NCBI RefSeq assembly: GCF_000746085.1
Contig: NZ_JQKO01000001.1
Span: forward strand, 1 to 64,000
Direction: 5' to 3'
DNA length: 64,000 bases
Origin: Methylocapsa aurea
Lineage (GTDB): Bacteria > Pseudomonadota > Alphaproteobacteria > Rhizobiales > Beijerinckiaceae
Part shown: piece by piece, positions 1-64,000 of the stretch
How positions within the stretch are numbered: position 1 is the first letter of the stretch
How the letters are laid out: the number at the start of each line of letters is the position of its first letter
Notes under the pieces: model-generated
Told to the model about the DNA's origin: nothing
What the model saw: only the letters and a program-made list of their open reading frames with translations
Database searches by the model: none
Program-made: the position numbers and the translations under genes

Positions 1-66
1 GAGCGTCGACCGAGCGTTTGCTGATCCGTCCCTTTGGCATGGCCCGACCCTCTGACTTTCTGCCGT

Positions 67-104
67 GGTAAGCGTCCGGTAAGCACGGTAAGCGCTCGGT
101 AAGC
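67..104. repeat. Four short direct repeats GGTAAGC near an element end
   Basis: The heptamer GGTAAGC occurs at 67, 78, 87 and 98 in the same orientation, with start-to-start spacings of 11, 9 and 11 bases. The block lies about 120 bases inside the presumed integrated element, next to the tRNA fragment at 224-268. Phase-aligned direct repeats at this place resemble arm-type integrase or excisionase binding sites. That role is inferred from position and spacing only; the integrase gene is not in the window. Confidence 0.4.
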
Positions 105-223
105 AGAAACAGGATAACGCCAGAATTGACGGGAAAACAAGGGGAATGATAATAGCCTTATAATAAACGGCTTTTTAGATTGTGGAAAAAGCAAGAAATC
201 GCCGTAAAAATGAGGCCGTCAAA

Positions 224-268
224 CTTTTAATCAGAGGGTCATGGGTTCGAATCCCATCGCGCTCACCA
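224..268 (+). other. 3' fragment of a tRNA-Lys(UUU) gene, probable attR site
   Basis: The segment reads as the 3' part of a tRNA. It has an anticodon loop CTTTTAA (anticodon TTT), the 3' strand of the anticodon stem, and a T-arm with a perfect 5-bp stem (ATGGG/CCCAT) around TTCGAAT. The acceptor 3' strand CGCGCTC, a discriminator A and an encoded CCA follow. The bases upstream contain no D-arm and no 5' acceptor strand, so the gene is incomplete. Such fragments are left where an island integrates into a tRNA 3' end. Because the fragment is on the plus strand, the intact tRNA and the element body should lie to the left, outside the window. Confidence 0.7.
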
Positions 269-484
269 TAAAAATCAAATAATTAGAGAGAACCCTTGAG
301 ATCCTGGCCAAGATTGTAGACGAGCTAGTTAAGGAAGATTGTCGATTATTTCGCGGCGCCTGGGGTGAATTGACGATGCCTCGTGCTTTCGATCACCCGC
401 GCCAGGTTTAGTCACCACACTCAACCCATCGCGTCGACAAATCGATTCGGCCATGATTTGGCGCCGCCTTGGTCCGAAAAAGGT

Positions 485-1528
485 TCACGCCAAGAAGGCG
501 GTCCACGCCATGAATGGCGCGCCCGATAGCAGTGCGCGAACCGCGGTCTCGGTTTGATAGTTGCCGTTGATCGAGACGCGCGGCAAGGCCGTGAGCCGAT
601 CCGCGTGTCTTGGCCAGATGTGGCTTGGACGAGTGGTGACAGCGGTGAGATATTCGGCGCCGCGGGCCAGAGCAAATTCACGCGGACCGACGGAGCGGCT
701 GTCGCCGGACGGATAGGCCAGATGCCGGACAGGCCGGCCGAGCCGCTCCTCGATTATGGACCTACTATCTTTGATTTCGTTCGCCACAGCGAACGTGTTC
801 TGGCGGCGTAGAATTGGGTGACTCTGAGTATGGGACCCGATCGTCACATTTGGGTCTCGAGCCAGCACAGCGATCTCATCCCAGCTCGCGCATTGCTCCG
901 CTCCCAATTGACTAAGATCCAAATTAGCTTGCGCGGCAAGTTCGGAAGGCACGGCCCGCATTTGACATTCTGGTCCCGCTTTGAGGCGTTGGCAGAGACT
1001 ATGATACGCCGCATATTTCTCATCGGCTCCATGCGTCTTAAAGATGTGCTTCTCGCCATCGAGGATGACCTCAAAGGACTCCAGTGAGGCAATCGCCTCC
1101 TCAAGCTCGAGCCACCAAGGGGGACTGCGCCGGCTGGCAAAATCGGACACAATGAAAAGGGCCCATGGCGCCCCATGCCGTTTCAAGATTGGCCATGCAT
1201 ATGTGAGATTATCTCGATAACCATCGTCGAAGGTGAGCGCCGCGAAAGGCCGAGGCGTGCGCCTGCCTTCAAGTCGCGCCGGAACTTCGTCCAAGGCCAC
1301 GACGTCAAATCCATCTTCATCGAGCAATGTGAGGACTCGATCCAGAAAATCTGGAGTGATTTCGAGGGATCGGTTCGGCGCGAAGCTCTGTTCGCGCCAG
1401 GGCCGGACACGATGAAACATCAGGATGACGCCAGAGCCACGCGCGGCCCAGCGAAGCCAACGATCCGCTCGGGTCGCCGCGATGGCGCTAAATCCGATTG
1501 TGAACAGCGCGTGTTTCCAGTCGATCAT
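485..1528 (-). CDS. Polysaccharide deacetylase (NodB-homology, CE4)
   Basis: This 347-residue protein has a NodB-type carbohydrate esterase domain. TFDDGY near residue 100 carries the catalytic and metal-binding aspartates, SHTQSHP near residue 232 supplies the metal-binding histidines, and LAYPSG follows near residue 271. The family removes N- or O-acetyl groups from polysaccharides using a divalent metal. The N-terminus is only weakly hydrophobic, so export is uncertain. It is the last gene of the minus-strand exopolysaccharide cluster, about 310 bases downstream of the flippase-GH16 gene, with a mosaic repeat between them that may split transcription. A role in deacetylating the polymer made here is inferred from context. 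The acetylated substrate is unknown. Confidence 0.85.
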   Translation of the reverse strand: MIDWKHALFTIGFSAIAATRADRWLRWAARGSGVILMFHRVRPWREQSFAPNRSLEITPDFLDRVLTLLDEDGFDVVALDEVPARLEGRRTPRPFAALTFDDGYRDNLTYAWPILKRHGAPWALFIVSDFASRRSPPWWLELEEAIASLESFEVILDGEKHIFKTHGADEKYAAYHSLCQRLKAGPECQMRAVPSELAAQANLDLSQLGAEQCASWDEIAVLARDPNVTIGSHTQSHPILRRQNTFAVANEIKDSRSIIEERLGRPVRHLAYPSGDSRSVGPREFALARGAEYLTAVTTRPSHIWPRHADRLTALPRVSINGNYQTETAVRALLSGAPFMAWTAFLA

Positions 1529-1639
1529 TATCGTTTTGCCGAACTTCGGAAGAGCGCCAGGCTGCGCAATTCCAGATTGACCCTATGACGATGCATCGCG
1601 GACGGATTGTCCAAGCCTCGTCGCGCCAGACGTCCGAGC

Positions 1640-1768
1640 AGCTAGAGCCGGATGATTTTGGACGGAATCGCAAAGCGATCTCGTCCAAAGTCTGAATCCG
1701 CCTCTCATCAAAGAGTTAGAGCATGATGTCGTCCGAAAACCGGTTTCCACTTTTCGGCATCATGCTCT
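1640..1768. repeat. Composite intergenic mosaic element (Rhizobiales type)
   Basis: Two imperfect palindromic modules stand side by side. One (about 1640-1695) contains GGACGGAATCGC facing GCGATCTCGTCC. The other (1718-1768) begins AGAGCATGATG and ends CATCATGCTCT, with GAAAACCGGTTTCCACTTTTC inside its arms. The second module matches my memory of short intergenic repeats common in Rhizobiales genomes (RIME-like). It lies between the deacetylase and the flippase-GH16 gene and encodes no protein. Confidence 0.7.
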
Positions 1769-1839
1769 AATGGCCCCTCGACATCCTGGCGCGCGCTAAA
1801 AGGCCGCAAAAAAGGCAGAGCGCTTGCCAAAAAGATGTC

Positions 1840-4011
1840 TCACTGAGTTGCGACGCCGCGTTGCGGGGCCATAAAAACCCTGATCCGGCTGATGTGAAAA
1901 TCCGCCGGAAACGTTGTCAAAGCATCGGGTGGCTCCGCCCATCCCCCCACCGCAAGATTGACCAGGAGATACATCGGCTTGTGCATATCCGCCGGGGTCG
2001 GGGCCGAAGCGACGCGCCGCCCGTCGAAGTACCAAACGACCTCGTCCGCCGTCCATCGCATAGCATAGACGTGGAAATCATCGGAAAGGTCCGGCGTTGC
2101 GATCTTATTGGAGAATTCAACATCTTTGCCGCCGGCGCGCGAATGCGCCGTGGCGTGATATTCCGAAACATTCTGGCCCAGAACCTCCATAACATCGATT
2201 TCTGGCGGCCAGGTCTGATCGACGGGAAGCAGCCAGAAGGCGGGCCAGAGCCCTTTTCCCTTAGGAACGCGGGCGCATATGTCTACATAACCGTAAGTAA
2301 ACGAAAAGCGTTGATAGGTGGTCAGCAGTCCAGAGGCAAAGGGCAGATTTTCAGCGAATTTCAGGTCAGGAATAGGGATAGGATGAGCGCGAATGACCAG
2401 TCCGTCCTCATCGAGCAGAAAGGGCGTGAGGCTGGCGAGCGCGGGGTGATCGCGACGCTGCCGCGGATCGACATAATATTGAAGCTCTTTGTTGACCTTG
2501 ATCGTGCGCGCGCCCCAAGCGTAATGCGGCTCCCAAACGCCGCCCGGGGCCTCGTCCCAAAACCTTAGGCTTTTGAAGTCTTCCGTGAAGGCGAGCTCCC
2601 AATCCTCAGGCGGAACAGTCTCGGCGGCAGCCGGCGTAACGGCGATGGCGAGCCAGGCAAGTCCGGCAACCGCAGCAGCTTGCAAAAGGATGATGCGAAT
2701 AGCCGCCCAACCCTTAAGTATGCCAAGGCTGCGCATCAAAGCGACAAGGCCTATAATCAAGGCAAGGCCGGAAGCCGTGCACGCCCATGCCTGACCCGTG
2801 ATTCCTGCGGATCGATCAGCGGCAACCATCGCGCCAAGCAAAATCATGAATGCTGGTATGAAAATGCTGGCCGCGTGGGCCCAGGGCCTGAGCGATAAGG
2901 ATATCGCGATCGGAAGGCTCGAAGCGACAACCGCAAGCGGAACGCACGAAATGGCCAGCGCCCTCGTGACCGGAGCGGCCCTTTCGAAGCGTGGGAACAC
3001 AAGTTCAATCATTGGCCCCGCAGCGATGATCGCCAACGCCACCCCGCCAGAGAGGACGAGACACAGGAGGAGCGTCTCGCGTTCGACCAAACTCGAACCG
3101 GCGCCGGGCGAATGTTTCGCCATGTGGGCGAGGATCTTTGGGTAGCGGACCTGCGCGATCGTGGCGAACATCCCAATTCCGGTCAAGGCGAGGTTTGCGC
3201 CAAACGCGAACAGCCCAAAATCGTCCGCGGAGGATAATCCCGCCGAGATCCAGCGGTTCGCGGATAGATAGACTTCCCATACGCCGTTGAATGCAAAGAG
3301 GGGCAGGGCTAAGCGCAGAATAGGGACCAGCGGCGTGGGGCTTGTGGCAGTTGGGGAAACAGAACGCGACAGGAGAGCCGCGAGGGCACCATACCACAGC
3401 GCGAGGGCCATAAAGCATCCCGTCACGCCGCCAAAGACGAGACCGGCCAGACGCGGCGCGGTCAAGCCGGCGTTCAGAAGCAGGGCGGCGGCTGTGAATT
3501 CCCAAACCTTGGACGTGGCGCGAAACACTGTGACCGGTCCGTTTGCGATCATGAAGGCGCCTCCGGCGGCAATAGCCATAGCCGTGCCGATCACCGGAAG
3601 CGTCCCCGTGACCCAGGCGATCCACATCGCTAGCGGAACAACCAATCCGAGCACTATGGAACCGATAATCAAGCGGGAGCGCAGAATATTGGCGACCCAA
3701 TCCGCATCGGCGCTGTCGCCGAGGGCAAGTTTTCGATCGGCCAGCTGCGATAGGCCAAGATCGGTCTTGGTGGCGTATTGGAACAGGCTAGTCAGAAGCG
3801 TGAAGGTCCCGAAGGCCGCGGGACCGAGAAACCACGGTGCAATGACCGAGGTTCCGACGCTAAGTCCGGTGACAATAAGGACGCCGGCCGCATAGCCGCT
3901 ACGATGGCCGAGCCAGCGTAAGGCGGGCAGATGCCGCAGCCCGCCAATAGAGCGGGTTCCGATAAGAAGACGCAGCGCGCCGGTCTGCGAAATCGGGTTG
4001 TGCGTCAACAT
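1840..4011 (-). CDS. Fusion of a Wzx-type flippase and a GH16 glucanase domain
   Basis: One uninterrupted frame of 723 residues holds two modules. Residues about 30-460 are a polytopic membrane protein of the MOP/Wzx flippase type, with many hydrophobic helices. Residues 464-723 are a GH16 beta-glucanase or transglycosidase domain with the catalytic motif EIDVME at 604-609 (nucleophile Glu604, assisting Asp606, acid/base Glu609). The junction is a hydrophobic stretch ending TPAAAET that looks like a signal peptide end, so the enzyme should sit in the periplasm. An internal ATG (MRSLGILKG) just before it could also start a separate secreted GH16 protein. The start overlaps the glycosyltransferase stop by seven bases, indicating translational coupling. 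The flippase would move lipid-linked repeat units; the GH16 part would cut or trim beta-glycan product. The fusion is unusual. Confidence 0.8.
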   Translation of the reverse strand: MLTHNPISQTGALRLLIGTRSIGGLRHLPALRWLGHRSGYAAGVLIVTGLSVGTSVIAPWFLGPAAFGTFTLLTSLFQYATKTDLGLSQLADRKLALGDSADADWVANILRSRLIIGSIVLGLVVPLAMWIAWVTGTLPVIGTAMAIAAGGAFMIANGPVTVFRATSKVWEFTAAALLLNAGLTAPRLAGLVFGGVTGCFMALALWYGALAALLSRSVSPTATSPTPLVPILRLALPLFAFNGVWEVYLSANRWISAGLSSADDFGLFAFGANLALTGIGMFATIAQVRYPKILAHMAKHSPGAGSSLVERETLLLCLVLSGGVALAIIAAGPMIELVFPRFERAAPVTRALAISCVPLAVVASSLPIAISLSLRPWAHAASIFIPAFMILLGAMVAADRSAGITGQAWACTASGLALIIGLVALMRSLGILKGWAAIRIILLQAAAVAGLAWLAIAVTPAAAETVPPEDWELAFTEDFKSLRFWDEAPGGVWEPHYAWGARTIKVNKELQYYVDPRQRRDHPALASLTPFLLDEDGLVIRAHPIPIPDLKFAENLPFASGLLTTYQRFSFTYGYVDICARVPKGKGLWPAFWLLPVDQTWPPEIDVMEVLGQNVSEYHATAHSRAGGKDVEFSNKIATPDLSDDFHVYAMRWTADEVVWYFDGRRVASAPTPADMHKPMYLLVNLAVGGWAEPPDALTTFPADFHISRIRVFMAPQRGVATQ

Positions 4012-5351
4012 TGGCCTCGCCGCTTCGGCCGAGAGGCCACTTCATTGACAATATCGCCAATTGCGGCCGCAATCGGCGTCCAACCCAATTCTTCCCGAGC
4101 GTGCTTAAGAGCTCCGGCCGAACAGATTTCGTAGAGTGACGGGTCGTCGACTAAGGATTGGATCGCGGCGGCGAGGTCCTCGGATCCCATGCCCTTCGCG
4201 ATTATACCGGTTTGCCCGTCGCGCACTTGCTCAATGAGGCCGCCAACCGGCGTGGCTACGATTGGAAGCGCAGCGGTCAGAGCGGCGGCCGCGACTCCGG
4301 ATTGGCTCGCTTCGATATAGGGCAGCATCACAACGTCGGCACGCGCGAGAGCCTGTGCGATCTGCTCTTCATCGACCCAGGTGTTGATGATTGATGCGTT
4401 CGGCAAACCGGCAAGCTGCGATTCATAGGGTGAAATATCGCCAGAACCGACGATCTCGAGTTCAACCGCCACCCCACGCTCGCGCAGCAGGCGGTAGGCG
4501 TCGAGCAGGTGGCCCAACCCCTTGTAGGTGACGATCCGTCCGAAAAACAAAAGCCGCATCGGACGATGATGCGGGAACTTGCGCGGCGTGACGCTTCCCG
4601 ATCCGAAAGAAAACGCGCCATGGGGCACGGTCCAAATGCGGTCCGACGGAAACCCGTAGAACTTCTCCGCGGAGCGACCAACATGATCGGATAGCACGAT
4701 GAGGGCGTCGGCGCTGGCAATCTCCCAGCCAAGCACGCTCGCGCGAAAGGGGTAGTAGTCTCCCGGATGAAACTTGGCGTCGTGCAGAATGAGAATGAAC
4801 CGACTGGCGCGGCGGCGTAGGACGGGAATGGCCGCGACATCCCATATTGCTTGGAACGCGCAGATTGCAACATCCGTCCGACGTTCGTTGAGTATCCCTC
4901 GAAAATCACGCGCCAATTGCCATAGGCCAAGAAGCGCCAGAGCGGCGTTTAGCTTGCCTCTCCAAGATGTCTTGTCGCCATGAAAGGTGCGCACCTTGCG
5001 CAGCGCGACATCCTTCATCGAAGTGGTCAGGATCGCCAATTGCGAGCCTTCGGAGGCGGACACGGTCAGCTGGAAACCTTGCACGTTCCGGAGTTCGCGC
5101 GCGAGCTCATATGTGAACTTGGAGCCAGCCCCGGCGCGCCCCCAGTGCCACAGCAAAATCTCGCGTGGCCGTTTGGGACTGGCCGTCAATGCGGGTCTAG
5201 CCTTAATTTCCGTATTGGTCGAGGCTTGACCGTTGGCCGAAGTCCTTTTCAGAATTTGGGAATAGGATAGGCCCTTGGCCGCCCACGGCCTCGCTTGAGC
5301 GTGGAGCCACCCTGTCGGTACGAAAGAGGGCATCGATGGAATGAATTTCAT
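4005..5351 (-). CDS. Glycosyltransferase family 4 (GT-B fold), exopolysaccharide cluster
   Basis: This 448-residue protein has the C-terminal half typical of GT4 enzymes. LLFFGRIVTYKGL opens the nucleotide-binding domain near residue 270, and PYIEASQSGVAAAAL followed by PIVATPVGGL gives the donor-sugar EX7E-like region near residues 355-385. The start is an ATG preceded by AGGAG ten bases upstream. The first 60 residues are low in conserved features. It probably adds one sugar of the lipid-linked repeat on the cytoplasmic face. Donor and acceptor cannot be told. The stop overlaps the start of the flippase-GH16 gene. Confidence 0.85.
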   Translation of the reverse strand: MKFIPSMPSFVPTGWLHAQARPWAAKGLSYSQILKRTSANGQASTNTEIKARPALTASPKRPREILLWHWGRAGAGSKFTYELARELRNVQGFQLTVSASEGSQLAILTTSMKDVALRKVRTFHGDKTSWRGKLNAALALLGLWQLARDFRGILNERRTDVAICAFQAIWDVAAIPVLRRRASRFILILHDAKFHPGDYYPFRASVLGWEIASADALIVLSDHVGRSAEKFYGFPSDRIWTVPHGAFSFGSGSVTPRKFPHHRPMRLLFFGRIVTYKGLGHLLDAYRLLRERGVAVELEIVGSGDISPYESQLAGLPNASIINTWVDEEQIAQALARADVVMLPYIEASQSGVAAAALTAALPIVATPVGGLIEQVRDGQTGIIAKGMGSEDLAAAIQSLVDDPSLYEICSAGALKHAREELGWTPIAAAIGDIVNEVASRPKRRGQC

Positions 5352-5468
5352 GTAAGTTCAGCTCCTAGTCCACCGGCGCAACTGTTGATGGGATTCGCGC
5401 CATCGACCGCAGACTCCGCATTGTCCGACCCCGAAGCGCTCCCCTAGTCGATGCTTGGAAGACCCACC

Positions 5469-6932
5469 TCATCTGATCGGCTTCATAGAATCCGTGAACG
5501 CCTTCGCCGGTCTGACAGGTGGTTGCGCAGCGAAATCGATCGCTTGTTCAAAATGACAACCTTGAGGAGGCAAACGCTTCGCGGTCTCCCGCACCAGAAT
5601 CCAATAAAAAAAGAACGTTTCCATAACTGGCATTCCGAAGATGCCGGGCTCGCCAAATCCGGAAACAAGCACGAGCAAGATGATCCGATCGCGCGTTGGA
5701 TCTGGGTCGCTCACGAAACGGCTGATAAGCAAGGAAACGTAGGCGAAGCCTGGCAAAGAGCCAAGGAAGCCGACCGAAATCAGTGATTGCAGAAACATAT
5801 TGTGCGCATGCTTTGCCTGGTCCGCGAACATCGGATCTACGCTATTCGTGAATAGCTGTTCGGTGCCAAAATAGCCCCAGCCGAAAAATGGCCTTTGCAG
5901 AATATGTGTCCAGGCGATATCCCACAAGTCGGTGCGGCCCGTGAGCGTTAGGATTTCGCTTTCACGCCCTGTCCGGCTCAGCTTGCCGAATAATCCAACA
6001 ATGTCAGGTAGCGCGCCGCATGCGGCCAACACTAGGGCGAATGCGAGCGCGCCCAATATGACAATGGCGACGCCGCCCCCGAAGCGGCTGGTTCGGCAGG
6101 CAACTAGTCCCCAGGCAATCAACAATGCGACAATTGCCGTCCTGCTTCCTGTTGCTAGGATCGTTGCGACGCTCAATGCCAAAATGACATAGCAAATAGG
6201 GCGACTGATGAACCCCTCTCGCCGCGCCGTCATCACCATCAATATTAATATCGCGGCGAATTGGCCGAAGACGTTCGGATGACCGGCAAAGCCTTGTAAG
6301 CGAGTGCCGGCTTCGGATTCATCAAGCGATCCTGTTAGCCACGTAATGTTCGGAGCCGCGACCGCGCCAATAATGCCGGCGCAGATAAAGGCGACGAGCG
6401 TCCAGACAAAGAGGCGGATGACGGTTTCCTCGCGGAGGTCTACCACGACAATGCAGGCCAAAGCGCCATAAGCAAAGAGGCCAAACGCCGCGCCGCCGGA
6501 AAAGGCCGGAACCTCGGACCACAGGGCGGAAAGGCCCGCTATTGCCGCATAGGCGAATAGCAAAACAATCTCCGGTTTGAAGAAAATGCGGCTGATGCTG
6601 CGCCAGCGCAGAAACGCGAGCCCAATTATCGCAGTCCAGGCGGCGATCTTTAACGCGACCTGGGAATCGGGCACGAAGGGCTCGCGCTCGCTGAACTTAG
6701 CATCGATCAGAAGCGTAACGAAGACGAGGATGGCGCCGATGGCGAAAGGGTGGCCCCGCGCGGCATTCAGATAAATAAACGCCAGGACAACTGCGCCAGC
6801 GGCCACAAGCGGGATCGCATAGACCGCCGCGCCAAGATCGACTGGCGCCGCGAGTGCGCCGATCCAAGCCAGCGCGAACGCCGGCGGAGCCCAGCCCATC
6901 GAGGAACGAAAGTTGGGCGCAGCAATCGCCAC
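5469..6932 (-). CDS. Wzy-like polysaccharide polymerase / O-antigen ligase superfamily
   Basis: This 487-residue integral membrane protein has about ten hydrophobic helices and a large periplasmic loop. The loop contains LTGRTDLWDIAWTHIL followed by RPFFGWGYFG, the hallmark of the Wzy_C/O-antigen ligase superfamily. The start is GTG, supported by AAGGAG nine bases upstream. It lies 13 bases after the Wzz-like gene in the same operon. In a Wzx/Wzy pathway it would join repeat units on undecaprenyl pyrophosphate in the periplasm. Ligase activity cannot be excluded from sequence, but the Wzz-like partner favours polymerase. Confidence 0.8.
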   Translation of the reverse strand: MAIAAPNFRSSMGWAPPAFALAWIGALAAPVDLGAAVYAIPLVAAGAVVLAFIYLNAARGHPFAIGAILVFVTLLIDAKFSEREPFVPDSQVALKIAAWTAIIGLAFLRWRSISRIFFKPEIVLLFAYAAIAGLSALWSEVPAFSGGAAFGLFAYGALACIVVVDLREETVIRLFVWTLVAFICAGIIGAVAAPNITWLTGSLDESEAGTRLQGFAGHPNVFGQFAAILILMVMTARREGFISRPICYVILALSVATILATGSRTAIVALLIAWGLVACRTSRFGGGVAIVILGALAFALVLAACGALPDIVGLFGKLSRTGRESEILTLTGRTDLWDIAWTHILQRPFFGWGYFGTEQLFTNSVDPMFADQAKHAHNMFLQSLISVGFLGSLPGFAYVSLLISRFVSDPDPTRDRIILLVLVSGFGEPGIFGMPVMETFFFYWILVRETAKRLPPQGCHFEQAIDFAAQPPVRPAKAFTDSMKPIR

Positions 6933-6945
6933 TCGACTGAACTCC

Positions 6946-8307
6946 TTAGCGCCCGGAATGCGCGGAGAGGCGGTGCGCCCAGTTGGAAAGAGGCCGCCAT
7001 ACCATCGCCGCCCCAGCGAGACAGCCTGCGATCAGGCTTCCCAAAATCCCGAGAAGAAGATTGGGGAACGCCGGACGCGTTGGCTCCTCGGGGGGAGTGA
7101 GGATGTCGACATGCGGTATGACTGAACTCGCCCGCGCGGTTTGACCGGCAAGGCGCACCAAAGCAGTATCGAGCGCTTTCCTTCCGGACTCCGCGTCGCG
7201 TCGCAATTCGGTGAGGTGGAGTTCGGAATGTTGCCTCCGAATCATCTCCTCGCGAATTGTCTTTATCGCGCGTTGCAGGGCGAGCTCGCGCTCCATCGAA
7301 GTGCTGGCTTCCGTCTTCATCGCTCGAACGAGGCGGTCGCTTTCAGCTGCAATCAGCTGTTCGATCGCCCTTTGGGGAATATCCACTGGCGAAACTGCGG
7401 ATTTCGCGCCGGCCATCTTTTCTTTCAGTTTTTGAATGAAGGGCGAGGCGAGGACCTCTGGCGCGCTATCAAGTTTACCGGCTTTTTGTAGCTCGGAGAG
7501 CGCATCCGCGCGGGACTGCGCCTCAGTCGTCCGCGACCGCGCCAGAGCCGCCTCATTGCTCAATGTAGACAGCTCGCGCTCAAGGGAGATGGTCGCCCCC
7601 GTGTCGATCAGGCCGCTTTGGACAAGAAAATCCTTTAACGCAGCCTGCGAGGCGTCGGATTTGGCCCGCAATAGGTCAACCCGTTCGCTAAGCCATGCGG
7701 TGTGGTGGTCAATCGTCCGGCGCTTACGCGCCAATTGATCAGCGAGGTATGCCTTAAGCAGTGCGTCTGTCAGCGCCGCCGCCTTGGCGGGACTGGACGA
7801 GGTGAAGCCAAATTTCACCGTGTAGGAGCGACGGCCTTTTGAAACGGACAGACGGTTCAGGAGATTTTGACGGAGGTCGGACTCTGATGTGGTTCGTAGC
7901 CCGAACCAATTTCTCCAGCCTCCATTGAACTCGGGATCAGCCGCGAGAGAGTGCTGGGCAAGAACCGCAGCGGCCAGCGTCGGCGAAGAGATTTGGTCGA
8001 TCTCCGACTGGATCGCGCTTTCGTCAAGCGGCTGGCGCATATATTGCGCCGAATCTGATGACGACTCTGGATCCGTGGGATGGAGAATAATCGTGGTCGT
8101 CGCCTCATAGCGACGCGGCAAAAACGGCCACGCCACCGCAAAAGCGATCATAACGACGGAAAATCCCATAAAAAAACGCGATATATAGGAACGCCAGAGA
8201 TGTCGGTCCAATTTCGATCGCGATCCGCCGAAGGCGCCCCGAACCTGATCCCAGGGTTCAGCGGCGTCGTCGACAGACAACGGACTGCGGTTGACTTTCG
8301 CGTCCAT
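6946..8307 (-). CDS. Wzz/GumC-type chain-length determinant (no kinase domain)
   Basis: The protein has 453 residues from an ATG at 8307 (MDAKVNRSPL). A longer open frame exists upstream, but it would run into the GT2 gene and lacks the family's features. Helix 1 (about 42-62) leads into a periplasmic domain with PxxYEA-like RRYEATTTI. Long alpha-helical, coiled-coil-prone stretches follow, and helix 2 lies near 410-435. It ends soon after helix 2, without the tyrosine-kinase domain of ExoP- or Wzc-like proteins. The role is control of polymer length together with the Wzy protein. It is 17 bases downstream of the GT2 gene. Confidence 0.82.
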   Translation of the reverse strand: MDAKVNRSPLSVDDAAEPWDQVRGAFGGSRSKLDRHLWRSYISRFFMGFSVVMIAFAVAWPFLPRRYEATTTIILHPTDPESSSDSAQYMRQPLDESAIQSEIDQISSPTLAAAVLAQHSLAADPEFNGGWRNWFGLRTTSESDLRQNLLNRLSVSKGRRSYTVKFGFTSSSPAKAAALTDALLKAYLADQLARKRRTIDHHTAWLSERVDLLRAKSDASQAALKDFLVQSGLIDTGATISLERELSTLSNEAALARSRTTEAQSRADALSELQKAGKLDSAPEVLASPFIQKLKEKMAGAKSAVSPVDIPQRAIEQLIAAESDRLVRAMKTEASTSMERELALQRAIKTIREEMIRRQHSELHLTELRRDAESGRKALDTALVRLAGQTARASSVIPHVDILTPPEEPTRPAFPNLLLGILGSLIAGCLAGAAMVWRPLSNWAHRLSAHSGR

Positions 8308-8324
8308 GATTTCCAATCCAGGTG

Positions 8325-9260
8325 CTAGTTGCCGCTCATCGCGCTGGGCGGAGGGGTCTGAAGTTCCGGCCTGCTCGATGTCGGAGTTCGCGCAATAGGA
8401 TAGAGGCGGTCGCGGAGAGACCCGCCAATCAAACGGAATACGATATACATAAGGGTGACCAAAAAGAACTCGATCACATTCAGAAAGCCGGCGCGAAAGC
8501 AAGAAAAGCGAAATCGGATTTCGTTCATGCAATAGCGCAGTCCGCCCCGCCGCCGGCGCTGCGCGATGCTGGTGCGCATACGCAGAAGGACTCTGGGGAT
8601 CACATGAAAGCGCGCGCCGCTTAAGACAAGCCGAACATAGAGATCGTAATCCTCGAGCATGCCGAAATCAGGGCGATACCCCCCAACCTTGCGAAGCGCT
8701 TCCGTTCGAATCAACACCGTCGCATGGGTAAGCACGTTGCGCCAGCGCAAAGCTCGGGCGACCGCGTCATGATGGACGGACGAAGACTTCACCATCTCCG
8801 GCCCGCCCTCATCGTAAAATTCAACGCACCAGCCAGTGACTATATCGGTGTCGGGATGGGTCCTAAAATAGTCAAGCTGCAACTCTAGTCGACGCGGATC
8901 GCATATGTCGTCGCTGTCTGCGCGCATTATATATTTTCCGGAACAACGTTCGATCCCGGCATTCAGCGCCCTTGCGAGTCCGCGATTCTTCGGCAATCTC
9001 ACAAGAGTCACATCGTCGATGCGGGAATCGATCGCATATCGAGAGATAACATCCTCTTGGGCGACGTCGACGGGGCCGTCCAACACAAGCACCAATTGGT
9101 CGGGTGGGACGGTTTGAGCGAATATGCTCTCGAGGGATTCCTCAAGATTTGCCGCGGTCTCGCCAGCATATGTTGATATTAGCGCGCTGACGGCTGCTTC
9201 TTCGTCTGCCTGCCGTGGCTGGGGGGAATGATCCCTGGTAGGCGTAGGAGGACTGCTCAT
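8325..9260 (-). CDS. Glycosyltransferase family 2, exopolysaccharide cluster
   Basis: This 311-residue GT-A enzyme has SALISTYAGE at the start of the nucleotide fold, LPKNRGLARALNAGI, and the DXD-type motif RADSDDICDP that binds the metal-sugar nucleotide. A C-terminal amphipathic or membrane-associated stretch (FLNVIEFFLVTLMYIVF) suggests membrane attachment. The ATG at 9260 was chosen because GAGGAGGGG lies just upstream and the start overlaps the preceding stop as ATGA. An ATG 42 bases further upstream is less likely. It should add a sugar to the lipid-linked intermediate. Its substrate is unknown. Confidence 0.85.
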   Translation of the reverse strand: MSSPPTPTRDHSPQPRQADEEAAVSALISTYAGETAANLEESLESIFAQTVPPDQLVLVLDGPVDVAQEDVISRYAIDSRIDDVTLVRLPKNRGLARALNAGIERCSGKYIMRADSDDICDPRRLELQLDYFRTHPDTDIVTGWCVEFYDEGGPEMVKSSSVHHDAVARALRWRNVLTHATVLIRTEALRKVGGYRPDFGMLEDYDLYVRLVLSGARFHVIPRVLLRMRTSIAQRRRRGGLRYCMNEIRFRFSCFRAGFLNVIEFFLVTLMYIVFRLIGGSLRDRLYPIARTPTSSRPELQTPPPSAMSGN

Positions 9261-9940
9261 CGTGCGCCCCTCCTCGAAAGGACGACGCGTGGCGTCTGAC
9301 ACAAGATCAAAATGTCAAGAACTATATTCCAATCGCGCACATAACGCTCGTCAAGCGCGACGCGAGTTGCATAGCTGACATCATTGCGGCCGCTCACCTG
9401 CCACAGCCCTGTCATTCCGGGCCGCACGCTCATGTAGAGCGCGGCGCTTGAACGGTAATAATCTTCGAGTTCTGCCCGGGTTACGGGGCGCGGCCCGACG
9501 AGGCTCATCTCGCCTCTGATGACGTTTAGCAATTGCGGGATTTCATCGAGGCTCGACTGCCGCAGAAGTCTTCCAATGAAGGTCACGCGCGGATCAAAGT
9601 TTAATTTGCGACTTTGCAGCCATTCGTCTCGCGCGGACGGATGATGGTCGAGATATTCTTCCAGGCAGCCATCGGAGTCAGGTATCATCGTCCGGAACTT
9701 TATGCATTTGAAAGAAATTCCGTTCGCGCCGACGCGATTGCCAAAGTAAAGGACAGGACCGCCATCCAAAGCAATCGCCGCCGCTGTCATGACCATCAAG
9801 GGTAGGGCGAACAACAGAAGGGCCGAAGCCGCTATAATGTCGAAGCAGCGCTTGGCTAGATAAGCCGTTTGCTTGACCAAATGGAAAGAGGTCCGGGGCG
9901 GCGTTTGAGGTATTTGAGGAGTAATCATTTTCAAGCTCAT
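9257..9940 (-). CDS. Undecaprenyl-phosphate sugar-1-phosphate transferase, ExoY-like
   Basis: This 227-residue protein belongs to the bacterial sugar transferase family and starts repeat-unit assembly on undecaprenyl phosphate. It has one N-terminal hydrophobic hairpin (about 30-55), then GPVLYFGNRVG, KCIKFRTM, SSLDEIPQLLNV, MSLVGPRPVT and RPGMTGLWQVSGRN, the conserved catalytic core. The short form with one membrane segment is like ExoY, not the longer WcaJ form. It is the first gene of the minus-strand cluster and faces the AT-rich intergenic region, so the operon promoter should lie just upstream. Galactose or glucose phosphate is the usual donor; which one is used here is not visible. Confidence 0.9.
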   Translation of the reverse strand: MSLKMITPQIPQTPPRTSFHLVKQTAYLAKRCFDIIAASALLLFALPLMVMTAAAIALDGGPVLYFGNRVGANGISFKCIKFRTMIPDSDGCLEEYLDHHPSARDEWLQSRKLNFDPRVTFIGRLLRQSSLDEIPQLLNVIRGEMSLVGPRPVTRAELEDYYRSSAALYMSVRPGMTGLWQVSGRNDVSYATRVALDERYVRDWNIVLDILILCQTPRVVLSRRGAR

Positions 9941-10029
9941 CCTTTGCGGGCGCAGAAAAGACTGCGTAAGCTGAGAGGCGTCGCGAAGACGTTCTCAACG
10001 ATTGATAGATCCGCTCTTGGCCGCAGCTT

Positions 10030-10330
10030 GAATCGTCTCCCCCAAAGCCGATATCAAATAATATTGTATTAATCGGCAGCGCATTAATAATAGTTATTAT
10101 TATTTATAAAAGCGCATTGCATTGGTACAGCGAACCAAGCCAAATTTAAATAATCTATATATGACACTTTTATGTCAATGTGGTGCTCTATATAGCGATA
10201 TGCATAGATGTAGCTGTTCTAAACGTCAACAAAAATCGGAGTGTTTGCTAGATATTATTATGTTAATACTAGTTAGTAGTGATGATATATTATAATTCGA
10301 AATAGATAGTTGATTTAATATTGTTGCGTA
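10030..10330. promoter_or_regulatory. AT-rich upstream control region of the exopolysaccharide operon
   Basis: About 300 bases are strongly A+T-rich in an otherwise GC-rich genome, with runs such as TTATTATTATTTATAAAAG and many TA steps. The region lies directly upstream of the first exopolysaccharide gene and has no open frame. In Rhizobiales, regulators such as MucR act on AT-rich DNA near exopolysaccharide genes, so binding of that kind is a reasonable inference. I do not identify a specific promoter. Confidence 0.4.
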
Positions 10331-11571
10331 TGCGGATCCGGTGCGTTGTCCGATGATGTTGGCGTCTTGTCGGGGGGGGGCGAAAAAGTTCTCGGAATTG
10401 CTCGGCGTGAAGGCGTTGATTGCAATGCGAATAGCTTCTCACCAAACAGGGATAGGTCGCGTGGCTACCGCGCGCAGGAGCGCCTCGAGTGTGGAGAACG
10501 CGTCTCATCCTGAGCCTCTTGAAGGATGGATTAGCTTGGAGTCCGGCGCGTAGGTGGGGCGGATAACCTCGGAGTCGCGCGGGCCGCTTCCTTGGCTTGC
10601 CGCGCGCCAGGCGCCTTGTGAGTTGGCGGGTTGTCAGCCGCGCGACGGCAATGCCGAGCGGGAGCCGGCAACGAGAATCTGATCGACATATAAGAGGGAA
10701 GGCGTCGCGCTCCTTCGGGCCGTCAAGCACCCAAGGCGCCACGAGGTCTCCATTGGTGGCCTAGCCGTGACGATCGCATTTTTGAGCGCTTCCCGATCAG
10801 ATAGGATCATCTGATTGAAAAAAATCGCGTTAGACCAAGGAGTTGGAGCATAATATGCTCTGGCTATAAGCGTGAGGAGCCAAGGCAAGACAGCGCATCT
10901 ACCTGTGGGCGTGGATGAGAGACAATGTCGAAGTCGGCGGCGGCGCTGATCAAGAGGAAAATCAACATTGCGTTGGCCGCCAATCCCGTTGGCCAATTAT
11001 TTGCCCGGATCGGCATCGCTTGTCGGAAGACATTGTGTCGAGCGGTCGAACGCATGGGGCCGGCGTCAAATACCGTCGAGAACCACACGGAAGGGGGCCA
11101 TCGGCTCGGCGGACCAAAGTAGACATGGCGCCACCTTTGGCATGCATTTCGAGTTGGCAAAGGCATCCATTTTTGCCGCTGCTTTCGGGGATCATGCGCG
11201 AGCGGACGGGGCCGCAGAGTCTATCCCTGGCGTCAGGATCAACCAGCGCCCGCACGATTCGCCAACGCGCGCCGCGTCACTTTTGAGAACGATATGCAGC
11301 GCTACTTGCGTGAAGGAGCGGTGACAGTTTCTTGTCAATGTAAATTGCCGCGCATGAACTAATAAAGGCCATTAGCATATTAATCATAGTTAAATATACG
11401 TATATATAAGTATATACTAAATGTGTTACTTGCAATATGATATTATCAGGTGTATTAATTAACTATATAGAGCCAAGAGAAGAGCCTTTTTTAAGTTCGT
11501 ATTTGAAATCAACATTGTATGGCGTCTCAAGGCTTTATTATGTCACTACCGAGTTTCCGGGGAGTTTGGCC
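10331..11571. other. 1.2 kb without a recognisable gene, partly AT-rich
   Basis: No convincing gene is seen. Open frames on both strands are short, overlap each other and have no familiar motifs or good ribosome binding sites. A short palindrome CATCCT...AGGATG lies at 10506-10528, a mosaic repeat at 10784-10862, and a second AT-rich stretch (about 11340-11460) with ACGTATATATAAGTATATAC precedes the copper oxidase gene. The middle part looks like decayed coding DNA whose origin I cannot name. Confidence 0.4.
10784..10862. repeat. Mosaic intergenic repeat, copy in the exopolysaccharide region
   Basis: The copy begins GAGCGCTTCCCGATCAGAT, continues with ATCATCTGATTG, and ends GTTGGAGCATAATATGCTC. 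The same order of modules occurs at 15362-15477 and, inverted, at 16227-16334. This copy is degraded in its middle and lacks the long terminal palindrome. Confidence 0.55.
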
Positions 11572-13299
11572 ATGTGGCGCATTAATTATCGTTTTGGGGC
11601 TGCGTTTCAGCGATTGTCGGCGCTAAGCCGTCTAACAAAAGTAAGTCTTGGCGTACTTCTAGTAATTCCATCTGCATTTGTCGCCTCAGAAGTGTTTTCA
11701 GGGAGCCCTGATCTCAGACTATTTAAGCTCGAAAAGGATAAGAAAGCTCCAATCGACTATGGGTACGGTCCGGGTAAAGGAAAAAAGCCCCCTATTGGGG
11801 ACGTTAAGCTCACTAAGAACTTCAAGCTCAGTCAGGGCCTTCGCCTTTTGCAAACCCCGACAGGCGGGGGCGGCGGCGGCTTTTTTGGTCCGGCTTTTCC
11901 GTGGCCGATCATCCCGCTTCACATGGGGCTCTTGCCGGATGGACGCGTCTTGACCTACGGCACCGATGAGCAGGGTCAGCAGGGAGCGCAACTCGTCTAT
12001 GACGTTTGGGATCCTGCGATTGGGACTGGAGCGGACTCGCATCTGATCCTTGCCAATACGACACAGACGGACATCTTCTGCAGCGCGGCGAGTCTGATCG
12101 GGGAAGGTCTTTCCGGCAGCACAAGTCTGTCCGGCAAGATGCTGATCCTCGGTGGCGATGTCACGATCAATGGAACGCGAAACTATTCGGATAATAATAT
12201 CGATATCTTTGACCCGAGCAATAATGCGCTGATCGACGCGGGGAGGATGCAATTCAAGCGTTGGTATCCTTCAATCACCACTTTGCGCAACGGCGACAAG
12301 CTGCTCCTCGGCGGGCAACTCACCCCGGGGGTGGGCGCGGTGACGCCGGAAGTCTTCAATCCGACGTCTGGCTGGAGAACCTTGTCGTCGATTTCAATAA
12401 GCGACGTAGACGAATGGTTTTATCCGAGGGGCATCGTTGGTCCGGATGGCGCGGTCAATCTTCTCCAGCATAATGGTAAGATTTTCAGGCTCACCACCAG
12501 CGGCTCGGGAAGCATGAATGATACGGGCGCGCTGATGGCCCCGGGGAGAACATATTATCCTTCAGTGATGATGCCCGGCTTCACCCCTAATAAGGTGTTG
12601 ATGGTGCGCGCCAACCAGAGGGCTCAAATCGTTGATCTTTCCAGCTACCCGCCAGCGGTGAGCGATGTCGACAACATCCATCATGATCGCATCTGGGGGA
12701 ATTTGACGCTGCTTCCAGACGGAGGAATCCTCGCCACTGGGGGATCCTCAGTCTACAACGAGACGACCGGCAATGTCGCCTATCAGTCGGAGGTCATGAA
12801 TCCGCGCACTGGAACTTGGACAGTTGGCGCCTGGGCTTCAATACCGCGTCTTTATCATTCGGCGACGCTCGTCCTTCCGGACGGGTCGGTGCTGACCGCG
12901 GGCGGCGGCGCTCCAGGGCCGGTGAACAACCTCAATGCGGAGATTTATTATCCAGCGTATCTGTACAACTACGATGGCTCTGGAACAGCTGCGCCGCGAC
13001 CGACAATCGTTTCCGCCCCGACGACGCTCCAATTAGGACAGAGCTTCACGATGACTGTCGGAGCTAACGACCAGGTCGGCTATATCAACCTCGTTCGCCT
13101 CGGCTACAACACCCATGCCTATGATTCGGAGCAGCGGCTGATCCCCGTGCCGTATTCTCAGAGCGGAGCGACGGTTACGGGGTATGTGGACTCCTCGCCA
13201 GAGAAACTTCTGCCCGGCTATTACATGATCTTCTTATTCAACACCCAAGGTCACCCAGCGCTGGCGAAAATAGTCTCCATACCCCAATCCATTCAGTAA
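11572..13299 (+). CDS. Secreted galactose-oxidase-like copper-radical oxidase (AA5 type)
   Basis: This 575-residue protein starts at an ATG with GGGGAG nine bases upstream. An N-terminal hydrophobic segment (about 24-40) acts as signal or anchor, followed by a glycine-rich linker (97-103), kelch beta-propeller repeats and a C-terminal immunoglobulin-like domain (about 475-575, DUF1929 type). By motif comparison with fungal galactose oxidase, every key residue is present: Cys170 in DIFCSAAS and Tyr232 in RWYPSITT (thioether-linked cofactor pair), axial Tyr428 and ligand His429 in RLYHSA, and His515 in [10 protein letters not shown]. The family oxidises primary alcohols, often of sugars, to aldehydes with release of hydrogen peroxide. 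The gene is divergent from the exopolysaccharide operon, so the polymer is a likely substrate. That link is inferred. Confidence 0.85.
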
Positions 13300-13369
13300 C
13301 CGGCCAACGGGGCAGGCGGCGGCGAAATCGAGTCGCCGCCGGCAAAGACGCGCCGAAGCTACGGACAGA

Positions 13370-13620
13370 GCGACGGATCGACGCCAGCACGCTGGGCGCT
13401 CCGTCGCGATCTTGGATCCCAGCGTCATGCACGATGAGGCCGACAAGGTTCCCTTGCGTATCAGTGACGATGTGGCGCTTGCGTCCCTTGATCTTCTTCC
13501 CGGCGTCGTAGCCACAAGGCCGCCGCTCTCGGTCGTCTTCACCGGCTGGCTGTCGATGACCCCCCGGCGCGCCAATCCGACGGAATCACAATCCTTTGAA
13601 GTCACCCACCTCTTCATTCA
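13370..13620 (-). pseudogene. Relic of an IS5-family transposase
   Basis: The minus strand encodes [14 protein letters not shown] in one frame. After a shift it continues as [20 protein letters not shown] and then [20 protein letters not shown] in another. These are the central catalytic-domain motifs of IS5-type DDE transposases, split by at least one frameshift. Neither the N-terminal third nor the C-terminal glutamate region is present, and no terminal inverted repeats are visible. It is a dead fragment at the right border of the exopolysaccharide region, immediately downstream of the copper oxidase gene. Confidence 0.8.
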
Positions 13621-13853
13621 GTCAGACGCTGAGACCTTAAGGGCGGTCTACGGCCGCGCACATCGACCTGTTTCGCCCGGAGGGTGTTGAGCATGGATGA
13701 CCTTGGAGGACCGTCCAGGGTGGGAGCCGAAGCGGCCCTGGAAATGAATTTTATGCTTGAGTGTTGCTCAACTTCCACAGCGCTTAGCCGATTTGGGCGT
13801 TAAGATGCCGGTCGGGATCAGATCATCTGAGCCTTTTTGACCAAGCGTTCGCC

Positions 13854-15125
13854 ATGTCCGCCGCATCTCGACACACTGACACGCCCACGGCGGATGCAGC
13901 CAAGGTGCTGATCCGGCTGGGATTAGCGCTTTTGATGATTGGCCTGCCTTGCGCCGGCGTCCTCTCGCGCGGCGCGATTTACGTTCTCTTGCCAACCGGC
14001 GCGATCGTGATCCTCATGGGCGCATTGCTTGACGCGCCGAATCATGGGGCGCGGCAATTGCGCGTCGCGCTGCTTTCTTCGGCGGGCGCGGCCGCGCTGT
14101 TCTTGACGTTCTGGGCAGGCTTGTCGCTGCTCTGGACGCCGTTTCCGGCGATCGCCGGCCAACGCTTTCTACAGACAGCTGGAACCACCTTTCTCGTCGC
14201 CATCGTCGCCGCCTATCTTCCGGAAAAGACGAAGGCTTTCGACCTTTATCTATTGCCCTTCGGCCTCGTCCTGACAGCCTTGGCGACGCTCACGCTCGCG
14301 CTTTTGGGGCTTGAGTGGTTCTGGCACGGCTCCGAATTCGACGAGACGCTGTTCAATCGCTCGGTGATCACGTTGATCGTCCTGGTCTGGCCCGCGCTCG
14401 GGGCGCTGTCCCTGCGGGAACATTGGATATCGGCGGCCGGACTCGCCCTCCTCGCCGCCGCTGTGGCCCTGGCGGGATCGGCTCAGATCGTTCTGGCGGC
14501 GATGGGGGCGGGAGCTTTCGCCTTCGCCATCGCCATGTCGGAGCCGGGCCGGACGTCTCGATTCCTCGCCTACAGCTTGGCGCCCCTGATCCTGTTCGCT
14601 CCCGTGATTGTGCTGCTTTACGTCGTCGTTTTCCGATTGACGGGTTTGGAAGCGGGACCGGGATCGATATCGATGGAAATTTGGAGCGATCTGATCACCG
14701 CGCAATGGCCACGTTTGATAACCGGGCATGGCTTCGACATGGCGAACCGCGCTCTGAACCTTGGCTATTTGCCGGCGCAGGCGCCAAGGAGCCTGCTATT
14801 CGTCCTTTGGTATGACCTTGGCCTTGTCGGCGCCTTCGCCTTTGCGGTGTTGACCGCGCGCGTTTTCTTGCTCGCAGGGCGGATTCCCGCCCTTGTCGCG
14901 CCCGCCGTCCTGGCCGGACTTGTGGCGATCTTGACTCTTGCGTTTCTGGGCGTTGCGACCGCCCAGATCTGGTGGGTGACCCTCGTAGACTGCGCCGTTG
15001 TCGCCTTCGCGATTCTCATCAAAGGGGTCTACCGCACGCGGCGGCCGAGCGCGCCGCCGAGCGAGCCGGTCCCATTTGAGGAGGAGCTGGACCTGGATCG
15101 GGCGCGCCCGTCGTGGGAGATCTGA
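13854..15125 (+). CDS. O-antigen-ligase-like polytopic membrane protein
   Basis: This 423-residue protein is made almost entirely of hydrophobic helices (ten or more), with a periplasmic loop holding LITAQWPRLITGHGFD. That loop resembles the ligase/polymerase loop motif of the Wzy_C superfamily. The C-terminal tail is charged (EELDLDRARPSWEI) and probably cytoplasmic. No good ribosome binding site precedes the ATG. It lies beyond the IS relic, separate from the exopolysaccharide operon, so it could be a second polymerase, a ligase for the surface glycan, or unrelated. Substrate is unknown. Confidence 0.6.
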   Translation: MSAASRHTDTPTADAAKVLIRLGLALLMIGLPCAGVLSRGAIYVLLPTGAIVILMGALLDAPNHGARQLRVALLSSAGAAALFLTFWAGLSLLWTPFPAIAGQRFLQTAGTTFLVAIVAAYLPEKTKAFDLYLLPFGLVLTALATLTLALLGLEWFWHGSEFDETLFNRSVITLIVLVWPALGALSLREHWISAAGLALLAAAVALAGSAQIVLAAMGAGAFAFAIAMSEPGRTSRFLAYSLAPLILFAPVIVLLYVVVFRLTGLEAGPGSISMEIWSDLITAQWPRLITGHGFDMANRALNLGYLPAQAPRSLLFVLWYDLGLVGAFAFAVLTARVFLLAGRIPALVAPAVLAGLVAILTLAFLGVATAQIWWVTLVDCAVVAFAILIKGVYRTRRPSAPPSEPVPFEEELDLDRARPSWEI

Positions 15126-15550
15126 CGCCGTTCGGGTTTATGCGATGAGGATGGCTTGGATGATGGCTGGGCCATCGGGGCCAATGATGCCTTCCCTTAG
15201 CGGCATCGCGAAAATTTGAAAATGCGGTTGCTGGTTCTTCGCCGCCAGTCTTTCGCCGCGTGTCTTCGGATCTTGACTTCCGGGCTTAGGACAGGAGGCA
15301 AGCGCGCGTCAGAGCGCCGCAATTGAGCGGTTTCTCGCAATCAATGTCGCGATTCCTTTGCTAGGGCGCTTCCCGATCAGATCGAATCATCCGATCGAAC
15401 AGGAATCGCTCAAATTCAACGAGTTGGAGCATGTTCTAATCGAAAAAGTCGATCAACTTTTTCGGAACATGCTCTAGGCGCTCGGGACAATAACGAATGA
15501 GACCCAAGAAGGTCTTGCGGGAGCAGGCCAAGCGGTCTTAACATTGTCAG
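15126..15550. other. Intergenic stretch with a mosaic repeat only
   Basis: About 425 bases separate the ligase-like gene from the GNAT gene. Apart from the mosaic element at 15362-15477 I see no coding frame, RNA gene or clear promoter. Confidence 0.5.
15362..15477. repeat. Mosaic intergenic repeat with terminal palindrome
   Basis: The element reads GGGCGCTTCCCGATCAGATC, ATCCGATCG, CAAATTCAACGAGTTGGAGC and then a long palindrome from GGAGCATGTTCTAATCGAAA to TTTTTCGGAACATGCTC. The same modules recur in inverted order at 16227-16334, on the other side of the GNAT gene, so the two copies bracket that gene as an imperfect inverted repeat. Confidence 0.75.
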
Positions 15551-16057
15551 ATGATCGAGGCAGTCATCACCATCAGAAACGCGCGCGAAGGCGATGCTCA
15601 AGGCATAGCCGACGTGCATGACGCCGCTTGGCGCGACGCCTATCGCGGCATTATTCCAGGTCGCGAACTGGAAAAAATGATCGCCCGGCGCGGGCCGCTC
15701 TGGTGGCACTCGGCGATCGTTCGCGGCTCCCGCCTTCTCGTCCTGGATTTCGATGAAACGATCGGCGGCTACGCAAGCTACGGGCGCAACCGCGTGCCGT
15801 CCCTACGTTATGGCGGGGAAGTATTCGAACTCTATATCGCGCCGGAGTTTCAGGGGCTGGGGTTCGGCAAGCGTCTATTCGAACTCGCCCGCAAGGATCT
15901 CGCCGGGCATGGCTATTCGTCCTTTCTCGTTTGGGCCTTGGCGGACAATGAGCGGGCGGTGCAATTCTATACAAGGCTTGGCGGCCAGAATGTGCGTCAG
16001 GCCGAAGAGCGCTTCGGCTCCGAAACGCGCGCGCGGCTTGCCTTTGCTTTCGAGTAG
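15551..16057 (+). CDS. GNAT-family N-acetyltransferase
   Basis: This 168-residue single-domain GNAT protein begins with ITIRNAREGDAQGIADVH. The acetyl-CoA site is formed by VFELYIAPEFQGLGFGKRL (the Q/RxxGxG/A loop, near residue 100), followed by VWALADNERAVQFYTRLG as motif B. The acceptor could be an amino acid, a small amine or a protein; nothing in the sequence tells which. It stands alone between two inverted copies of the mosaic repeat and is not in an operon. Confidence 0.8.
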   Translation: MIEAVITIRNAREGDAQGIADVHDAAWRDAYRGIIPGRELEKMIARRGPLWWHSAIVRGSRLLVLDFDETIGGYASYGRNRVPSLRYGGEVFELYIAPEFQGLGFGKRLFELARKDLAGHGYSSFLVWALADNERAVQFYTRLGGQNVRQAEERFGSETRARLAFAFE

Positions 16058-16226
16058 GGTATTTTGCGGCGCAGCTAGCGCATGAACCGGGAAGCGGTCC
16101 CAGCTTTCCGACGGACCATGCATCATCAAAAGCTAAAGAGCGCGATCCGGTCGAGAGGATTGCGCTTTGGGGCCCCTACAATTCCGCGAAGAGGCCGTGG
16201 CCAAACGATCTGGACGACGAATAGAT

Positions 16227-16334
16227 CTAGAGCATGTTCTGATCGACTTTTTCGATCAGAACATGCTCCAACTCGTTGAATTTGAGCGATTTCTTTTCGA
16301 TCAGATGATTCCATCTGATCAGGAAGCGCTCTAG
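16227..16334. repeat. Mosaic intergenic repeat, inverted copy
   Basis: A near-perfect palindrome runs from AGAGCATGTTCTGATCGA to TCGATCAGAACATGCTC. It is followed by CAACTCGTTGAATTTGAGCG, GATCAGATGATTCCATCTGATC and AGGAAGCGCTCT. This is the reverse-complement order of the element at 15362-15477. It ends about 80 bases before the pyrophosphatase start. Confidence 0.75.
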
Positions 16335-16413
16335 GCGTCCTGCGGAGCTGACGGTCCTGAAAACCCGCCCATAAGGGCGGCGCAAACCCATCAATGCTTT
16401 TTTGGAGATAAGT

Positions 16414-16953
16414 ATGCGCCTTGACGCGATTTCGATCGGCACCAATCCGCCGTTTGAGGTGAATGTCCTCATTGAAGTTCCGATCGGGGGCGAGCCGATC
16501 AAATATGAGCTGGACAAGGAAGCCGGCGTCTTGATCGTGGACCGCTTTCTCTACACTTCGATGCGTTATCCGGGCAATTATGGCTTTATCCCGCATACTC
16601 TGTCGGAGGATGGCGATCCCTGCGACGTCATCATCGCCAATACCCGTGCGATCGTGCCGGGCGCGATCATGAGCTGCAAGGTCGTCGGCGTTCTACTGAT
16701 GGGAGACGAGGCCGGCCGGGATGAAAAGATCCTGGCGGTTCCTTCCGCGAAGCTGACGAAACGCTATGCGAACATCGAGAATTTCACCGATCTTCCCGAG
16801 ATCACGCTGCGTCAGATCGAGCACTTTTTCGCCCATTACAAGGATCTTGAACCGGGTAAATGGGTAAAGATCGAGCGTTGGGGCGATGCCGAAGAGGCCA
16901 GGCAGATCATTCTGACCTCGATTGAGCGGGCGAAGGCGGCAAAGCAGGCCTGA
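16414..16953 (+). CDS. ppa: Inorganic pyrophosphatase (family I)
   Basis: This 179-residue family I enzyme hydrolyses pyrophosphate to phosphate with Mg2+ and pulls biosynthetic reactions forward. The substrate-site motifs [18 protein letters not shown] and [13 protein letters not shown] are present. The signature EDGDPCDVI contains the three catalytic aspartate positions, and [16 protein letters not shown] lies near the C-terminus. The ATG at 16414 follows GGAGATAAGT and gives the usual length. An in-frame TTG 12 bases earlier is unlikely. The last 118 bases overlap, antiparallel, the 3' end of the porin frame. Confidence 0.97.
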
Positions 16954-18578
16954 CCGGCCTGATTGCGCGAGAGCGAATGGATCCATTCAGCTTGGATCCT
17001 GACCCAGTCGGTGAATTTGTAGCGGCCGAAGACCACCGTGGATGCGTTCGAGGCGACGAGGGCGCCATTGCCGAACAAGGGTGCGTTGTCGATCCAATTC
17101 CCCTTGAGGTAGCTGACGCCATAGCTGCCGCCAATTGTCAAACATTCGAAGAACGTATGGCTGCCCTGGGCGTAGAAGCCTGATGATTTGCGCTTGGCGC
17201 CATCGATGCTGACGCCGTCGAAATAGAGGGCGGTCGTGCCGAGGCCGACTCCGTAATAGCCATAGCCGAGAAGGCTCACCGGACCCCAATCCAATCTCGC
17301 GCCGCCATCGACCGCGAGGGCGCGCGTATTGGCGCCCGGGGCAAGAAAAACGGCATCGCCCACTTCAGCGCGATGCTGCTGGGTAAGGCCGTCGGTCCAG
17401 GCGGTCAGCTTCACATCCGGCGCGAGATTGCCGACAAATTTCAGGCGCCCCTGGAATCCGGGCTGATCATGCGCGGTCAAAGTGCCGGAGAGGCCGGTGG
17501 AGTCGAACTCCTGATAAGGCGAGAACGCGCCGATCGAAGCCGTAAAGCCGTAGAAATCCGGCGTGGTATAAGTGACCTGCGGAATCCAATCGGCATAGAC
17601 ATAGCCGAAAGCAATCCGGCCGAGGCTGGTATTGGAGGGGCTCGCGTTTCCCGCAATCGTTCCCGCGCCGAACAGCGTGAAATCGTTGATAATGGCATCC
17701 GAACCGAACAAGCCAATGTCGCGGCCGATCTTGATCGTGCCGAAGGCAGGCGCGCCGATCGTGCCGAAGACTTGGCGAAGATCGATGCCGGGCGTGCTGA
17801 GGGCAACCGCAGCGCCGCCGCTATTAGCGTTCAAAAGGCCCACTTGGATGTTATTGCCGCCCATATAGAGCCCCAAGGTGAAGCCGAGATCATAGCCCAT
17901 TTGATTGGTGGCGAGGTTTAGCACCAGGGCGCTCGGAAGCAGGCCGGAGCGGATGGCGTTCGAGTTATTGACGGTGCTTCCGCCGCCGAGGCCACCTGCA
18001 ACGATGCCTGTCCCTTGTTGCTTGAATTGTTCCGCTCCAAAGAAAACCAACTCGCCAGAAAGTCCGACGTCGACCTGTCCGATATGGGCGCCGATGCCCT
18101 TGTCGAGGCGGGGGAGGGGGCGATCGTCCGGTACGATGACGACTTTTTCTTCTTTGACCAGACGTTGGGCTGGCGGCGCGGCGCGCTGCTGGAGTTCAGC
18201 GGCATGGCGCGCTTTCAATGTCTGATATTCGCCTTTCGTCAGAATCCCCTTCGCCTTGAGCTGATCGAGCAATTGATCCGTTGTATCCGCGCGTGATGGG
18301 CCAATACCTGAAAGGCTCATTACGATTACCCAAGCCAGCATCAAGCTTTTGTTGCGCTGCGCGCGATGCAATGAAGTCAAGGCATGGCTTGTTGTTGTCC
18401 AATCGGCCTTGACCGCGAGAACGGCGTCGGACGCGCGCTCGATGTCATACGTGCGGGAGCAGAGCTTGGTCTCTTTCGCCAGCGACAAATTGTCTAAGGA
18501 GTCCCATAGGGCGCGAAGCGAGTCGCCACAATACGATTGGAATAATTCTTGATTGGCCATGCGTTCGGACTTGCTCAC
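16836..18578 (-). CDS. Outer-membrane porin with an altered C-terminus
   Basis: The frame encodes 580 residues. A signal-like segment ([19 protein letters not shown], about 79-97) is followed by a short coiled or SHOCT-like helix ([20 protein letters not shown]) and many alternating aromatic beta-strands typical of a general porin. The expected final strand with C-terminal Phe is missing. After [20 protein letters not shown] the frame runs 39 codons into the antisense strand of ppa and ends SRSL. The GTG start at 18578 has a strong GGGAGG signal but lies about 75 residues before the signal segment; a TTG at 18371 would give a normal signal peptide. It may be functionally impaired. It is divergent from the AcoR-like regulator. 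Confidence 0.7.
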
Positions 18579-18781
18579 GGGGCGCCTCCCACAGCCGGCC
18601 TGACGCCGGCTTAGCGTCGATCCTCTGTCTTTCGACTTCGGGAAGTATTAGTCCGCATGACGTCTTGCTGGTCAACGCTCAGAATAGGTAAAGCTAGGCA
18701 AAGAGCAAAAAATATTCCGTGAAAAATCCATATTTCAGCTAATAGTGCCGCAACTCGCGACAGCGTTGTGCAAATTGGCGT

Positions 18782-18888
18782 AAAATACGACACTGCGACA
18801 ATACGCGCGGGCTGAATATGCAATTAACTTTGTATTATGACTACTAGTGATGAAAATACGACACTGCGACAATCGGCGTATGCCGACA
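18782..18888. promoter_or_regulatory. Direct-repeat operator candidate between porin and regulator genes
   Basis: An identical 21-base sequence occurs at 18782-18802 and 18853-18873, 71 bases apart, about seven helical turns. Each copy contains two CGACA steps eight bases apart (18788, 18796 and 18859, 18867). Further CGACA sites lie at 18758 and 18884. The region is AT-rich and lies between the divergent porin and AcoR-like genes. Two or more protein-binding sites that control one or both genes are likely; the binding protein is not proven. Confidence 0.55.
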
Positions 18889-18971
18889 AAGATACTTTTT
18901 AGCTAGTATTATTGTAACCAGGGACAGTTGGAGATTATATATCGCAAATTGTGAACTGTGAAGGCGCCGCG

Positions 18972-20081
18972 ATGGGCATGGTTTCTCTTCCCTCCATTCA
19001 ATCAGCGCGGGCCAAATTCTTTGGCCGGGGCGAATTGCCGATTGATGAGGTGGAACAGCCGATCTTGAGATCGTGGCTGCGGTGCGCCGAACTTGGGCTC
19101 GATCAAAGCCGACTGCCTCACATCGAGCCGCCAGACAAACAAGAACTTCAGACCCTATGCGAGCGTCATGAACGATTGAGGCGACTGTGTCGTCCGGAGC
19201 TCGATGCGCTTAACGCCGAGGCGCGAGACACAGGCGGCATAGTCATCCTGACCGATGCGCAAGGCGCGGTTCTCGATGTGGTTGGCGATGTCGCTTTCGC
19301 TGGCCAGGCAGCCGAGGTTACGCTGCGGCCAGGCGTCGGCTGGAGCGAGGGTTCCGCTGGCACAAACGCCATCGGGACGGCCCTGGCTGAGCGACGCGCT
19401 GTCTCCGTGCATGGCGCCGAACATTTCTTTGAAGCCCACAAGTTCCTCAGTTGTTCGGCCATCCCAATCACAGATCCGCGTGGCGTGGTCGTTGGCGTGC
19501 TTGATCTATCGGCTCATGCCCGCGTTCAGCACATCCATGCGCTCGGCCTCGTCCGTCTCGCGGTGGATCAAATCGAGCACCGCTTTTTCAATGGCGGCGC
19601 TTTCGATGGATACACGGTCTTGCGTTTCCACACCGATCCCGCCGTGGTCGGCGCAGTCCGAGAGGGTCTATTGGTGTTCGATGACGGCCAGCGTCTGATC
19701 GCCGCCAACCGCCGCGGTCTCTCGTTCGTCCAGCGGGATTGGAGCGTCCTGGATGGCGCCCGGTTTGAAGAATTGTTCGAGGCGCCAAAGAGAACTTCTC
19801 GACCCAGCGAACTGATCGGTACGGACGGCAGGCGTTTTTTTGGAATCCTGAACTTGCCGGCCGATTGTCACGCTCTCCCCAGCGATTGCCCCTGGGATTT
19901 GCGGGATAGGTGCTTCACCGGGCCTTCCGCCGGTCTAGCTGAGCAGAAATTGCGGGACGCCGAGCTCTCGGCCATGAGAGCCGCGCTCGACGCATGTGAC
20001 GGCAATGTCAGCAAAGCTGCTCGGCGGCTTGGAGTCCACCGCAGCACGCTCTATCGACGCCTCTTCAATGCGGACAAATAG
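18972..20081 (+). CDS. AcoR-like regulator: GAF domain and Fis HTH, no AAA+ domain
   Basis: The protein has 369 residues from an ATG preceded by AAGG. A longer GTG start at 18951 is possible. The N-terminal part (about 20-200) is the sensor region of AcoR-type activators: PILRSWLRCAELGL, then a GAF-like domain with LRPGVGWSEGSAGTNAIGTA and a binding pocket ending DLSAH. A PAS-like middle follows, and a C-terminal Fis-type helix-turn-helix, GNVSKAARRLGVHRSTLYRR. The AAA+ core with GAFTGA, Walker A and B that would contact sigma-54 is absent; the linker goes straight to the HTH. It should bind DNA and respond to a ligand but not remodel sigma-54 polymerase. It is divergent from the porin gene across a repeat-rich intergenic region. 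Confidence 0.85.
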   Translation: MGMVSLPSIQSARAKFFGRGELPIDEVEQPILRSWLRCAELGLDQSRLPHIEPPDKQELQTLCERHERLRRLCRPELDALNAEARDTGGIVILTDAQGAVLDVVGDVAFAGQAAEVTLRPGVGWSEGSAGTNAIGTALAERRAVSVHGAEHFFEAHKFLSCSAIPITDPRGVVVGVLDLSAHARVQHIHALGLVRLAVDQIEHRFFNGGAFDGYTVLRFHTDPAVVGAVREGLLVFDDGQRLIAANRRGLSFVQRDWSVLDGARFEELFEAPKRTSRPSELIGTDGRRFFGILNLPADCHALPSDCPWDLRDRCFTGPSAGLAEQKLRDAELSAMRAALDACDGNVSKAARRLGVHRSTLYRRLFNADK

Positions 20082-20092
20082 AACGGAAATCT

Positions 20093-20142
20093 GAGCGCTT
20101 CCCTCCAATCAGATGATTCCATCCGATCGGGAAGCTCTCTAA
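20093..20142. repeat. Short mosaic intergenic repeat between convergent genes
   Basis: The sequence GAGCGCTTCCCTCCAATCAG, ATGATTCCATCCGATCGG and GAAGCTCTC forms one imperfect palindromic module. It matches the outer part of the longer copies at 15362 and 16227. It lies between the convergent ends of the regulator and metW genes, where it may also act as a bidirectional hairpin. Confidence 0.6.
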
Positions 20143-20150
20143 AGAATTTT

Positions 20151-20801
20151 TTATCGCTTGCGGGTCAGCCGGAACACGCCTTGTTCGCCGAATAGATTCC
20201 AGATCCATGGCGCGCTATAGGCCAATGGCGCGCCGAAACGGTCGAGCGCGACGCCGCGCTCGATGCGGGCGTCAATCTCTTGCACCAGCGCCACGAAGTC
20301 CAAAATCGTGCAGAAATGGATGTTCGGCGTATCGTACCAGGGACATGACAGATTGCGCGTGAGCGGCATATGGCCGCCGAGCGCGACCTGCGCCCGAATC
20401 CGCCAATGTCCGAAGTTCGGGAACGACACGATCGCGTGTCGCCCGATCCGCAGCATATGTTCGAGCACCTTGCGCGGATGGCGGGTCGCTTGCAGGGTCT
20501 GCGACAAGATCACGTAATCGAATGCGTCGTCGGGATAGGCTTCGAGATCTGTGTCGGCGTCGCCCTGAATGACCGAAAGGCCTTTGGCGACGCAATCATT
20601 GACGCCGCGCTGGGAGAGTTCGATGCCGCGGGCGTCAACGCCCTTTTCCTCGGCCAGAAGCCGCAAGAGCGCGCCATCGCCGCAGCCGACGTCGAGGACG
20701 CGGCTGTTTGGGTCCACCATATCCGCGACAAGCAGCAGATCGACGCGCGCGGCGTCGGCGATCGTCGGCGGGGCGCCTGCCGGATTTTCCTCATTGCGCA
20801 A
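20151..20801 (-). CDS. metW: Methionine biosynthesis protein MetW
   Basis: This 216-residue protein has a class I methyltransferase fold: SRVLDVGCGDGALL at the SAM site, then ARGIELSQRGV and YVILSQTLQATRHP, and the family's SFPNFGHWRIR and CPWYDTPNIHFCTI. MetW partners MetX in homoserine acylation in many proteobacteria; it is needed for full MetX activity, while its own methyltransferase activity is unproven. It follows metX by three bases, so the two are translationally coupled. The start appears to be TTG at 20801, with only a weak ribosome binding site, so the exact N-terminus is uncertain. Confidence 0.93.
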   Translation of the reverse strand: MRNEENPAGAPPTIADAARVDLLLVADMVDPNSRVLDVGCGDGALLRLLAEEKGVDARGIELSQRGVNDCVAKGLSVIQGDADTDLEAYPDDAFDYVILSQTLQATRHPRKVLEHMLRIGRHAIVSFPNFGHWRIRAQVALGGHMPLTRNLSCPWYDTPNIHFCTILDFVALVQEIDARIERGVALDRFGAPLAYSAPWIWNLFGEQGVFRLTRKR

Positions 20802-20804
20802 AGG

Positions 20805-21998
20805 TCAGCTTGCCCTGGTCTTGGCGGGCGGCAAGCCGCGCGCGCGCGCCGCCGCGTCGAGAAACCCGCGCGAGGTTGCGATGAATTCGGGAATGTTCAG
20901 CAAGAATGCGTCATGGCCTCGATCCGTCTCGATGTCGACAAAGGACACCGAAGCCCCGCCCGCGTTCAGCGCATGCACGATCGCGCGGGAGGCCGCCGTC
21001 GGGTAAAGCCAATCCGAATTGAAGGAAACGACGCAAAAGCGCGTCTTGGCGCCCTTGAAGGCCAGCGCCAGCGAGCCGTCGTAATCGGCGGCGAGATCGA
21101 AATAGTCGCAGGCCCGAGTCACATAGAGATAGGAATTGGCGTCGAAACGGTCGACGAAGCTCATGCCTTGATAGCGGAGATAATTCTCGATCTGAAACTC
21201 GGCGTCGAAAGAAAAGGTCGGCGCGACGCGGCCCTGCAATTTGCGTCCAAACTTGCTTTGCAAGGCCTCGTCCGACAAATAAGTGATATGCGCCGCCATC
21301 CGGGCGACTGCGAGCCCCTTGGTCGGAATGACGCCTTCTTCGAGGTAGCGGCCGCGCCGCCAATCGGGATCGGCCATCACCGCCTGGCGCCCGACCTCGT
21401 GGAAGGCGATATTCTGCGACGAATGCTTGGCGGCGGTCGCGATCGGCATTGCGGCGAAGACGCGCTCCTGGAAACTCGCCACCCATTGCAGGACTTGCAT
21501 GCCGCCCATCGAACCGCCGACGACGCAAAATATCGTGTCGATGCCCAGATGGTCGATGAGCATGGCTTGCGCCCGCACCATGTCCCTGATCGTGACGATC
21601 GGAAGGTCGAGGCCATAGGGGCGCCCGGTCGTCGGATTGAGCGAGGCCGGCCCCGTCGTTCCCATGCAGCCGCCGACGACATTGGAGGAGATGACGAAAT
21701 AGCGGTCCGTGTCGATCGGGCGGCCGGGTCCGACCATGGTCTGCCACCAGCCGGGCTTGCCGGTGATCGGATGATCATTGGCGACATGCTGGTCGCCGGT
21801 CAGCGCATGACAGACCAGGACCGCGTTCGACTTGTCGGCGTTGAGCGCGCCATAGGTCTGGTAGGCGATCGTCAAGGGACTGAAGGAAATCCCGGCATCC
21901 ATTTGGAGCGGATGTTCGGCGCCGAAATGCGCAACAAGGCTATGCGGCGCGTCGACTTCGCGCAGGCCCGCCGCCTTACTTGCCGAGACGAGTGTCAC
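20805..21998 (-). CDS. metX: Homoserine O-acyltransferase MetX
   Basis: This 397-residue alpha/beta hydrolase transfers an acyl group from acyl-CoA to the hydroxyl of L-homoserine, the first committed step to methionine. Visible are [13 protein letters not shown], the MetX-specific [12 protein letters not shown], the nucleophile elbow [10 protein letters not shown] (Ser), and the C-terminal Asp and His of the triad (FNSDWLYPT and GHDAFL). Acetyl or succinyl specificity cannot be settled by eye. The start is GTG. A sigma-70-like promoter lies about 40 bases upstream and metW follows directly. The rest of the pathway is not in the window. Confidence 0.94.
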
Positions 21999-22038
21999 AG
22001 GGCTGCCGATCGTTCGATATGGCGAACATTATGTCCGT

Positions 22039-22068
22039 TACTTAGGAGAAGGCCTCCCGGAGTGTCAA
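22039..22068 (-). promoter_or_regulatory. Candidate sigma-70-type promoter of metX-metW
   Basis: On the minus strand, TTGACA (22063-22068) is followed after 18 bases by TAAGTA (22039-22044), about 40 bases before the metX GTG. The spacer contains GGAG facing CTCC as a small inverted repeat, a possible operator. The -10 match is modest and the leader would be only about 35 nt. Confidence 0.4.
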
Positions 22069-22177
22069 GATTATGTCGGCTTATTCTTCGTCGCGATGAC
22101 AAATAGGCGCGATGAATTTTCTCTTCGCTGGGAATAATGGAGGACGGCGTTTTGGTCAGCAGCCCGCGGCGCGGGCG

Positions 22178-22645
22178 TCAGCCCAGGCGCTTGCGGCCGG
22201 CGCCGGAGACGAGCGGAACCGGCAGCTGCGCCCCAGCTTCGTCGAGAATGGCGAATTGGTAACGTCCGGCGTCGTCGCGGCTGACGGAATAGCGCAATCG
22301 TTCGACGACATGGTTGCCGGCGTCGAAGGTCAGAACGGCGGGGTTGAGATCGATGATGTCCGCACCATCCACATAGATCGAGCTGCAGATGATGAGTTCG
22401 TCCCCCGGCTGGCAGGTCCGGGCCGCCGCGCCATTGAGGATGCAGCACCGCGAACCGCGATGACCCAAAATGACATAAGTCGAAATCCGCGCTCCGGAAT
22501 TCTTGTTCCAGATATCGACGAATTCGAGCGGAAGAATGCCGGCGGCTTCGCAATGCTCCGGGTCAAGCGTGATCGAGCCGTGATATTCGAGGTTCGACTC
22601 GGTGACGCGGATGCCGTGGAGCTTGCCGCCGATGACCTTGCGCAT
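22178..22645 (-). CDS. panD: Aspartate 1-decarboxylase PanD (pyruvoyl type)
   Basis: PanD makes beta-alanine for pantothenate and coenzyme A. The chain starts [10 protein letters not shown], and Gly23-Ser24 in [10 protein letters not shown] is the self-cleavage site that yields the pyruvoyl cofactor. [32 protein letters not shown] and [10 protein letters not shown] follow, as in the classic enzyme. The 155 residues are about 30 longer than the Escherichia coli protein. The extra length is a C-terminal tail (from about residue 120) of unknown role. An ATG 15 bases upstream is also possible, but that one lacks a ribosome binding site. The gene stands alone; no panB or panC is nearby. Confidence 0.92.
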
Positions 22646-22927
22646 GTTCCAAAATTCCATTCATAGATCGCAAGCGTAAGCTGAGCAATCGTCGCCCTCT
22701 CTCCAGCAGAGAAGGGCGGCGGCGGAGCCCGGGCTTTTGTTCGTTGAAAAATTTGCTATGATCCATGCAGCAAATAGCGCGAAAATCCAGAGTTTTTCTG
22801 CGGCGCCAAATAAAGCCCCCCTGCGCGAGGCGATGCTTGCGCCAAGCTTTACGGATAAATGCGACAATGGCTTGGCCCCTATATAGGCATCGCGGACGCC
22901 GCCGCAAAACCTGAAGCATCTCTTGCA

Positions 22928-23746
22928 ATGTTCAAAAAGCGGGCCTCCTTCAAGAATTGGCCGCGGCTCCTCGCCTTTGTTCTTGTCGCGGTCTCCTCAT
23001 CGGCCCCGGCGCAAGGAGAAAGCGGTTTGGCGCGGGCCTATAAAATCATCGCGTCCAAGCCATTTGTCGATCTCACCCATTCATTCGGCCCACAGACGCC
23101 AGTCTGGTCCGGTTTCGGCCAAGCGCGGTTCAGCCCCGCCATCGATCCCAAAACGAAGGCGCCCTACACAATCGAAAAAGACGGCTTTCGCGCCACATTT
23201 TATGAAATGGTCGGCCAATACGGGACCCATGTCGATCCGCCCGCCCATTTTGACGCCGCTGGGGCCACCATGGACCAGATCCCGCTGAAGGAAATGATCC
23301 TGCCGCTCATCGTTCTGGATGCGACCCCCTTTCTGAAAGGCGGCCCGAACCACGCCTATTCTCTCAAAAATCTGCGGGCCTGGGAAAAACGGCATGGCCG
23401 CGTTCCGAGCGGCTCCTTCGTCGCTTTGCGGACCGATATGTCCAAGGATTTCGAGGCTAATCCTGAGCGCTTCAAGCGGACGCCTTTCCCGGCCTGGTCG
23501 CTGGAAGCAGTCAAGTTCCTGGTCGAGCGGCGGGGAATCGCCGCCATAGGCCATGAATCGCTCGACGCCGACGTCACGGAAAAAATGGAGACCGAAACCT
23601 ATATCTTGACCAGCGGCCGTTATCAGGTCGAGGTCATGGCCAATCTCGACAAGGTTCCGGCGACGGGCGCCTTGATTGTCGTCTCCTGGCCGAAGGTCAA
23701 GGCGGGCCTCGGCTTTCCCGCGCGAGCCTTTGCGATCCTGCCGTGA
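22928..23746 (+). CDS. Secreted cyclase-family (kynurenine-formamidase-like) metal hydrolase
   Basis: This 272-residue protein has an N-terminal signal peptide (hydrophobic LLAFVLVAVSSSAPAQG) and a cyclase-family domain. The signature GQYGTHVDPPAHF near residue 95 carries the metal-binding His, Asp and His residues. VDLTHSFGPQTPVW opens the domain, and GHESLDAD lies near the C-terminal third. The family includes kynurenine formamidase and other amide or lactone hydrolases; most members are cytoplasmic, so the export signal is notable. The start was chosen at the ATG before the signal peptide; an open frame extends 69 bases further upstream. Substrate is unknown. It converges on dapE with two bases between. 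Confidence 0.8.
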   Translation: MFKKRASFKNWPRLLAFVLVAVSSSAPAQGESGLARAYKIIASKPFVDLTHSFGPQTPVWSGFGQARFSPAIDPKTKAPYTIEKDGFRATFYEMVGQYGTHVDPPAHFDAAGATMDQIPLKEMILPLIVLDATPFLKGGPNHAYSLKNLRAWEKRHGRVPSGSFVALRTDMSKDFEANPERFKRTPFPAWSLEAVKFLVERRGIAAIGHESLDADVTEKMETETYILTSGRYQVEVMANLDKVPATGALIVVSWPKVKAGLGFPARAFAILP

Positions 23747-23748
23747 GG

Positions 23749-24897
23749 TCAGCTGAAATAATCCTCCAATATCGCCTCGTAAATTTTGGTCAAAGCTTCG
23801 ATGTCCCGCACCGCCACATGTTCGTCCACCATATGCATGGTGGCGCCGACGAGGCCGAACTCCACCACCGGGCAATAGGCGCGGATGAACCGCGCGTCCG
23901 ACGTGCCCCCGCTTGTTGAGAGCACCGGCGTCCGGCCGGTGCGTTTTTCGATCGCGGCGGAAACCAGCGCGGCGAAGCCGTCCGGCGGCGTCAGAAAGGC
24001 CAGCGCGTTGCAAGGCTCGAACGCCAGCGCGTAATGCGCGCCCTCCGCCGCCTCTTCGAGCCGGCGCCGCAGCTCCGAGGCGAGGGTCTCCGGCGTCCAG
24101 GAATCGTTGAAGCGGATATTGAATCGCGCCTTGGCTTCCGCCGGAATAATGTTGAAGGCCGGGTTGCCGACATCCACCGAGGTGATTTCAAGGTTCGAGG
24201 CGTCGAAATGCTCCGTCCCGTGGTCCAACGGCGCGTGAAAAGTCTCGAGCAGGCGCAGGAGATGCGGGATCGGGTTTTGGGCGCGATCCGGATAGGCGAC
24301 ATGGCCTTGCCGGCCATGGACCGCAAGCGTCCCATTGAGCGAGCCGCGCCGGCCGATCTTGATCATGTCGCCGAGCGCGTGAGGATTGGTCGGCTCGCCG
24401 ACGAGGCAATGATCGAAGCGCTCGCCGCGTTCATGGGCCCAGCGGAGCAGCTTGTCCGTGCCATTGATCGCCGGCCCTTCCTCATCGCCGGTGATCAGAA
24501 AGCCGATCGAGCCTTTTTGCGTCCCATGCCGGGCGACAAAGTCGAGCGCCGCGGCGGCGAAGGCGGCGACCGCCCCTTTCATATCGGCGACGCCGCGGCC
24601 CCACACCGCGTCATCGGCGACCTCCGCCGCGAAGGGATCGAACCGCCATTTCGAAGCGTCGCCGACTGGGACGACATCGGTGTGGCCGGCGAAGACGAGG
24701 AAGGGGGCGGCTGTCCCGATGCGGGCGTAAAGATTGTCGATGTCCGCAGCGCCCGGCTCTGAAAACACCAGCCGATTCGTTGTGAAGCCAGCCTGTTTCA
24801 GCGCCGCTTCCAGCACGCCAAGGGCGCCGCCGTCCTGCGGCGTCACCGAAGGACATTTTACAAGCGCGCGGCAAAGGTCGATGGCTGTCGTGGACAT
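23749..24897 (-). CDS. dapE: Succinyl-diaminopimelate desuccinylase DapE
   Basis: This 382-residue M20 metallopeptidase-fold enzyme hydrolyses N-succinyl-LL-diaminopimelate on the way to lysine and peptidoglycan. The two-zinc site is visible as VFAGHTDVVPVGD (His, Asp), GRGVADMKGAVAAF (bridging Asp), ITGDEEGPA (catalytic Glu, zinc Glu) and the C-terminal GATMHMVDEH (His). The dimerisation insert lies in the middle, about residues 180-290. Length is normal. It is transcribed away from the leucine-catabolism genes and is not linked to other dap genes here. Confidence 0.96.
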   Translation of the reverse strand: MSTTAIDLCRALVKCPSVTPQDGGALGVLEAALKQAGFTTNRLVFSEPGAADIDNLYARIGTAAPFLVFAGHTDVVPVGDASKWRFDPFAAEVADDAVWGRGVADMKGAVAAFAAAALDFVARHGTQKGSIGFLITGDEEGPAINGTDKLLRWAHERGERFDHCLVGEPTNPHALGDMIKIGRRGSLNGTLAVHGRQGHVAYPDRAQNPIPHLLRLLETFHAPLDHGTEHFDASNLEITSVDVGNPAFNIIPAEAKARFNIRFNDSWTPETLASELRRRLEEAAEGAHYALAFEPCNALAFLTPPDGFAALVSAAIEKRTGRTPVLSTSGGTSDARFIRAYCPVVEFGLVGATMHMVDEHVAVRDIEALTKIYEAILEDYFS

Positions 24898-25060
24898 GGA
24901 TGCGGACCGGTGAATGTTCGTTCTCGCTATCGCATGGCGAGGGCGAATAGGGCAAATTCGCGGAACCGGGCTCGAATCCTGAAACCGTCATCGCCAGATA
25001 GGGTTCAAGGGCGTAGCCTGCGGCTCGGATTCGCCCGCAGCGCGGCGTTAAGGGAAGATC

Positions 25061-26224
25061 ATGGCGCAAAATCCCACTCTCGACTTCGCGCTCGGCTCCG
25101 ACCTCGACATAATGCGCGACATGGTCCGCGCATTCGCCTCGGACAACATTGCTCCCCGCGCGGCGGAGATCGACCGGACCGACGCGTTTCCGCAAGACTT
25201 GTGGCCGCAAATGGGCGCCCTCGGGCTGCTCGGAATCACCGTCGAGGAAGACTATGGCGGCGCGGGCCTTGGCTATCTCGCCCATTGCGTCGCCATGGAG
25301 GAGATCAGCCGCGCCTCGGCTTCCGTCGGCCTCTCCTATGGCGCGCATTCCAATCTCTGCGTCAATCAGATCCGCCGCAATGGGACGGATGCGCAAAAGC
25401 GCCGCTATCTGCCGAAGCTGCTTTCCGGCGAACATGTTGGCGCGCTCGCCATGTCGGAGGCGAATTCCGGCTCCGACGTTCTCTCAATGCGCCTTCGCGC
25501 CGACAGGAAAGGCGACCGCTATGTGCTGAACGGCGCCAAATTATGGATCACCAACGGACACTACGCCTCGACGCTGGTCGTTTACGCCAAGACCGATCCG
25601 GCCGCCGGCGGACATGGCGTCACCGCCTTCCTGATCGAGAAGGGGTTCAAGGGGTTCCGCCCGGCGCAAAAACTCGACAAGCTTGGCATGCGCGGGTCTC
25701 CAACATCCGAACTCGTGTTCGAGGATTGCGAGGTGCCGGAGGAAAATGTGCTCGGCAAGGTCAATCAGGGGGTCGGCGTGCTGATGTCCGGCCTCGATTA
25801 CGAACGGGCGGTGCTCGCCGCTGGACCGATCGGCATCATGCAGGCCTGTCTCGATATTTGTCTGCCCTATACGCGCGAGCGCAAGCAATTCGGCCGGCCG
25901 ATCGGCGAATTCGAACTTGTCCAGGGCAAGCTCGCCGATATGTATGCGCGGCTTTCCGCCTGCCGGGCCTATGTCTATGCCGTGGCGGGCGCTTGCGATC
26001 GCGGTCAGCCCGCGCGCAAGGACGCCGCCGGCGCCTTGCTCTTTGCGGCGGAAAGCGCGACGCAGGCGGCGCTCGACGCGATCCAGCTTCTCGGCGGCAA
26101 TGGCTATATCAACGATTATCCGGCCGGGCGCCTGTTGCGCGACGCCAAGCTCTATGAGATCGGCGCCGGCACGAGCGAAATTCGGCGGATGCTGATCGGG
26201 CGCGAATTGTTCGAGGGGAATTGA
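25061..26224 (+). CDS. ivd: Isovaleryl-CoA dehydrogenase
   Basis: This 387-residue acyl-CoA dehydrogenase converts isovaleryl-CoA to 3-methylcrotonyl-CoA with FAD. Visible are [12 protein letters not shown] (flavin and substrate binding), [29 protein letters not shown] and the C-terminal [14 protein letters not shown] and [10 protein letters not shown]. The catalytic base is at the position typical of isovaleryl-CoA dehydrogenase, Glu248 in [11 protein letters not shown], in place of the late Glu of most other family members. Together with the following mccB and mccA this identifies a leucine-degradation operon. The spacing to mccB is very short. Confidence 0.94.
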
Positions 26225-26232
26225 GCGCGCCG

Positions 26233-27840
26233 ATGACTATTCTCAAATCGCTGGCCGAGCCGCATAGTCCGCATTTCGCCGCCAATGCGGCGGCGATGCA
26301 GGGCCTTGTCGAGGACCTGCATCGCAAGGTCGAGGCGATCAAGCAAGGCGGTGGCCCAAAGGCCCGCGAAAGACACGTTGCGCGTGGAAAAATGCTTCCG
26401 CGCGATCGCATCAATGCCTTGCTCGATCCGGCGACGCCTTTTCTGGAACTGTCGCAATTCGCCGCGCATGAGGTCTATGGCGAGCCGATCGCGGCGGCGG
26501 GCCTCATTGCCGGCATTGGACGCATTCGCGGCCAAGAATGCGTCGTCATCGCCAATGACGCCACGGTCAAGGGCGGCACCTATTATCCGTTGAGCGTGAA
26601 GAAGCATTTGCGCGCGCAGGAGATCGCGCAGGAGAACAACCTGCCGTGTCTTTATCTGGTCGACAGCGGCGGCGCCAATTTGCCCAATCAGGACGAGGTC
26701 TTTCCAGATCGCGATCATTTCGGCCGCATCTTCTACAATCAGGCCAAGATGTCGGCCGCCGGCATTCCGCAGATCGCGGTGGTGATGGGAAGCTGCACCG
26801 CCGGCGGCGCCTATGTCCCGGCGATGAGCGATGAAGCGATCATCGTGCGCGGACAAGGCACGATTTTTCTGGCCGGTCCGCCCCTCGTCAAAGCCGCCAC
26901 CGGCGAAGTCGTTTCCGCCGAGGATCTCGGCGGCGCCGAGGTTCACGCAAGAGTCTCCGGCGTCGTCGATCATTACGCTTCGAGCGACGCGGACGCGCTG
27001 TCGCGCGCAAGGGCCATCGTCGGCAATCTAAATCGAACAAAGCGGCCTGACATCGCGCTCCGGGCGCCGCTAGAACCGCTGTACGACGCGCGAGAAATCT
27101 ATGGCCTCGTCCCCGCCGATTCGCGTAAGCCATTCGACGTCCGCGAAATTATCGCGCGCGTCGTGGACGGCAGCGCCTTCGATGAGTTCAAGGCGCTTTA
27201 TGGGACGACCTTGGTCTGCGGCTTCGCGCATATTTTCGGCTATCCCGTCGGCATCCTCGCCAATAATGGGATTTTGTTTTCAGAGTCGGCGCTGAAAGGC
27301 GCGCATTTCGTTGAGCTCTGCGCGCGGCGGAAAATTCCGCTGGTCTTTCTGCAAAACATCACCGGCTTCATGGTCGGCCAGAAATACGAAGCTCAGGGCA
27401 TCGCCAAGGATGGCGCCAAGCTGGTTATGGCGGTCGCCTGCGCCAATGTTCCCAAATTCACCGTAGTGATCGGCGGCAGTTTCGGCGCGGGCAATTATGG
27501 CATGTGCGGCCGCGCCTTCGGCCCGCGCTTCCTTTGGATGTGGCCCAACGCCCGCATCGGCGTGATGGGTGGCGAGCAAGCCGCCAATGTCCTGGCGCAA
27601 GTGCGCCGCGATAATCTGGAGGCGGCCGGAACCGTCTGGAGCGCTGCGGACGAGGAGGCTTTCAAGGCGCCGATCCGCGAAAAATTCGAGCGGGAGGCGC
27701 ATCCCTATTACGCCAGCGCCCGGCTTTGGGACGATGGCATTATTGATCCGGCGCAAACAAGGATGGTGCTGGGCCTCTCCATCTCCGCCTCGCTCAATGC
27801 GCCGATTGAGCCAACGCCGTTCGGCGTCTTCCGCATGTAA
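26233..27840 (+). CDS. mccB: Methylcrotonyl-CoA carboxylase, carboxyltransferase (beta) subunit
   Basis: This 535-residue carboxyltransferase moves CO2 from carboxybiotin to 3-methylcrotonyl-CoA. The two crotonase-like halves are visible. The first carries [36 protein letters not shown] and [20 protein letters not shown]; the second carries [12 protein letters not shown] and [18 protein letters not shown] (oxyanion-hole regions). DSGGANLP and the length are typical of MCC and not of propionyl-CoA carboxylase. The ATG at 26233 fits the family; a TTG at 26221 that overlaps the ivd stop is an alternative with GAGGGG just upstream. It acts with MccA in the cytoplasm. Confidence 0.94.
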
Positions 27841-27852
27841 GGCGTTAGCCAG

Positions 27853-29898
<2,046 letters not shown>

Positions 29899-29914
29899 GT
29901 GTTTCGACGTCCAG

Positions 29915-31504
29915 TTAAATCGGTTCGAGCGCCAGGCCCTCGTTGGCGCGCAGGCTCAGAGCCGGTCCGACGGGCTCGCCGTCCCGGTCGCAATGCGTCG
30001 AGATCGCGATTTTGAGCTTCGGCAGTTCGGGAGGGAGCGACCAGACCTGCGCGGCCGCGCCAAGATTGAGCGCGACGATCGTCCGCTCATGTTCATTGCG
30101 GCGCTCGAAAGCCAGCAGGTCGCCCTCGCAAGCGAGAAGCCGCCAAAGCCCGATTGAAAGCGAGGCGCGCGTCCGCCGATAGTGGAGCAGGGCGCGCGTG
30201 AGGGACAGGATCGATGCCGGATCGGCGCGCATCGCCGCGACATTGCGGGTTCGCCAATCGGGCGTCAGCGGGAGCCACGGCTCATGCGTCGAAAAGCCCG
30301 CGAAGGCGGTCGCGTCCCATTGCATTGGCGTGCGCTCGGGATCGCGGCCGACGCCGCGTCCGGGCTCCCGCTTCGCCCAGGGATCGCAAATCCGATCCGG
30401 GGGTATTTCGACATCGCCGATGCCGAGTTCGTCGCCATAGTAAAGGGTCGGCGTCCCGCGCAAGGTCAAGAGCAGCATGGCCGCGACGCGCGCTTGATCC
30501 GGCCCGACGCGGGCTTTGATGCGCGGCCGATCATGATTGCTGAGAACCCAGTTTGGCCAGCCCCCTTCCGGCAGGGCGACTTCATAGGTTTCGATTAAGC
30601 GGGCGATGGGTCCGGCGGCCCAGGGCGTCTGCAAAAGCTGGAAATTGAACGGCAGATGCGCGCCGGAGAGCCCCTCGCCATAATAGGCGACCAGCCGCTC
30701 GATCGGCAGATAGATCTCGCCGATCAGGACGCAATTGTCGAATTCGTCGATGAGCCCTCGCAGTTCGGCGATGACCCCATGCACCTCGGGCTGATCGGCG
30801 GAATGCGCCTCGATCAGCCGTTCGATTTCGGGGCGTTGCGGCGTCCAGGCCGGATTGGGCGGATTGTCCCGCAGCGCCGCGTCCTTGATGAGATGCCAGA
30901 TCACGTCGACCCTAAAGCCGTCGACGCCGCGCCGCAGCCAGAAGCGCATCGCCGCGTGCATCGCCGCGCGAACCTCGCGGTTGCGCCAATTGAGGTCCGG
31001 CTGCTGGGCCAGATAGGCATGGTAGTAATATTGGCCGGTCTGTTCGTCGAAGGTCCAGGCGCTGCCGCCGAAATTGCTGATCCAGTTGTTGGGCGGTCCG
31101 CCTCCCGGCGCCGGGTCGCGCCAGATGTACCAATCCCGCTTTGGGTCGAAGCGGGAGCGGCGGCTCGCCGCGAACCAGGGATGCAGGATTGACGTATGGT
31201 TCGGAACGAAGTCGAGGATGATTTTCAGCCCGAGCGCATGCGCCTCCGCGACAAGCCGGTCGAACCCTTCGAGCGAACCGAAGATCGGATCGATCCCGCA
31301 ATAATCGGCGACGTCATAGCCGAAATCATGCATTGGCGAGGGATAGATGGGCGAGATCCAGATCGCCTCGACGCCGAGCCAGGCAAGATAATCGAGCCGC
31401 CGCCGGATGCCTTCGAGATCGCCGATCCCATCGCCGTTCGAATCCTGAAAGGAGCGCGGATAGACCTGATAGATCGCGCCGCTCCGCCACCAGGCCTCTG
31501 ACAC
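29915..31504 (-). CDS. Alpha-glucosidase (GH13)
   Basis: This enzyme of about 529 residues has a (beta/alpha)8 barrel, WWRSGAIYQVYPRSFQDSNG at its start. The catalytic residues are Asp200 (GFRVDVIW), Glu263 (LIGEIYLP) and Asp325 (LSNHDRPR), and GIGDVEIPPDRICDP is a subfamily-typical loop. It should hydrolyse alpha-1,4- or alpha-1,6-linked glucose from short oligosaccharides or sucrose-like sugars in the cytoplasm; no signal peptide is seen. I chose the GTG at 31504, which fits the family; an ATG at 31555 would overlap the upstream gene. It is the last gene of a minus-strand set with tusA and DUF2478 genes, though functionally unlike them. Confidence 0.85.
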   Translation of the reverse strand: MSEAWWRSGAIYQVYPRSFQDSNGDGIGDLEGIRRRLDYLAWLGVEAIWISPIYPSPMHDFGYDVADYCGIDPIFGSLEGFDRLVAEAHALGLKIILDFVPNHTSILHPWFAASRRSRFDPKRDWYIWRDPAPGGGPPNNWISNFGGSAWTFDEQTGQYYYHAYLAQQPDLNWRNREVRAAMHAAMRFWLRRGVDGFRVDVIWHLIKDAALRDNPPNPAWTPQRPEIERLIEAHSADQPEVHGVIAELRGLIDEFDNCVLIGEIYLPIERLVAYYGEGLSGAHLPFNFQLLQTPWAAGPIARLIETYEVALPEGGWPNWVLSNHDRPRIKARVGPDQARVAAMLLLTLRGTPTLYYGDELGIGDVEIPPDRICDPWAKREPGRGVGRDPERTPMQWDATAFAGFSTHEPWLPLTPDWRTRNVAAMRADPASILSLTRALLHYRRTRASLSIGLWRLLACEGDLLAFERRNEHERTIVALNLGAAAQVWSLPPELPKLKIAISTHCDRDGEPVGPALSLRANEGLALEPI

Positions 31505-31512
31505 GGCGGCGC

Positions 31513-32061
31513 TTATGCGTAGATCGCGCGCCAAGCGGCGATCTCGCTCCACCATTGATCAAGCGCGGCGCGCGAACAGGCGAGCTCCACGTCGAGGCCC
31601 ATCGTGAATTGTCGCCATGGATCGAGATAGCGCGTCGAAACGCTGACGAGGGTCGGGATTTCCGAGGCGGCGGCCTCGCCGATCTCGGCGAAGAGTCCCT
31701 TGCCCTCGGCCTCGAGCTTGCCAAATCTGTTGATGAACAGGAGCTCGGGCTTTCGCGCGATCGCGCCGGAAATCAGATGGCCGGCATTGGCGAGAGCCGC
31801 CGGGTCGATCCGGCAGGATTGCGAATGGCGGCCGAGATCCTGCAAAATTGGCAAGCGGGCGCCGGTTTCGACGTCAAGCACATGGGTTTCGCGACACTCG
31901 CAATCTTGCGCGGTGGCGGCGATCTGAATCAGCCCGCCGATGCGATGGCCGCGCCGGGCAAGTTCGTCCGCGAAATCCGCTACGATGTTATTAGGATCCT
32001 CGCCCTCGCCAAAGACGATCGCCGCCAGGGTCTTGGCCTCCGCAGGATCGGTTCCGCTCAC
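31513..32061 (-). CDS. DUF2478 protein, degenerate P-loop-like
   Basis: The protein has 182 residues from a GTG whose last two bases form part of the TusA-like stop (GTGA overlap). The N-terminal strand LAAIVFGEGEDPNNIVADFA occupies the place of a P-loop but lacks the Walker A lysine-serine/threonine. CECRETHVLDVETGARLPIL and PELLFINRFGKLEAEGKGL follow, the latter resembling the Walker B-like region of DUF2478 proteins. The family has no proven function that I know of, but members are often found near molybdenum genes, which fits this locus. A role in molybdenum or sulfur handling is inferred only. Confidence 0.7.
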   Translation of the reverse strand: MSGTDPAEAKTLAAIVFGEGEDPNNIVADFADELARRGHRIGGLIQIAATAQDCECRETHVLDVETGARLPILQDLGRHSQSCRIDPAALANAGHLISGAIARKPELLFINRFGKLEAEGKGLFAEIGEAAASEIPTLVSVSTRYLDPWRQFTMGLDVELACSRAALDQWWSEIAAWRAIYA

Positions 32062-32333
32062 GATTGCTTGCTCATGGTTGCTTGCGCCTGATCTGGGAGG
32101 CTGCGCCGGATGTGGAAGGTGAGGAGTCCGTTCGCGGCTTCCTGCCGCTCCAGCGCATCGTTCATCTGATTGACGAGATGTGGAATATCGATGGCGGCGA
32201 GGGGATCGGTGCATTCGACGACGAGAAGATCGCCGGGCGCGAGTTTGCGCAACGCCTTACGGGTGCGCAGCGCCGGCAAGGGGCACTGCAATCCGCGCAG
32301 ATCGAGAAGCATCGAAGTCGTTTCAGCCGTCAT
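32058..32333 (-). CDS. TusA/SirA-family sulfurtransferase
   Basis: This 91-residue protein has the TusA fold signature LDLRGLQCPLPALRTRKAL, with the active-site cysteine in CPLP, and DPLAAIDIPHLVNQM in the second half. Family members carry persulfide sulfur to tRNA thiolation or to molybdenum enzymes; for example, TusA supplies sulfur in molybdopterin pathways and formate dehydrogenase activation uses related relay steps. It is divergent from three molybdopterin genes with about 50 bases between, so a Mo-enzyme role is likely. It is translationally coupled to the DUF2478 gene. Confidence 0.85.
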   Translation of the reverse strand: MTAETTSMLLDLRGLQCPLPALRTRKALRKLAPGDLLVVECTDPLAAIDIPHLVNQMNDALERQEAANGLLTFHIRRSLPDQAQATMSKQS

Positions 32334-32386
32334 GCCTGCAATTTCATCGTTTCGGCTATAAGCCCTGAAAGCCTGAAGCGTAATAT

Positions 32387-33562
32387 ATGCGGGCTCAAGG
32401 TTCCAGGGGGTCGCGTGAATTGAATGATTTTCAGCAGCCGCAACTTGTTCGGGAGTTGACGCCGCTCGCCCAAGCCTTGGCCGCGCTCTCCCCCTATTGC
32501 CAGGCGATCGCCCCGGCGCTCATGCGGCTCGAAGATGCGGCGGACGGCGTCGCGGCGGCGCCCATTCGCGCGCCCGCCGCCATTCCGCTGGCGCCGGTCG
32601 CGTTGCGCGAAGGCTGGGCGGCAGCGGCGCAAGATACGCTCGGGGCGTCAAGCTACGCGCCGGTTATCGCGAGCGCGGCGCTGGTTCGGGTCGGCGTCGG
32701 CGATATTTTGCCCGATTTCGCCGATGCCGTCTTGCCTTTGGCGAGTGTCTCTGGACAGGGTTCTTCGCTCCCGCTCGAAATCCTTAAATCCGTCGCGCCG
32801 GGCGAAGGCGCGCGGGTGAGGGCGGGCGATTTCGCCGAAGGCGCGGTCATCGTCGCCGAAGGGCAGAGGCTGCGGCCCGCGCATCTTGCGCTTTTGCGGC
32901 TGGCCGGGATCGAGGAGGTCAGCCTGCGGATTCCTCGGCTGCGGGTCTTGTCGCGGGGGGCCGCCGGCAAATGGATCTGCGCCATGGCCGCTCGGGAAGG
33001 CGCAACCAGTCGCCTCGATGCGGTTGATGTCGTGGGTAGGATAGACTTGGCCAAGGCTTTGGCGCAGTCAGACGCCGATCTCATTCTGGTGATTGGCGCC
33101 GCTGGGGCGGACCATTCCGCGGCGCCAATGCTGTCCCGCGACGGAGGCCTTCTCGTCCATGGGATCGCTGTTCGGCCGGGGGAGACGATGGGTTGCGGCT
33201 TCTTGCCGGCGCTATCCACGGAAAATCCCACTCCGGTCATTTTCGCGCCGGACCGGATCGAATGCGCGCTGGCGGCCTGGCTTTTGCTGGTCAGGCCCTG
33301 CCTTCGCCTGCTTGCGGGGGCGGTTGACGCTGACCGCGGCGAAACCCTGACCTTGACTCGGAAAATCACATCCGATCCGGGGATCTGCGACCTCGTGCTC
33401 CTGCGCCGGGCTATCGGGGCTTCCGGGGCCAGATTGTGGGAGCCGCTGGCGACAGGGGATATCCCTTGGGCTGCGATTGGCCATGCCGACGCCTGGCTGC
33501 TGGTGGAGCCGGAATGCGAGGGATATGCTGCCGGGCAACCTATCTTCGCCCAATTTCTGTGA
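32387..33562 (+). CDS. Degenerate MoeA-like molybdopterin-binding protein
   Basis: This 391-residue protein has the layout of MoeA: an N-terminal start (QALAALSPYCQAIAPA), a beta-barrel insert (APGEGARVRAGDFAEGAVIV and RPAHLALLRLAGIEEV) and an MPT-binding domain with LRVLSRGA. The catalytic motifs are lost. The usual DNSAVDGYA motif is replaced by LAPVALREGWAAA, the GGVS loop by VIGAAGADHS, and LPGNP by LPALSTENP. It may be a regulatory or scaffold paralogue, or simply decayed in function, but the frame is intact. Starts at 32387 (ATG) or 32420 (TTG after AGGGGG) are both possible. Confidence 0.75.
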   Translation: MRAQGSRGSRELNDFQQPQLVRELTPLAQALAALSPYCQAIAPALMRLEDAADGVAAAPIRAPAAIPLAPVALREGWAAAAQDTLGASSYAPVIASAALVRVGVGDILPDFADAVLPLASVSGQGSSLPLEILKSVAPGEGARVRAGDFAEGAVIVAEGQRLRPAHLALLRLAGIEEVSLRIPRLRVLSRGAAGKWICAMAAREGATSRLDAVDVVGRIDLAKALAQSDADLILVIGAAGADHSAAPMLSRDGGLLVHGIAVRPGETMGCGFLPALSTENPTPVIFAPDRIECALAAWLLLVRPCLRLLAGAVDADRGETLTLTRKITSDPGICDLVLLRRAIGASGARLWEPLATGDIPWAAIGHADAWLLVEPECEGYAAGQPIFAQFL

Positions 33563-33581
33563 TGGACCGATTCGAGACGCG

Positions 33582-35567
33582 ATGAGCAAGATCGTTAGCC
33601 AAAGCGGCGCTCCTTCATCCGCGCAGGAGCAGTTTCTGACGGTGCTCTCGCGCGAGGAGGCCGCGCGGCGCTTCCAGGGCGCCCTTGCGATGCGGCCGCT
33701 CGACGCGGAAATCGTCGGGCTGGGCGGCAGCCTTGGCCGGGTTCTGGCGCGAACTATTCGCGCGCCGATCGACGTTCCTCCTTTCGACCGTTCGCTCGTC
33801 GATGGCTTCGCGCTGCGCGCGTCCGATGTCGCGCCAGCCAGCGGGGCTGCTCCCGTCCGCCTGACCCTGAACGACGAGACCATCGCCTGCGGAATCGCGC
33901 CGCGCCTCGAAGTCGGAAGCATGACGGCGACGCCCATCGCCACGGGCGGTCCCTTGCCGCGCGGCGCCGATGCCGTTTGCATGGTGGAGCAGACCGATCC
34001 GGACGGACCGCGCCATGTGCTCGCGCGCCGGAGTCTCGCGCCCGGTCAGAACATCGGCTTTGCCGGTGGCGACATCGCGCTCGGCGAGACGCTCTTGCGG
34101 CGCGGCGCCCGCATCGGTTCGCGCGAGATCGGCATGCTGGCGGCCTGCGGCCTCGCCAGCGCGCCGGTCCATCGCCGACCCAAGGTCGCGGTCGTCTCGA
34201 CCGGCGACGAACTGGTTCAACCGGGGGAGCCTTTGCGCCCGGCGGCGATCTATGATTCCAACGCGCCGATTATCGCGGCGGCGGTCAGCGAAAATGGCGG
34301 CGAGGCGATCATGCTCGGCGCGATCCGCGACGATGAGTCCTTGCTAGAGGCGGCGTTGCGGGACGCGCTGTCACGCTGCGACATGGTCATTCTCTCTGGC
34401 GGCACCTCGAAAAGCGCGGGCGATCTGACCTATCGCGTGGTGGCGCGGCTCGGCGAGCCCGGCATTATCGCCCATGGCGTCGCGTTGAAGCCGGGCAAGC
34501 CGCTGTGTCTCGCGGTTGTCGATGGCAAGCCGGTCGTGATCCTGCCCGGCTTTCCGACTTCGGCCATGTTCACCTTCCACGACTTCGTCGTCCCGGTGCT
34601 GCGCGCGATGAGCGGCCTTCCCGCCCGCGCCGAAGCGACCGTCGAGGCGACGGCTCCGGTCCGCATCCTGTCCGACTTGGGACGGACCGAATTCGTCATG
34701 GTGGCCTTGACGCGGGGCGCCGAAGGGCTCAACGCCTTTCCCTTGTCGAAGGGCTCGGGGTCGATCTCGGCCTTCGCCCAAGCCGATGGATTCTTGACCA
34801 TTGAGGCTCTCGCCGATCATCTCGCCGAGGGCTCGCGAACGGAGGTTACTTTATTCAATCCAGAGGTTCGGGCGCCGGATCTCGTGATCATGGGGTCGCA
34901 TTGCATCGGGCTCGAAATCGTCATCGACGCACTCGCCGATGCGGGCGTCGGCGTGCGCAATGTTTCGATCGGCAGCATGGGGGGCCTCGCGGCGGTCAAG
35001 CGCGGCGAATGCGACATCGCTCCGATCCATTTGCTGGACCCGCAAACGGAGGTCTATAACGCGCCCTTTCTTTCGGACGAACTGATCCTTGTCGAAGGCT
35101 GGCGGCGCATGCAAGGCATTGTCTATCGCCTGGGCGACGAGCGCTTCGAGGGCCGCGACGCGAAGGCCGCGATCGCCTCGGCGCTCGCCGATCCCGACTG
35201 TCACATGGTCAATCGCAATCAGGGCGCCGGCACCCGCATCATGATCGATCGGCTGATTGGCGCCGCGCGTCCGAGCGGCTATTGGAACCAGCCGAAATCG
35301 CATAATGCGGTTGCCGCCGCCGTGGCCCAGCGCCGCGCCGATTGGGGCGTCGCAATTCTGCCGGTCGCGCGCGCCTATGGCCTCGGGTTCCTGCCGATCG
35401 GCGAAGAGCATTATGATTTTGCGATTGCGCGCCGCCGGCGTGGAGAGAGGGCGGTGCAGGCTTTCATCGACGCGCTGGGCCTAGCGGACGTCGCGCGCGG
35501 CTTGCGTGATCTCGGCTTCGTCTCGGCTAGCGAGGCGTCCCAACGCGGCGTCCCGCCATGCGGGTGA
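33582..35567 (+). CDS. MoeA fused to a periplasmic-binding-protein-like domain
   Basis: The protein has 661 residues. Residues about 10-425 are MoeA, with intact motifs DRSLVDGFALR, ATGGPLPRGADAVCMVEQ, VSTGDELVQPGEPL, ILSGGTSKSAGD and LPGFPTSAMF. Residues about 430-640 are a PBP-like domain (VIMGSHCIGLEIVIDALAD, GECDIAPIHLLDPQT, RNQGAGTRIMIDRLIG) of the kind found in molybdate-responsive proteins. MoeA inserts molybdate into adenylylated molybdopterin; the extra domain may bind molybdate, tungstate or the cofactor. The combination is known in archaea and some bacteria. The start follows the previous gene by 19 bases, and the end overlaps mobB by 10 bases. Confidence 0.88.
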   Translation: MSKIVSQSGAPSSAQEQFLTVLSREEAARRFQGALAMRPLDAEIVGLGGSLGRVLARTIRAPIDVPPFDRSLVDGFALRASDVAPASGAAPVRLTLNDETIACGIAPRLEVGSMTATPIATGGPLPRGADAVCMVEQTDPDGPRHVLARRSLAPGQNIGFAGGDIALGETLLRRGARIGSREIGMLAACGLASAPVHRRPKVAVVSTGDELVQPGEPLRPAAIYDSNAPIIAAAVSENGGEAIMLGAIRDDESLLEAALRDALSRCDMVILSGGTSKSAGDLTYRVVARLGEPGIIAHGVALKPGKPLCLAVVDGKPVVILPGFPTSAMFTFHDFVVPVLRAMSGLPARAEATVEATAPVRILSDLGRTEFVMVALTRGAEGLNAFPLSKGSGSISAFAQADGFLTIEALADHLAEGSRTEVTLFNPEVRAPDLVIMGSHCIGLEIVIDALADAGVGVRNVSIGSMGGLAAVKRGECDIAPIHLLDPQTEVYNAPFLSDELILVEGWRRMQGIVYRLGDERFEGRDAKAAIASALADPDCHMVNRNQGAGTRIMIDRLIGAARPSGYWNQPKSHNAVAAAVAQRRADWGVAILPVARAYGLGFLPIGEEHYDFAIARRRRGERAVQAFIDALGLADVARGLRDLGFVSASEASQRGVPPCG

Positions 35568-36097
35568 TTGGTCTTGCTGGCTGGAGCGGCGCGGGCAAGA
35601 CGACCCTGATCGTCAAGCTGATCCCTCTGTTGCGCGCGCGCGGCCTCAGCGTCTCGACGCTCAAACATGCGCATCATGCGTTTGACGTTGATCGGCCCGG
35701 CAAGGATTCCTTCCTTCATCGGGAGGCGGGCGCGGCCGAAGTGCTCGTCGCCTCGGTCAAACGCTGGGCCTTGATGCATGAATTGCGCGCGGAGCAGGAG
35801 CCAAGCCTTGCTGGTCTCTTGCGCCATCTGAGCCCGGTCGATCTCGTTCTGGTCGAAGGCTATAAGCAGGACGCCCACGCCAAGATCGAAATCCATCGCG
35901 CGGCCAACGCCAAGCCGTTGCTTTACCCAAATGATCCGAGCATTAAGGCCTTCGTCAGCGATGGCGCCTTGAGCCTTCCCTCGCATCTGCCACAGGCGCA
36001 TCTCGACGACGCCGAGGCCATCGCCGATTTTTGTCTCGAATTCTCGCGGCCTTTGGAGGAAACGATTTGTCTCCTTGCGCAAGAGGCGCGGGCTTGA
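35558..36097 (+). CDS. mobB: Molybdopterin-guanine dinucleotide biosynthesis adaptor MobB
   Basis: This 179-residue P-loop GTPase begins RVIGLAGWSGAGKTTLIVKLI (Walker A GWSGAGKT, residues 8-15). STLKHAHHAFDVDRPGKDS is the family-specific segment, and VDLVLVEGYKQDAHAKIEIH is the Walker B and substrate region. MobB assists MobA in attaching GMP to the molybdenum cofactor for enzymes of the DMSO reductase family, including formate dehydrogenases. It overlaps the MoeA-PBP gene by 10 bases and is 23 bases from moeA, so the four genes form one transcription unit. MobA is not in the window. Confidence 0.93.
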   Translation: MRVIGLAGWSGAGKTTLIVKLIPLLRARGLSVSTLKHAHHAFDVDRPGKDSFLHREAGAAEVLVASVKRWALMHELRAEQEPSLAGLLRHLSPVDLVLVEGYKQDAHAKIEIHRAANAKPLLYPNDPSIKAFVSDGALSLPSHLPQAHLDDAEAIADFCLEFSRPLEETICLLAQEARA

Positions 36098-36120
36098 ACC
36101 TTTGAGGACGTTTTCATCCG

Positions 36121-37377
36121 ATGGCCCAACTCGGCAAGGATAGTTTTTCGGCTGGCGGCGCCTTGATGCCGGTCTTCGAGGCGGTGGAATTGCTGTTCGC
36201 CCGCGTGCCTTGCGTCGAGGGCGTCGAGACGGTCGGTGTCGCCGATGCGGAGGGCCGCATCCTCGCCCAAGCGCTCGAAGCGCCGATCGATCTGCCGGGT
36301 TTCGACAATTCCGCCGTCGATGGCTATGCGGTCCGTTTTCATGATCTTTCGCCCGACGCCGAAACGATTCTTTCCGTCGAGGGGAGGGTGGCGGCTGGCC
36401 ACGCGCCCGGCCCGGCGCCCGCCGCCGGCAAGGCGGTGCGGATCTTCACCGGCGCCGCCATGCCCGAGGGGATGGACACGGTGTTCATGCAGGAAGATTG
36501 CCGCGTCTTGGACGATGGTTCGGTGGGCCTGCCGCCGGGGCTGGAGCAAGGGGCGAACCGGCGTCTGCGCGGCGAAGACATCGCCAAAGGCGAGGCCGCC
36601 CTCGCGCGCGGTCGGTTGCTGCGTCCCGAGGATCTGGGCCTCGCCGCCGCGCTTGGCGTCGATCGCCTTCAGGTTCGGCGCCGCCTGAAGGCGGCCATCT
36701 TCTCGACCGGCGACGAGATTGTTTCGCCGGGGGAGCCTCTGCGCCAAGCGGCCGTCTATGACGCCAATCGCTTCGTGTTGCATGGCCTGTTGCGGCGCCA
36801 GGGCGTCGACGTCACCGATCTCGGCATCCTCATCGACGATCCGGACAAAATCGGCCAGGCTCTTCGGGACGCCGCGCGAACCCACGATCTTGTCCTGACC
36901 TCCGGCGGCGTGTCGACCGGCGAGGAGGATCACGTCAAGGCGGCGATTGCGCAAAATGGCTCGATGGTGTTCTGGCGCCTCGCCATCAAGCCGGGGCGCC
37001 CGGTCGCAATGGGGGTGATCGAAGGCGCGCCTTTCGTCGGCCTGCCGGGCAATCCGGTCGCGGTCTTCGTCACCTTCATCTATGTGGTTCGGCCTTTGAT
37101 CGCTGCGCTGTCCGGCGCCGTGCATGAGCCCGCGCCGCTGCTTCCGGTTCGCTCCGGTTTCGCCTATAAAAAGAAGAAGGGTCGGCGCGAATATGTCCGG
37201 GTTTCCTTGTGGCGAGACGCTTCAGGCGAGATGGTCGCGGAAAAATACCCGGTCGAGGGCGCGGCGGTCCTGACCTCGCTCACCCGCACGCATGGTTTCG
37301 TCGAACTGCCCGAGGATGCGACCTCGGTGGCGCCGGGGGACAAGGTCGCTTACATCGATTATGGGTTGATCCGCTAG
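36121..37377 (+). CDS. moeA: Molybdopterin molybdotransferase MoeA (canonical)
   Basis: This 418-residue enzyme inserts molybdate into adenylylated molybdopterin. All classic motifs are present: FDNSAVDGYAVRF, IFTGAAMPEGMDTVFMQED, STGDEIVSPGEPLR, LTSGGVSTGEEDHVKAAI and GLPGNPVAVFVTF. The C-terminal domain (about 330-418) is complete and ends in a normal way. It is the third MoeA-type gene in a row, after the degenerate and the PBP-fused paralogues. I take it to be the general housekeeping enzyme; the other two may be dedicated to particular client enzymes. Confidence 0.95.
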   Translation: MAQLGKDSFSAGGALMPVFEAVELLFARVPCVEGVETVGVADAEGRILAQALEAPIDLPGFDNSAVDGYAVRFHDLSPDAETILSVEGRVAAGHAPGPAPAAGKAVRIFTGAAMPEGMDTVFMQEDCRVLDDGSVGLPPGLEQGANRRLRGEDIAKGEAALARGRLLRPEDLGLAAALGVDRLQVRRRLKAAIFSTGDEIVSPGEPLRQAAVYDANRFVLHGLLRRQGVDVTDLGILIDDPDKIGQALRDAARTHDLVLTSGGVSTGEEDHVKAAIAQNGSMVFWRLAIKPGRPVAMGVIEGAPFVGLPGNPVAVFVTFIYVVRPLIAALSGAVHEPAPLLPVRSGFAYKKKKGRREYVRVSLWRDASGEMVAEKYPVEGAAVLTSLTRTHGFVELPEDATSVAPGDKVAYIDYGLIR

Positions 37378-37420
37378 CCGTTAGCCGTCTCCGTCAAAGA
37401 ACAAAGGATCACCCCCAAAG

Positions 37421-37816
37421 ATGACCTATGTTTGGATCATGTTGGGAAGCGCCCTTGGCGGCGCGGCGCGCTACTGGGTCTCCGGCTTTGTCGCCAACCA
37501 TTTTGGCGAAACCTTCCCCTGGGGCACCATTCTTGTGAACATAAGCGGGTCCTTCGTCATTGGCTTTTTCGCGACGCTCACCGGTCCCGATGGCCGCCTC
37601 TTGGTTTCCAGCACCGCCCGCATTTTTGTGATGGTTGGCCTGTGCGGCGGCTACACGACTTTCTCCTCCTTCAGCCTGCAGACGCTCATTCTCGCGCGCG
37701 AGGGCGAATGGCTGCGGGCCGGCGCCAATGCCGGTCTCTCCCTTGTGCTTTGCTTTTTGGCGGTGTGGCTGGGACATGCCGCCGCCGCCGGGCTCAATCA
37801 GTTGAAGGGAGCATGA
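37421..37816 (+). CDS. crcB: Fluoride channel CrcB/FluC
   Basis: This 131-residue protein has four hydrophobic helices. The signature NISGSFVIGFF in helix 2 and GLCGGYTTFSSFSLQT in helix 3 (with the Phe box and Asn near the pore) identify a Fluc fluoride exporter. It works as an antiparallel dimer in the inner membrane. The gene follows moeA by 43 bases and precedes a DUF190 gene by three bases, a pairing seen in other bacteria. I found no fluoride riboswitch in the short upstream gap. Confidence 0.93.
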   Translation: MTYVWIMLGSALGGAARYWVSGFVANHFGETFPWGTILVNISGSFVIGFFATLTGPDGRLLVSSTARIFVMVGLCGGYTTFSSFSLQTLILAREGEWLRAGANAGLSLVLCFLAVWLGHAAAAGLNQLKGA

Positions 37817-37819
37817 GCC

Positions 37820-38161
37820 ATGCAAATTCCTCGTGACGCTATGCTTCTGAGAATCTTCATCGGCGAGAACGACAAATACCAGAGCCGGCCTCTCTATGAG
37901 GCGATCGTGCTCAAGGCGCGCGAGGCGCACATCGCGGGCGCCACCGTGCTGCGCGGGCCAATGGGCTTTGGCCATTCGAGCCGGCTGCACAGCGCCAAGA
38001 TCCTACGGCTCTCCGAGGATCTGCCGCTATTGATCGAAATTGTCGACAGCAAGGAGAAGATCGACGCCTTCCTGCCGGTGTTGGACGCCATGATGGGGAG
38101 CGGGCTGGTGACTTTGGAAAAAGTTCAGGTGTTGCAATATGGGACCAATGGCAAGACCTGA
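37820..38161 (+). CDS. DUF190 protein, partner of CrcB
   Basis: This 113-residue soluble protein of the DUF190 family (ferredoxin-like, GlnB-like fold) has LRIFIGENDKYQSRPLYEAIV, GATVLRGPMGFGHSSRLHSA and LPLLIEIVDSKEKIDAFLPV as conserved regions. Its chemistry is unknown. The close link to crcB is widely seen and suggests a part in fluoride resistance or sensing. The gene starts three bases after crcB, so the two are likely translated together. Confidence 0.88.
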   Translation: MQIPRDAMLLRIFIGENDKYQSRPLYEAIVLKAREAHIAGATVLRGPMGFGHSSRLHSAKILRLSEDLPLLIEIVDSKEKIDAFLPVLDAMMGSGLVTLEKVQVLQYGTNGKT

Positions 38162-38183
38162 GGCGTCATCATCCGCGTTTCGC

Positions 38184-38519
38184 TTATTGGGCGCAGATTT
38201 TGGCGTGGGTGGAATCATTGACCCAGCAGGCGGGGTCGGTTTTGCTGCGCAGGAAGCGTCCTGGCAGGGATATGTTTCGCGTCCCCAAGTTCACAAAGCC
38301 AAATGCGACCCCAGGCTCGTCGATGGTCAGAATATAGGTCGGCTGGCCGGGCGCGGAAATCTTGAAGCTGCCGTCTTGGCCCGTCGCGACAAACGCGCAC
38401 GGGTAGCTGCCTTCGTCGCTTGTAAAACAGCGCGCCGGCTTTGCCTCTGAGCCACTGTTCGAGATCATAAGAGCAGTGAGGAAAAGGAAGCTCGATGCGG
38501 CGGCGGGGCGAGGTCTCAT
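38184..38519 (-). CDS. Small secreted protein of unknown function
   Basis: This 111-residue protein begins with a signal peptide (hydrophobic AASSFLFLTALMISNSG, cleavage near SEA-KP). The mature part is beta-rich, with four cysteines in the ARCFTSDEGSYPCAF and PACWVNDSTHAKIC segments that could form two disulfides. I do not recognise the family. It converges on the DUF190 gene and is followed by the GST gene in the same direction, without overlap. Likely periplasmic. Confidence 0.7.
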   Translation of the reverse strand: MRPRPAAASSFLFLTALMISNSGSEAKPARCFTSDEGSYPCAFVATGQDGSFKISAPGQPTYILTIDEPGVAFGFVNLGTRNISLPGRFLRSKTDPACWVNDSTHAKICAQ

Positions 38520-38586
38520 CGTCCAGATTTCCGATCGCGTCAGGCTGCTTATGGCTTAGGTTTTCATGGCAATATTCGGCGCGCGC

Positions 38587-39228
38587 TCACGCGGCGTCAA
38601 CGCCCAAGGTCGCGAGATTATAGCCTTCCTCCCGCAACACCCGCTGCACCGCGGGGCGCGTCAGCATCCGCCGGTAATGCGCCTGAAGATTTGCGGGCAA
38701 TGGAATTTTTGTCTTGTCGGCCCAGAACTCGACATAAAACAAGATTGGATCGGCTATCGAGAAAGCGCCGGCCACATAATCCTTGCCGGCCAGCTGCGCG
38801 TTCAGGATGCCGAAGCATTTTTCGACGAGTTCGCGGCCGAATGCGCGAACCTGCTCGAAATCGGCCTCGTTGCGGGTAAAGGTCGGGGTCGCGAAAATGC
38901 GCGCGAAACCCTGGCCGTGCACCGTGCCGACGACGAAGGCGAGCGTCTCGATAATCCTTGTTTCGCTCTCGATGTCTTCGGGCAGGAGCTTTGCGCGCGG
39001 ATGCGTGCGCCCCAGCCAATAAGCGATGGCCTGAACCTCGGTAAGCGAGGAGCCGTCGTCGCGCACCAGCGTTGGGATCGTCGACTTCGGGTTGATCGCG
39101 AGGTAGTCCGGCTTGAACTGATCCCCGGCCGGCAGGTTGACGATATAGGCCTCGAACGCCTTGTCGAGCTCTTCGAGAATGATGTGGATGCCGGTCGAAC
39201 AGGAGCCGGGGGTCATGTAGAATTTCAT
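38587..39228 (-). CDS. Glutathione S-transferase
   Basis: The protein has 213 residues from MKFYMTPGSCSTGIHIILEE, the thioredoxin-fold start with the N-terminal Ser/Cys region typical of bacterial beta-class or related GSTs. DYLAINPKSTIPTLVRDDG carries the cis-proline, and the Glu-Ser-like contact appears as LTEVQAIAYWLGR. The all-helical C-terminal domain has the N-cap-like YVAGAFSIADPILF. It conjugates glutathione or reduces small electrophiles; substrate is unknown. A longer upstream frame is non-coding in my judgement, because the family start is clear. Confidence 0.9.
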   Translation of the reverse strand: MKFYMTPGSCSTGIHIILEELDKAFEAYIVNLPAGDQFKPDYLAINPKSTIPTLVRDDGSSLTEVQAIAYWLGRTHPRAKLLPEDIESETRIIETLAFVVGTVHGQGFARIFATPTFTRNEADFEQVRAFGRELVEKCFGILNAQLAGKDYVAGAFSIADPILFYVEFWADKTKIPLPANLQAHYRRMLTRPAVQRVLREEGYNLATLGVDAA

Positions 39229-39607
39229 GGGTTCTGTTTGCTCTTTCGCCAACCGTCCACAGACTGCGGCGCGCGGTGCTGGTGGACCGTGAATTATCCG
39301 AATTGCCGAGACTTTGCCAGATCGCGTTTTGGTCCCGCATCTGGGCGCAGCAAGACGCGTTCCAGCGGGGAGGACCCCCGGCAAGTCCTGCGCCTGAAGG
39401 GTTTTGGGAGGGCGGCCCCGCAAATGCGTTGGCCTGCATCGCGGCGAGGGGCGCAACCATGACGGCCGTTGTAGCCATCTTGAACATTCGCTAAGCTATG
39501 GCTAAGGCCGACTTAGCTGCAGGGCCGCGGCGCCGGCGACGCTTGGGGCAGGATTGACGCGCGCGAGCCCCCGCCGGGCCCGGCAGCGCGCAAGGGACGA
39601 AAAATTC
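39229..39607. other. Intergenic stretch with a doubtful small secreted frame
   Basis: About 380 bases lie between the GST and transporter genes. On the minus strand a frame starting at 39487 begins MFKMATTAVMVAPLAAMQAN and looks like a signal peptide. It then continues without a stop into a non-native frame of the GST gene, and it has no ribosome binding site. I therefore do not call it a gene. Nothing else is visible. Confidence 0.35.
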
Positions 39608-41248
39608 ATGAGCACCGCTGCAAAATTGGCTCCGCTGAGCGCATCCAGCCCCGGATTTCTGTCGCGTGAGCGAATCATCGCCAAACCCGGCTTCAACCGC
39701 TGGCTGGTTCCGCCCGCAGCGCTCGCCATCCATTTATGCATCGGCATGTCCTATGGACTGAGCGTTTTCTGGCTGCCGCTGTCTCGCGCGCTCGGCATTG
39801 AGAAATCGGTCGCTTGCCCGGATATCTCGACCTTCGCCGCGCTTTTCACGCGCTCCTGCGACTGGCGGGTGAGCGATCTTCTGGTCGTGTTCACGCTTGG
39901 CATCGTCTTTCTCGGCTTGTCCGCGGCCGTGTTCGGCGGCTGGCTTGAACGCGCGGGCCCCCGCAAGGCCGGGGCTGTCGCCGCGTTGTGCTGGGGCGGC
40001 GGGTTTCTGATCGGCGCCCTTGGCGTCTATGCGCATCAATTATGGCTGCTCTGGATCGGCATGGGGGTCATCGGCGGCATTGGACTTGGTCTTGGCTATA
40101 TTTCACCGGTCTCGACGCTAATAAAATGGTTTCCCGACCGGCGCGGCATGGCGACCGGAATGGCCATCATGGGATTTGGGGGCGGCGCGTTGATCGGCTC
40201 GCCGCTCGCCAATCTGCTCATGAATCACTTCAAGACAGCGAGCGATGTTGGCGTCTGGAAAACCTTGGTCGTCTTGGGCATTCTTTATCTTATCTCGATG
40301 CTCATCGGCGCCTTTGGCTATCGGGTTCCAGCCGTCGACTGGCGGCCGAAGGGGTGGGTTCCCTCCCAGTCCAAGAGCGGCCTCGTCACCTCCGGCAATG
40401 TGGATCTCGCCGATGTGCATAAGACGCCGCAGTTCTGGCTCCTTTGGGCGATCCTTTGCCTCAATGTTTCGGCCGGAATCGGCGTTCTCGCCATGGCCTC
40501 GCCGATGCTGCAGGAAATTTTTGCGGGCGCGCTGGCCGGCGCCCCCGGCGTCGGCTTTTCCGCTCTCGATGCGGCCCAGAAGACGGCGGTCGCCACGGTC
40601 GCGGCGGGCTTTGTCGGGCTTCTCTCCCTGTTCAATATCGGCGGCCGATTTTTCTGGGCCTCGCTGTCAGATAAAATCGGCCGAAAGGCGACTTATTTCA
40701 TCTTCTTCGGCTTGGGGCTCATTCTTTACGCATTGACGCCGACCTTCGCTCATATGGGCTCGAAGGGCCTCTTCGTCGCCGCTTTTTGCATCATTTTGTC
40801 GATGTATGGGGGCGGCTTCGCCACCGTGCCGGCCTATCTCGCCGATATTTTCGGCGCGCGCTTCGTCGGCGCCATCCACGGGCGCCTGTTGACCGCCTGG
40901 TCGACAGCCGGCGTCGTCGGCCCGCTCGTCGTTGGCTATATTCGCGACGCGCAGATCGCCGCCGGCGTCGAACGCGCCCTCGTCTACGATCGGACCCTGT
41001 ATATCCTGGCGAGCTTTCTCGCCGTCGGTTTGATTTGTAACGCCTTGGTGCGCCCGGTCGCAGACAAATGGCTCATGAAGGAAACGCCCGGCGCTTTGAA
41101 GGCCGCGCAGGGAGCGCGTCGTGGTTCGAACGTCGCGGCGGCCAGCGGCATGAAAATTACCGCGACGATCGCCTGGACCTGCGTCGCGATCCCGATCGTC
41201 TGGGGCGTCTGGCAAGCCTTCGAAAGCGCCGTGAAGATGTTCCAATAG
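39608..41248 (+). CDS. MFS transporter, oxalate/formate antiporter family
   Basis: This 546-residue protein has 12 hydrophobic helices and OFA-family features: the N-terminal GMSYGLSVFWLPLSRALG, GMGVIGGIGLGLGYISPVSTLIKWFPDRRGMATGMAIMGFGGG (in two motifs) and, in the second half, LFNIGGRFFWASLSDKIGRK and YGGGFATVPAYLADIFG. A long loop after helix 2 (VACPDISTFAALFTRSCDW) is an insertion. The family exchanges oxalate for formate or carries monocarboxylates. With the nearby Mo-cofactor genes an oxalate/formate link is tempting but unproven. The start ATG follows AAGGGA by about nine bases. Confidence 0.88.
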   Translation: MSTAAKLAPLSASSPGFLSRERIIAKPGFNRWLVPPAALAIHLCIGMSYGLSVFWLPLSRALGIEKSVACPDISTFAALFTRSCDWRVSDLLVVFTLGIVFLGLSAAVFGGWLERAGPRKAGAVAALCWGGGFLIGALGVYAHQLWLLWIGMGVIGGIGLGLGYISPVSTLIKWFPDRRGMATGMAIMGFGGGALIGSPLANLLMNHFKTASDVGVWKTLVVLGILYLISMLIGAFGYRVPAVDWRPKGWVPSQSKSGLVTSGNVDLADVHKTPQFWLLWAILCLNVSAGIGVLAMASPMLQEIFAGALAGAPGVGFSALDAAQKTAVATVAAGFVGLLSLFNIGGRFFWASLSDKIGRKATYFIFFGLGLILYALTPTFAHMGSKGLFVAAFCIILSMYGGGFATVPAYLADIFGARFVGAIHGRLLTAWSTAGVVGPLVVGYIRDAQIAAGVERALVYDRTLYILASFLAVGLICNALVRPVADKWLMKETPGALKAAQGARRGSNVAAASGMKITATIAWTCVAIPIVWGVWQAFESAVKMFQ

Positions 41249-41321
41249 AACGGGAGCCGCGCCCCCAACCGCTTGCGTCCTGATATTGAAGGGCAGGGCG
41301 CTTTGGCTTTGCCTTGCTTCT

Positions 41322-43346
41322 TTAAGAATGGAATGAGAAGAGCCGGGCGGCGGCGAAGGCGCGCCGCGCCGCATCGACGGTGACTTTGCCTTCCGCGGCT
41401 TGAACGGCGTCGAGCGCCTTTACAAGCCGCGCGCCGCCTTTTTGGAAGTCAACATGGATGTCTCCCGCAAGCTCGCCTCGGGGTCCCTTGATGGCGTCGT
41501 TGACGGCGGCGATTTCGGCTTCTGTTCCGCCGGCGTCCAAAGCAAGCATCAAGGCAAGCGCGCCTTTGTGATTTGGCCCTTGGGCGCGGATCAGCCTGTA
41601 GAGATTGACGAAGCGCTTCACCGCGCGCGCCGAACCGCCGGCGAGCGGGGCCAAATCGGCGAGAAGCTTGGCTTCGGCCTCCGACAGGGGCTCGTCGAGC
41701 GCCGATTGCCGCGCGTCGGGGCTCGGGATCGGCGGCGGCGCCTTGGCGGCGCCAAGGATGGCGCCAACCAGCGCGGCGTAATCGGCGTTCGCGGCGATCG
41801 CGCCGATTTGAAACGGGGCCTGAATCCATTTATCGAGGCGCGCGTCATCGTCCCCGCCGCCAAGAGCGATGCGGCGGGGATCGAGCGCGATCAGCGCGAC
41901 GAACCCCGGCCCGAGCAAGGCTCTGACCTGCGCCAGAATCTCGCGGGCGCGGGAGGCCGGCGCGGCGTCGAGATTGTCGAGCGCTATGACGATGCGTTGG
42001 GGCGCCTCGATCGCGCCGCCCGATTTCTGAACCAGCGCGCCGACGGCGGCGATGAAACGCTGCGCCTGCTCCTTGACGACATCGGCTGAAAAGGGGGAGG
42101 GTTCGGCAAGCGCCGGGTTCGCCGCTTGCAGGCCGCCCGCGCGCTGCTCGGCCTCCGAGGCGCGCCGGCTCAGGCGATCGACTTCGGCGGCCAGCGTCTC
42201 GACGCGCCGCGTCTGGTGCCCGAAATGTCCATCGAAGTCGCGCCGCCGTGCGGAAAGATCGGCTTGCAACAGGGCTTCGCCGCGAAAGACCATCTGGATC
42301 AGCCGCAGCGCCCGCCAGATATTGGCCGCGAGCGCGAGCGCGGCGCCCGCAAAGGCCAGTTGGCGCAGGGTCAAGAGCCAATCCATATGCGCCTCGAACC
42401 AGGGCGCGGCGCCGGCCAAGGCTTCGTTCCCGCGCATCCAGCCAAGCCAGGTCGTTTGCTCGGCGAAGGCCATGCCCAGGCCAAGGCCCGAGAGGGCCAA
42501 GAGAAGGGCGGCGACGATTAGCTTGGTCTGCCCCTTAAGCCCCCAAAAGGCGCGCAGCGCGAAGCTTGTGCGGGCCCCGGCGGCGCTCCTGTCGGCGATG
42601 GCGCGCACCATATCCTTGAAGCCGAGGATCGGATCGCCAGTGACGCCGAACCCCGCGAGGCTGTTCTTGATCTGGGCTCGATGGGCGCTTGCATAGGCGT
42701 CGACCTGCGATCCGGCAGCCTCGTAAAGCACGGATTCGGTCAGGCGGGCCCGCCGCGCGTCCGTCTCGCCGAGCGAGACCCGCTCGGCCTCGAGCTTGTT
42801 GCGCGCGGCGTCGAGCCGCTCAAAGGCCTCCCGGGCGGCGATGTGGGGATCGCGCGCGGTATAGGTCGCCTCAATGGTCAGGGCTGGAAAATCGGCGGCG
42901 AGGCGGGAATGGAGCGCGCGCGCGAGCGCCGCCGCCGGAAACCCGTCAATATCGGCCGCATCAATCCGCAGGGTAAGAATTTTGGAAAGGAAAGGCGTCG
43001 AGCCGGCGTCGCGCGCGGCTGCGCTCAAGGCTTCAATAGCACGCTGGAGCCTGAGCAAAGCCAGGCTCTTGCCGGACCCGGAGCGGCCGAGGAGACCGAT
43101 CGCGAGCGGGGTTTCGGTCCGCGCATGGGCGGCGAGCTCCGCGAGGAGATTTAAGGGGGCGTCATAGCCGAGCGCTTCGGCGGCCTCGGGCAGATCGGCG
43201 GCGAAGATTGTTCCCAAAGGAGAAGCCGAGGCCGGATCAGGGGTTTCGCGCCTAGGCGCTGTGGCGGGACGAGCGGCTGCGTCGGTCTCCGTCCGCCGTG
43301 CGCCAGGAACGATCGCGCCAAGCTCGCGCAATCCGATATTGGTCAA
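41322..43346 (-). CDS. Membrane-anchored KAP-type P-loop NTPase
   Basis: The protein has 674 residues. Walker A is GRSGSGKS (87-94) and Walker B is RIVIALDNLD (451-460). The long stretch between them holds two transmembrane helices (about 275-296 and 325-347) and a coiled coil (about 360-405). The C-terminal part has GGSARAVKRFVNLYRLIRAQ, a KAP-like helical region. KAP NTPases are often membrane proteins with the helices placed inside the NTPase domain, as here. Their functions range from animal ankyrin-repeat scaffolds to bacterial proteins of unknown role, sometimes tied to phage defence. No partner gene stands beside it. I give no specific function. Confidence 0.75.
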   Translation of the reverse strand: MTNIGLRELGAIVPGARRTETDAAARPATAPRRETPDPASASPLGTIFAADLPEAAEALGYDAPLNLLAELAAHARTETPLAIGLLGRSGSGKSLALLRLQRAIEALSAAARDAGSTPFLSKILTLRIDAADIDGFPAAALARALHSRLAADFPALTIEATYTARDPHIAAREAFERLDAARNKLEAERVSLGETDARRARLTESVLYEAAGSQVDAYASAHRAQIKNSLAGFGVTGDPILGFKDMVRAIADRSAAGARTSFALRAFWGLKGQTKLIVAALLLALSGLGLGMAFAEQTTWLGWMRGNEALAGAAPWFEAHMDWLLTLRQLAFAGAALALAANIWRALRLIQMVFRGEALLQADLSARRRDFDGHFGHQTRRVETLAAEVDRLSRRASEAEQRAGGLQAANPALAEPSPFSADVVKEQAQRFIAAVGALVQKSGGAIEAPQRIVIALDNLDAAPASRAREILAQVRALLGPGFVALIALDPRRIALGGGDDDARLDKWIQAPFQIGAIAANADYAALVGAILGAAKAPPPIPSPDARQSALDEPLSEAEAKLLADLAPLAGGSARAVKRFVNLYRLIRAQGPNHKGALALMLALDAGGTEAEIAAVNDAIKGPRGELAGDIHVDFQKGGARLVKALDAVQAAEGKVTVDAARRAFAAARLFSFHS

Positions 43347-43602
43347 GAGGCGAATCCTTTCGACAAAAGGCCGAGTTGGCGTTTCCTGAGCGAGTCGGCT
43401 TTCCTAAGGAAGTGTTTCCCGTCAAGCGCCCGGTTGCAAGTGCCAGCCGATGATGACTTTCGCAAGACAGTCTCTCTTTCGCGGCCTGGGCGGTTCCTGC
43501 GGGCTTGTCGGCGGGAAATTCCGGTTGGCCTGGACCCTGGCGCCGCGCGCGGCTACATAGCTCTCAGCTTCAACATTCTCTAAGCAGGAAGACACGAGCC
43601 CC

Positions 43603-45253
<1,651 letters not shown>

Positions 45254-45255
<2 letters not shown>

Positions 45256-45282
45256 AAAAATGCCCGGCGCAAAGCCGGGCAT
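45254..45282 (-). terminator. Rho-independent terminator of the DUF3309 gene
   Basis: A perfect 9-bp stem, ATGCCCGGC paired with GCCGGGCAT around a five-base loop, is followed on the minus strand by a run of T (the A run at 45255-45260 on the plus strand). It lies just after the DUF3309 stop for minus-strand transcription and right after the ettA stop. On the plus strand it has no T run, so it mainly serves the minus strand. Confidence 0.8.
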
Positions 45283-45304
45283 GTCCTATGGCGCATCGCG
45301 GAAT

Positions 45305-45460
45305 TTAGCGCAGCAGGCCAAGGAGCCAGAGGATCAGCAAAATGATGAGAACGGTGCCGAGGACGCCGCCGAGACCCCTTCCGCCATAGTTGCCATAGGC
45401 GTAATATCCGCCGCCGCCAAATAACAATATAATGATAATGATGATGAGGAGCGTGCTCAT
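45305..45460 (-). CDS. DUF3309 micro-protein
   Basis: This 51-residue protein starts MSTLLIIIIIILLFGGGGYY and ends with a second hydrophobic segment VLIILLILWLLGLLR. A glycine/tyrosine-rich loop (YAYGNYGGRGLGG) lies between. The layout of two short helices joined by a glycine-rich turn fits the DUF3309 family of tiny proteobacterial membrane proteins. Function is unknown; it is probably an inner-membrane hairpin. It is shorter than usual gene-finding limits but is supported by family features, a clear stop and the terminator that follows. Confidence 0.8.
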   Translation of the reverse strand: MSTLLIIIIIILLFGGGGYYAYGNYGGRGLGGVLGTVLIILLILWLLGLLR

Positions 45461-45614
45461 TGCGTTTCTCCGGCCAGATCGATTTCCGGCAGATCGCCCG
45501 ACAAATCGATCGTCGAAGGCGCAACTGGCAACGCTAGCATTCAGTGTTTAGTTCAATGTCGCGCAAGGCATTTACGGAGACGCTACTTGCGAAGCGCGGG
45601 GCATTAGCCTTGCC

Positions 45615-46313
45615 TCAAGCGGCGCGGAAAACTTCGCTCAGTTTTTCCACGGCATCCCATAATTCGTTGAAATGGCCGATGACCTTGTCCGGCTTGAAGG
45701 CCTCGACGGGCTGATCGGTATAGCCGAAATTGACCGCCACCACTGGGATGTTGGCGTTGCGGGCCGTGTCTATGTCGGTTTTTGAATCGCCGACCATGAT
45801 GGCGCGGCGGGGATCGCCGCCAGCTTTTGCGATCGTTTGCAGCAGCGCCGCGCCATTCGGTTTGCTGACCGCAAAAGTGTCCTTGCCGCAGATCGCCCCG
45901 AACCGGTCGGCGACGCCGAGCGCGGTCAAAAGCAGGACCGAGGGATATTCAATCTTGTTGGTGCAGACGGCGAAGCTCCAGCCCGCCGTCTCGAAGCGGT
46001 CGAGCGCGGCGCAAACGCCTGGGAACAACACCGTTTCGTCGGCGATATGGGCTTCGTAATAGGCCAGAAAATCAGTGAATAATTCGTCGAGGCGGGCTTC
46101 CGACGCCTCGACGCCATGCGCCTTGAGGCCGCGTTGGACGAGCGCCCTGGCGCCGGCGCCGACCATGGCTCGAGCCGAGGCCGTCTCGATCGGGGCGAGG
46201 CCCTCGCGCGCCAAAATGGCATTTAAGGTCGCGACGAGATCGCCAGCCGTGTCGGCGAGCGTGCCATCGAGGTCGAAGACGAGAAGCGGACGGGGCGGGA
46301 GATCTTGCAGCAT
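45615..46313 (-). CDS. gph: Phosphoglycolate phosphatase (HAD superfamily)
   Basis: This 232-residue HAD phosphatase has the nucleophile motif VFDLDGTLADTAGD (first Asp nucleophile, second acid/base), motif II with VCTNK, the motif III lysine in FAVSKPNGAALL and motif IV VGDSKTDIDTARNA. The helical cap domain between motifs I and II is of the C1 type, as in Gph. It removes phosphate from 2-phosphoglycolate formed by DNA repair or oxygenase activity. Specificity is assigned by general resemblance and the link to rpiA nearby; other small phosphates are possible. Confidence 0.88.
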   Translation of the reverse strand: MLQDLPPRPLLVFDLDGTLADTAGDLVATLNAILAREGLAPIETASARAMVGAGARALVQRGLKAHGVEASEARLDELFTDFLAYYEAHIADETVLFPGVCAALDRFETAGWSFAVCTNKIEYPSVLLLTALGVADRFGAICGKDTFAVSKPNGAALLQTIAKAGGDPRRAIMVGDSKTDIDTARNANIPVVAVNFGYTDQPVEAFKPDKVIGHFNELWDAVEKLSEVFRAA

Positions 46314-46454
46314 TATCTAAAGCTTAAGTCGCCGCCGCTGGGCGGTCAACAGACGCCGCCAAATAGCGCGCCGCGGCTGGTGCGGCGGATGGCGCGCTTT
46401 TGGTGTAAAAACGCGGGAATCGCTCAGGCGATGACTTTAGCGGGAGGTGAGCTG

Positions 46455-46847
46455 ATGTGGTTCTCGGGTTTTCTTTCTTCGCGCAAGGCCCGATGCCGGT
46501 TCGCCGCCGGACTGGCGGCTTTTGGCGCAGCGCAAGGCGCATTTGCCGCCAATTATGAATTTCTCGCCTGCCCGGCGGTCGACCTCAACCGCGTCTATCG
46601 TCTCGATCGCGCCACGGGCGAGGTAGGCGCCTGCCAATATGGCCTGGGGAGGGAGGGCTCCGTCGGCGTCACGCTCTGCTACCCGCCGGGCGAAGGCGCC
46701 GGGCCTCAGGCGTCGAGCGAATATTCCTTGATCGCCTCGCGCCATACCGGTGAAAGCGGCGTCTTTCGGGTCGATCTGCGCACCGGGACCATGGCCATTT
46801 GCTATGTTCTGAACGATTCCGTCGTCTGCACGGCGCCGGCGCGATGA
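46455..46847 (+). CDS. Small secreted protein with two tandem motifs
   Basis: This 130-residue protein starts at an ATG with an excellent GGGAGGTGA upstream; the frame is open further up, but without such a signal. Residues about 10-40 form a signal peptide (RFAAGLAAFGAAQGAFA). The mature part contains two similar units, VYRLDRATGEVGACQYG and VFRVDLRTGTMAICYV, each with a cysteine, like blades of a small beta structure. I do not recognise the family. It is probably periplasmic, between divergent gph and rpiA. Confidence 0.7.
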   Translation: MWFSGFLSSRKARCRFAAGLAAFGAAQGAFAANYEFLACPAVDLNRVYRLDRATGEVGACQYGLGREGSVGVTLCYPPGEGAGPQASSEYSLIASRHTGESGVFRVDLRTGTMAICYVLNDSVVCTAPAR

Positions 46848-46993
46848 GCCGGCGCCGCGATCGACCTGCTTCAAGGGCATGGCCGGCGCGGGGGCGACGC
46901 CAGGTTGACGCAAGCAAGGGTTGACGAAAGCGCCCGCTAGGGACTACCCCGGCGGTGCGGCGACAATCCTTGCCGGAAATTTCGCGAGCGCCG

Positions 46994-47704
46994 ATGATTG
47001 CTCTTAGCCTAGACGATGCAAAGCGGCTTGCTGCGGCAAAGGCGCTCGATCTGGTTCGCCCGGGCATGAGGCTTGGCCTTGGCACCGGCACGACTGCGGC
47101 GCATTTCGTCGAATTGCTGGGCGCGCGCGTCGCTGAAGGGCTTCGGGTGATCTGCGTGCCGACCTCCGAGCGCACCCGGACCCAAGCGCAGCTTTATTCG
47201 ATTCCCTTGTCGACCATCGACGCAACGCCCGAACTCGACCTGACGGTCGATGGCGCCGATGAGTTCGATCCGCAATTGCGGCTCATAAAAGGGGGCGGCG
47301 GCGCTCATCTGCGCGAGAAAATCGTCGCCATGGCGTCGCAACGCATGGTCGTGATCACCGATTCGTCGAAATTCGTAAGGACGCTCGGCAAATTTCCGCT
47401 GCCTGTCGAAGTCAATGCTTTCGGCCTCGATGCGACCAAGCGCATGATCCTGGCGGCGGCGAGCGCCGCCGGCTGCTATGGCGAAATCCGCCTGCGCACC
47501 AATCCAAGCGGCCATGCCTATGTTAGCGACAACGGGCATTTTATTTTGGATTGCTTTTTTGGCTCCATTCCCGATCCGGATGAGCTGGCGGCGCGCCTTG
47601 TCGCGGTTCCAGGCGTCGTCGAACACGGGCTTTTCATCGGGATCGCCACGGGCGTGATCTGCGCCGGTCCCGCCGGCGTCGAGATTTTCGGCCAAATCGA
47701 TTGA
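46994..47704 (+). CDS. rpiA: Ribose-5-phosphate isomerase A
   Basis: The protein has 236 residues from [18 protein letters not shown]. It interconverts ribose 5-phosphate and ribulose 5-phosphate. The phosphate loop [12 protein letters not shown], the catalytic aspartates in [10 protein letters not shown] and the glycine/lysine loop [11 protein letters not shown] (with the catalytic Glu in the following helix) are present, and [12 protein letters not shown] lies near the C-terminus. Length is typical. A weak ribosome binding site makes the exact start less sure; the frame is open upstream. Confidence 0.95.
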
Positions 47705-47795
47705 GCGGCGCGGGCGACCCCTTGCCTGCGGCATAGCCGTAGGCGCTGCGCCAAACACTTCAGGTTTTCAGCCTCGATGGAGGAATAGGTTGCGC

Positions 47796-48383
47796 ATGAA
47801 TCTCAAAACACACGGTCCGCGCCTGGCTTTTCGCTCAGCCTCTCGATTGGCCTTCTTGGCGGCCCTCTGGGTTGCAGCTGGGCCGTTCGCGGCGGCGCAA
47901 CAAGCGCCAGGAACTCCGGCAAATCCTAGCGCCGCGAGTCCTGTCGCTGCAACTCCTGGCCCGGCGACCGCATCGCATCTTGCCGCTGCGCGCGCATTGG
48001 TGGTCGCGTCCGGAATGTCGCGCTCTTTCGGCATCGTCATCCCGCAATTCATGGATCAGATCGCCACCACGCTGACTCAGACCCGGCCGGAACTGATCCG
48101 CGATCTCAATACGGTGCTGACCGATCTCCAGCCGGAATTCAACAAGCAAGCCGATGAAATGGTTGACATTGCGGCGCAGATCTATGTCAAGCAGATCAGC
48201 GAGGCGGATTTGAAAGTGGCGGTGGCCTTTTTCGAAAGCCAGGCGGGAAAAAAATACGTCGAGACGCAGCCGGCCGTCCTGACCGACGTCGTGACCGCGA
48301 TGCAGGGCTGGCAAGGCAAGATATCGACGGACATGATGACCCGCGTGCGAACGGAAATGAAGAAGAAGGGCCATGAGATCTGA
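47796..48383 (+). CDS. Secreted DUF2059 protein
   Basis: This 195-residue protein has a signal peptide (LAFLAALWVAAGPFAAAQQ), a low-complexity Ala/Pro linker (about 38-65) and a helical DUF2059 domain. The domain has IVIPQFMDQIATTLTQTRPE, then IYVKQISEADLKVAVAFFES and GKKYVETQPAVLTDVVTAMQ. The family is periplasmic and of unknown function. GGAGG lies six bases before a TTG at 47790 and 12 before the ATG at 47796, so either could be the start. It is followed by the gor gene after about 125 bases that include a REP-like remnant. Confidence 0.85.
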   Translation: MNLKTHGPRLAFRSASRLAFLAALWVAAGPFAAAQQAPGTPANPSAASPVAATPGPATASHLAAARALVVASGMSRSFGIVIPQFMDQIATTLTQTRPELIRDLNTVLTDLQPEFNKQADEMVDIAAQIYVKQISEADLKVAVAFFESQAGKKYVETQPAVLTDVVTAMQGWQGKISTDMMTRVRTEMKKKGHEI

Positions 48384-48507
48384 GCAAGATCTCAATGAGC
48401 ATGAGCCCAAAGTGGCGCAGACTTTTTGGGTAGGATCACCCGTCGCGGCAGGGCGATGATTCTGAAGGCGCGTGGCGTTGCATCGGCAACGCGGCGGAGG
48501 CGTTGTG

Positions 48508-49923
48508 ATGGGCGATTTCGATGTAGACCTTTTTGTCATCGGCGCGGGGTCGGGCGGCGTTCGCGCCGCGCGGATCGTCGCTGGCCATGGCGCCAAAGTT
48601 CTCGTCGCCGAGGAATTCCGGGTCGGGGGAACCTGCGTGATCCGCGGCTGCGTGCCAAAAAAGCTGATGGTCTACGCCAGCCGTTTTCACGACGACTTTG
48701 CCGACGCGGCGGGGTTTGGCTGGAGCCTTGCCGCGCCCTCGTTCGATTGGCGAAAACTCGTCGCCGCGAAAGAGGAGGAAATCTCGCGCCTCTCCGCCAT
48801 TTATCGCGCCAATCTCGCCAAGGCCGACGCGCCGATCCTCGATTGTCGCGCCGAAGTCGAGGATGCTCACACGGTGCGCGTCGCCGACGGCCGCCGGATT
48901 TCCGCCCGCACGATCCTTGTCGCGACCGGCGGCGCGCCGGTTCTTGAACCGGATGTTCCTGGTCGCGAACACGCCATAACATCGAACGAAATCTTCGATC
49001 TGCCGGAATTGCCGGAGCGCATGTTGATCGTCGGAGGCGGCTACATCGCGGTGGAGTTCGCCTCGATTTTCGTCCGGCTCGGGACCAGGGTGACGCTGGT
49101 CATGCGGGGTGAAAATGTCCTGCGCGGCTTCGACGAGGAGATGCGCATTGGCGTGCGCGACGCGCTGATTGACGCTGGCGTCGAGATCGAATTCGGCATC
49201 CTTCCGACGCGAATTGACAAGCGCGCCAATGGCTTCAGCGTGACCTTGACGAAAGGCGAGCGGATCGACGTCGATCAGGTCATGATCGCGACGGGGCGGC
49301 GGCCGAATACTTTCGGGCTCGGACTTGAAAAGGCCGGGGTCGAACTCGATCGCCTGGGCGCCGTCAAGGTCGACGCTTTCTCCAAGACCAACATCGACTC
49401 CATTTATGCCGTGGGCGACGTCACCAATCGGGTTGCTTTGACGCCGGTCGCCATCCGCGAAGGCCATGCTTTCGCCGATACGGTTTTCGGCGGCAAGCCG
49501 ACCAAGGTCGATCACGCCAATATTCCGACGGCCGTCTTCACGACGCCGGAACTTGGGACCGTCGGGCTGACCGAGACCGAAGCGCGCGCGGCCTATGAAT
49601 GCGTCGACATCTATTGCGCGAGTTTCCGGCCGTTGAAGGCGACCTTGTCCGGACGCAAGGAAAAGACTTTGATGAAGATCGTGGTCGATGGCGTCAGCGA
49701 CCGCGTCCTCGGCGTCCACATTCTTGGCCACGACGCGGGGGAATTGGCGCAGACCTTGGGAATCGCCGTGAGACTCGGCGCGAAAAAGGCCGATTTCGAC
49801 GAGACGATGGCCGTGCATCCGACCTCGGCCGAGGAGCTTGTCACCATGCGCACGCGCACGGCGCGTTATTTTCGAGAGAGCATTGGCGAGGAAGGTCCCG
49901 GCGCCGCAATCATGGACGCCTGA
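48508..49923 (+). CDS. gor: Glutathione-disulfide reductase
   Basis: This 471-residue flavoprotein reduces oxidised glutathione with NADPH. The FAD motif is [20 protein letters not shown], the redox disulfide is in [17 protein letters not shown], and the NADPH motif is [40 protein letters not shown] is the second FAD site, and the C-terminal active-site histidine is in VHPTSAEE. The ATG at 48508 follows GGAGG and starts directly at the family N-terminus. It could be coupled to the downstream DAHP synthase gene, though a gap of about 130 bases separates them. Confidence 0.94.
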
Positions 49924-50056
49924 GCAGGATCGGCATGGGCGAGAGCCGGGAGCCAAATGGCGATTCTTTCCACATATCGCCATTTGCGAAAACCTCTGTA
50001 TAAACCCTGTTCGAGCCAAAGGATTTGAGGGCCAGTCCCTGAGGAGTTTTGTTACG

Positions 50057-51445
50057 ATGCCTGTCGATATCTGGTCGCCTGCGAGTTGGAGAGGCAAGCC
50101 GATCGAGCAAGTGCCCGACTATGCCGACGCCGCGGCGCTGGCCGAGGTCGAAGGCCAGCTCGCGGGATTTCCGCCGCTCGTTTTCGCCGGTGAGGCGCGT
50201 AAGCTCAAACGCATGCTGGGCAAGGTCGCCGCGGGCGAAGCCTTCCTGCTGCAAGGCGGCGATTGCGCCGAAAGCTTCGCCGAGCATTCCGCCGACAATA
50301 TTCGCGATTTCTTTCGAGTGTTCCTGCAGATGTCGGTGGTCGCGACTTTCGCTGCGGCTTTGCCGGTGGTGAAGGTCGGCCGGATCGCCGGTCAATTCGC
50401 CAAGCCGCGCTCGGCGCCCAATGAAAAGCTGGGCGATGTCGAACTGCCGAGCTATCGCGGCGATATTATCAACGATATTGCTTTCGCGGCGCAGGGACGG
50501 ATTCCCGATCCGGCGCGCCAGCTGATGGCCTATCGCCAGTCTGCGGCGACCTTGAATCTCCTCCGCGCTTTCGCGACCGGCGGCTACGCCAATCTCGAAA
50601 ATGCGCATCGCTGGATGCTTGGCTTCATCAAGGATAGCCCGCAATCGGCGCGCTACCAGGAACTCGCCGATCGGATCACCGAAACGCTTGGCTTCATGCG
50701 CGCGATCGGGCTCGATCCGGAATCGCATCAGGAATTGCGCCAGACCGATTTCTATACCTCGCACGAGGCCCTGCTGCTGGGCTTCGAAGAGGCGCTGACC
50801 CGGATCGATTCGACGACGGGCGATTATTACGCGACCTCGGGTCATATGATCTGGATCGGCGATCGCACCCGCCAGCCCGGCCATGCCCATATCGAATATG
50901 CGCGGGGCGTCAAGAATCCCCTTGGCTTGAAATGCGGTCCCTCGCTCGGCCCGGATGAATTGCTTTCGCTGATCGACATTCTCAACCCGGCCAATGAACC
51001 TGGCCGTTTGACCTTGATCTGCCGCTTCGGCGCCGACAAGGCGGGCGACCACTTGCCGGGCCTGATCCGCGCCGTCAAACGCGAAGGCCGCAGCGTCGTG
51101 TGGTCATGCGATCCGATGCATGGCAATACGGTCAAGGCGGCGTCCGGCTTCAAGACCCGGCCTTTCGACAAGATCATGAGCGAGATCCGGACATTTTTCT
51201 CGGCGCATCAGGCGGAAGGCACCTATGCCGGCGGCGTGCATCTCGAAATGACTGGCAAGAATGTCACCGAATGCATCGGCGGCGCGCGCGCGATCTCCGA
51301 GGCCGATTTGCATGATCGCTACCATACCTATTGCGATCCGAGGCTGAATGCGGAACAGGCGATCGAGGTCGCTTTCCTGGTCGCGGAATTGCTTAAGACC
51401 GAGCGCATCGGACGCGGCCGAAGCGAGGTCGACGCCGCCGAATAG
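50057..51445 (+). CDS. aroG: 3-deoxy-7-phosphoheptulonate synthase, class II (DAHP synthase)
   Basis: This 462-residue plant-type DAHP synthase joins phosphoenolpyruvate and erythrose 4-phosphate, the first step of the shikimate pathway. Family motifs include [12 protein letters not shown] with the metal-binding Cys, [46 protein letters not shown] and [30 protein letters not shown] lies near the end. The ATG at 50057 follows GAGG; the frame is open for 73 codons upstream but inside the gor gene. It is the only DAHP synthase in the window; feedback regulation cannot be read from sequence. Confidence 0.94.
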
Positions 51446-51464
51446 GCGTAAATCAGGGCGCATC

Positions 51465-52265
51465 ATGACCGCTTTCCCGACTCTCTTCATCTCGCATGGA
51501 GCGCCCAATCTCCTGCTGCACCAAAGTCCAGCGCGCGATTTTTTCGCGCGGTTCGGTCAAGAGTTGGGGCAGGCGCGCGGCCGGCCGCAGGCGATCCTTA
51601 TCGCCTCGGCCCATTTCGATATGAAAATCCCATCTTTCAGCGCCGATGCGAACCCCGGAATGCTTTATGATTTCAAGGGATTCGAGGATGAGCTTTATGA
51701 ACTGACTTATCCTGCCCCCGGCTTGCCTCAACTCGCGACGATCGCCGCGACGCTGTTGGAGCAATCGGGCTTTCCAACGCAGGAAATCGTCGGCCGCGGC
51801 TTCGATCATGGGGTCTGGGTTCCGCTTAAGCTACTGTACCCCGAAGCCGACATTCCGGTCGTGCAGATGGCGATCCAGGCTGATCAAGGCGCGGGTCATC
51901 ACATCGCGCTTGGCCGCGCTCTCGCGCCCCTGCGCCAACACGGGGTGCTGATCATCGGCTCCGGCGGCCTGACCCATAATCTCGAGGAGGTTTTCAACGG
52001 CGGCCGCGCCTTCGACGCGCCCGCGCTGGACTGGGTGCAGGATTTCGACGACTGGATCCTCGCCAAGGCCGAGGCGGGCGCTATCGACGATATCGCCGAT
52101 TATCGCGTCCTCGCGCCCCATGCCAGGGAAAACCACCCGACTGAGGAGCATTTCCTGCCGCTGCCCTTTGCATTCGGCGCGGCTGGGGAAGGGGCTAAGG
52201 GAAGGCGCGTCCATGCCTCGACCGAGCGCGGAGTGATGGCGATGGACGCCTATGTCTTCGAATGA
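51465..52265 (+). CDS. DODA-type extradiol ring-cleavage dioxygenase family protein
   Basis: This 266-residue LigB-fold protein has histidines at the family positions: TLFISHGAPNLLL, IASAHFD, GFDHGVWVPLKLLYP and ENHPTEEHFLPLPFA. These form the metal site of DODA/YgiD-type enzymes, which cleave catechol-like rings or act on related aromatic substrates. Substrate is unknown. The gene follows the DAHP synthase by 19 bases, and its stop overlaps the nadE start as ATGA, so it is part of an operon with NAD synthesis. The functional reason for that pairing is not clear. Confidence 0.85.
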   Translation: MTAFPTLFISHGAPNLLLHQSPARDFFARFGQELGQARGRPQAILIASAHFDMKIPSFSADANPGMLYDFKGFEDELYELTYPAPGLPQLATIAATLLEQSGFPTQEIVGRGFDHGVWVPLKLLYPEADIPVVQMAIQADQGAGHHIALGRALAPLRQHGVLIIGSGGLTHNLEEVFNGGRAFDAPALDWVQDFDDWILAKAEAGAIDDIADYRVLAPHARENHPTEEHFLPLPFAFGAAGEGAKGRRVHASTERGVMAMDAYVFE

Positions 52266-54025
52266 TTGGGGCCATCGGTTCGCCTGAACTGGGCGTCGAG
52301 GCGCCCGCCAACCGTCTGGTCATCGGGATCGCTCAGATCAATTGCACGGTCGGCGACATCGAGGGCAATCTTGCCCGGATTCGGGCGGCCCGCGAAGAAG
52401 CCGCCGCCTTCGGCGCGGACCTTGTGATGTTTTCCGAATTGTTCATCGCCGGCTATCCGCCCGAGGACCTCGTTCTGAAACCGGCTTTCGTGGAGGCGTG
52501 CCGCGCGGCCTGCGCGGAAATCGCCTTGGAGACGAGCGATGGCGGGCCGGCGCTCCTTGTCGGGCTTCCCTTCGTCGAAGGAGGCGACTGCTACAATGCC
52601 TACGCCCTTCTCGACAAAGGGCGAATCGAGGCGGTGCGGTTCAAGGTCGATTTGCCGAATTACGGCGTTTTCGATGAAAAGCGCGTCTTCAAGCCGGGTC
52701 CCATGCCGGGGCCGATCGTCTTCAAAGGCGTGCGGATCGGCATCCCCATATGCGAAGATATTTGGGGCCCCGACCCGGTCGAATGCATCGCCGAGACCGG
52801 CGGCGAAATCCTCCTTGTTCCAAATGGATCGCCCTATTGGCGCGGCAAGGGGGACGAACGCCTGTCGGTCGCGGTCGCCCGCGTCGTCGAAAGCAAATTG
52901 CCGCTCGTCTATCTCAATCAAGTCGGCGGCCAGGACGAACTCGTCTTTGACGGCGCCTCTTTCGCGCTCAACTCCGACGCCTCGCTGGCGTTCCAGCTTC
53001 CGGCTTTCGCCTCCATGGTCGCACGGACGGTGTGGGAGCGCGGCGCCAATGGGTTTGCCTGCGTCGAGGGACCGAAGGTCAAAATCGAGGAAGGCGACCG
53101 CGCCGACTACGCCGCTTGCGTCCTTGGGCTGCGCGATTACGTCGACAAGAACGGCTTTCCCGGCGTCGTGATGGGCCTTTCGGGAGGAATCGATTCAGCC
53201 CTTTGCGCCGCGATCGCGGTCGATGCGCTGGGCGCTCGGCGCGTCCATTGCCTCATGCTGCCCTATCGCTTTACCTCGAAGGAATCGCTGGCCGACGCCG
53301 AAAGCTGCGCCCGCGCGCTGGGGCTTCGGTACGATATGCTGCCGATTTCTCCGGTTGTCGAAGGCTTCCAAACAGTGCTGGCGCCGATCTTCAAGGGAAC
53401 GGCGCCGGGTCTGACAGAGGAAAACATCCAAAGCCGCGCCCGCGGCGCCTTGCTGATGGCGGTGTCGAACAAGTTTGGCCCGATGCTGGTCACGACCGGG
53501 AACAAGTCGGAAATGTCGGTCGGCTATGCGACGATCTACGGCGATATGAATGGCGGATTCAATCCGATCAAGGACCTCTACAAGATGCAGGTCTTCCGCC
53601 TCGCTGAATTGCGCAATCGCTGGAAGCCGGATGGCGCGCTCGGACCCGATGGCGAGGTGATCGCGCCAAATATTCTCGTCAAGCCGCCTTCCGCCGAATT
53701 GCGCGAAAATCAGAAGGACCAAGATTCGCTGCCCCCCTATGAGGTGCTGGACGCGATCCTCGATGGGCTTGTCGAGAAGGAAATGCGGGTCAGCGATCTC
53801 GTCGCCTTGGGCCACGACCTCGAGACCGTGAAGCGAATCGAAAAGCTGCTTTATCTCGCCGAATATAAGCGCCGCCAGTCGGCCCCCGGCGTCAAGGTGA
53901 CCAAGAAGAATTTCGGACGCGACCGGCGCTATCCGATCGTCAATTGGTTTCGCGATCCGGGTTCCCCAAAGAGTCCCGCCTCGCCCGCGCCAAGCGGGAG
54001 CGCCGCTCCTGGCGGCGTCGAGTAA
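52262..54025 (+). CDS. nadE: Glutamine-dependent NAD+ synthetase
   Basis: The protein has 587 residues in two domains. The N-terminal nitrilase-like glutaminase (about 15-270) has the Glu-Lys-Cys triad in FSELFIAGYPPEDL, KVDLPNYGVFDEKRVF and GIPICEDIW. The C-terminal synthetase (about 285-560) has the ATP-pyrophosphatase loop GLSGGIDSALCAAI, and TTGNKSEMSVGYATIYGDM for deamido-NAD binding. It converts nicotinate adenine dinucleotide to NAD+ with glutamine nitrogen. The start overlaps the preceding dioxygenase stop. The C-terminal tail is Pro/Ser-rich and not conserved. Confidence 0.95.
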   Translation: MIGAIGSPELGVEAPANRLVIGIAQINCTVGDIEGNLARIRAAREEAAAFGADLVMFSELFIAGYPPEDLVLKPAFVEACRAACAEIALETSDGGPALLVGLPFVEGGDCYNAYALLDKGRIEAVRFKVDLPNYGVFDEKRVFKPGPMPGPIVFKGVRIGIPICEDIWGPDPVECIAETGGEILLVPNGSPYWRGKGDERLSVAVARVVESKLPLVYLNQVGGQDELVFDGASFALNSDASLAFQLPAFASMVARTVWERGANGFACVEGPKVKIEEGDRADYAACVLGLRDYVDKNGFPGVVMGLSGGIDSALCAAIAVDALGARRVHCLMLPYRFTSKESLADAESCARALGLRYDMLPISPVVEGFQTVLAPIFKGTAPGLTEENIQSRARGALLMAVSNKFGPMLVTTGNKSEMSVGYATIYGDMNGGFNPIKDLYKMQVFRLAELRNRWKPDGALGPDGEVIAPNILVKPPSAELRENQKDQDSLPPYEVLDAILDGLVEKEMRVSDLVALGHDLETVKRIEKLLYLAEYKRRQSAPGVKVTKKNFGRDRRYPIVNWFRDPGSPKSPASPAPSGSAAPGGVE

Positions 54026-54088
54026 TCAACGGGGGGGTGAAGCGATGGGCCGGCGGCGCGCGGCGATCATCCGCTCAAAGGCCTCGGG

Positions 54089-55228
54089 CTACCCCTGTTC
54101 GACGCTTGGCTCATCCTCGCGCATGCTCATTTCATTGCCGCGCCAGGTGAAATGATCGACGAACCAGGCGTCGATATAGATGATCGGGAGCATCAGGTCG
54201 CGAAGGAGAAAGACAAAGGGCATCCGCCAGGAAAAATGCCACTTGTTCGCCACGGCCAGGAGGCATTCGGGAGCAACCCAAGCGATGGCGACGGCAAAGA
54301 CGGCGCCGGTCACGCTCCAACCCAGGAAATAGGCCGCATAGGCCGCGGCCAGGCACGGAAAGGCCGCGCCGGCGAGGATTTCCGGCGCGAAAGCAAGCGG
54401 AAAAGTCTTGCGCCGGGTTCTCGCCCAGCGCAATTGCCGCAGCCAGACCTCGCGCGCGGAGCGCGATCCGAGCGGCTGTTCGAAGGGGCTGTCGACGAGG
54501 TTGACGGCGCGGCCTTGGCTGCGCACCAGTTTTGTCGAGGCGGCGTCCTCGATGATCTCGGAAGCCAGCGCGCGAATGCCGCCGCCGGCTTCGATGATAT
54601 CGCGGCGCGTCAACATGCTCTTGCCTTGAGCGAAGCCGAGCCCCACGGCTTCGGCGCAATATTGCCAGCGCGCCTCGTATGTATTGAGAAAGGCGCATTC
54701 CAGTTCCGCCCAGAGCGTTTGCGGCCGCGAGCCGAGCGGCATCGAACAGACAAGCCCGGTATCGTCCTTCCAGCTTGCCAGAAGGCGCTGAATATAATCC
54801 TTTGGCATCAACACATTGGCGTCGGCGAGGATGATCCAGTCATAGCTGGCCGCGTCCCAGCCCTTGACGCAATTGTTCAGCTTGGGATTAAGGCTCACTT
54901 TCTCGTCGCCGATGATGAGGCGCGATGGCGCGTGAGGATTGCGGGCGATCAGGCGCTCGACAAGCGGGATGACAGGGTCATAGGCGCGGGCGACGCAGAA
55001 AATCACTTCATAGGCGGGATAGTCGAGTGAAAAACTCGATCCCAAGGTTTCTTCGCAGAAATTGTCGAGCCCGCAGAGAGGCCGAACCAGACTAACTCCG
55101 GGCGCTTGGTCGGGCGCCGGCAAGGGGCGGGACCTTGGCCTTGCTCGGACCATGGCAATCCCGATGCTGACGCAATTGAGGGCGGTCAGGACGACGCAGA
55201 ATAGGATCGCTCCATATATAGTCGTCAT
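54089..55228 (-). CDS. GT21-type ceramide-glucosyltransferase-like membrane enzyme
   Basis: This 379-residue protein starts at ATG 55228 with GGAG eight bases upstream. An N-terminal membrane helix (IYGAILFCVVLTALNCVSIG) precedes a GT-A domain: VSLVRPLCGLDNFCEETL, VSLNPKLNNCVKGWDAASYD, ILADANVLMPKDY (DXD-like) and RQLRWART (the Q/RxxRW motif of processive family 2 and 21 enzymes). Three hydrophobic segments follow near the C-terminus. GT21 enzymes glycosylate lipids such as ceramide; some bacterial relatives act in hopanoid synthesis (HpnI). I cannot choose between these. It is divergent from gltX by about 110 bases. Confidence 0.8.
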   Translation of the reverse strand: MTTIYGAILFCVVLTALNCVSIGIAMVRARPRSRPLPAPDQAPGVSLVRPLCGLDNFCEETLGSSFSLDYPAYEVIFCVARAYDPVIPLVERLIARNPHAPSRLIIGDEKVSLNPKLNNCVKGWDAASYDWIILADANVLMPKDYIQRLLASWKDDTGLVCSMPLGSRPQTLWAELECAFLNTYEARWQYCAEAVGLGFAQGKSMLTRRDIIEAGGGIRALASEIIEDAASTKLVRSQGRAVNLVDSPFEQPLGSRSAREVWLRQLRWARTRRKTFPLAFAPEILAGAAFPCLAAAYAAYFLGWSVTGAVFAVAIAWVAPECLLAVANKWHFSWRMPFVFLLRDLMLPIIYIDAWFVDHFTWRGNEMSMREDEPSVEQG

Positions 55229-55341
55229 TCTTATAACTCCGCGCTGGCCTTTCCTGGAGCGGTGGTGAAAAAGCTCTATTTCAAACTTCGTCGCGCTTGG
55301 GTCAGAGAGCCCAAAGCGCGGCGCCATCGTCAGGGAAAGTG

Positions 55342-56715
55342 ATGCCGCATCCCATCGTTCGCTTCGCGCCTTCGCCGACGGGCGCCATTCACATCGGCAA
55401 CGCGCGGACGGCGCTGTTGAATTTCCTTTATGCAAAGAAGCATCATGGAACATTCATTCTTCGGTTCGATGACACTGATGTGGAAAGATCGCGGGAGGAG
55501 TTCGCCCAGGCGATCGAGGTCGATCTCGCCTGGCTCGGCATCGCGCCCGCCGTCACCTTGCGGCAATCGCAGCGATTGCCGCTCTACCATGCCGCCGCTG
55601 AAAGGCTGCGCGCGGGGGGGCGCCTCTATCCCTGTTATGAAAGCGCCGAGGAGCTTGACCGCAAGCGCAAGCGCCAGCAGGCGCGCGGCTTGCCTCCGGT
55701 CTATGACCGGGCCGCCCTTGAGCTTACGGCGCAAGAGCGCGCGCGGCTCGAGGCCGAGGGCCGGCGGCCACATTGGCGGTTCAAACTCGACCAGAAAATC
55801 GTCCGCTGGAATGATCTCGTGCGCGGCGAGAGCCACATCGATTGCGCCTCGCTCTCCGACCCCGTGCTGCTGCGCGAGGACGGCTCATATCTCTATACTT
55901 TGCCCTCGGTCGCGGACGACCTCGACCTGAAGATCAACCTGATCATCCGCGGCGAGGACCACGTCACCAATACGGCGGTCCAGCATCAGCTTTTCGAGGC
56001 TCTGGCGCCATCCGGCGCCGCGGCGGTCCCAGCCTTCGCCCATCATAACCTTCTATCTTCGGCGACCGGCGAAGGCCTTTCCAAGCGCTCTGGCTCTTTG
56101 TCGATCGGCGGATTGCGCGATCAAGGAATCGAACCTTTGGCGGTTGCAGCGGCGGCCGTGCTGATCGGCTCCTCCATAGCTCTGCATCCAATCGGCAGCC
56201 TTGACGAACTTGTCGCTTCGCTCGACCTCGAGCAGATTTCACGCACGCAGACGCGTTTTGATCCCGCCGAGCTTGCTGCGCTCTCGGCCCGCACCCTGCA
56301 TGGCTTGAGTTTTGAATCGGTGCGGGAGCGGCTCGCCGCTCATGACATCGCAGGCTACAAGGCCAAGCCTTTTTGGCTTGCCGTCCGCGGCAACCTTGAA
56401 GCCTTCCTTGACGTCGTGGATTGGTGGCGCATCGTCGAAGGCGAGATTGCAATTGCCGAAGACGCCGACTCGGGCTTGGACGCGGATTTCCTGGCGACAG
56501 CCCGCGCGGCCCTGCCGGAGGAGCCTTGGGACGAGACGGTCTGGACCGCCTGGACCAAGGTCTTGAAGGAGCGGACCGGGCGCAAGGGCAGGGCGCTGTT
56601 CCATCCCTTGCGGCTTGCCCTGACTGGTCGCGACACCGGGCCTGAACTGGCGGCGCTCCTGCCGCTGATTGGCCGGATCAAAGCGTTGGCGCGACTATCC
56701 GCACGCGCCGCTTGA
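55342..56715 (+). CDS. gltX: Glutamyl-tRNA synthetase (second, short type)
   Basis: The protein has 457 residues from [20 protein letters not shown], with HIGN as the class I HIGH signature, preceded by [26 protein letters not shown] and the KMSKS-type loop [10 protein letters not shown] are present, and [16 protein letters not shown] marks the glutamate-specific core. Many alphaproteobacteria have two GltX proteins with different tRNA preference. The overall shape is that of the second type, which lacks some C-terminal features. The last 38 bases overlap the DUF2865 gene on the other strand. Confidence 0.92.
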
Positions 56716-57865
56716 GCCCATCAGGACCGATGACTTCCTGGGTTTCACCGGGGAGATGATTCGGACCGGCCGCATTCTTGGCGGTTGCGCCGAGCACCGG
56801 CGGGTTCGAGGCCGCGCCGCCGGCCAAGTCTTTGCCGGCTTTTTCCTTGCCGGCCGGATTGGTGGAAATAGGATTGGGCTCGGCGCCCGCCTTTGAGCGC
56901 CTTTTGGAATCGGCTTTGGGGGCCGACAGCTCCGCCGCTTTCTCGTCCGTCACCAGAATATCGCCCTTGCGTTCCTGGCCGAGCAGGCGCTCCGCCCCGG
57001 CGAGGGCTTCGACCCAGGATTGTCCGGGCGGTTTGCAGGTGCAGGCGGGATCGAAGCTTTTTTGAAATTTCGACGCGTTCGGCATATCAACGTAAGCTTC
57101 GCCGGTATCGAGCGAGACGGCGGTGCTTATTTCCCGGTTGGGCGATCGCGTATAGACGCTGACTGTGACATTAGGGCAGAGCGCCTGGCACAGATTGCTT
57201 AGATGGTCCGAATCGGCGCGCCGCGCCGAAATGCTGAGCGGAAAAAAGCCGCCATCGCAGGAGCGCACGCAGACCGCCTGCGAGCCGCCGCGCGCGCCGG
57301 CCTCCTCTTCATCGATTCGAGGCTGCTCTTCGAAGGGTTGGTTAGGCGCTGAATGCGGAAAGAGATCGCCGCCGCCAAAAAGCTGGTCGAAAAAGCCGCG
57401 CTGACGCGGTTGGACCGCCGCCTGAACGACGCCCCGGCAATAGGCGTTATAACGCGCCATCAGATCCGCCTTGGCGGCGGCGCGATCGGACTGGCTTCCG
57501 CCTGACTGCAATTGGCCGAGATTATTTTGCATCTGTTGAATTTGCGCATTGAGGCCTGGGCATTGCGCGGCGGCGGGGCTGCCGAAGAAAGGGATTTGCG
57601 GCCGGTCACAGCCAAGCGAGCGGGCGTAGCTGACCGCGCGATCGAGCTCCGTGCGCTGGCGGCGCAGGGCGGCGGCGTCATGGTTTGGGCGGGCGGGCGC
57701 GGCGCTGTCGAGCGCCGCGATCTGGGCGGGAATGCGGGCGCAGTCGATCCCTTGCGCGAGGGCCGGCAGAGGGCAAAGCGCGAGCGCGTAAAGCATGATC
57801 CAGAGGCTCGCGGCCAGGCATCTGCGGGGTAGGCGGATGAACGGCGGCGCGCCCATCCGGGTCAT
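56678..57865 (-). CDS. DUF2865 secreted cysteine-containing protein
   Basis: This protein of about 395 residues has a signal peptide ([22 protein letters not shown]). The DUF2865 core follows: [11 protein letters not shown] with a helical region, [20 protein letters not shown], then [20 protein letters not shown] and ANPxxCQALCPN-like [39 protein letters not shown] and [16 protein letters not shown] are further conserved parts. The C-terminal 130 residues are Lys/Pro/Ala-rich and disordered. The family is common in Rhizobiales, periplasmic and of unknown role. The ATG at 57865 has GGGAACGA upstream; earlier starts are possible. Confidence 0.85.
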
Positions 57866-58270
57866 TTCGTTCCCGGGCGCCCGATGCGATGCTGCTCTCT
57901 GGTAAGTCGCCTCTGCTTGCGTCATTTCGCCGATTTTCCATCCTAAGGTGGTATTATCATGACCATATTTGGATGTATGTACGCGCCATGGAATGCGAGC
58001 GGGGAGCCATCGAAATTGGTCCGCCAAAGCATGTTCTCAAAAACATGACCGCCTCGTTCGATCAGAACATGCTCAGATTCATTGAAACCGAGCGATTCCT
58101 TTCGGATCGGATGATTTCATCCGATCGGGGGCGGTCTAGAGCGCTTTCAGTTTCGGCGGAATCAGAAAACAGCTCTAGGTCTTTGTTTTGTCGCATTTTC
58201 TTAACGCGAACCGGTATCCACTTCGCTCGAAAATGCTCTGGCGCCTTGAACTTGCGGAGAGCCTACGCTT
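57866..58270. other. Intergenic stretch dominated by a mosaic repeat
   Basis: About 400 bases lie between the divergent DUF2865 and creA genes. Most of it (58026-58240) is a composite mosaic element. No further gene is seen; promoters for both flanking genes must lie here but are not clear. Confidence 0.5.
58026..58240. repeat. Composite mosaic element, three modules
   Basis: Module one runs AGCATGTTCTCAAAAACATG to GATCAGAACATGCTC. Module two has GAGCGATTCC and GGATCGGATGATTTCATCCG. Module three begins near GAGCGCTTTC and ends with GCGAACCGGTATCCACTTCG and GAAAATGCTCT. Modules one and two are shared with the copies at 15362, 16227 and 20093; module three shares the GCATT...AATGC arms seen in many Rhizobiales repeats. 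The modular assembly shows these units combine in different orders. Confidence 0.7.
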
Positions 58271-58804
58271 ATGTCGTCACTTATGCATCGGCTTTTAATT
58301 TCGAGCCTCGCCGCCTTTGCGGCCATGATCCTGGCCTGCGAGCGCGGCGTCGCCGGGTCGGAGGATCCGGACTTGATTTTCCGGAAGTCGACCGTTTTCA
58401 ATTTTTTGACGCCAAACGACAAACTCGCAACCTATGGAATCGATGATCCGGTGGTTGAAGGCGTCGCCTGCCATTTCACGGTTCCTGAAAAGGGCGGCCT
58501 TGCCGGAGCTTTTGGCGTTGCCGAACAGGTATCCGATATTTCGCTCGCCTGCCGTCAATATGGGCCGATCAAATTTAGGGAAAAATTCGAGCAGGGCGAC
58601 GTTGTCTTTCGCGAGCGGCGGGCGGTTCTCTTCAAGAAAATGCAGATCGTGCGTGGCTGCGACGTCAAGCGCAATATTCTGATCTATATGGTCTATAGTG
58701 ACAAGCTGATCGAAGGCTCGCCGAAAAATTCGACCTCGGCGGTGCCTTTGCAGCCCTGGGGCGGCGGAAGCGATGCGCCAAAATGCGCTGATTGGGTGAA
58801 ATAA
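58271..58804 (+). CDS. creA: CreA family protein
   Basis: This 177-residue protein has a signal peptide (LISSLAAFAAMILACERGVA) and a CreA domain: KSTVFNFLTPNDKLATYGID, VVEGVACHFTVPEKGGLAGAF, DISLACRQYGPIKF, GDVVFRERRAVLFKKMQIVR, and the very typical LIYMVYSDKLIEGSPKNSTS. CreA is a small periplasmic protein of unknown biochemistry found in many proteobacteria. Two ATG codons, 12 bases apart, could start it. It is monocistronic, next to a composite mosaic repeat. Confidence 0.93.
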   Translation: MSSLMHRLLISSLAAFAAMILACERGVAGSEDPDLIFRKSTVFNFLTPNDKLATYGIDDPVVEGVACHFTVPEKGGLAGAFGVAEQVSDISLACRQYGPIKFREKFEQGDVVFRERRAVLFKKMQIVRGCDVKRNILIYMVYSDKLIEGSPKNSTSAVPLQPWGGGSDAPKCADWVK

Positions 58805-58826
58805 GCGCGGCTTTTTGGAAAGCTGC

Positions 58827-59165
58827 TCAGTTCACGGCGTCGCCGCAGGCGACGAGGAAGGAGCCCGGCTTGATATTGGCGGGCCTTTCCTCATCCATCG
58901 CGGTCCCGGAGGCGTCCGCCGGCCCGAAGGACTTGGAGGCTTTGAGCCCATGCGCCTCGCACCAAGCGTCCGCCACGACGAGCCCGCAAGCTGATTTCGA
59001 CGCCAGGCATTCCTGAAAGCCATAGCCATCGTCCGGAGGAATGATCAAGATCCGGGTCCCGGCCGCCCTGGCCGAGATCCCCAGGGCGAAAACCGCCAGG
59101 ACGCCGCTGATCAGGAAAAGCACTGCGCGAAACATTTTGCGGCGGTCGGGAGTGGCGATGGACAT
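58827..59165 (-). CDS. Small secreted protein, possible cysteine-linked domain
   Basis: The protein has 112 residues from an ATG at 59165; an open frame extends further but has no signal or family support. A signal peptide (AVLFLISGVLAVFALGISARA) precedes RILIIPPDDGYGFQECLASK, CGLVVADAWCEAHGLKAS and NIKPGSFLVACGDAVN, with four cysteines spaced as in a compact disulfide-bonded domain. Function is unknown. It converges on creA and is divergent from cysS, with about 270 bases between. Confidence 0.7.
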   Translation of the reverse strand: MSIATPDRRKMFRAVLFLISGVLAVFALGISARAAGTRILIIPPDDGYGFQECLASKSACGLVVADAWCEAHGLKASKSFGPADASGTAMDEERPANIKPGSFLVACGDAVN

Positions 59166-59439
59166 GGCAATCTCGAAAATCTGGCGGAATCGGCGAGGTT
59201 TATTGTGTCGAAAGCGCTTGAAAATTCCGTTAACTCGCGCGAATGAATCGGCGATCAAGCCGCTCCGCTTGACGCGTGAAGGCTTCCTCGCGCATAGTTT
59301 AAAGATGACAAGCTTGATCGGCGCAGGCCGGACCATCACCATATGTATCGGCTAGCCTTGCCTCTGGCTGGAGCCGTCTTGTCCTCATAAAAGAGTTCAA
59401 CCGCGACACCGAAGGCCAGCGCAGGCTCGAGGGGAAAAT

Positions 59440-60882
59440 ATGTCGCTGCGGCTCTACAATACTTTGACGCGCCAGAAGCAGGATTTCGAGCCGATCGACC
59501 GCGCGAATGTGCGGCTCTATGCCTGCGGCCCGACGGTCTACGATCATCTTCATATCGGCAATGGACGGATGCTGATCGTCTTCGACGTTCTGTTCCGTCT
59601 GCTCCGGCATGTTTATGGCGCGGAACATGTCAAATATGTCCGCAACATCACCGACGTGGACGATAAGATCAACGCTCGCGCGGCCGAGCGCGGCGTCGAC
59701 ATCGGCGTCCTGACCGATGAGATGACGGCGATTTTTCACGAGGACGCCGCCGCGCTCGGATGCTTGCCGCCGACGGTGGAGCCGCGCGCGACAAAGCATA
59801 TGGCCGAAATGATCGCGATCATCGAAAAGCTGATCGCCAAGGGCCATGCCTATGTCGCGGAAGGTCACGTCCTGTTCGACGTGCCGTCGATGCCGGACTA
59901 TGGCAAGCTTTCGAAGCGCCCGCTCGACGATATGATCGCCGGCGCGCGGGTCGAGGTCGCGCCCTACAAACGCGGTCCGATGGATTTCGTGCTGTGGAAG
60001 CCCTCAAGCGAGAGCGAGCCGGGCTGGGAGAGCCCGTGGGGGCGGGGGCGGCCGGGCTGGCATATCGAATGCTCGGCGATGAGCTGGAAACATCTCGGCG
60101 AGACTTTCGACATACACGGCGGCGGCATCGACCTCGTGTTTCCGCATCACGAGAACGAAGTCGCGCAGACCTGCTGCGCCTTTGGCCATGACGTGATGGC
60201 CAATATCTGGATGCACAATGGCCATCTTCAGGTCGAAGGCGAGAAGATGTCCAAGAGCCTTGGGAATTTCGTGACGATCCACGAGCTGCTGCACACGAAT
60301 AAATTTGGCGGGCGGAGCTGGCCGGGCGAAGTGCTGCGTCTTGCGATGCTGAAGACGCATTACCGCCAGCCGATCGACTTTACGGTGAAGGCGTTGGATG
60401 AGGCGTATTCGACCTGCGTCGAATGGTTTCTCGCCACGGACGGTGTGGATGGCGATGCGAAGGTTCCAGAGCCTGTTCTTGAGGCATTGCAGGATGACCT
60501 GAATACTCCGGCGGCTTTCGCTGCAATCCACATGCTGCATAAAGGAACGCGTGCCAAAAACTTGGAATCTGCCAAGCAATTGAAGGCATCGCTTGAATTG
60601 CTTGGGGTGCTTCCTCAAGAGGAGCATTTCAAGATGTGGCGGATTTTGAACCGTTCAGCTGACGAGATCCGCGTACCCGATACGGTAAAGCTTCAACGTG
60701 AATATTTGCAAACGATTGGGCGAAGCGAGCGGGAGGTTGACGGTCTAATCGCAGCGCGAAATGCGGCGCGCGGCGCAAGAAATTGGGCCGAGTCGGACCG
60801 CATCCGCGACGAACTCGAAGCCATGGGGGTCGCGCTCAAGGACAATAAGGATGGCACGACCTCTTGGGAGCCCAAGCGATGA
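59440..60882 (+). CDS. cysS: Cysteinyl-tRNA synthetase, composition-mosaic gene
   Basis: This 480-residue class I synthetase starts after GAGGGGAAAAT. The zinc and HIGH region is [42 protein letters not shown] gives further zinc ligands in two overlapping motifs, and KMSKSLGN is the KMSKS loop; it charges tRNA-Cys. The protein is complete and normal in length. The base composition changes within the gene: from about 60360 to 60750 codons such as GCT, CTT and GAA and many A/T third positions appear, while the rest is GC-rich. This suggests recombination with a lower-GC relative in the C-terminal anticodon-binding part. It starts an operon with a GNAT gene and cimA. Confidence 0.94.
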
Positions 60883-61394
60883 ACGCCAGCGCCTTCCCAA
60901 AGCCGACGCTGCGGCCGTTCCTGCCCGCCGACATCCCGCTTCTCGCCGAGATCCGCTTCGCCGCCATCGAGGAGTTGAGCGCTGAGGACTATGATGAGGG
61001 GCAGCGCCGCGCCTGGGCGTCTCGCGCGGATGACGAGGAGGCGTTCGGCCAGACTCTCGCCAAAGGCCTGACCCTCATCGCGCTGATCGGCGGCGGTCCG
61101 GTCGGCTTTATCGTGTTGCTGGACGGAGGCCTGATCGACCAGCTCTATGTCCATCCCGCCGTCGCCCGCACTGGCGTCGCGAGCGCTCTCCTCGACGCGA
61201 TCGAAAAGCTCGCCGCCGCGCGCGGCGTTGCGGCGCTCGCAGTCGACGCCAGCGACACCGGAAAGCCCTTGTTCGAAAAGTTTGGGTTTGTCGCGGAGCG
61301 CCGCAACGCCATCGAGATCGACGGCGAATATCTCGGCAATACGCGCATGAAAAAAGTTCTATCGCCCAAACCCACAAAGGACGGGCGCACATGA
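60879..61394 (+). CDS. GNAT-family N-acetyltransferase, in the cysS-cimA operon
   Basis: The protein has 171 residues from an ATG that overlaps the cysS stop (ATGA). [21 protein letters not shown] opens the fold, and [27 protein letters not shown] is the acetyl-CoA loop (R/QxxGxG-like TGVASA) in two overlapping motifs. The C-terminal [20 protein letters not shown] is typical of YafP/YiaC-like enzymes. The acceptor is unknown. Its stop overlaps the start of cimA in the same ATGA way, so the three genes are translationally coupled. Confidence 0.85.
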
Positions 61395-62986
61395 CGCGCG
61401 AAAAAATCGCCCTTTTCGACACCACCTTGCGCGATGGCGCGCAGACCACCGGCGTCGATTTCTCGCTCGCCGACAAGCGCTGCATCGCGGCGCTGCTCGA
61501 TGGCCTTGGGCTCGATTATATCGAGGGCGGCTATCCGGGCGCCAATCCGCTCGACACGGCGTTTTTCGCAAGCAAGCCAAGACTCCAGCATGCCCGTTTT
61601 TCCGCCTTCGGCATGACCAAAAGGCCGGGCCGGTCCGCCGCCAATGATCCAGGCCTTGCGGCGCTTCTTGCGGCCGATTCCGACGCCATCACCTTTGTCG
61701 CCAAGACTTGGGACTATCAGGTCAGGGTCGCGCTGGGCTGCACCTTGGAAGAAAACCTCGATGGCGTCAGCCAGTCGATCGAGGCGGCGCGCGGCAAAGG
61801 GCGCGAGGCGATCCTCGACTGCGAACATTTCTTCGACGGTTTCAAAGCCAATCCGGATTATGCGCTCCAATGCGCCAAGGCCGCCCATGCCGCCGGGGCG
61901 CGTTGGATCGTGCTCTGCGACACCAATGGCGGAACCCTGCCGCATGAGGTCGAGCGCATCGTCGCGGCGACAGCGAAACATGTGCCGGGATCGCATCTTG
62001 GCATTCACGCCCACAACGACACCGAGAACGCGGTCGCCAATTCGCTGGCGGCGGTGCGCGCCGGCGCAAGGCATATTCAAGGCACGCTGAACGGCCTTGG
62101 CGAGCGCTGCGGCAACGCCAATCTCACATCGCTCATCCCGACGCTTCTGTTGAAGCGCGATTATGCGGAAAATTTCGAGATCGGCGTGACGATCGAAAGG
62201 CTCGCCACGCTCACCAAGGTCAGCCATACGCTCGATGAATTGCTCAATCGCGCGCCCAACCGGCACGCACCTTATGTCGGCGCCTCGGCCTTCGCCACCA
62301 AGGCCGGCATTCATGCTTCGGCGGTGATGAAGGCGCCGCAAACCTATGAGCATGTTGCGCCGGAATCCGTTGGCAACAAGCGCCGGCTTCTCGTCTCCGA
62401 CCAGGCCGGAAAGTCCAATATCCTCGCCGAACTCGAACGGATCGGCGTGCCGCTCGACAAGAACGATCATCGGGTCCTGCGCCTTCTCGAGGAAGTCAAG
62501 CAGAAGGAATCGCTCGGCTATGCCTATGAGGGCGCCGACGCCTCGTTCGAACTGCTGGCGCGGCGGATTCTTGGCCAGGCGCCGGATTATTTCGAGGTCG
62601 AGCGTTTTCGCGTCGATGTCGAGCGCCGCCACAACGCCCAAGGCGATCTCGTTTCGGTTTCGGAGGCCATCGTCAAGGTGCGCGTCGATGGCGAGGTTCT
62701 GATCTCGGCCGCCGAAGGCGACGGCCCGGTCAATGCGCTCGATCTTGCGCTGCGCAAGGATCTTGGCAAATATCAGCGCTTCATCGAGGATCTCGAACTC
62801 GTCGACTATCGCGTCCGCATTTTTCAGGGCGGCACCGATGCGGTGACCCGGGTCCTGATCGAGTTTCGCGACGCGAGCGGGGAAAGCTGGTCGACGGTCG
62901 GCGTCTCGGCCAATATCATCGATGCTTCGTTCCAGGCGCTGACCGACGCCATCAACTACAAGCTGTTCAAGTCCGGCGCACGGTAA
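61391..62986 (+). CDS. cimA: (R)-citramalate synthase
   Basis: This 531-residue member of the isopropylmalate synthase family condenses acetyl-CoA and pyruvate to citramalate, the first step of a threonine-independent isoleucine route. ALFDTTLRDGAQTTGVDFSL carries the metal and catalytic Arg-Asp, VLCDTNGGTLPHEV and IHAHNDTENAVANSLAAV the metal-binding His residues, and GTLNGLGERCGNANLTSLIP the family core. The C-terminal LeuA-type regulatory domain (about 415-530) is present. GYPGANPLDTAFF is typical of CimA rather than LeuA. Isoleucine feedback control is plausible but not read here. Confidence 0.92.
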   Translation: MTREKIALFDTTLRDGAQTTGVDFSLADKRCIAALLDGLGLDYIEGGYPGANPLDTAFFASKPRLQHARFSAFGMTKRPGRSAANDPGLAALLAADSDAITFVAKTWDYQVRVALGCTLEENLDGVSQSIEAARGKGREAILDCEHFFDGFKANPDYALQCAKAAHAAGARWIVLCDTNGGTLPHEVERIVAATAKHVPGSHLGIHAHNDTENAVANSLAAVRAGARHIQGTLNGLGERCGNANLTSLIPTLLLKRDYAENFEIGVTIERLATLTKVSHTLDELLNRAPNRHAPYVGASAFATKAGIHASAVMKAPQTYEHVAPESVGNKRRLLVSDQAGKSNILAELERIGVPLDKNDHRVLRLLEEVKQKESLGYAYEGADASFELLARRILGQAPDYFEVERFRVDVERRHNAQGDLVSVSEAIVKVRVDGEVLISAAEGDGPVNALDLALRKDLGKYQRFIEDLELVDYRVRIFQGGTDAVTRVLIEFRDASGESWSTVGVSANIIDASFQALTDAINYKLFKSGAR

Positions 62987-63025
62987 GAGAACCCAAATAG
63001 TCTGCGCCCTTTTTGGCGTCGCGCT

Positions 63026-64000
63026 CTATTCCACCGCGATGGGATATCCCAGCAGAAAAGCATGCGGCAGGCCTCGTGGCGGCGGCGGGAAGGGCGCCGC
63101 GCGGCGAACCGCTTCAAGCCATGCGGCGTCGAGGTCCGGCGCTCCGCTGGCGCGATAGACCGCCTGATGGGTCAAGTGCCCCATTTCATCGACGTAAAGG
63201 CTGACCATTCCGCCCCCTGTCAGATGCCGGCCGCGAAGCCCCGGCGGAAATCGCATTTGCCGTTTGATCAAGCCAAACAGCAATGATTCATAGCTGGCTT
63301 TGTCGGTCCCGCCGGCGATCGGCGCGGACTTGGCCGTCGATCCAAGCGAAAAATTCGGGGCCGGAGATAGAGCGGCAAGTTGCTGCGCCACCGTGGCCTT
63401 CTTGCCCTGGGTCGCGGGCTTCTTAGTATCCTGCGGCGCTGGCTTGTCTTTCGGTTTCGTTGGCGGCGCCGGTTTGGCCTTGTCGAGCGGTTCGGCGTCG
63501 GGATTGTCGTCGGCGGGCTTTGGCGGCTCCGAGGGCGCGGCCGGCGTTTGCGGCGTCTCTTGCGCCGAAGCCTCGGCCTTTTCCTCCTCCGGCTTGTTGG
63601 GAGTCGGCTTTGGCGCGACAAGCTTTGGCGGCGGCGCGGCGCGGGGAGCCTTCGTCTCGGCGTCGGGGGTTCCCTTCGCGGTCGTCGCGCTATTGGCGGC
63701 CATCGGCGCGTCATGCGCGACTTCGACGTCCTCAAGCTCGACTTTTTCCGGCGGCGGCTTCGGCTTGACGATCGGCGGCGTAACGAGGTCGGGCGGCGGC
63801 GGAAGCTGCTTTTGCTTGGGCGCGGGTTTCTCTTCCGGCGGCGGCGGCAGCATGACCACTTCCACCGGAATTTCCTGTTCCTGCGTCGGCTTGTCGGCCT
63901 CTAGGCGATTCTCATACAGGAGAACCGCCACCAAGCCGGCGTGGAGCAGAAAACAGGCGGCGAGCAGAATCGCGAATCGGCGCCACGCCGCAGCCCCCGG
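63026..64000 (-). CDS. TonB-like energy transducer, 5' end beyond the window
   Basis: The gene is cut by the right edge, so the 5' start is missing. The visible 325 residues begin with PGAAAWRRFAILLAACFLLH, the N-terminal inner-membrane anchor of TonB-like proteins. A very long proline/lysine/alanine-rich spacer (about 40-220) follows, with PPPPEEKPAPKQKQLPPPPD. The C-terminal TonB-like fold is MVSLYVDEMGHLTHQAVYRA, GAPDLDAAWLEAVRRAAPFP. It would pass proton-motive energy to outer-membrane transporters. ExbB and ExbD genes, if present, would lie past the edge. Alternatively it is a TonB-C protein without transporter partners. Confidence 0.85.
   Translation of the reverse strand, partial: PGAAAWRRFAILLAACFLLHAGLVAVLLYENRLEADKPTQEQEIPVEVVMLPPPPEEKPAPKQKQLPPPPDLVTPPIVKPKPPPEKVELEDVEVAHDAPMAANSATTAKGTPDAETKAPRAAPPPKLVAPKPTPNKPEEEKAEASAQETPQTPAAPSEPPKPADDNPDAEPLDKAKPAPPTKPKDKPAPQDTKKPATQGKKATVAQQLAALSPAPNFSLGSTAKSAPIAGGTDKASYESLLFGLIKRQMRFPPGLRGRHLTGGGMVSLYVDEMGHLTHQAVYRASGAPDLDAAWLEAVRRAAPFPPPPRGLPHAFLLGYPIAVE

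Follow-up and report, generated by a model that had tools for sequence, protein, structure and literature searches.

The 64,000-nucleotide stretch of DNA analysed here (the window) carries an AA5 copper-radical oxidase with an intact set of catalytic residues, encoded divergently from a Wzx/Wzy exopolysaccharide (EPS) cluster. We tentatively propose, at a little under even chances, that this protein acts outside the cell as an oxidase that tailors a polymer made by a Wzy pathway. The initial annotation had tied the oxidase to the EPS polymer, and that interpretation is partly supported: co-occurrence within the same type of cluster was not found in relatives, whereas the closest AA5 relatives do lie beside other Wzy-pathway genes. 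The features concerned are as follows.

223 to 268, plus strand: tRNA 3' half, from anticodon loop to CCA with no 5' half (sequence reading)
485 to 1528, minus strand: polysaccharide deacetylase, CE4-like (PF01522, E=6e-18; TFDDG and HTQSH motifs)
1840 to 4011, minus strand: flippase (Wzx-like)::GH16 fusion protein (PF00722, E=2e-22, for the GH16 part)
4005 to 5351, minus strand: GT4 glycosyltransferase (PF13692, PF00534)
5469 to 6932, minus strand: Wzy polymerase, Wzy_C (PF04932, E=9e-19)
6946 to 8307, minus strand: EpsF/Wzz-type chain-length determinant lacking a kinase domain (TIGR03017, E=4e-35; start taken as ATG 8307)
8325 to 9302, minus strand: GT2 glycosyltransferase (PF00535, E=4e-24)
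9257 to 9940, minus strand: WbaP/ExoY-type undecaprenyl-phosphate sugar phosphotransferase, heading the cluster (PF02397, E=8e-57)
9941 to 11571, no strand: A+T-rich gap between the divergent genes (GC count)
11572 to 13299, plus strand: AA5 copper-radical oxidase, 575 aa (longest ORF 11437 to 13299, 620 aa; PF09118, PDB matches, alignments, model)
13854 to 15125, plus strand: O-antigen ligase-like membrane protein, judged by eye (Pfam and NCBIfam: none)

The AA5 protein comprises an N-terminal signal or anchor segment, a PIDYGYGP motif, a Kelch propeller and a C-terminal galactose oxidase (GO)-like E-set domain; its single hydrophobic segment lies near residues 21-42, and it scores 61 bits against PF09118 (cut-off 25). 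The five key residues originally listed, Cys170, Tyr232, Tyr428, His429 and His515, are correctly numbered if translation starts at ATG 11572, which is residue 46 of the 620-aa ORF and the start with which the homologue in genome G058 aligns; in the longer ORF they become 215, 277, 473, 474 and 560. In sequence alignments they correspond to the thioether-cofactor Cys-Tyr pair, the axial Tyr and the two His ligands, which is the full residue set expected of AA5. In an alignment of 111 AA5 ORFs (109 different, the window's included), these columns hold Cys in 109 with two gaps, Tyr in all 111 at both positions, and His in 111 and in 110 with one gap, and this near-invariance argues that the residue set of the window is not due to chance. 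The modelled structure superimposes on solved galactose oxidases with Z of about 44-47 (437 residues aligned at Z 47), consistent with the propeller plus GO-like E-set fold that characterizes AA5.

The same fold and aligned copper and radical residues are found, at 29-30% identity and Z 45-47, in two galactose oxidases, the Pseudoarthrobacter siccitolerans enzyme (PDB 9g43/9g8h) and fungal 1gof. Unlike 9g8h, however, the window AA5 has Leu and Gly opposite a Trp and an Arg that we take to be the equivalents of W290/R330; the Trp place is anchored by an adjoining GG, and the Arg place is uncertain, lying in a loosely aligned loop. The W290/R330 pair is described as the criterion for a galactose 6-oxidase (PMC11267884). 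Because no equivalent pair aligned in the comparison with 9g8h, galactose-6-oxidase activity is not predicted for the window AA5, and "galactose oxidase" should not be taken literally as its name.

The closest precedent is from Streptomyces, where the initial annotation had GlxA working with a cellulose-synthase-like protein; this agrees with the published account that cellulose synthesis by CslA depends on GlxA (PMC11022532). Like GlxA-CslA-CslZ, the window combines a putatively membrane-anchored AA5 oxidase with a polysaccharide synthesis system and an endo-glycanase, and the GlxA fold resembles the window AA5 model (Z about 43). The differences are that CslA is a GT2 cellulose synthase whereas the window pathway is Wzx/Wzy, that the window AA5 reaches 137 bits against a cut-off of 800 for the GlxA equivalog NF052501, and that its gene is divergent and uncoupled, with no SCO copper-chaperone gene detected by the SCO model in the first 22 kb. 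The GlxA analogy also raises the improbable alternative that the AA5 protein is mainly structural or complex-forming in polymer synthesis, as GlxA is in part for CslA activity, with oxidation secondary or lost. Residue 333 (620-aa numbering) is Ile in the window, where 102 of the 111 AA5 ORFs have Trp, Phe or Tyr, and this fits such a role; against it, the copper and radical residues are all retained and no CslA-type cellulose synthase was found among the ten proteins scanned at 485-18578.

What GlxA itself oxidizes bears on a stronger, still doubtful, competitor. Neither galactose nor various mono- and disaccharides are significantly oxidized by it, a point against the tailoring role, and glycolaldehyde is its best known substrate (PMC4736821). 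The window AA5 could likewise be an independent extracellular oxidase of small alcohols or aldehydes, for example glycolaldehyde-like ones, standing beside EPS genes only through shared entry into a variable region. The unaligned galactose determinants favour such an enzyme, as do the host, a probable Beijerinckiaceae methanotroph (PF02461 match), and the presence of AA5 in records from Methylobacterium, Methylococcaceae, Methylophilaceae and Methylibium.

Pfam and NCBIfam searches corroborated the minus-strand Wzx/Wzy cluster, at 485-9940, and the deacetylase gene that the initial annotation had placed in it. The core of the pathway is present, with the priming transferase (PF02397) and Wzy (PF04932) over cut-off and the EpsF-like chain-length regulator below it (TIGR03017, 122 bits against 423; weak PF02706, E=0.0034). 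The priming protein also matches TIGR03022 (E=2e-87) over its catalytic part only, below cut-off. The N-terminal half of the fusion protein has no Pfam match of its own; PF01943 is over cut-off in a homologous fusion (L201, 51%) and in a separate homologue of the flippase half (L217, 48%), indirectly supporting its assignment as a Wzx flippase. The GH16 domain that had been proposed is real, with the catalytic motif EIDVME, but it is the C-terminal part of this fusion and not a separate enzyme; hydropathy places a hydrophobic segment ending in AAA-E immediately before it, and its closest model is EglC, with a score below that model's cut-off. The flippase-GH16 fusion is conserved and is also worth testing as an unusual arrangement in which the repeat-unit flippase carries a glycanase. 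Since base 1 of the window is the start of the contig, the left end of the cluster is incompletely visible; no OPX exporter gene was seen at the truncated locus, and none was detected in nine of 18 homologous loci. Elsewhere the genome has two OPX genes (PF02563) at other loci and two more PF02397 priming-transferase genes.

GH16 enzymes accompany other Wzx/Wzy EPS pathways, including the ExoK/EglC type of S. meliloti. The promonan locus of Sphingomonas LM7 (PMC11340318), as described, likewise has a priming transferase, glycosyltransferases, Wzz, Wzy and GH16. Unlike that type, the window has its GH16 fused to the flippase and includes a deacetylase, and the words oxidase and deacetylase do not occur in the promonan paper. 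The galactose-oxidase-like FbfB of Stigmatella aurantiaca, required for fruiting bodies, is another bacterial case in which the gene adjoins a glycosyltransferase gene (PMC3543389); it is likened here by description alone, and that description, in the portion available, includes no Wzy cluster. Among the PMC matches listed, no title or abstract opening connects AA5 oxidases with Wzy pathways. A paper on Actinoplanes EPS clusters (PMC13390465) contains none of the words oxidase, copper, glyoxal, GlxA or kelch, and PMC9693552 names galactose oxidase solely in its references.

Placed divergently with 1.6 kb between them, the oxidase gene and the cluster do not share a transcript, which speaks against a joint role. 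The intervening gap had been called an AT-rich control region. Its A+T-richness held (GC 0.498 versus 0.627 for 20-64 kb of the window); promoter- and terminator-like matches in 9900-14000 showed no excess over shuffles. Rfam gave no match at gathering thresholds, and a laxer search of 1-500 likewise brought up nothing that exceeded them. To the right, the gene at 13854-15125 is present in 15 of 15 genomes of the genus, its own included, and is followed by a GNAT gene in all ten examined; it is a chromosomal backbone gene and the right-hand border of a variable region. At this site, none of the ten same-genus genomes examined has the EPS-AA5 region. To the left, the tRNA-like 3' half at the contig edge, presumably of tRNA-Lys(TTT), is a possible attachment-site remnant; ARAGORN detected no tRNA in the window. 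AA5 genes on plasmids were confined to 27 records, all distant (≤36% identity), and a search of phages gave none.

The EPS cluster is itself conserved across the family, with 18 other loci examined. An AA5 gene was near none of these 18 (18-20 kb per locus), and the genome of the window (G000) is the sole one among 397 in the family with both AA5 and the cluster at E≤1e-50. Taken with the lack of this region in the same-genus genomes, these counts make the pairing look strain-specific and acquired, and the check that the initial annotation had set, conserved co-occurrence, fails. The confinement of the pairing to this genome, the missing region in relatives and the tRNA-like remnant also favour an unconnected small-substrate oxidase.

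Such an oxidase leaves unexplained the positions of two AA5 relatives. The closest, from G058 (53% identity; sister in the tree, SH-aLRT 99), heads a codirectional run AA5-GT4-GT2-GH5/39-Wzy-Wzz/kinase-GNAT-flippase-like, whose Wzy-pathway genes differ from the window cluster. In Aquabacterium L123, within the 22-row clade of the window (support 100), AA5 precedes EpsF (above its equivalog cut-off) and EpsG (below), followed by two genes without family match, an opposite-strand GH5/39 gene and two acyltransferases; in Aquabacterium L079, it lies among glycosyltransferase and nucleotidyltransferase genes. Beyond these, some Meiothermus copies of AA5 are placed in glycan clusters: in genomes G828 (L105) and G857 (L106) the contig that carries AA5 also has a PF04932 match some 10 kb away, L105 having upstream genes for a GT4, an aminotransferase and an epimerase, and L106 a WecA-like gene and a beta-helix protein downstream. 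A PF13440 flippase gene is directly upstream of AA5 in Rhizobacter L097, with a WbaP-type gene farther away. With its nearest relatives beside polysaccharide genes, a sugar-modifying role for the window AA5 is plausible. Wzz matches near AA5 in the genus Methylobacterium (L162 and others) may be coincidence; two genes intervene in L162, named by eye as a chloride channel and a ketopantoate-reductase-like protein.

Statistical support for this association was uneven. EPS models were built from the EPS clusters of this analysis, including those of the window and G058, and the window and L039 match by construction. Core EPS genes were not significantly enriched near AA5 (11 of 67 loci of at least 18 kb, two of them the model-building window and L039, versus 4 of 53 random windows, p=0.17), while any EPS-model match was (17/67 versus 5/53, p=0.03), related genomes not being independent in either count. 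The controls were the 53 kept of 60 windows drawn, four having been dropped for carrying an AA5 gene and three for overlapping another window; two of the four control matches have an AA5 locus nearby (L258, in G840, at a distance of about 18 kb, and L270, with the same Wzz as L162). A post-hoc split, hand-counted after viewing, gave 4 of 17 loci in the clade that includes the window AA5 versus 2 of 51 controls (p=0.03) and is not relied on. On the tree, 13 rows labelled EPS-linked required four label changes versus 12.4 in shuffles (0 of 500 that low), a count inflated by near-copies and including two L116 rows where no EPS genes were later seen. Most AA5 relatives lie elsewhere, with no EPS-model match in 84 of 105 loci, some of them short. 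In an all-against-all ORF comparison of 85 loci, only AA5 itself and apparent other-frame ORFs overlapping it were shared by a majority of the loci.

The diversity of these loci also touches on whose polymer is modified. The AA5 clade is associated with Wzy-pathway loci of several kinds and not with one type, which would suit an oxidase whose target is another glycan made by the cell, such as the product of a second EPS locus; one of the two further PF02397 genes lies 4.7 kb from the genome's second AA5, with unrelated genes in between, and both OPX genes are at other loci. The glycan genes nearest the window AA5 are nevertheless those at 485-9940, and we consider a different target improbable.

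Our preferred model, tailoring of a Wzy-made polymer, would describe a laterally acquired, strain-specific surface-polysaccharide region. WbaP would prime undecaprenyl phosphate, GT2 and GT4 would extend the repeat, and the flippase with its tethered GH16 glycanase would flip it, after which Wzy would polymerise, Wzz set chain length and the deacetylase edit the polymer. The AA5 protein, once secreted and loaded with copper, would most likely oxidise primary hydroxyls (or aldehyde hydrates) of the Wzy-pathway polymer, presumably that of this cluster, to carbonyls with release of H2O2, as GlxA serves CslA. A broader and more doubtful generalization is that the AA5 branch of the window, G058 and Aquabacterium, and separately Meiothermus, was repeatedly recruited to tailor polysaccharides of Wzy pathways, a glycosidase or beta-helix protein often being encoded close by, and gives carbonyl-bearing, possibly self-crosslinking EPS, in a Wzy-based parallel to GlxA-CslA. 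Little is known of what bacterial AA5 oxidases act on in nature. If some of these enzymes serve Wzy-made polymers, a substrate class would be named and the window, G058 and Aquabacterium would provide defined loci for tests; if true, this would also point to an enzymatic way in which bacteria naturally introduce aldehydes into their polysaccharides.

The contig bearing the window comprises 660,574 bases, with the window as its first 64 kb, and belongs to a genome of 3.97 Mb in 34 contigs (G000). A PF02461 gene (AMO/pMMO subunit A) is present in G000, and the host is probably a methanotroph of a broadly drawn family that we take to be Beijerinckiaceae. The window pairs an exopolysaccharide (EPS) cluster with a copper-radical oxidase gene of family AA5:

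485-9940, minus strand: EPS genes, in order from 9940 to 485 WbaP-type transferase, GT2, EpsF-like Wzz, Wzy, GT4, flippase::GH16 and polysaccharide deacetylase
1840-4011, minus strand: flippase::GH16 fusion protein, 723 aa
11572-13299, plus strand: AA5 oxidase gene, with the motif P[VI]D[YWFL]GxGP at residues 60-67 (575-aa numbering)

The N-terminal half of the 723-aa fusion had no Pfam match of its own; a full-length homologue (locus L201) matched PF01943 and PF00722, both over cut-off. Flippase and GH16 are separate genes in two genomes (L216 and L217) of Methylobacterium, the genus of G329 and of M. gossipiicola. The GH16 motif EIDVME is intact in the window fusion, and a hydrophobic stretch ending AAA-E directly precedes the GH16 domain, from which position the domain could face the periplasm. 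Judged by match spans, G000 shares this fusion architecture with 17 other family genomes; in one of these the gene lies at a contig edge (G423), and in two it contains an internal stop (G043 and G121). Matches at E<=1e-50 were found in 47 of 397 family genomes, many through the GH16 half alone. A limited literature search found no mention of a flippase-GH16 fusion.

Homologous EPS loci were compared in 16 of these 17 other fusion genomes and the two with split genes. Wzy, Wzz, a transferase of GT4 or GT2_4 type and the flippase and GH16 parts, whether fused or split, were detected in all 18; GT2 and WbaP were each detected in 17, the deacetylase in 14 and OPX in nine. From GT2 to the deacetylase, GT4 included, gene order in the window is the same as at locus L203. 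Conserved co-occurrence of AA5 with this cluster, as expected from the initial annotation, was not borne out, AA5 being found in 0/18 homologous loci.

The window AA5 has the catalytic residue set and the fold of its family. Catalytic residues were invariant wherever aligned among 111 AA5 ORFs (from 100 of 105 AA5 loci). The AlphaFold2 model (mean pLDDT 81.7, pTM 0.81; residues 1-92 below 50) matched galactose oxidase 9g43 with Z 47.0, fungal galactose and alcohol oxidases with Z ~44-45, GlxA with Z ~43 and fungal glyoxal oxidase with Z 39.6. The window AA5 has Leu and Gly where 9g8h has the Trp and Arg that we assume to be the W290/R330 equivalents, the place of the Arg being uncertain. Residue 333 (620-aa numbering) is Ile in the window AA5 and Trp, Phe or Tyr in 102/111 ORFs. 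The W290/R330 Trp/Arg pair is described as the key indicator of galactose 6-oxidase activity (PMC11267884).

AA5 matches at E<=1e-50 occurred in 21/397 family genomes, own included; one member of this family, G329, has an AA5 identical to the Methylobacterium gossipiicola copy (L108). Only the AA5 of G058 (53%) and a second copy in G000 (50%) reached >=50% identity in the family search, and among 385 class genomes G000 alone matched at E<=1e-60. In the tree, the window AA5 is sister to that of G058 (support 99), within a five-row clade (98) that adds the second G000 copy and the identical pair L059/L151. An enclosing 22-row clade (100) also holds Aquabacterium copies and all 11 of the 111 ORFs with the N-terminal motif.

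The nearest AA5 relatives are placed in EPS loci. Codirectional genes downstream of AA5 in G058 encode, in order, GT4, a GT2_4-type transferase, GH5/39, Wzy, Wzz/kinase and GNAT proteins, and finally a flippase-like protein whose PF01943 match (E=1e-5) is under cut-off. In Aquabacterium CECT 9606 (L123), dTDP-rhamnose-type genes (by eye) precede AA5, which is followed by EpsF (over its equivalog cut-off), an EpsG-like gene (below its own), two genes lacking any family match, a GH5/39 protein (opposite strand) and two acyltransferases; in Aquabacterium E10 (L079), glycosyltransferase genes and a beta-helix protein surround AA5. Two Meiothermus loci have a Wzy_C match ~10 kb from AA5. At L105 the surroundings include genes for GT4, DegT and epimerase proteins, and at L106 genes for WecA-like and beta-helix proteins; a third locus (L116) showed no such glycan genes by eye. 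A flippase gene lies immediately upstream of AA5 in Rhizobacter (L097). The second G000 copy adjoins a flavin amine oxidase gene; a PF02397 gene lies 4.7 kb away, separated from it by unrelated genes. Most other relatives are without EPS genes (84/105 AA5 loci had no EPS match), and overall enrichment of EPS genes near AA5 was not significant. There is moderate support for a looser association of this AA5 branch with Wzy-pathway loci.

Other AA5 surroundings were also seen. In two genus genomes (L041 7125-11453 and L046 5923-11940), distantly related AA5 genes lie near a common gene pair, 82-87% identical, but on different sides of it; the pair encodes a flavin amine oxidase and a small protein that weakly matches 2Fe-2S ferredoxin. 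At L054 9848-15148, three tandem AA5 genes precede transporter genes that by eye resemble those for type I secretion.

SCO1/SenC-type copper-chaperone ORFs were present at 25/105 AA5 loci (24 if the gene common to L108 and L161 is counted once) versus 0/53 control windows, using a model built from four of the 25 positive loci. The positives include L094, L102, L109, L121, L162 and 20 others, and Pfam confirmed 10/10 ORFs tested, those of the four model-building loci among them. The co-occurrence is partly known, having been reported for Frankia and Burkholderia (PMC4736821). No such ORF was found near the window AA5 within the first 22 kb.

The region is absent from the genus relatives examined. 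The fusion protein had no match at E<=1e-50 in any of 14 other genus genomes. The gene at 13854 was found in 15/15 genus genomes, own included, and is followed by a GNAT gene in 10/10 others examined and then, within the fetched stretch, by ppa in 9/10; no AA5 or EPS protein matched within the 11-17 kb of leftward sequence examined (10/10). These left neighbourhoods differ, yet two of six compared in detail (L294 and L297) have upstream genes in common. GC content is 0.553 for AA5, 0.498 for the gap (9941-11571) and 0.544-0.601 for the EPS genes, all under that of window 20-64 kb (0.627). Near the contig edge, a tRNA-like 3' half (223-268, anticodon loop to CCA, without the 5' half) resembles an attachment-site remnant. 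Most simply, the region was acquired, its borders being provisional; oxidase and EPS genes may have arrived together or separately. Farther right (16836-20081), ppa and metW are separated by genes that by eye look like those of a porin and an AcoR-type regulator; metW directly follows ppa in 8/10 genus genomes examined (within the fetched stretch). An intergenic repeat with GCGCTTCCCGATCAGAT or close variants has copies at 10780-10860, 15361-15455, 16240-16334 and 20095-20143, including a 95-nt inverted pair of 93% complementarity.

In Streptomyces, GlxA is described as required for CslA cellulose synthesis (PMC11022532), and its maturation as assisted by Sco and DtpA. The best known substrate of GlxA is glycolaldehyde, and neither galactose nor a range of mono- and disaccharides gave significant activity (PMC4736821); the aldehyde-bearing, crosslinked polymer suggested in the initial annotation is therefore kept as a hypothesis. 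The window AA5 is predicted to be exported, copper-loaded and active, and its putative substrate would be a Wzy-made polymer.
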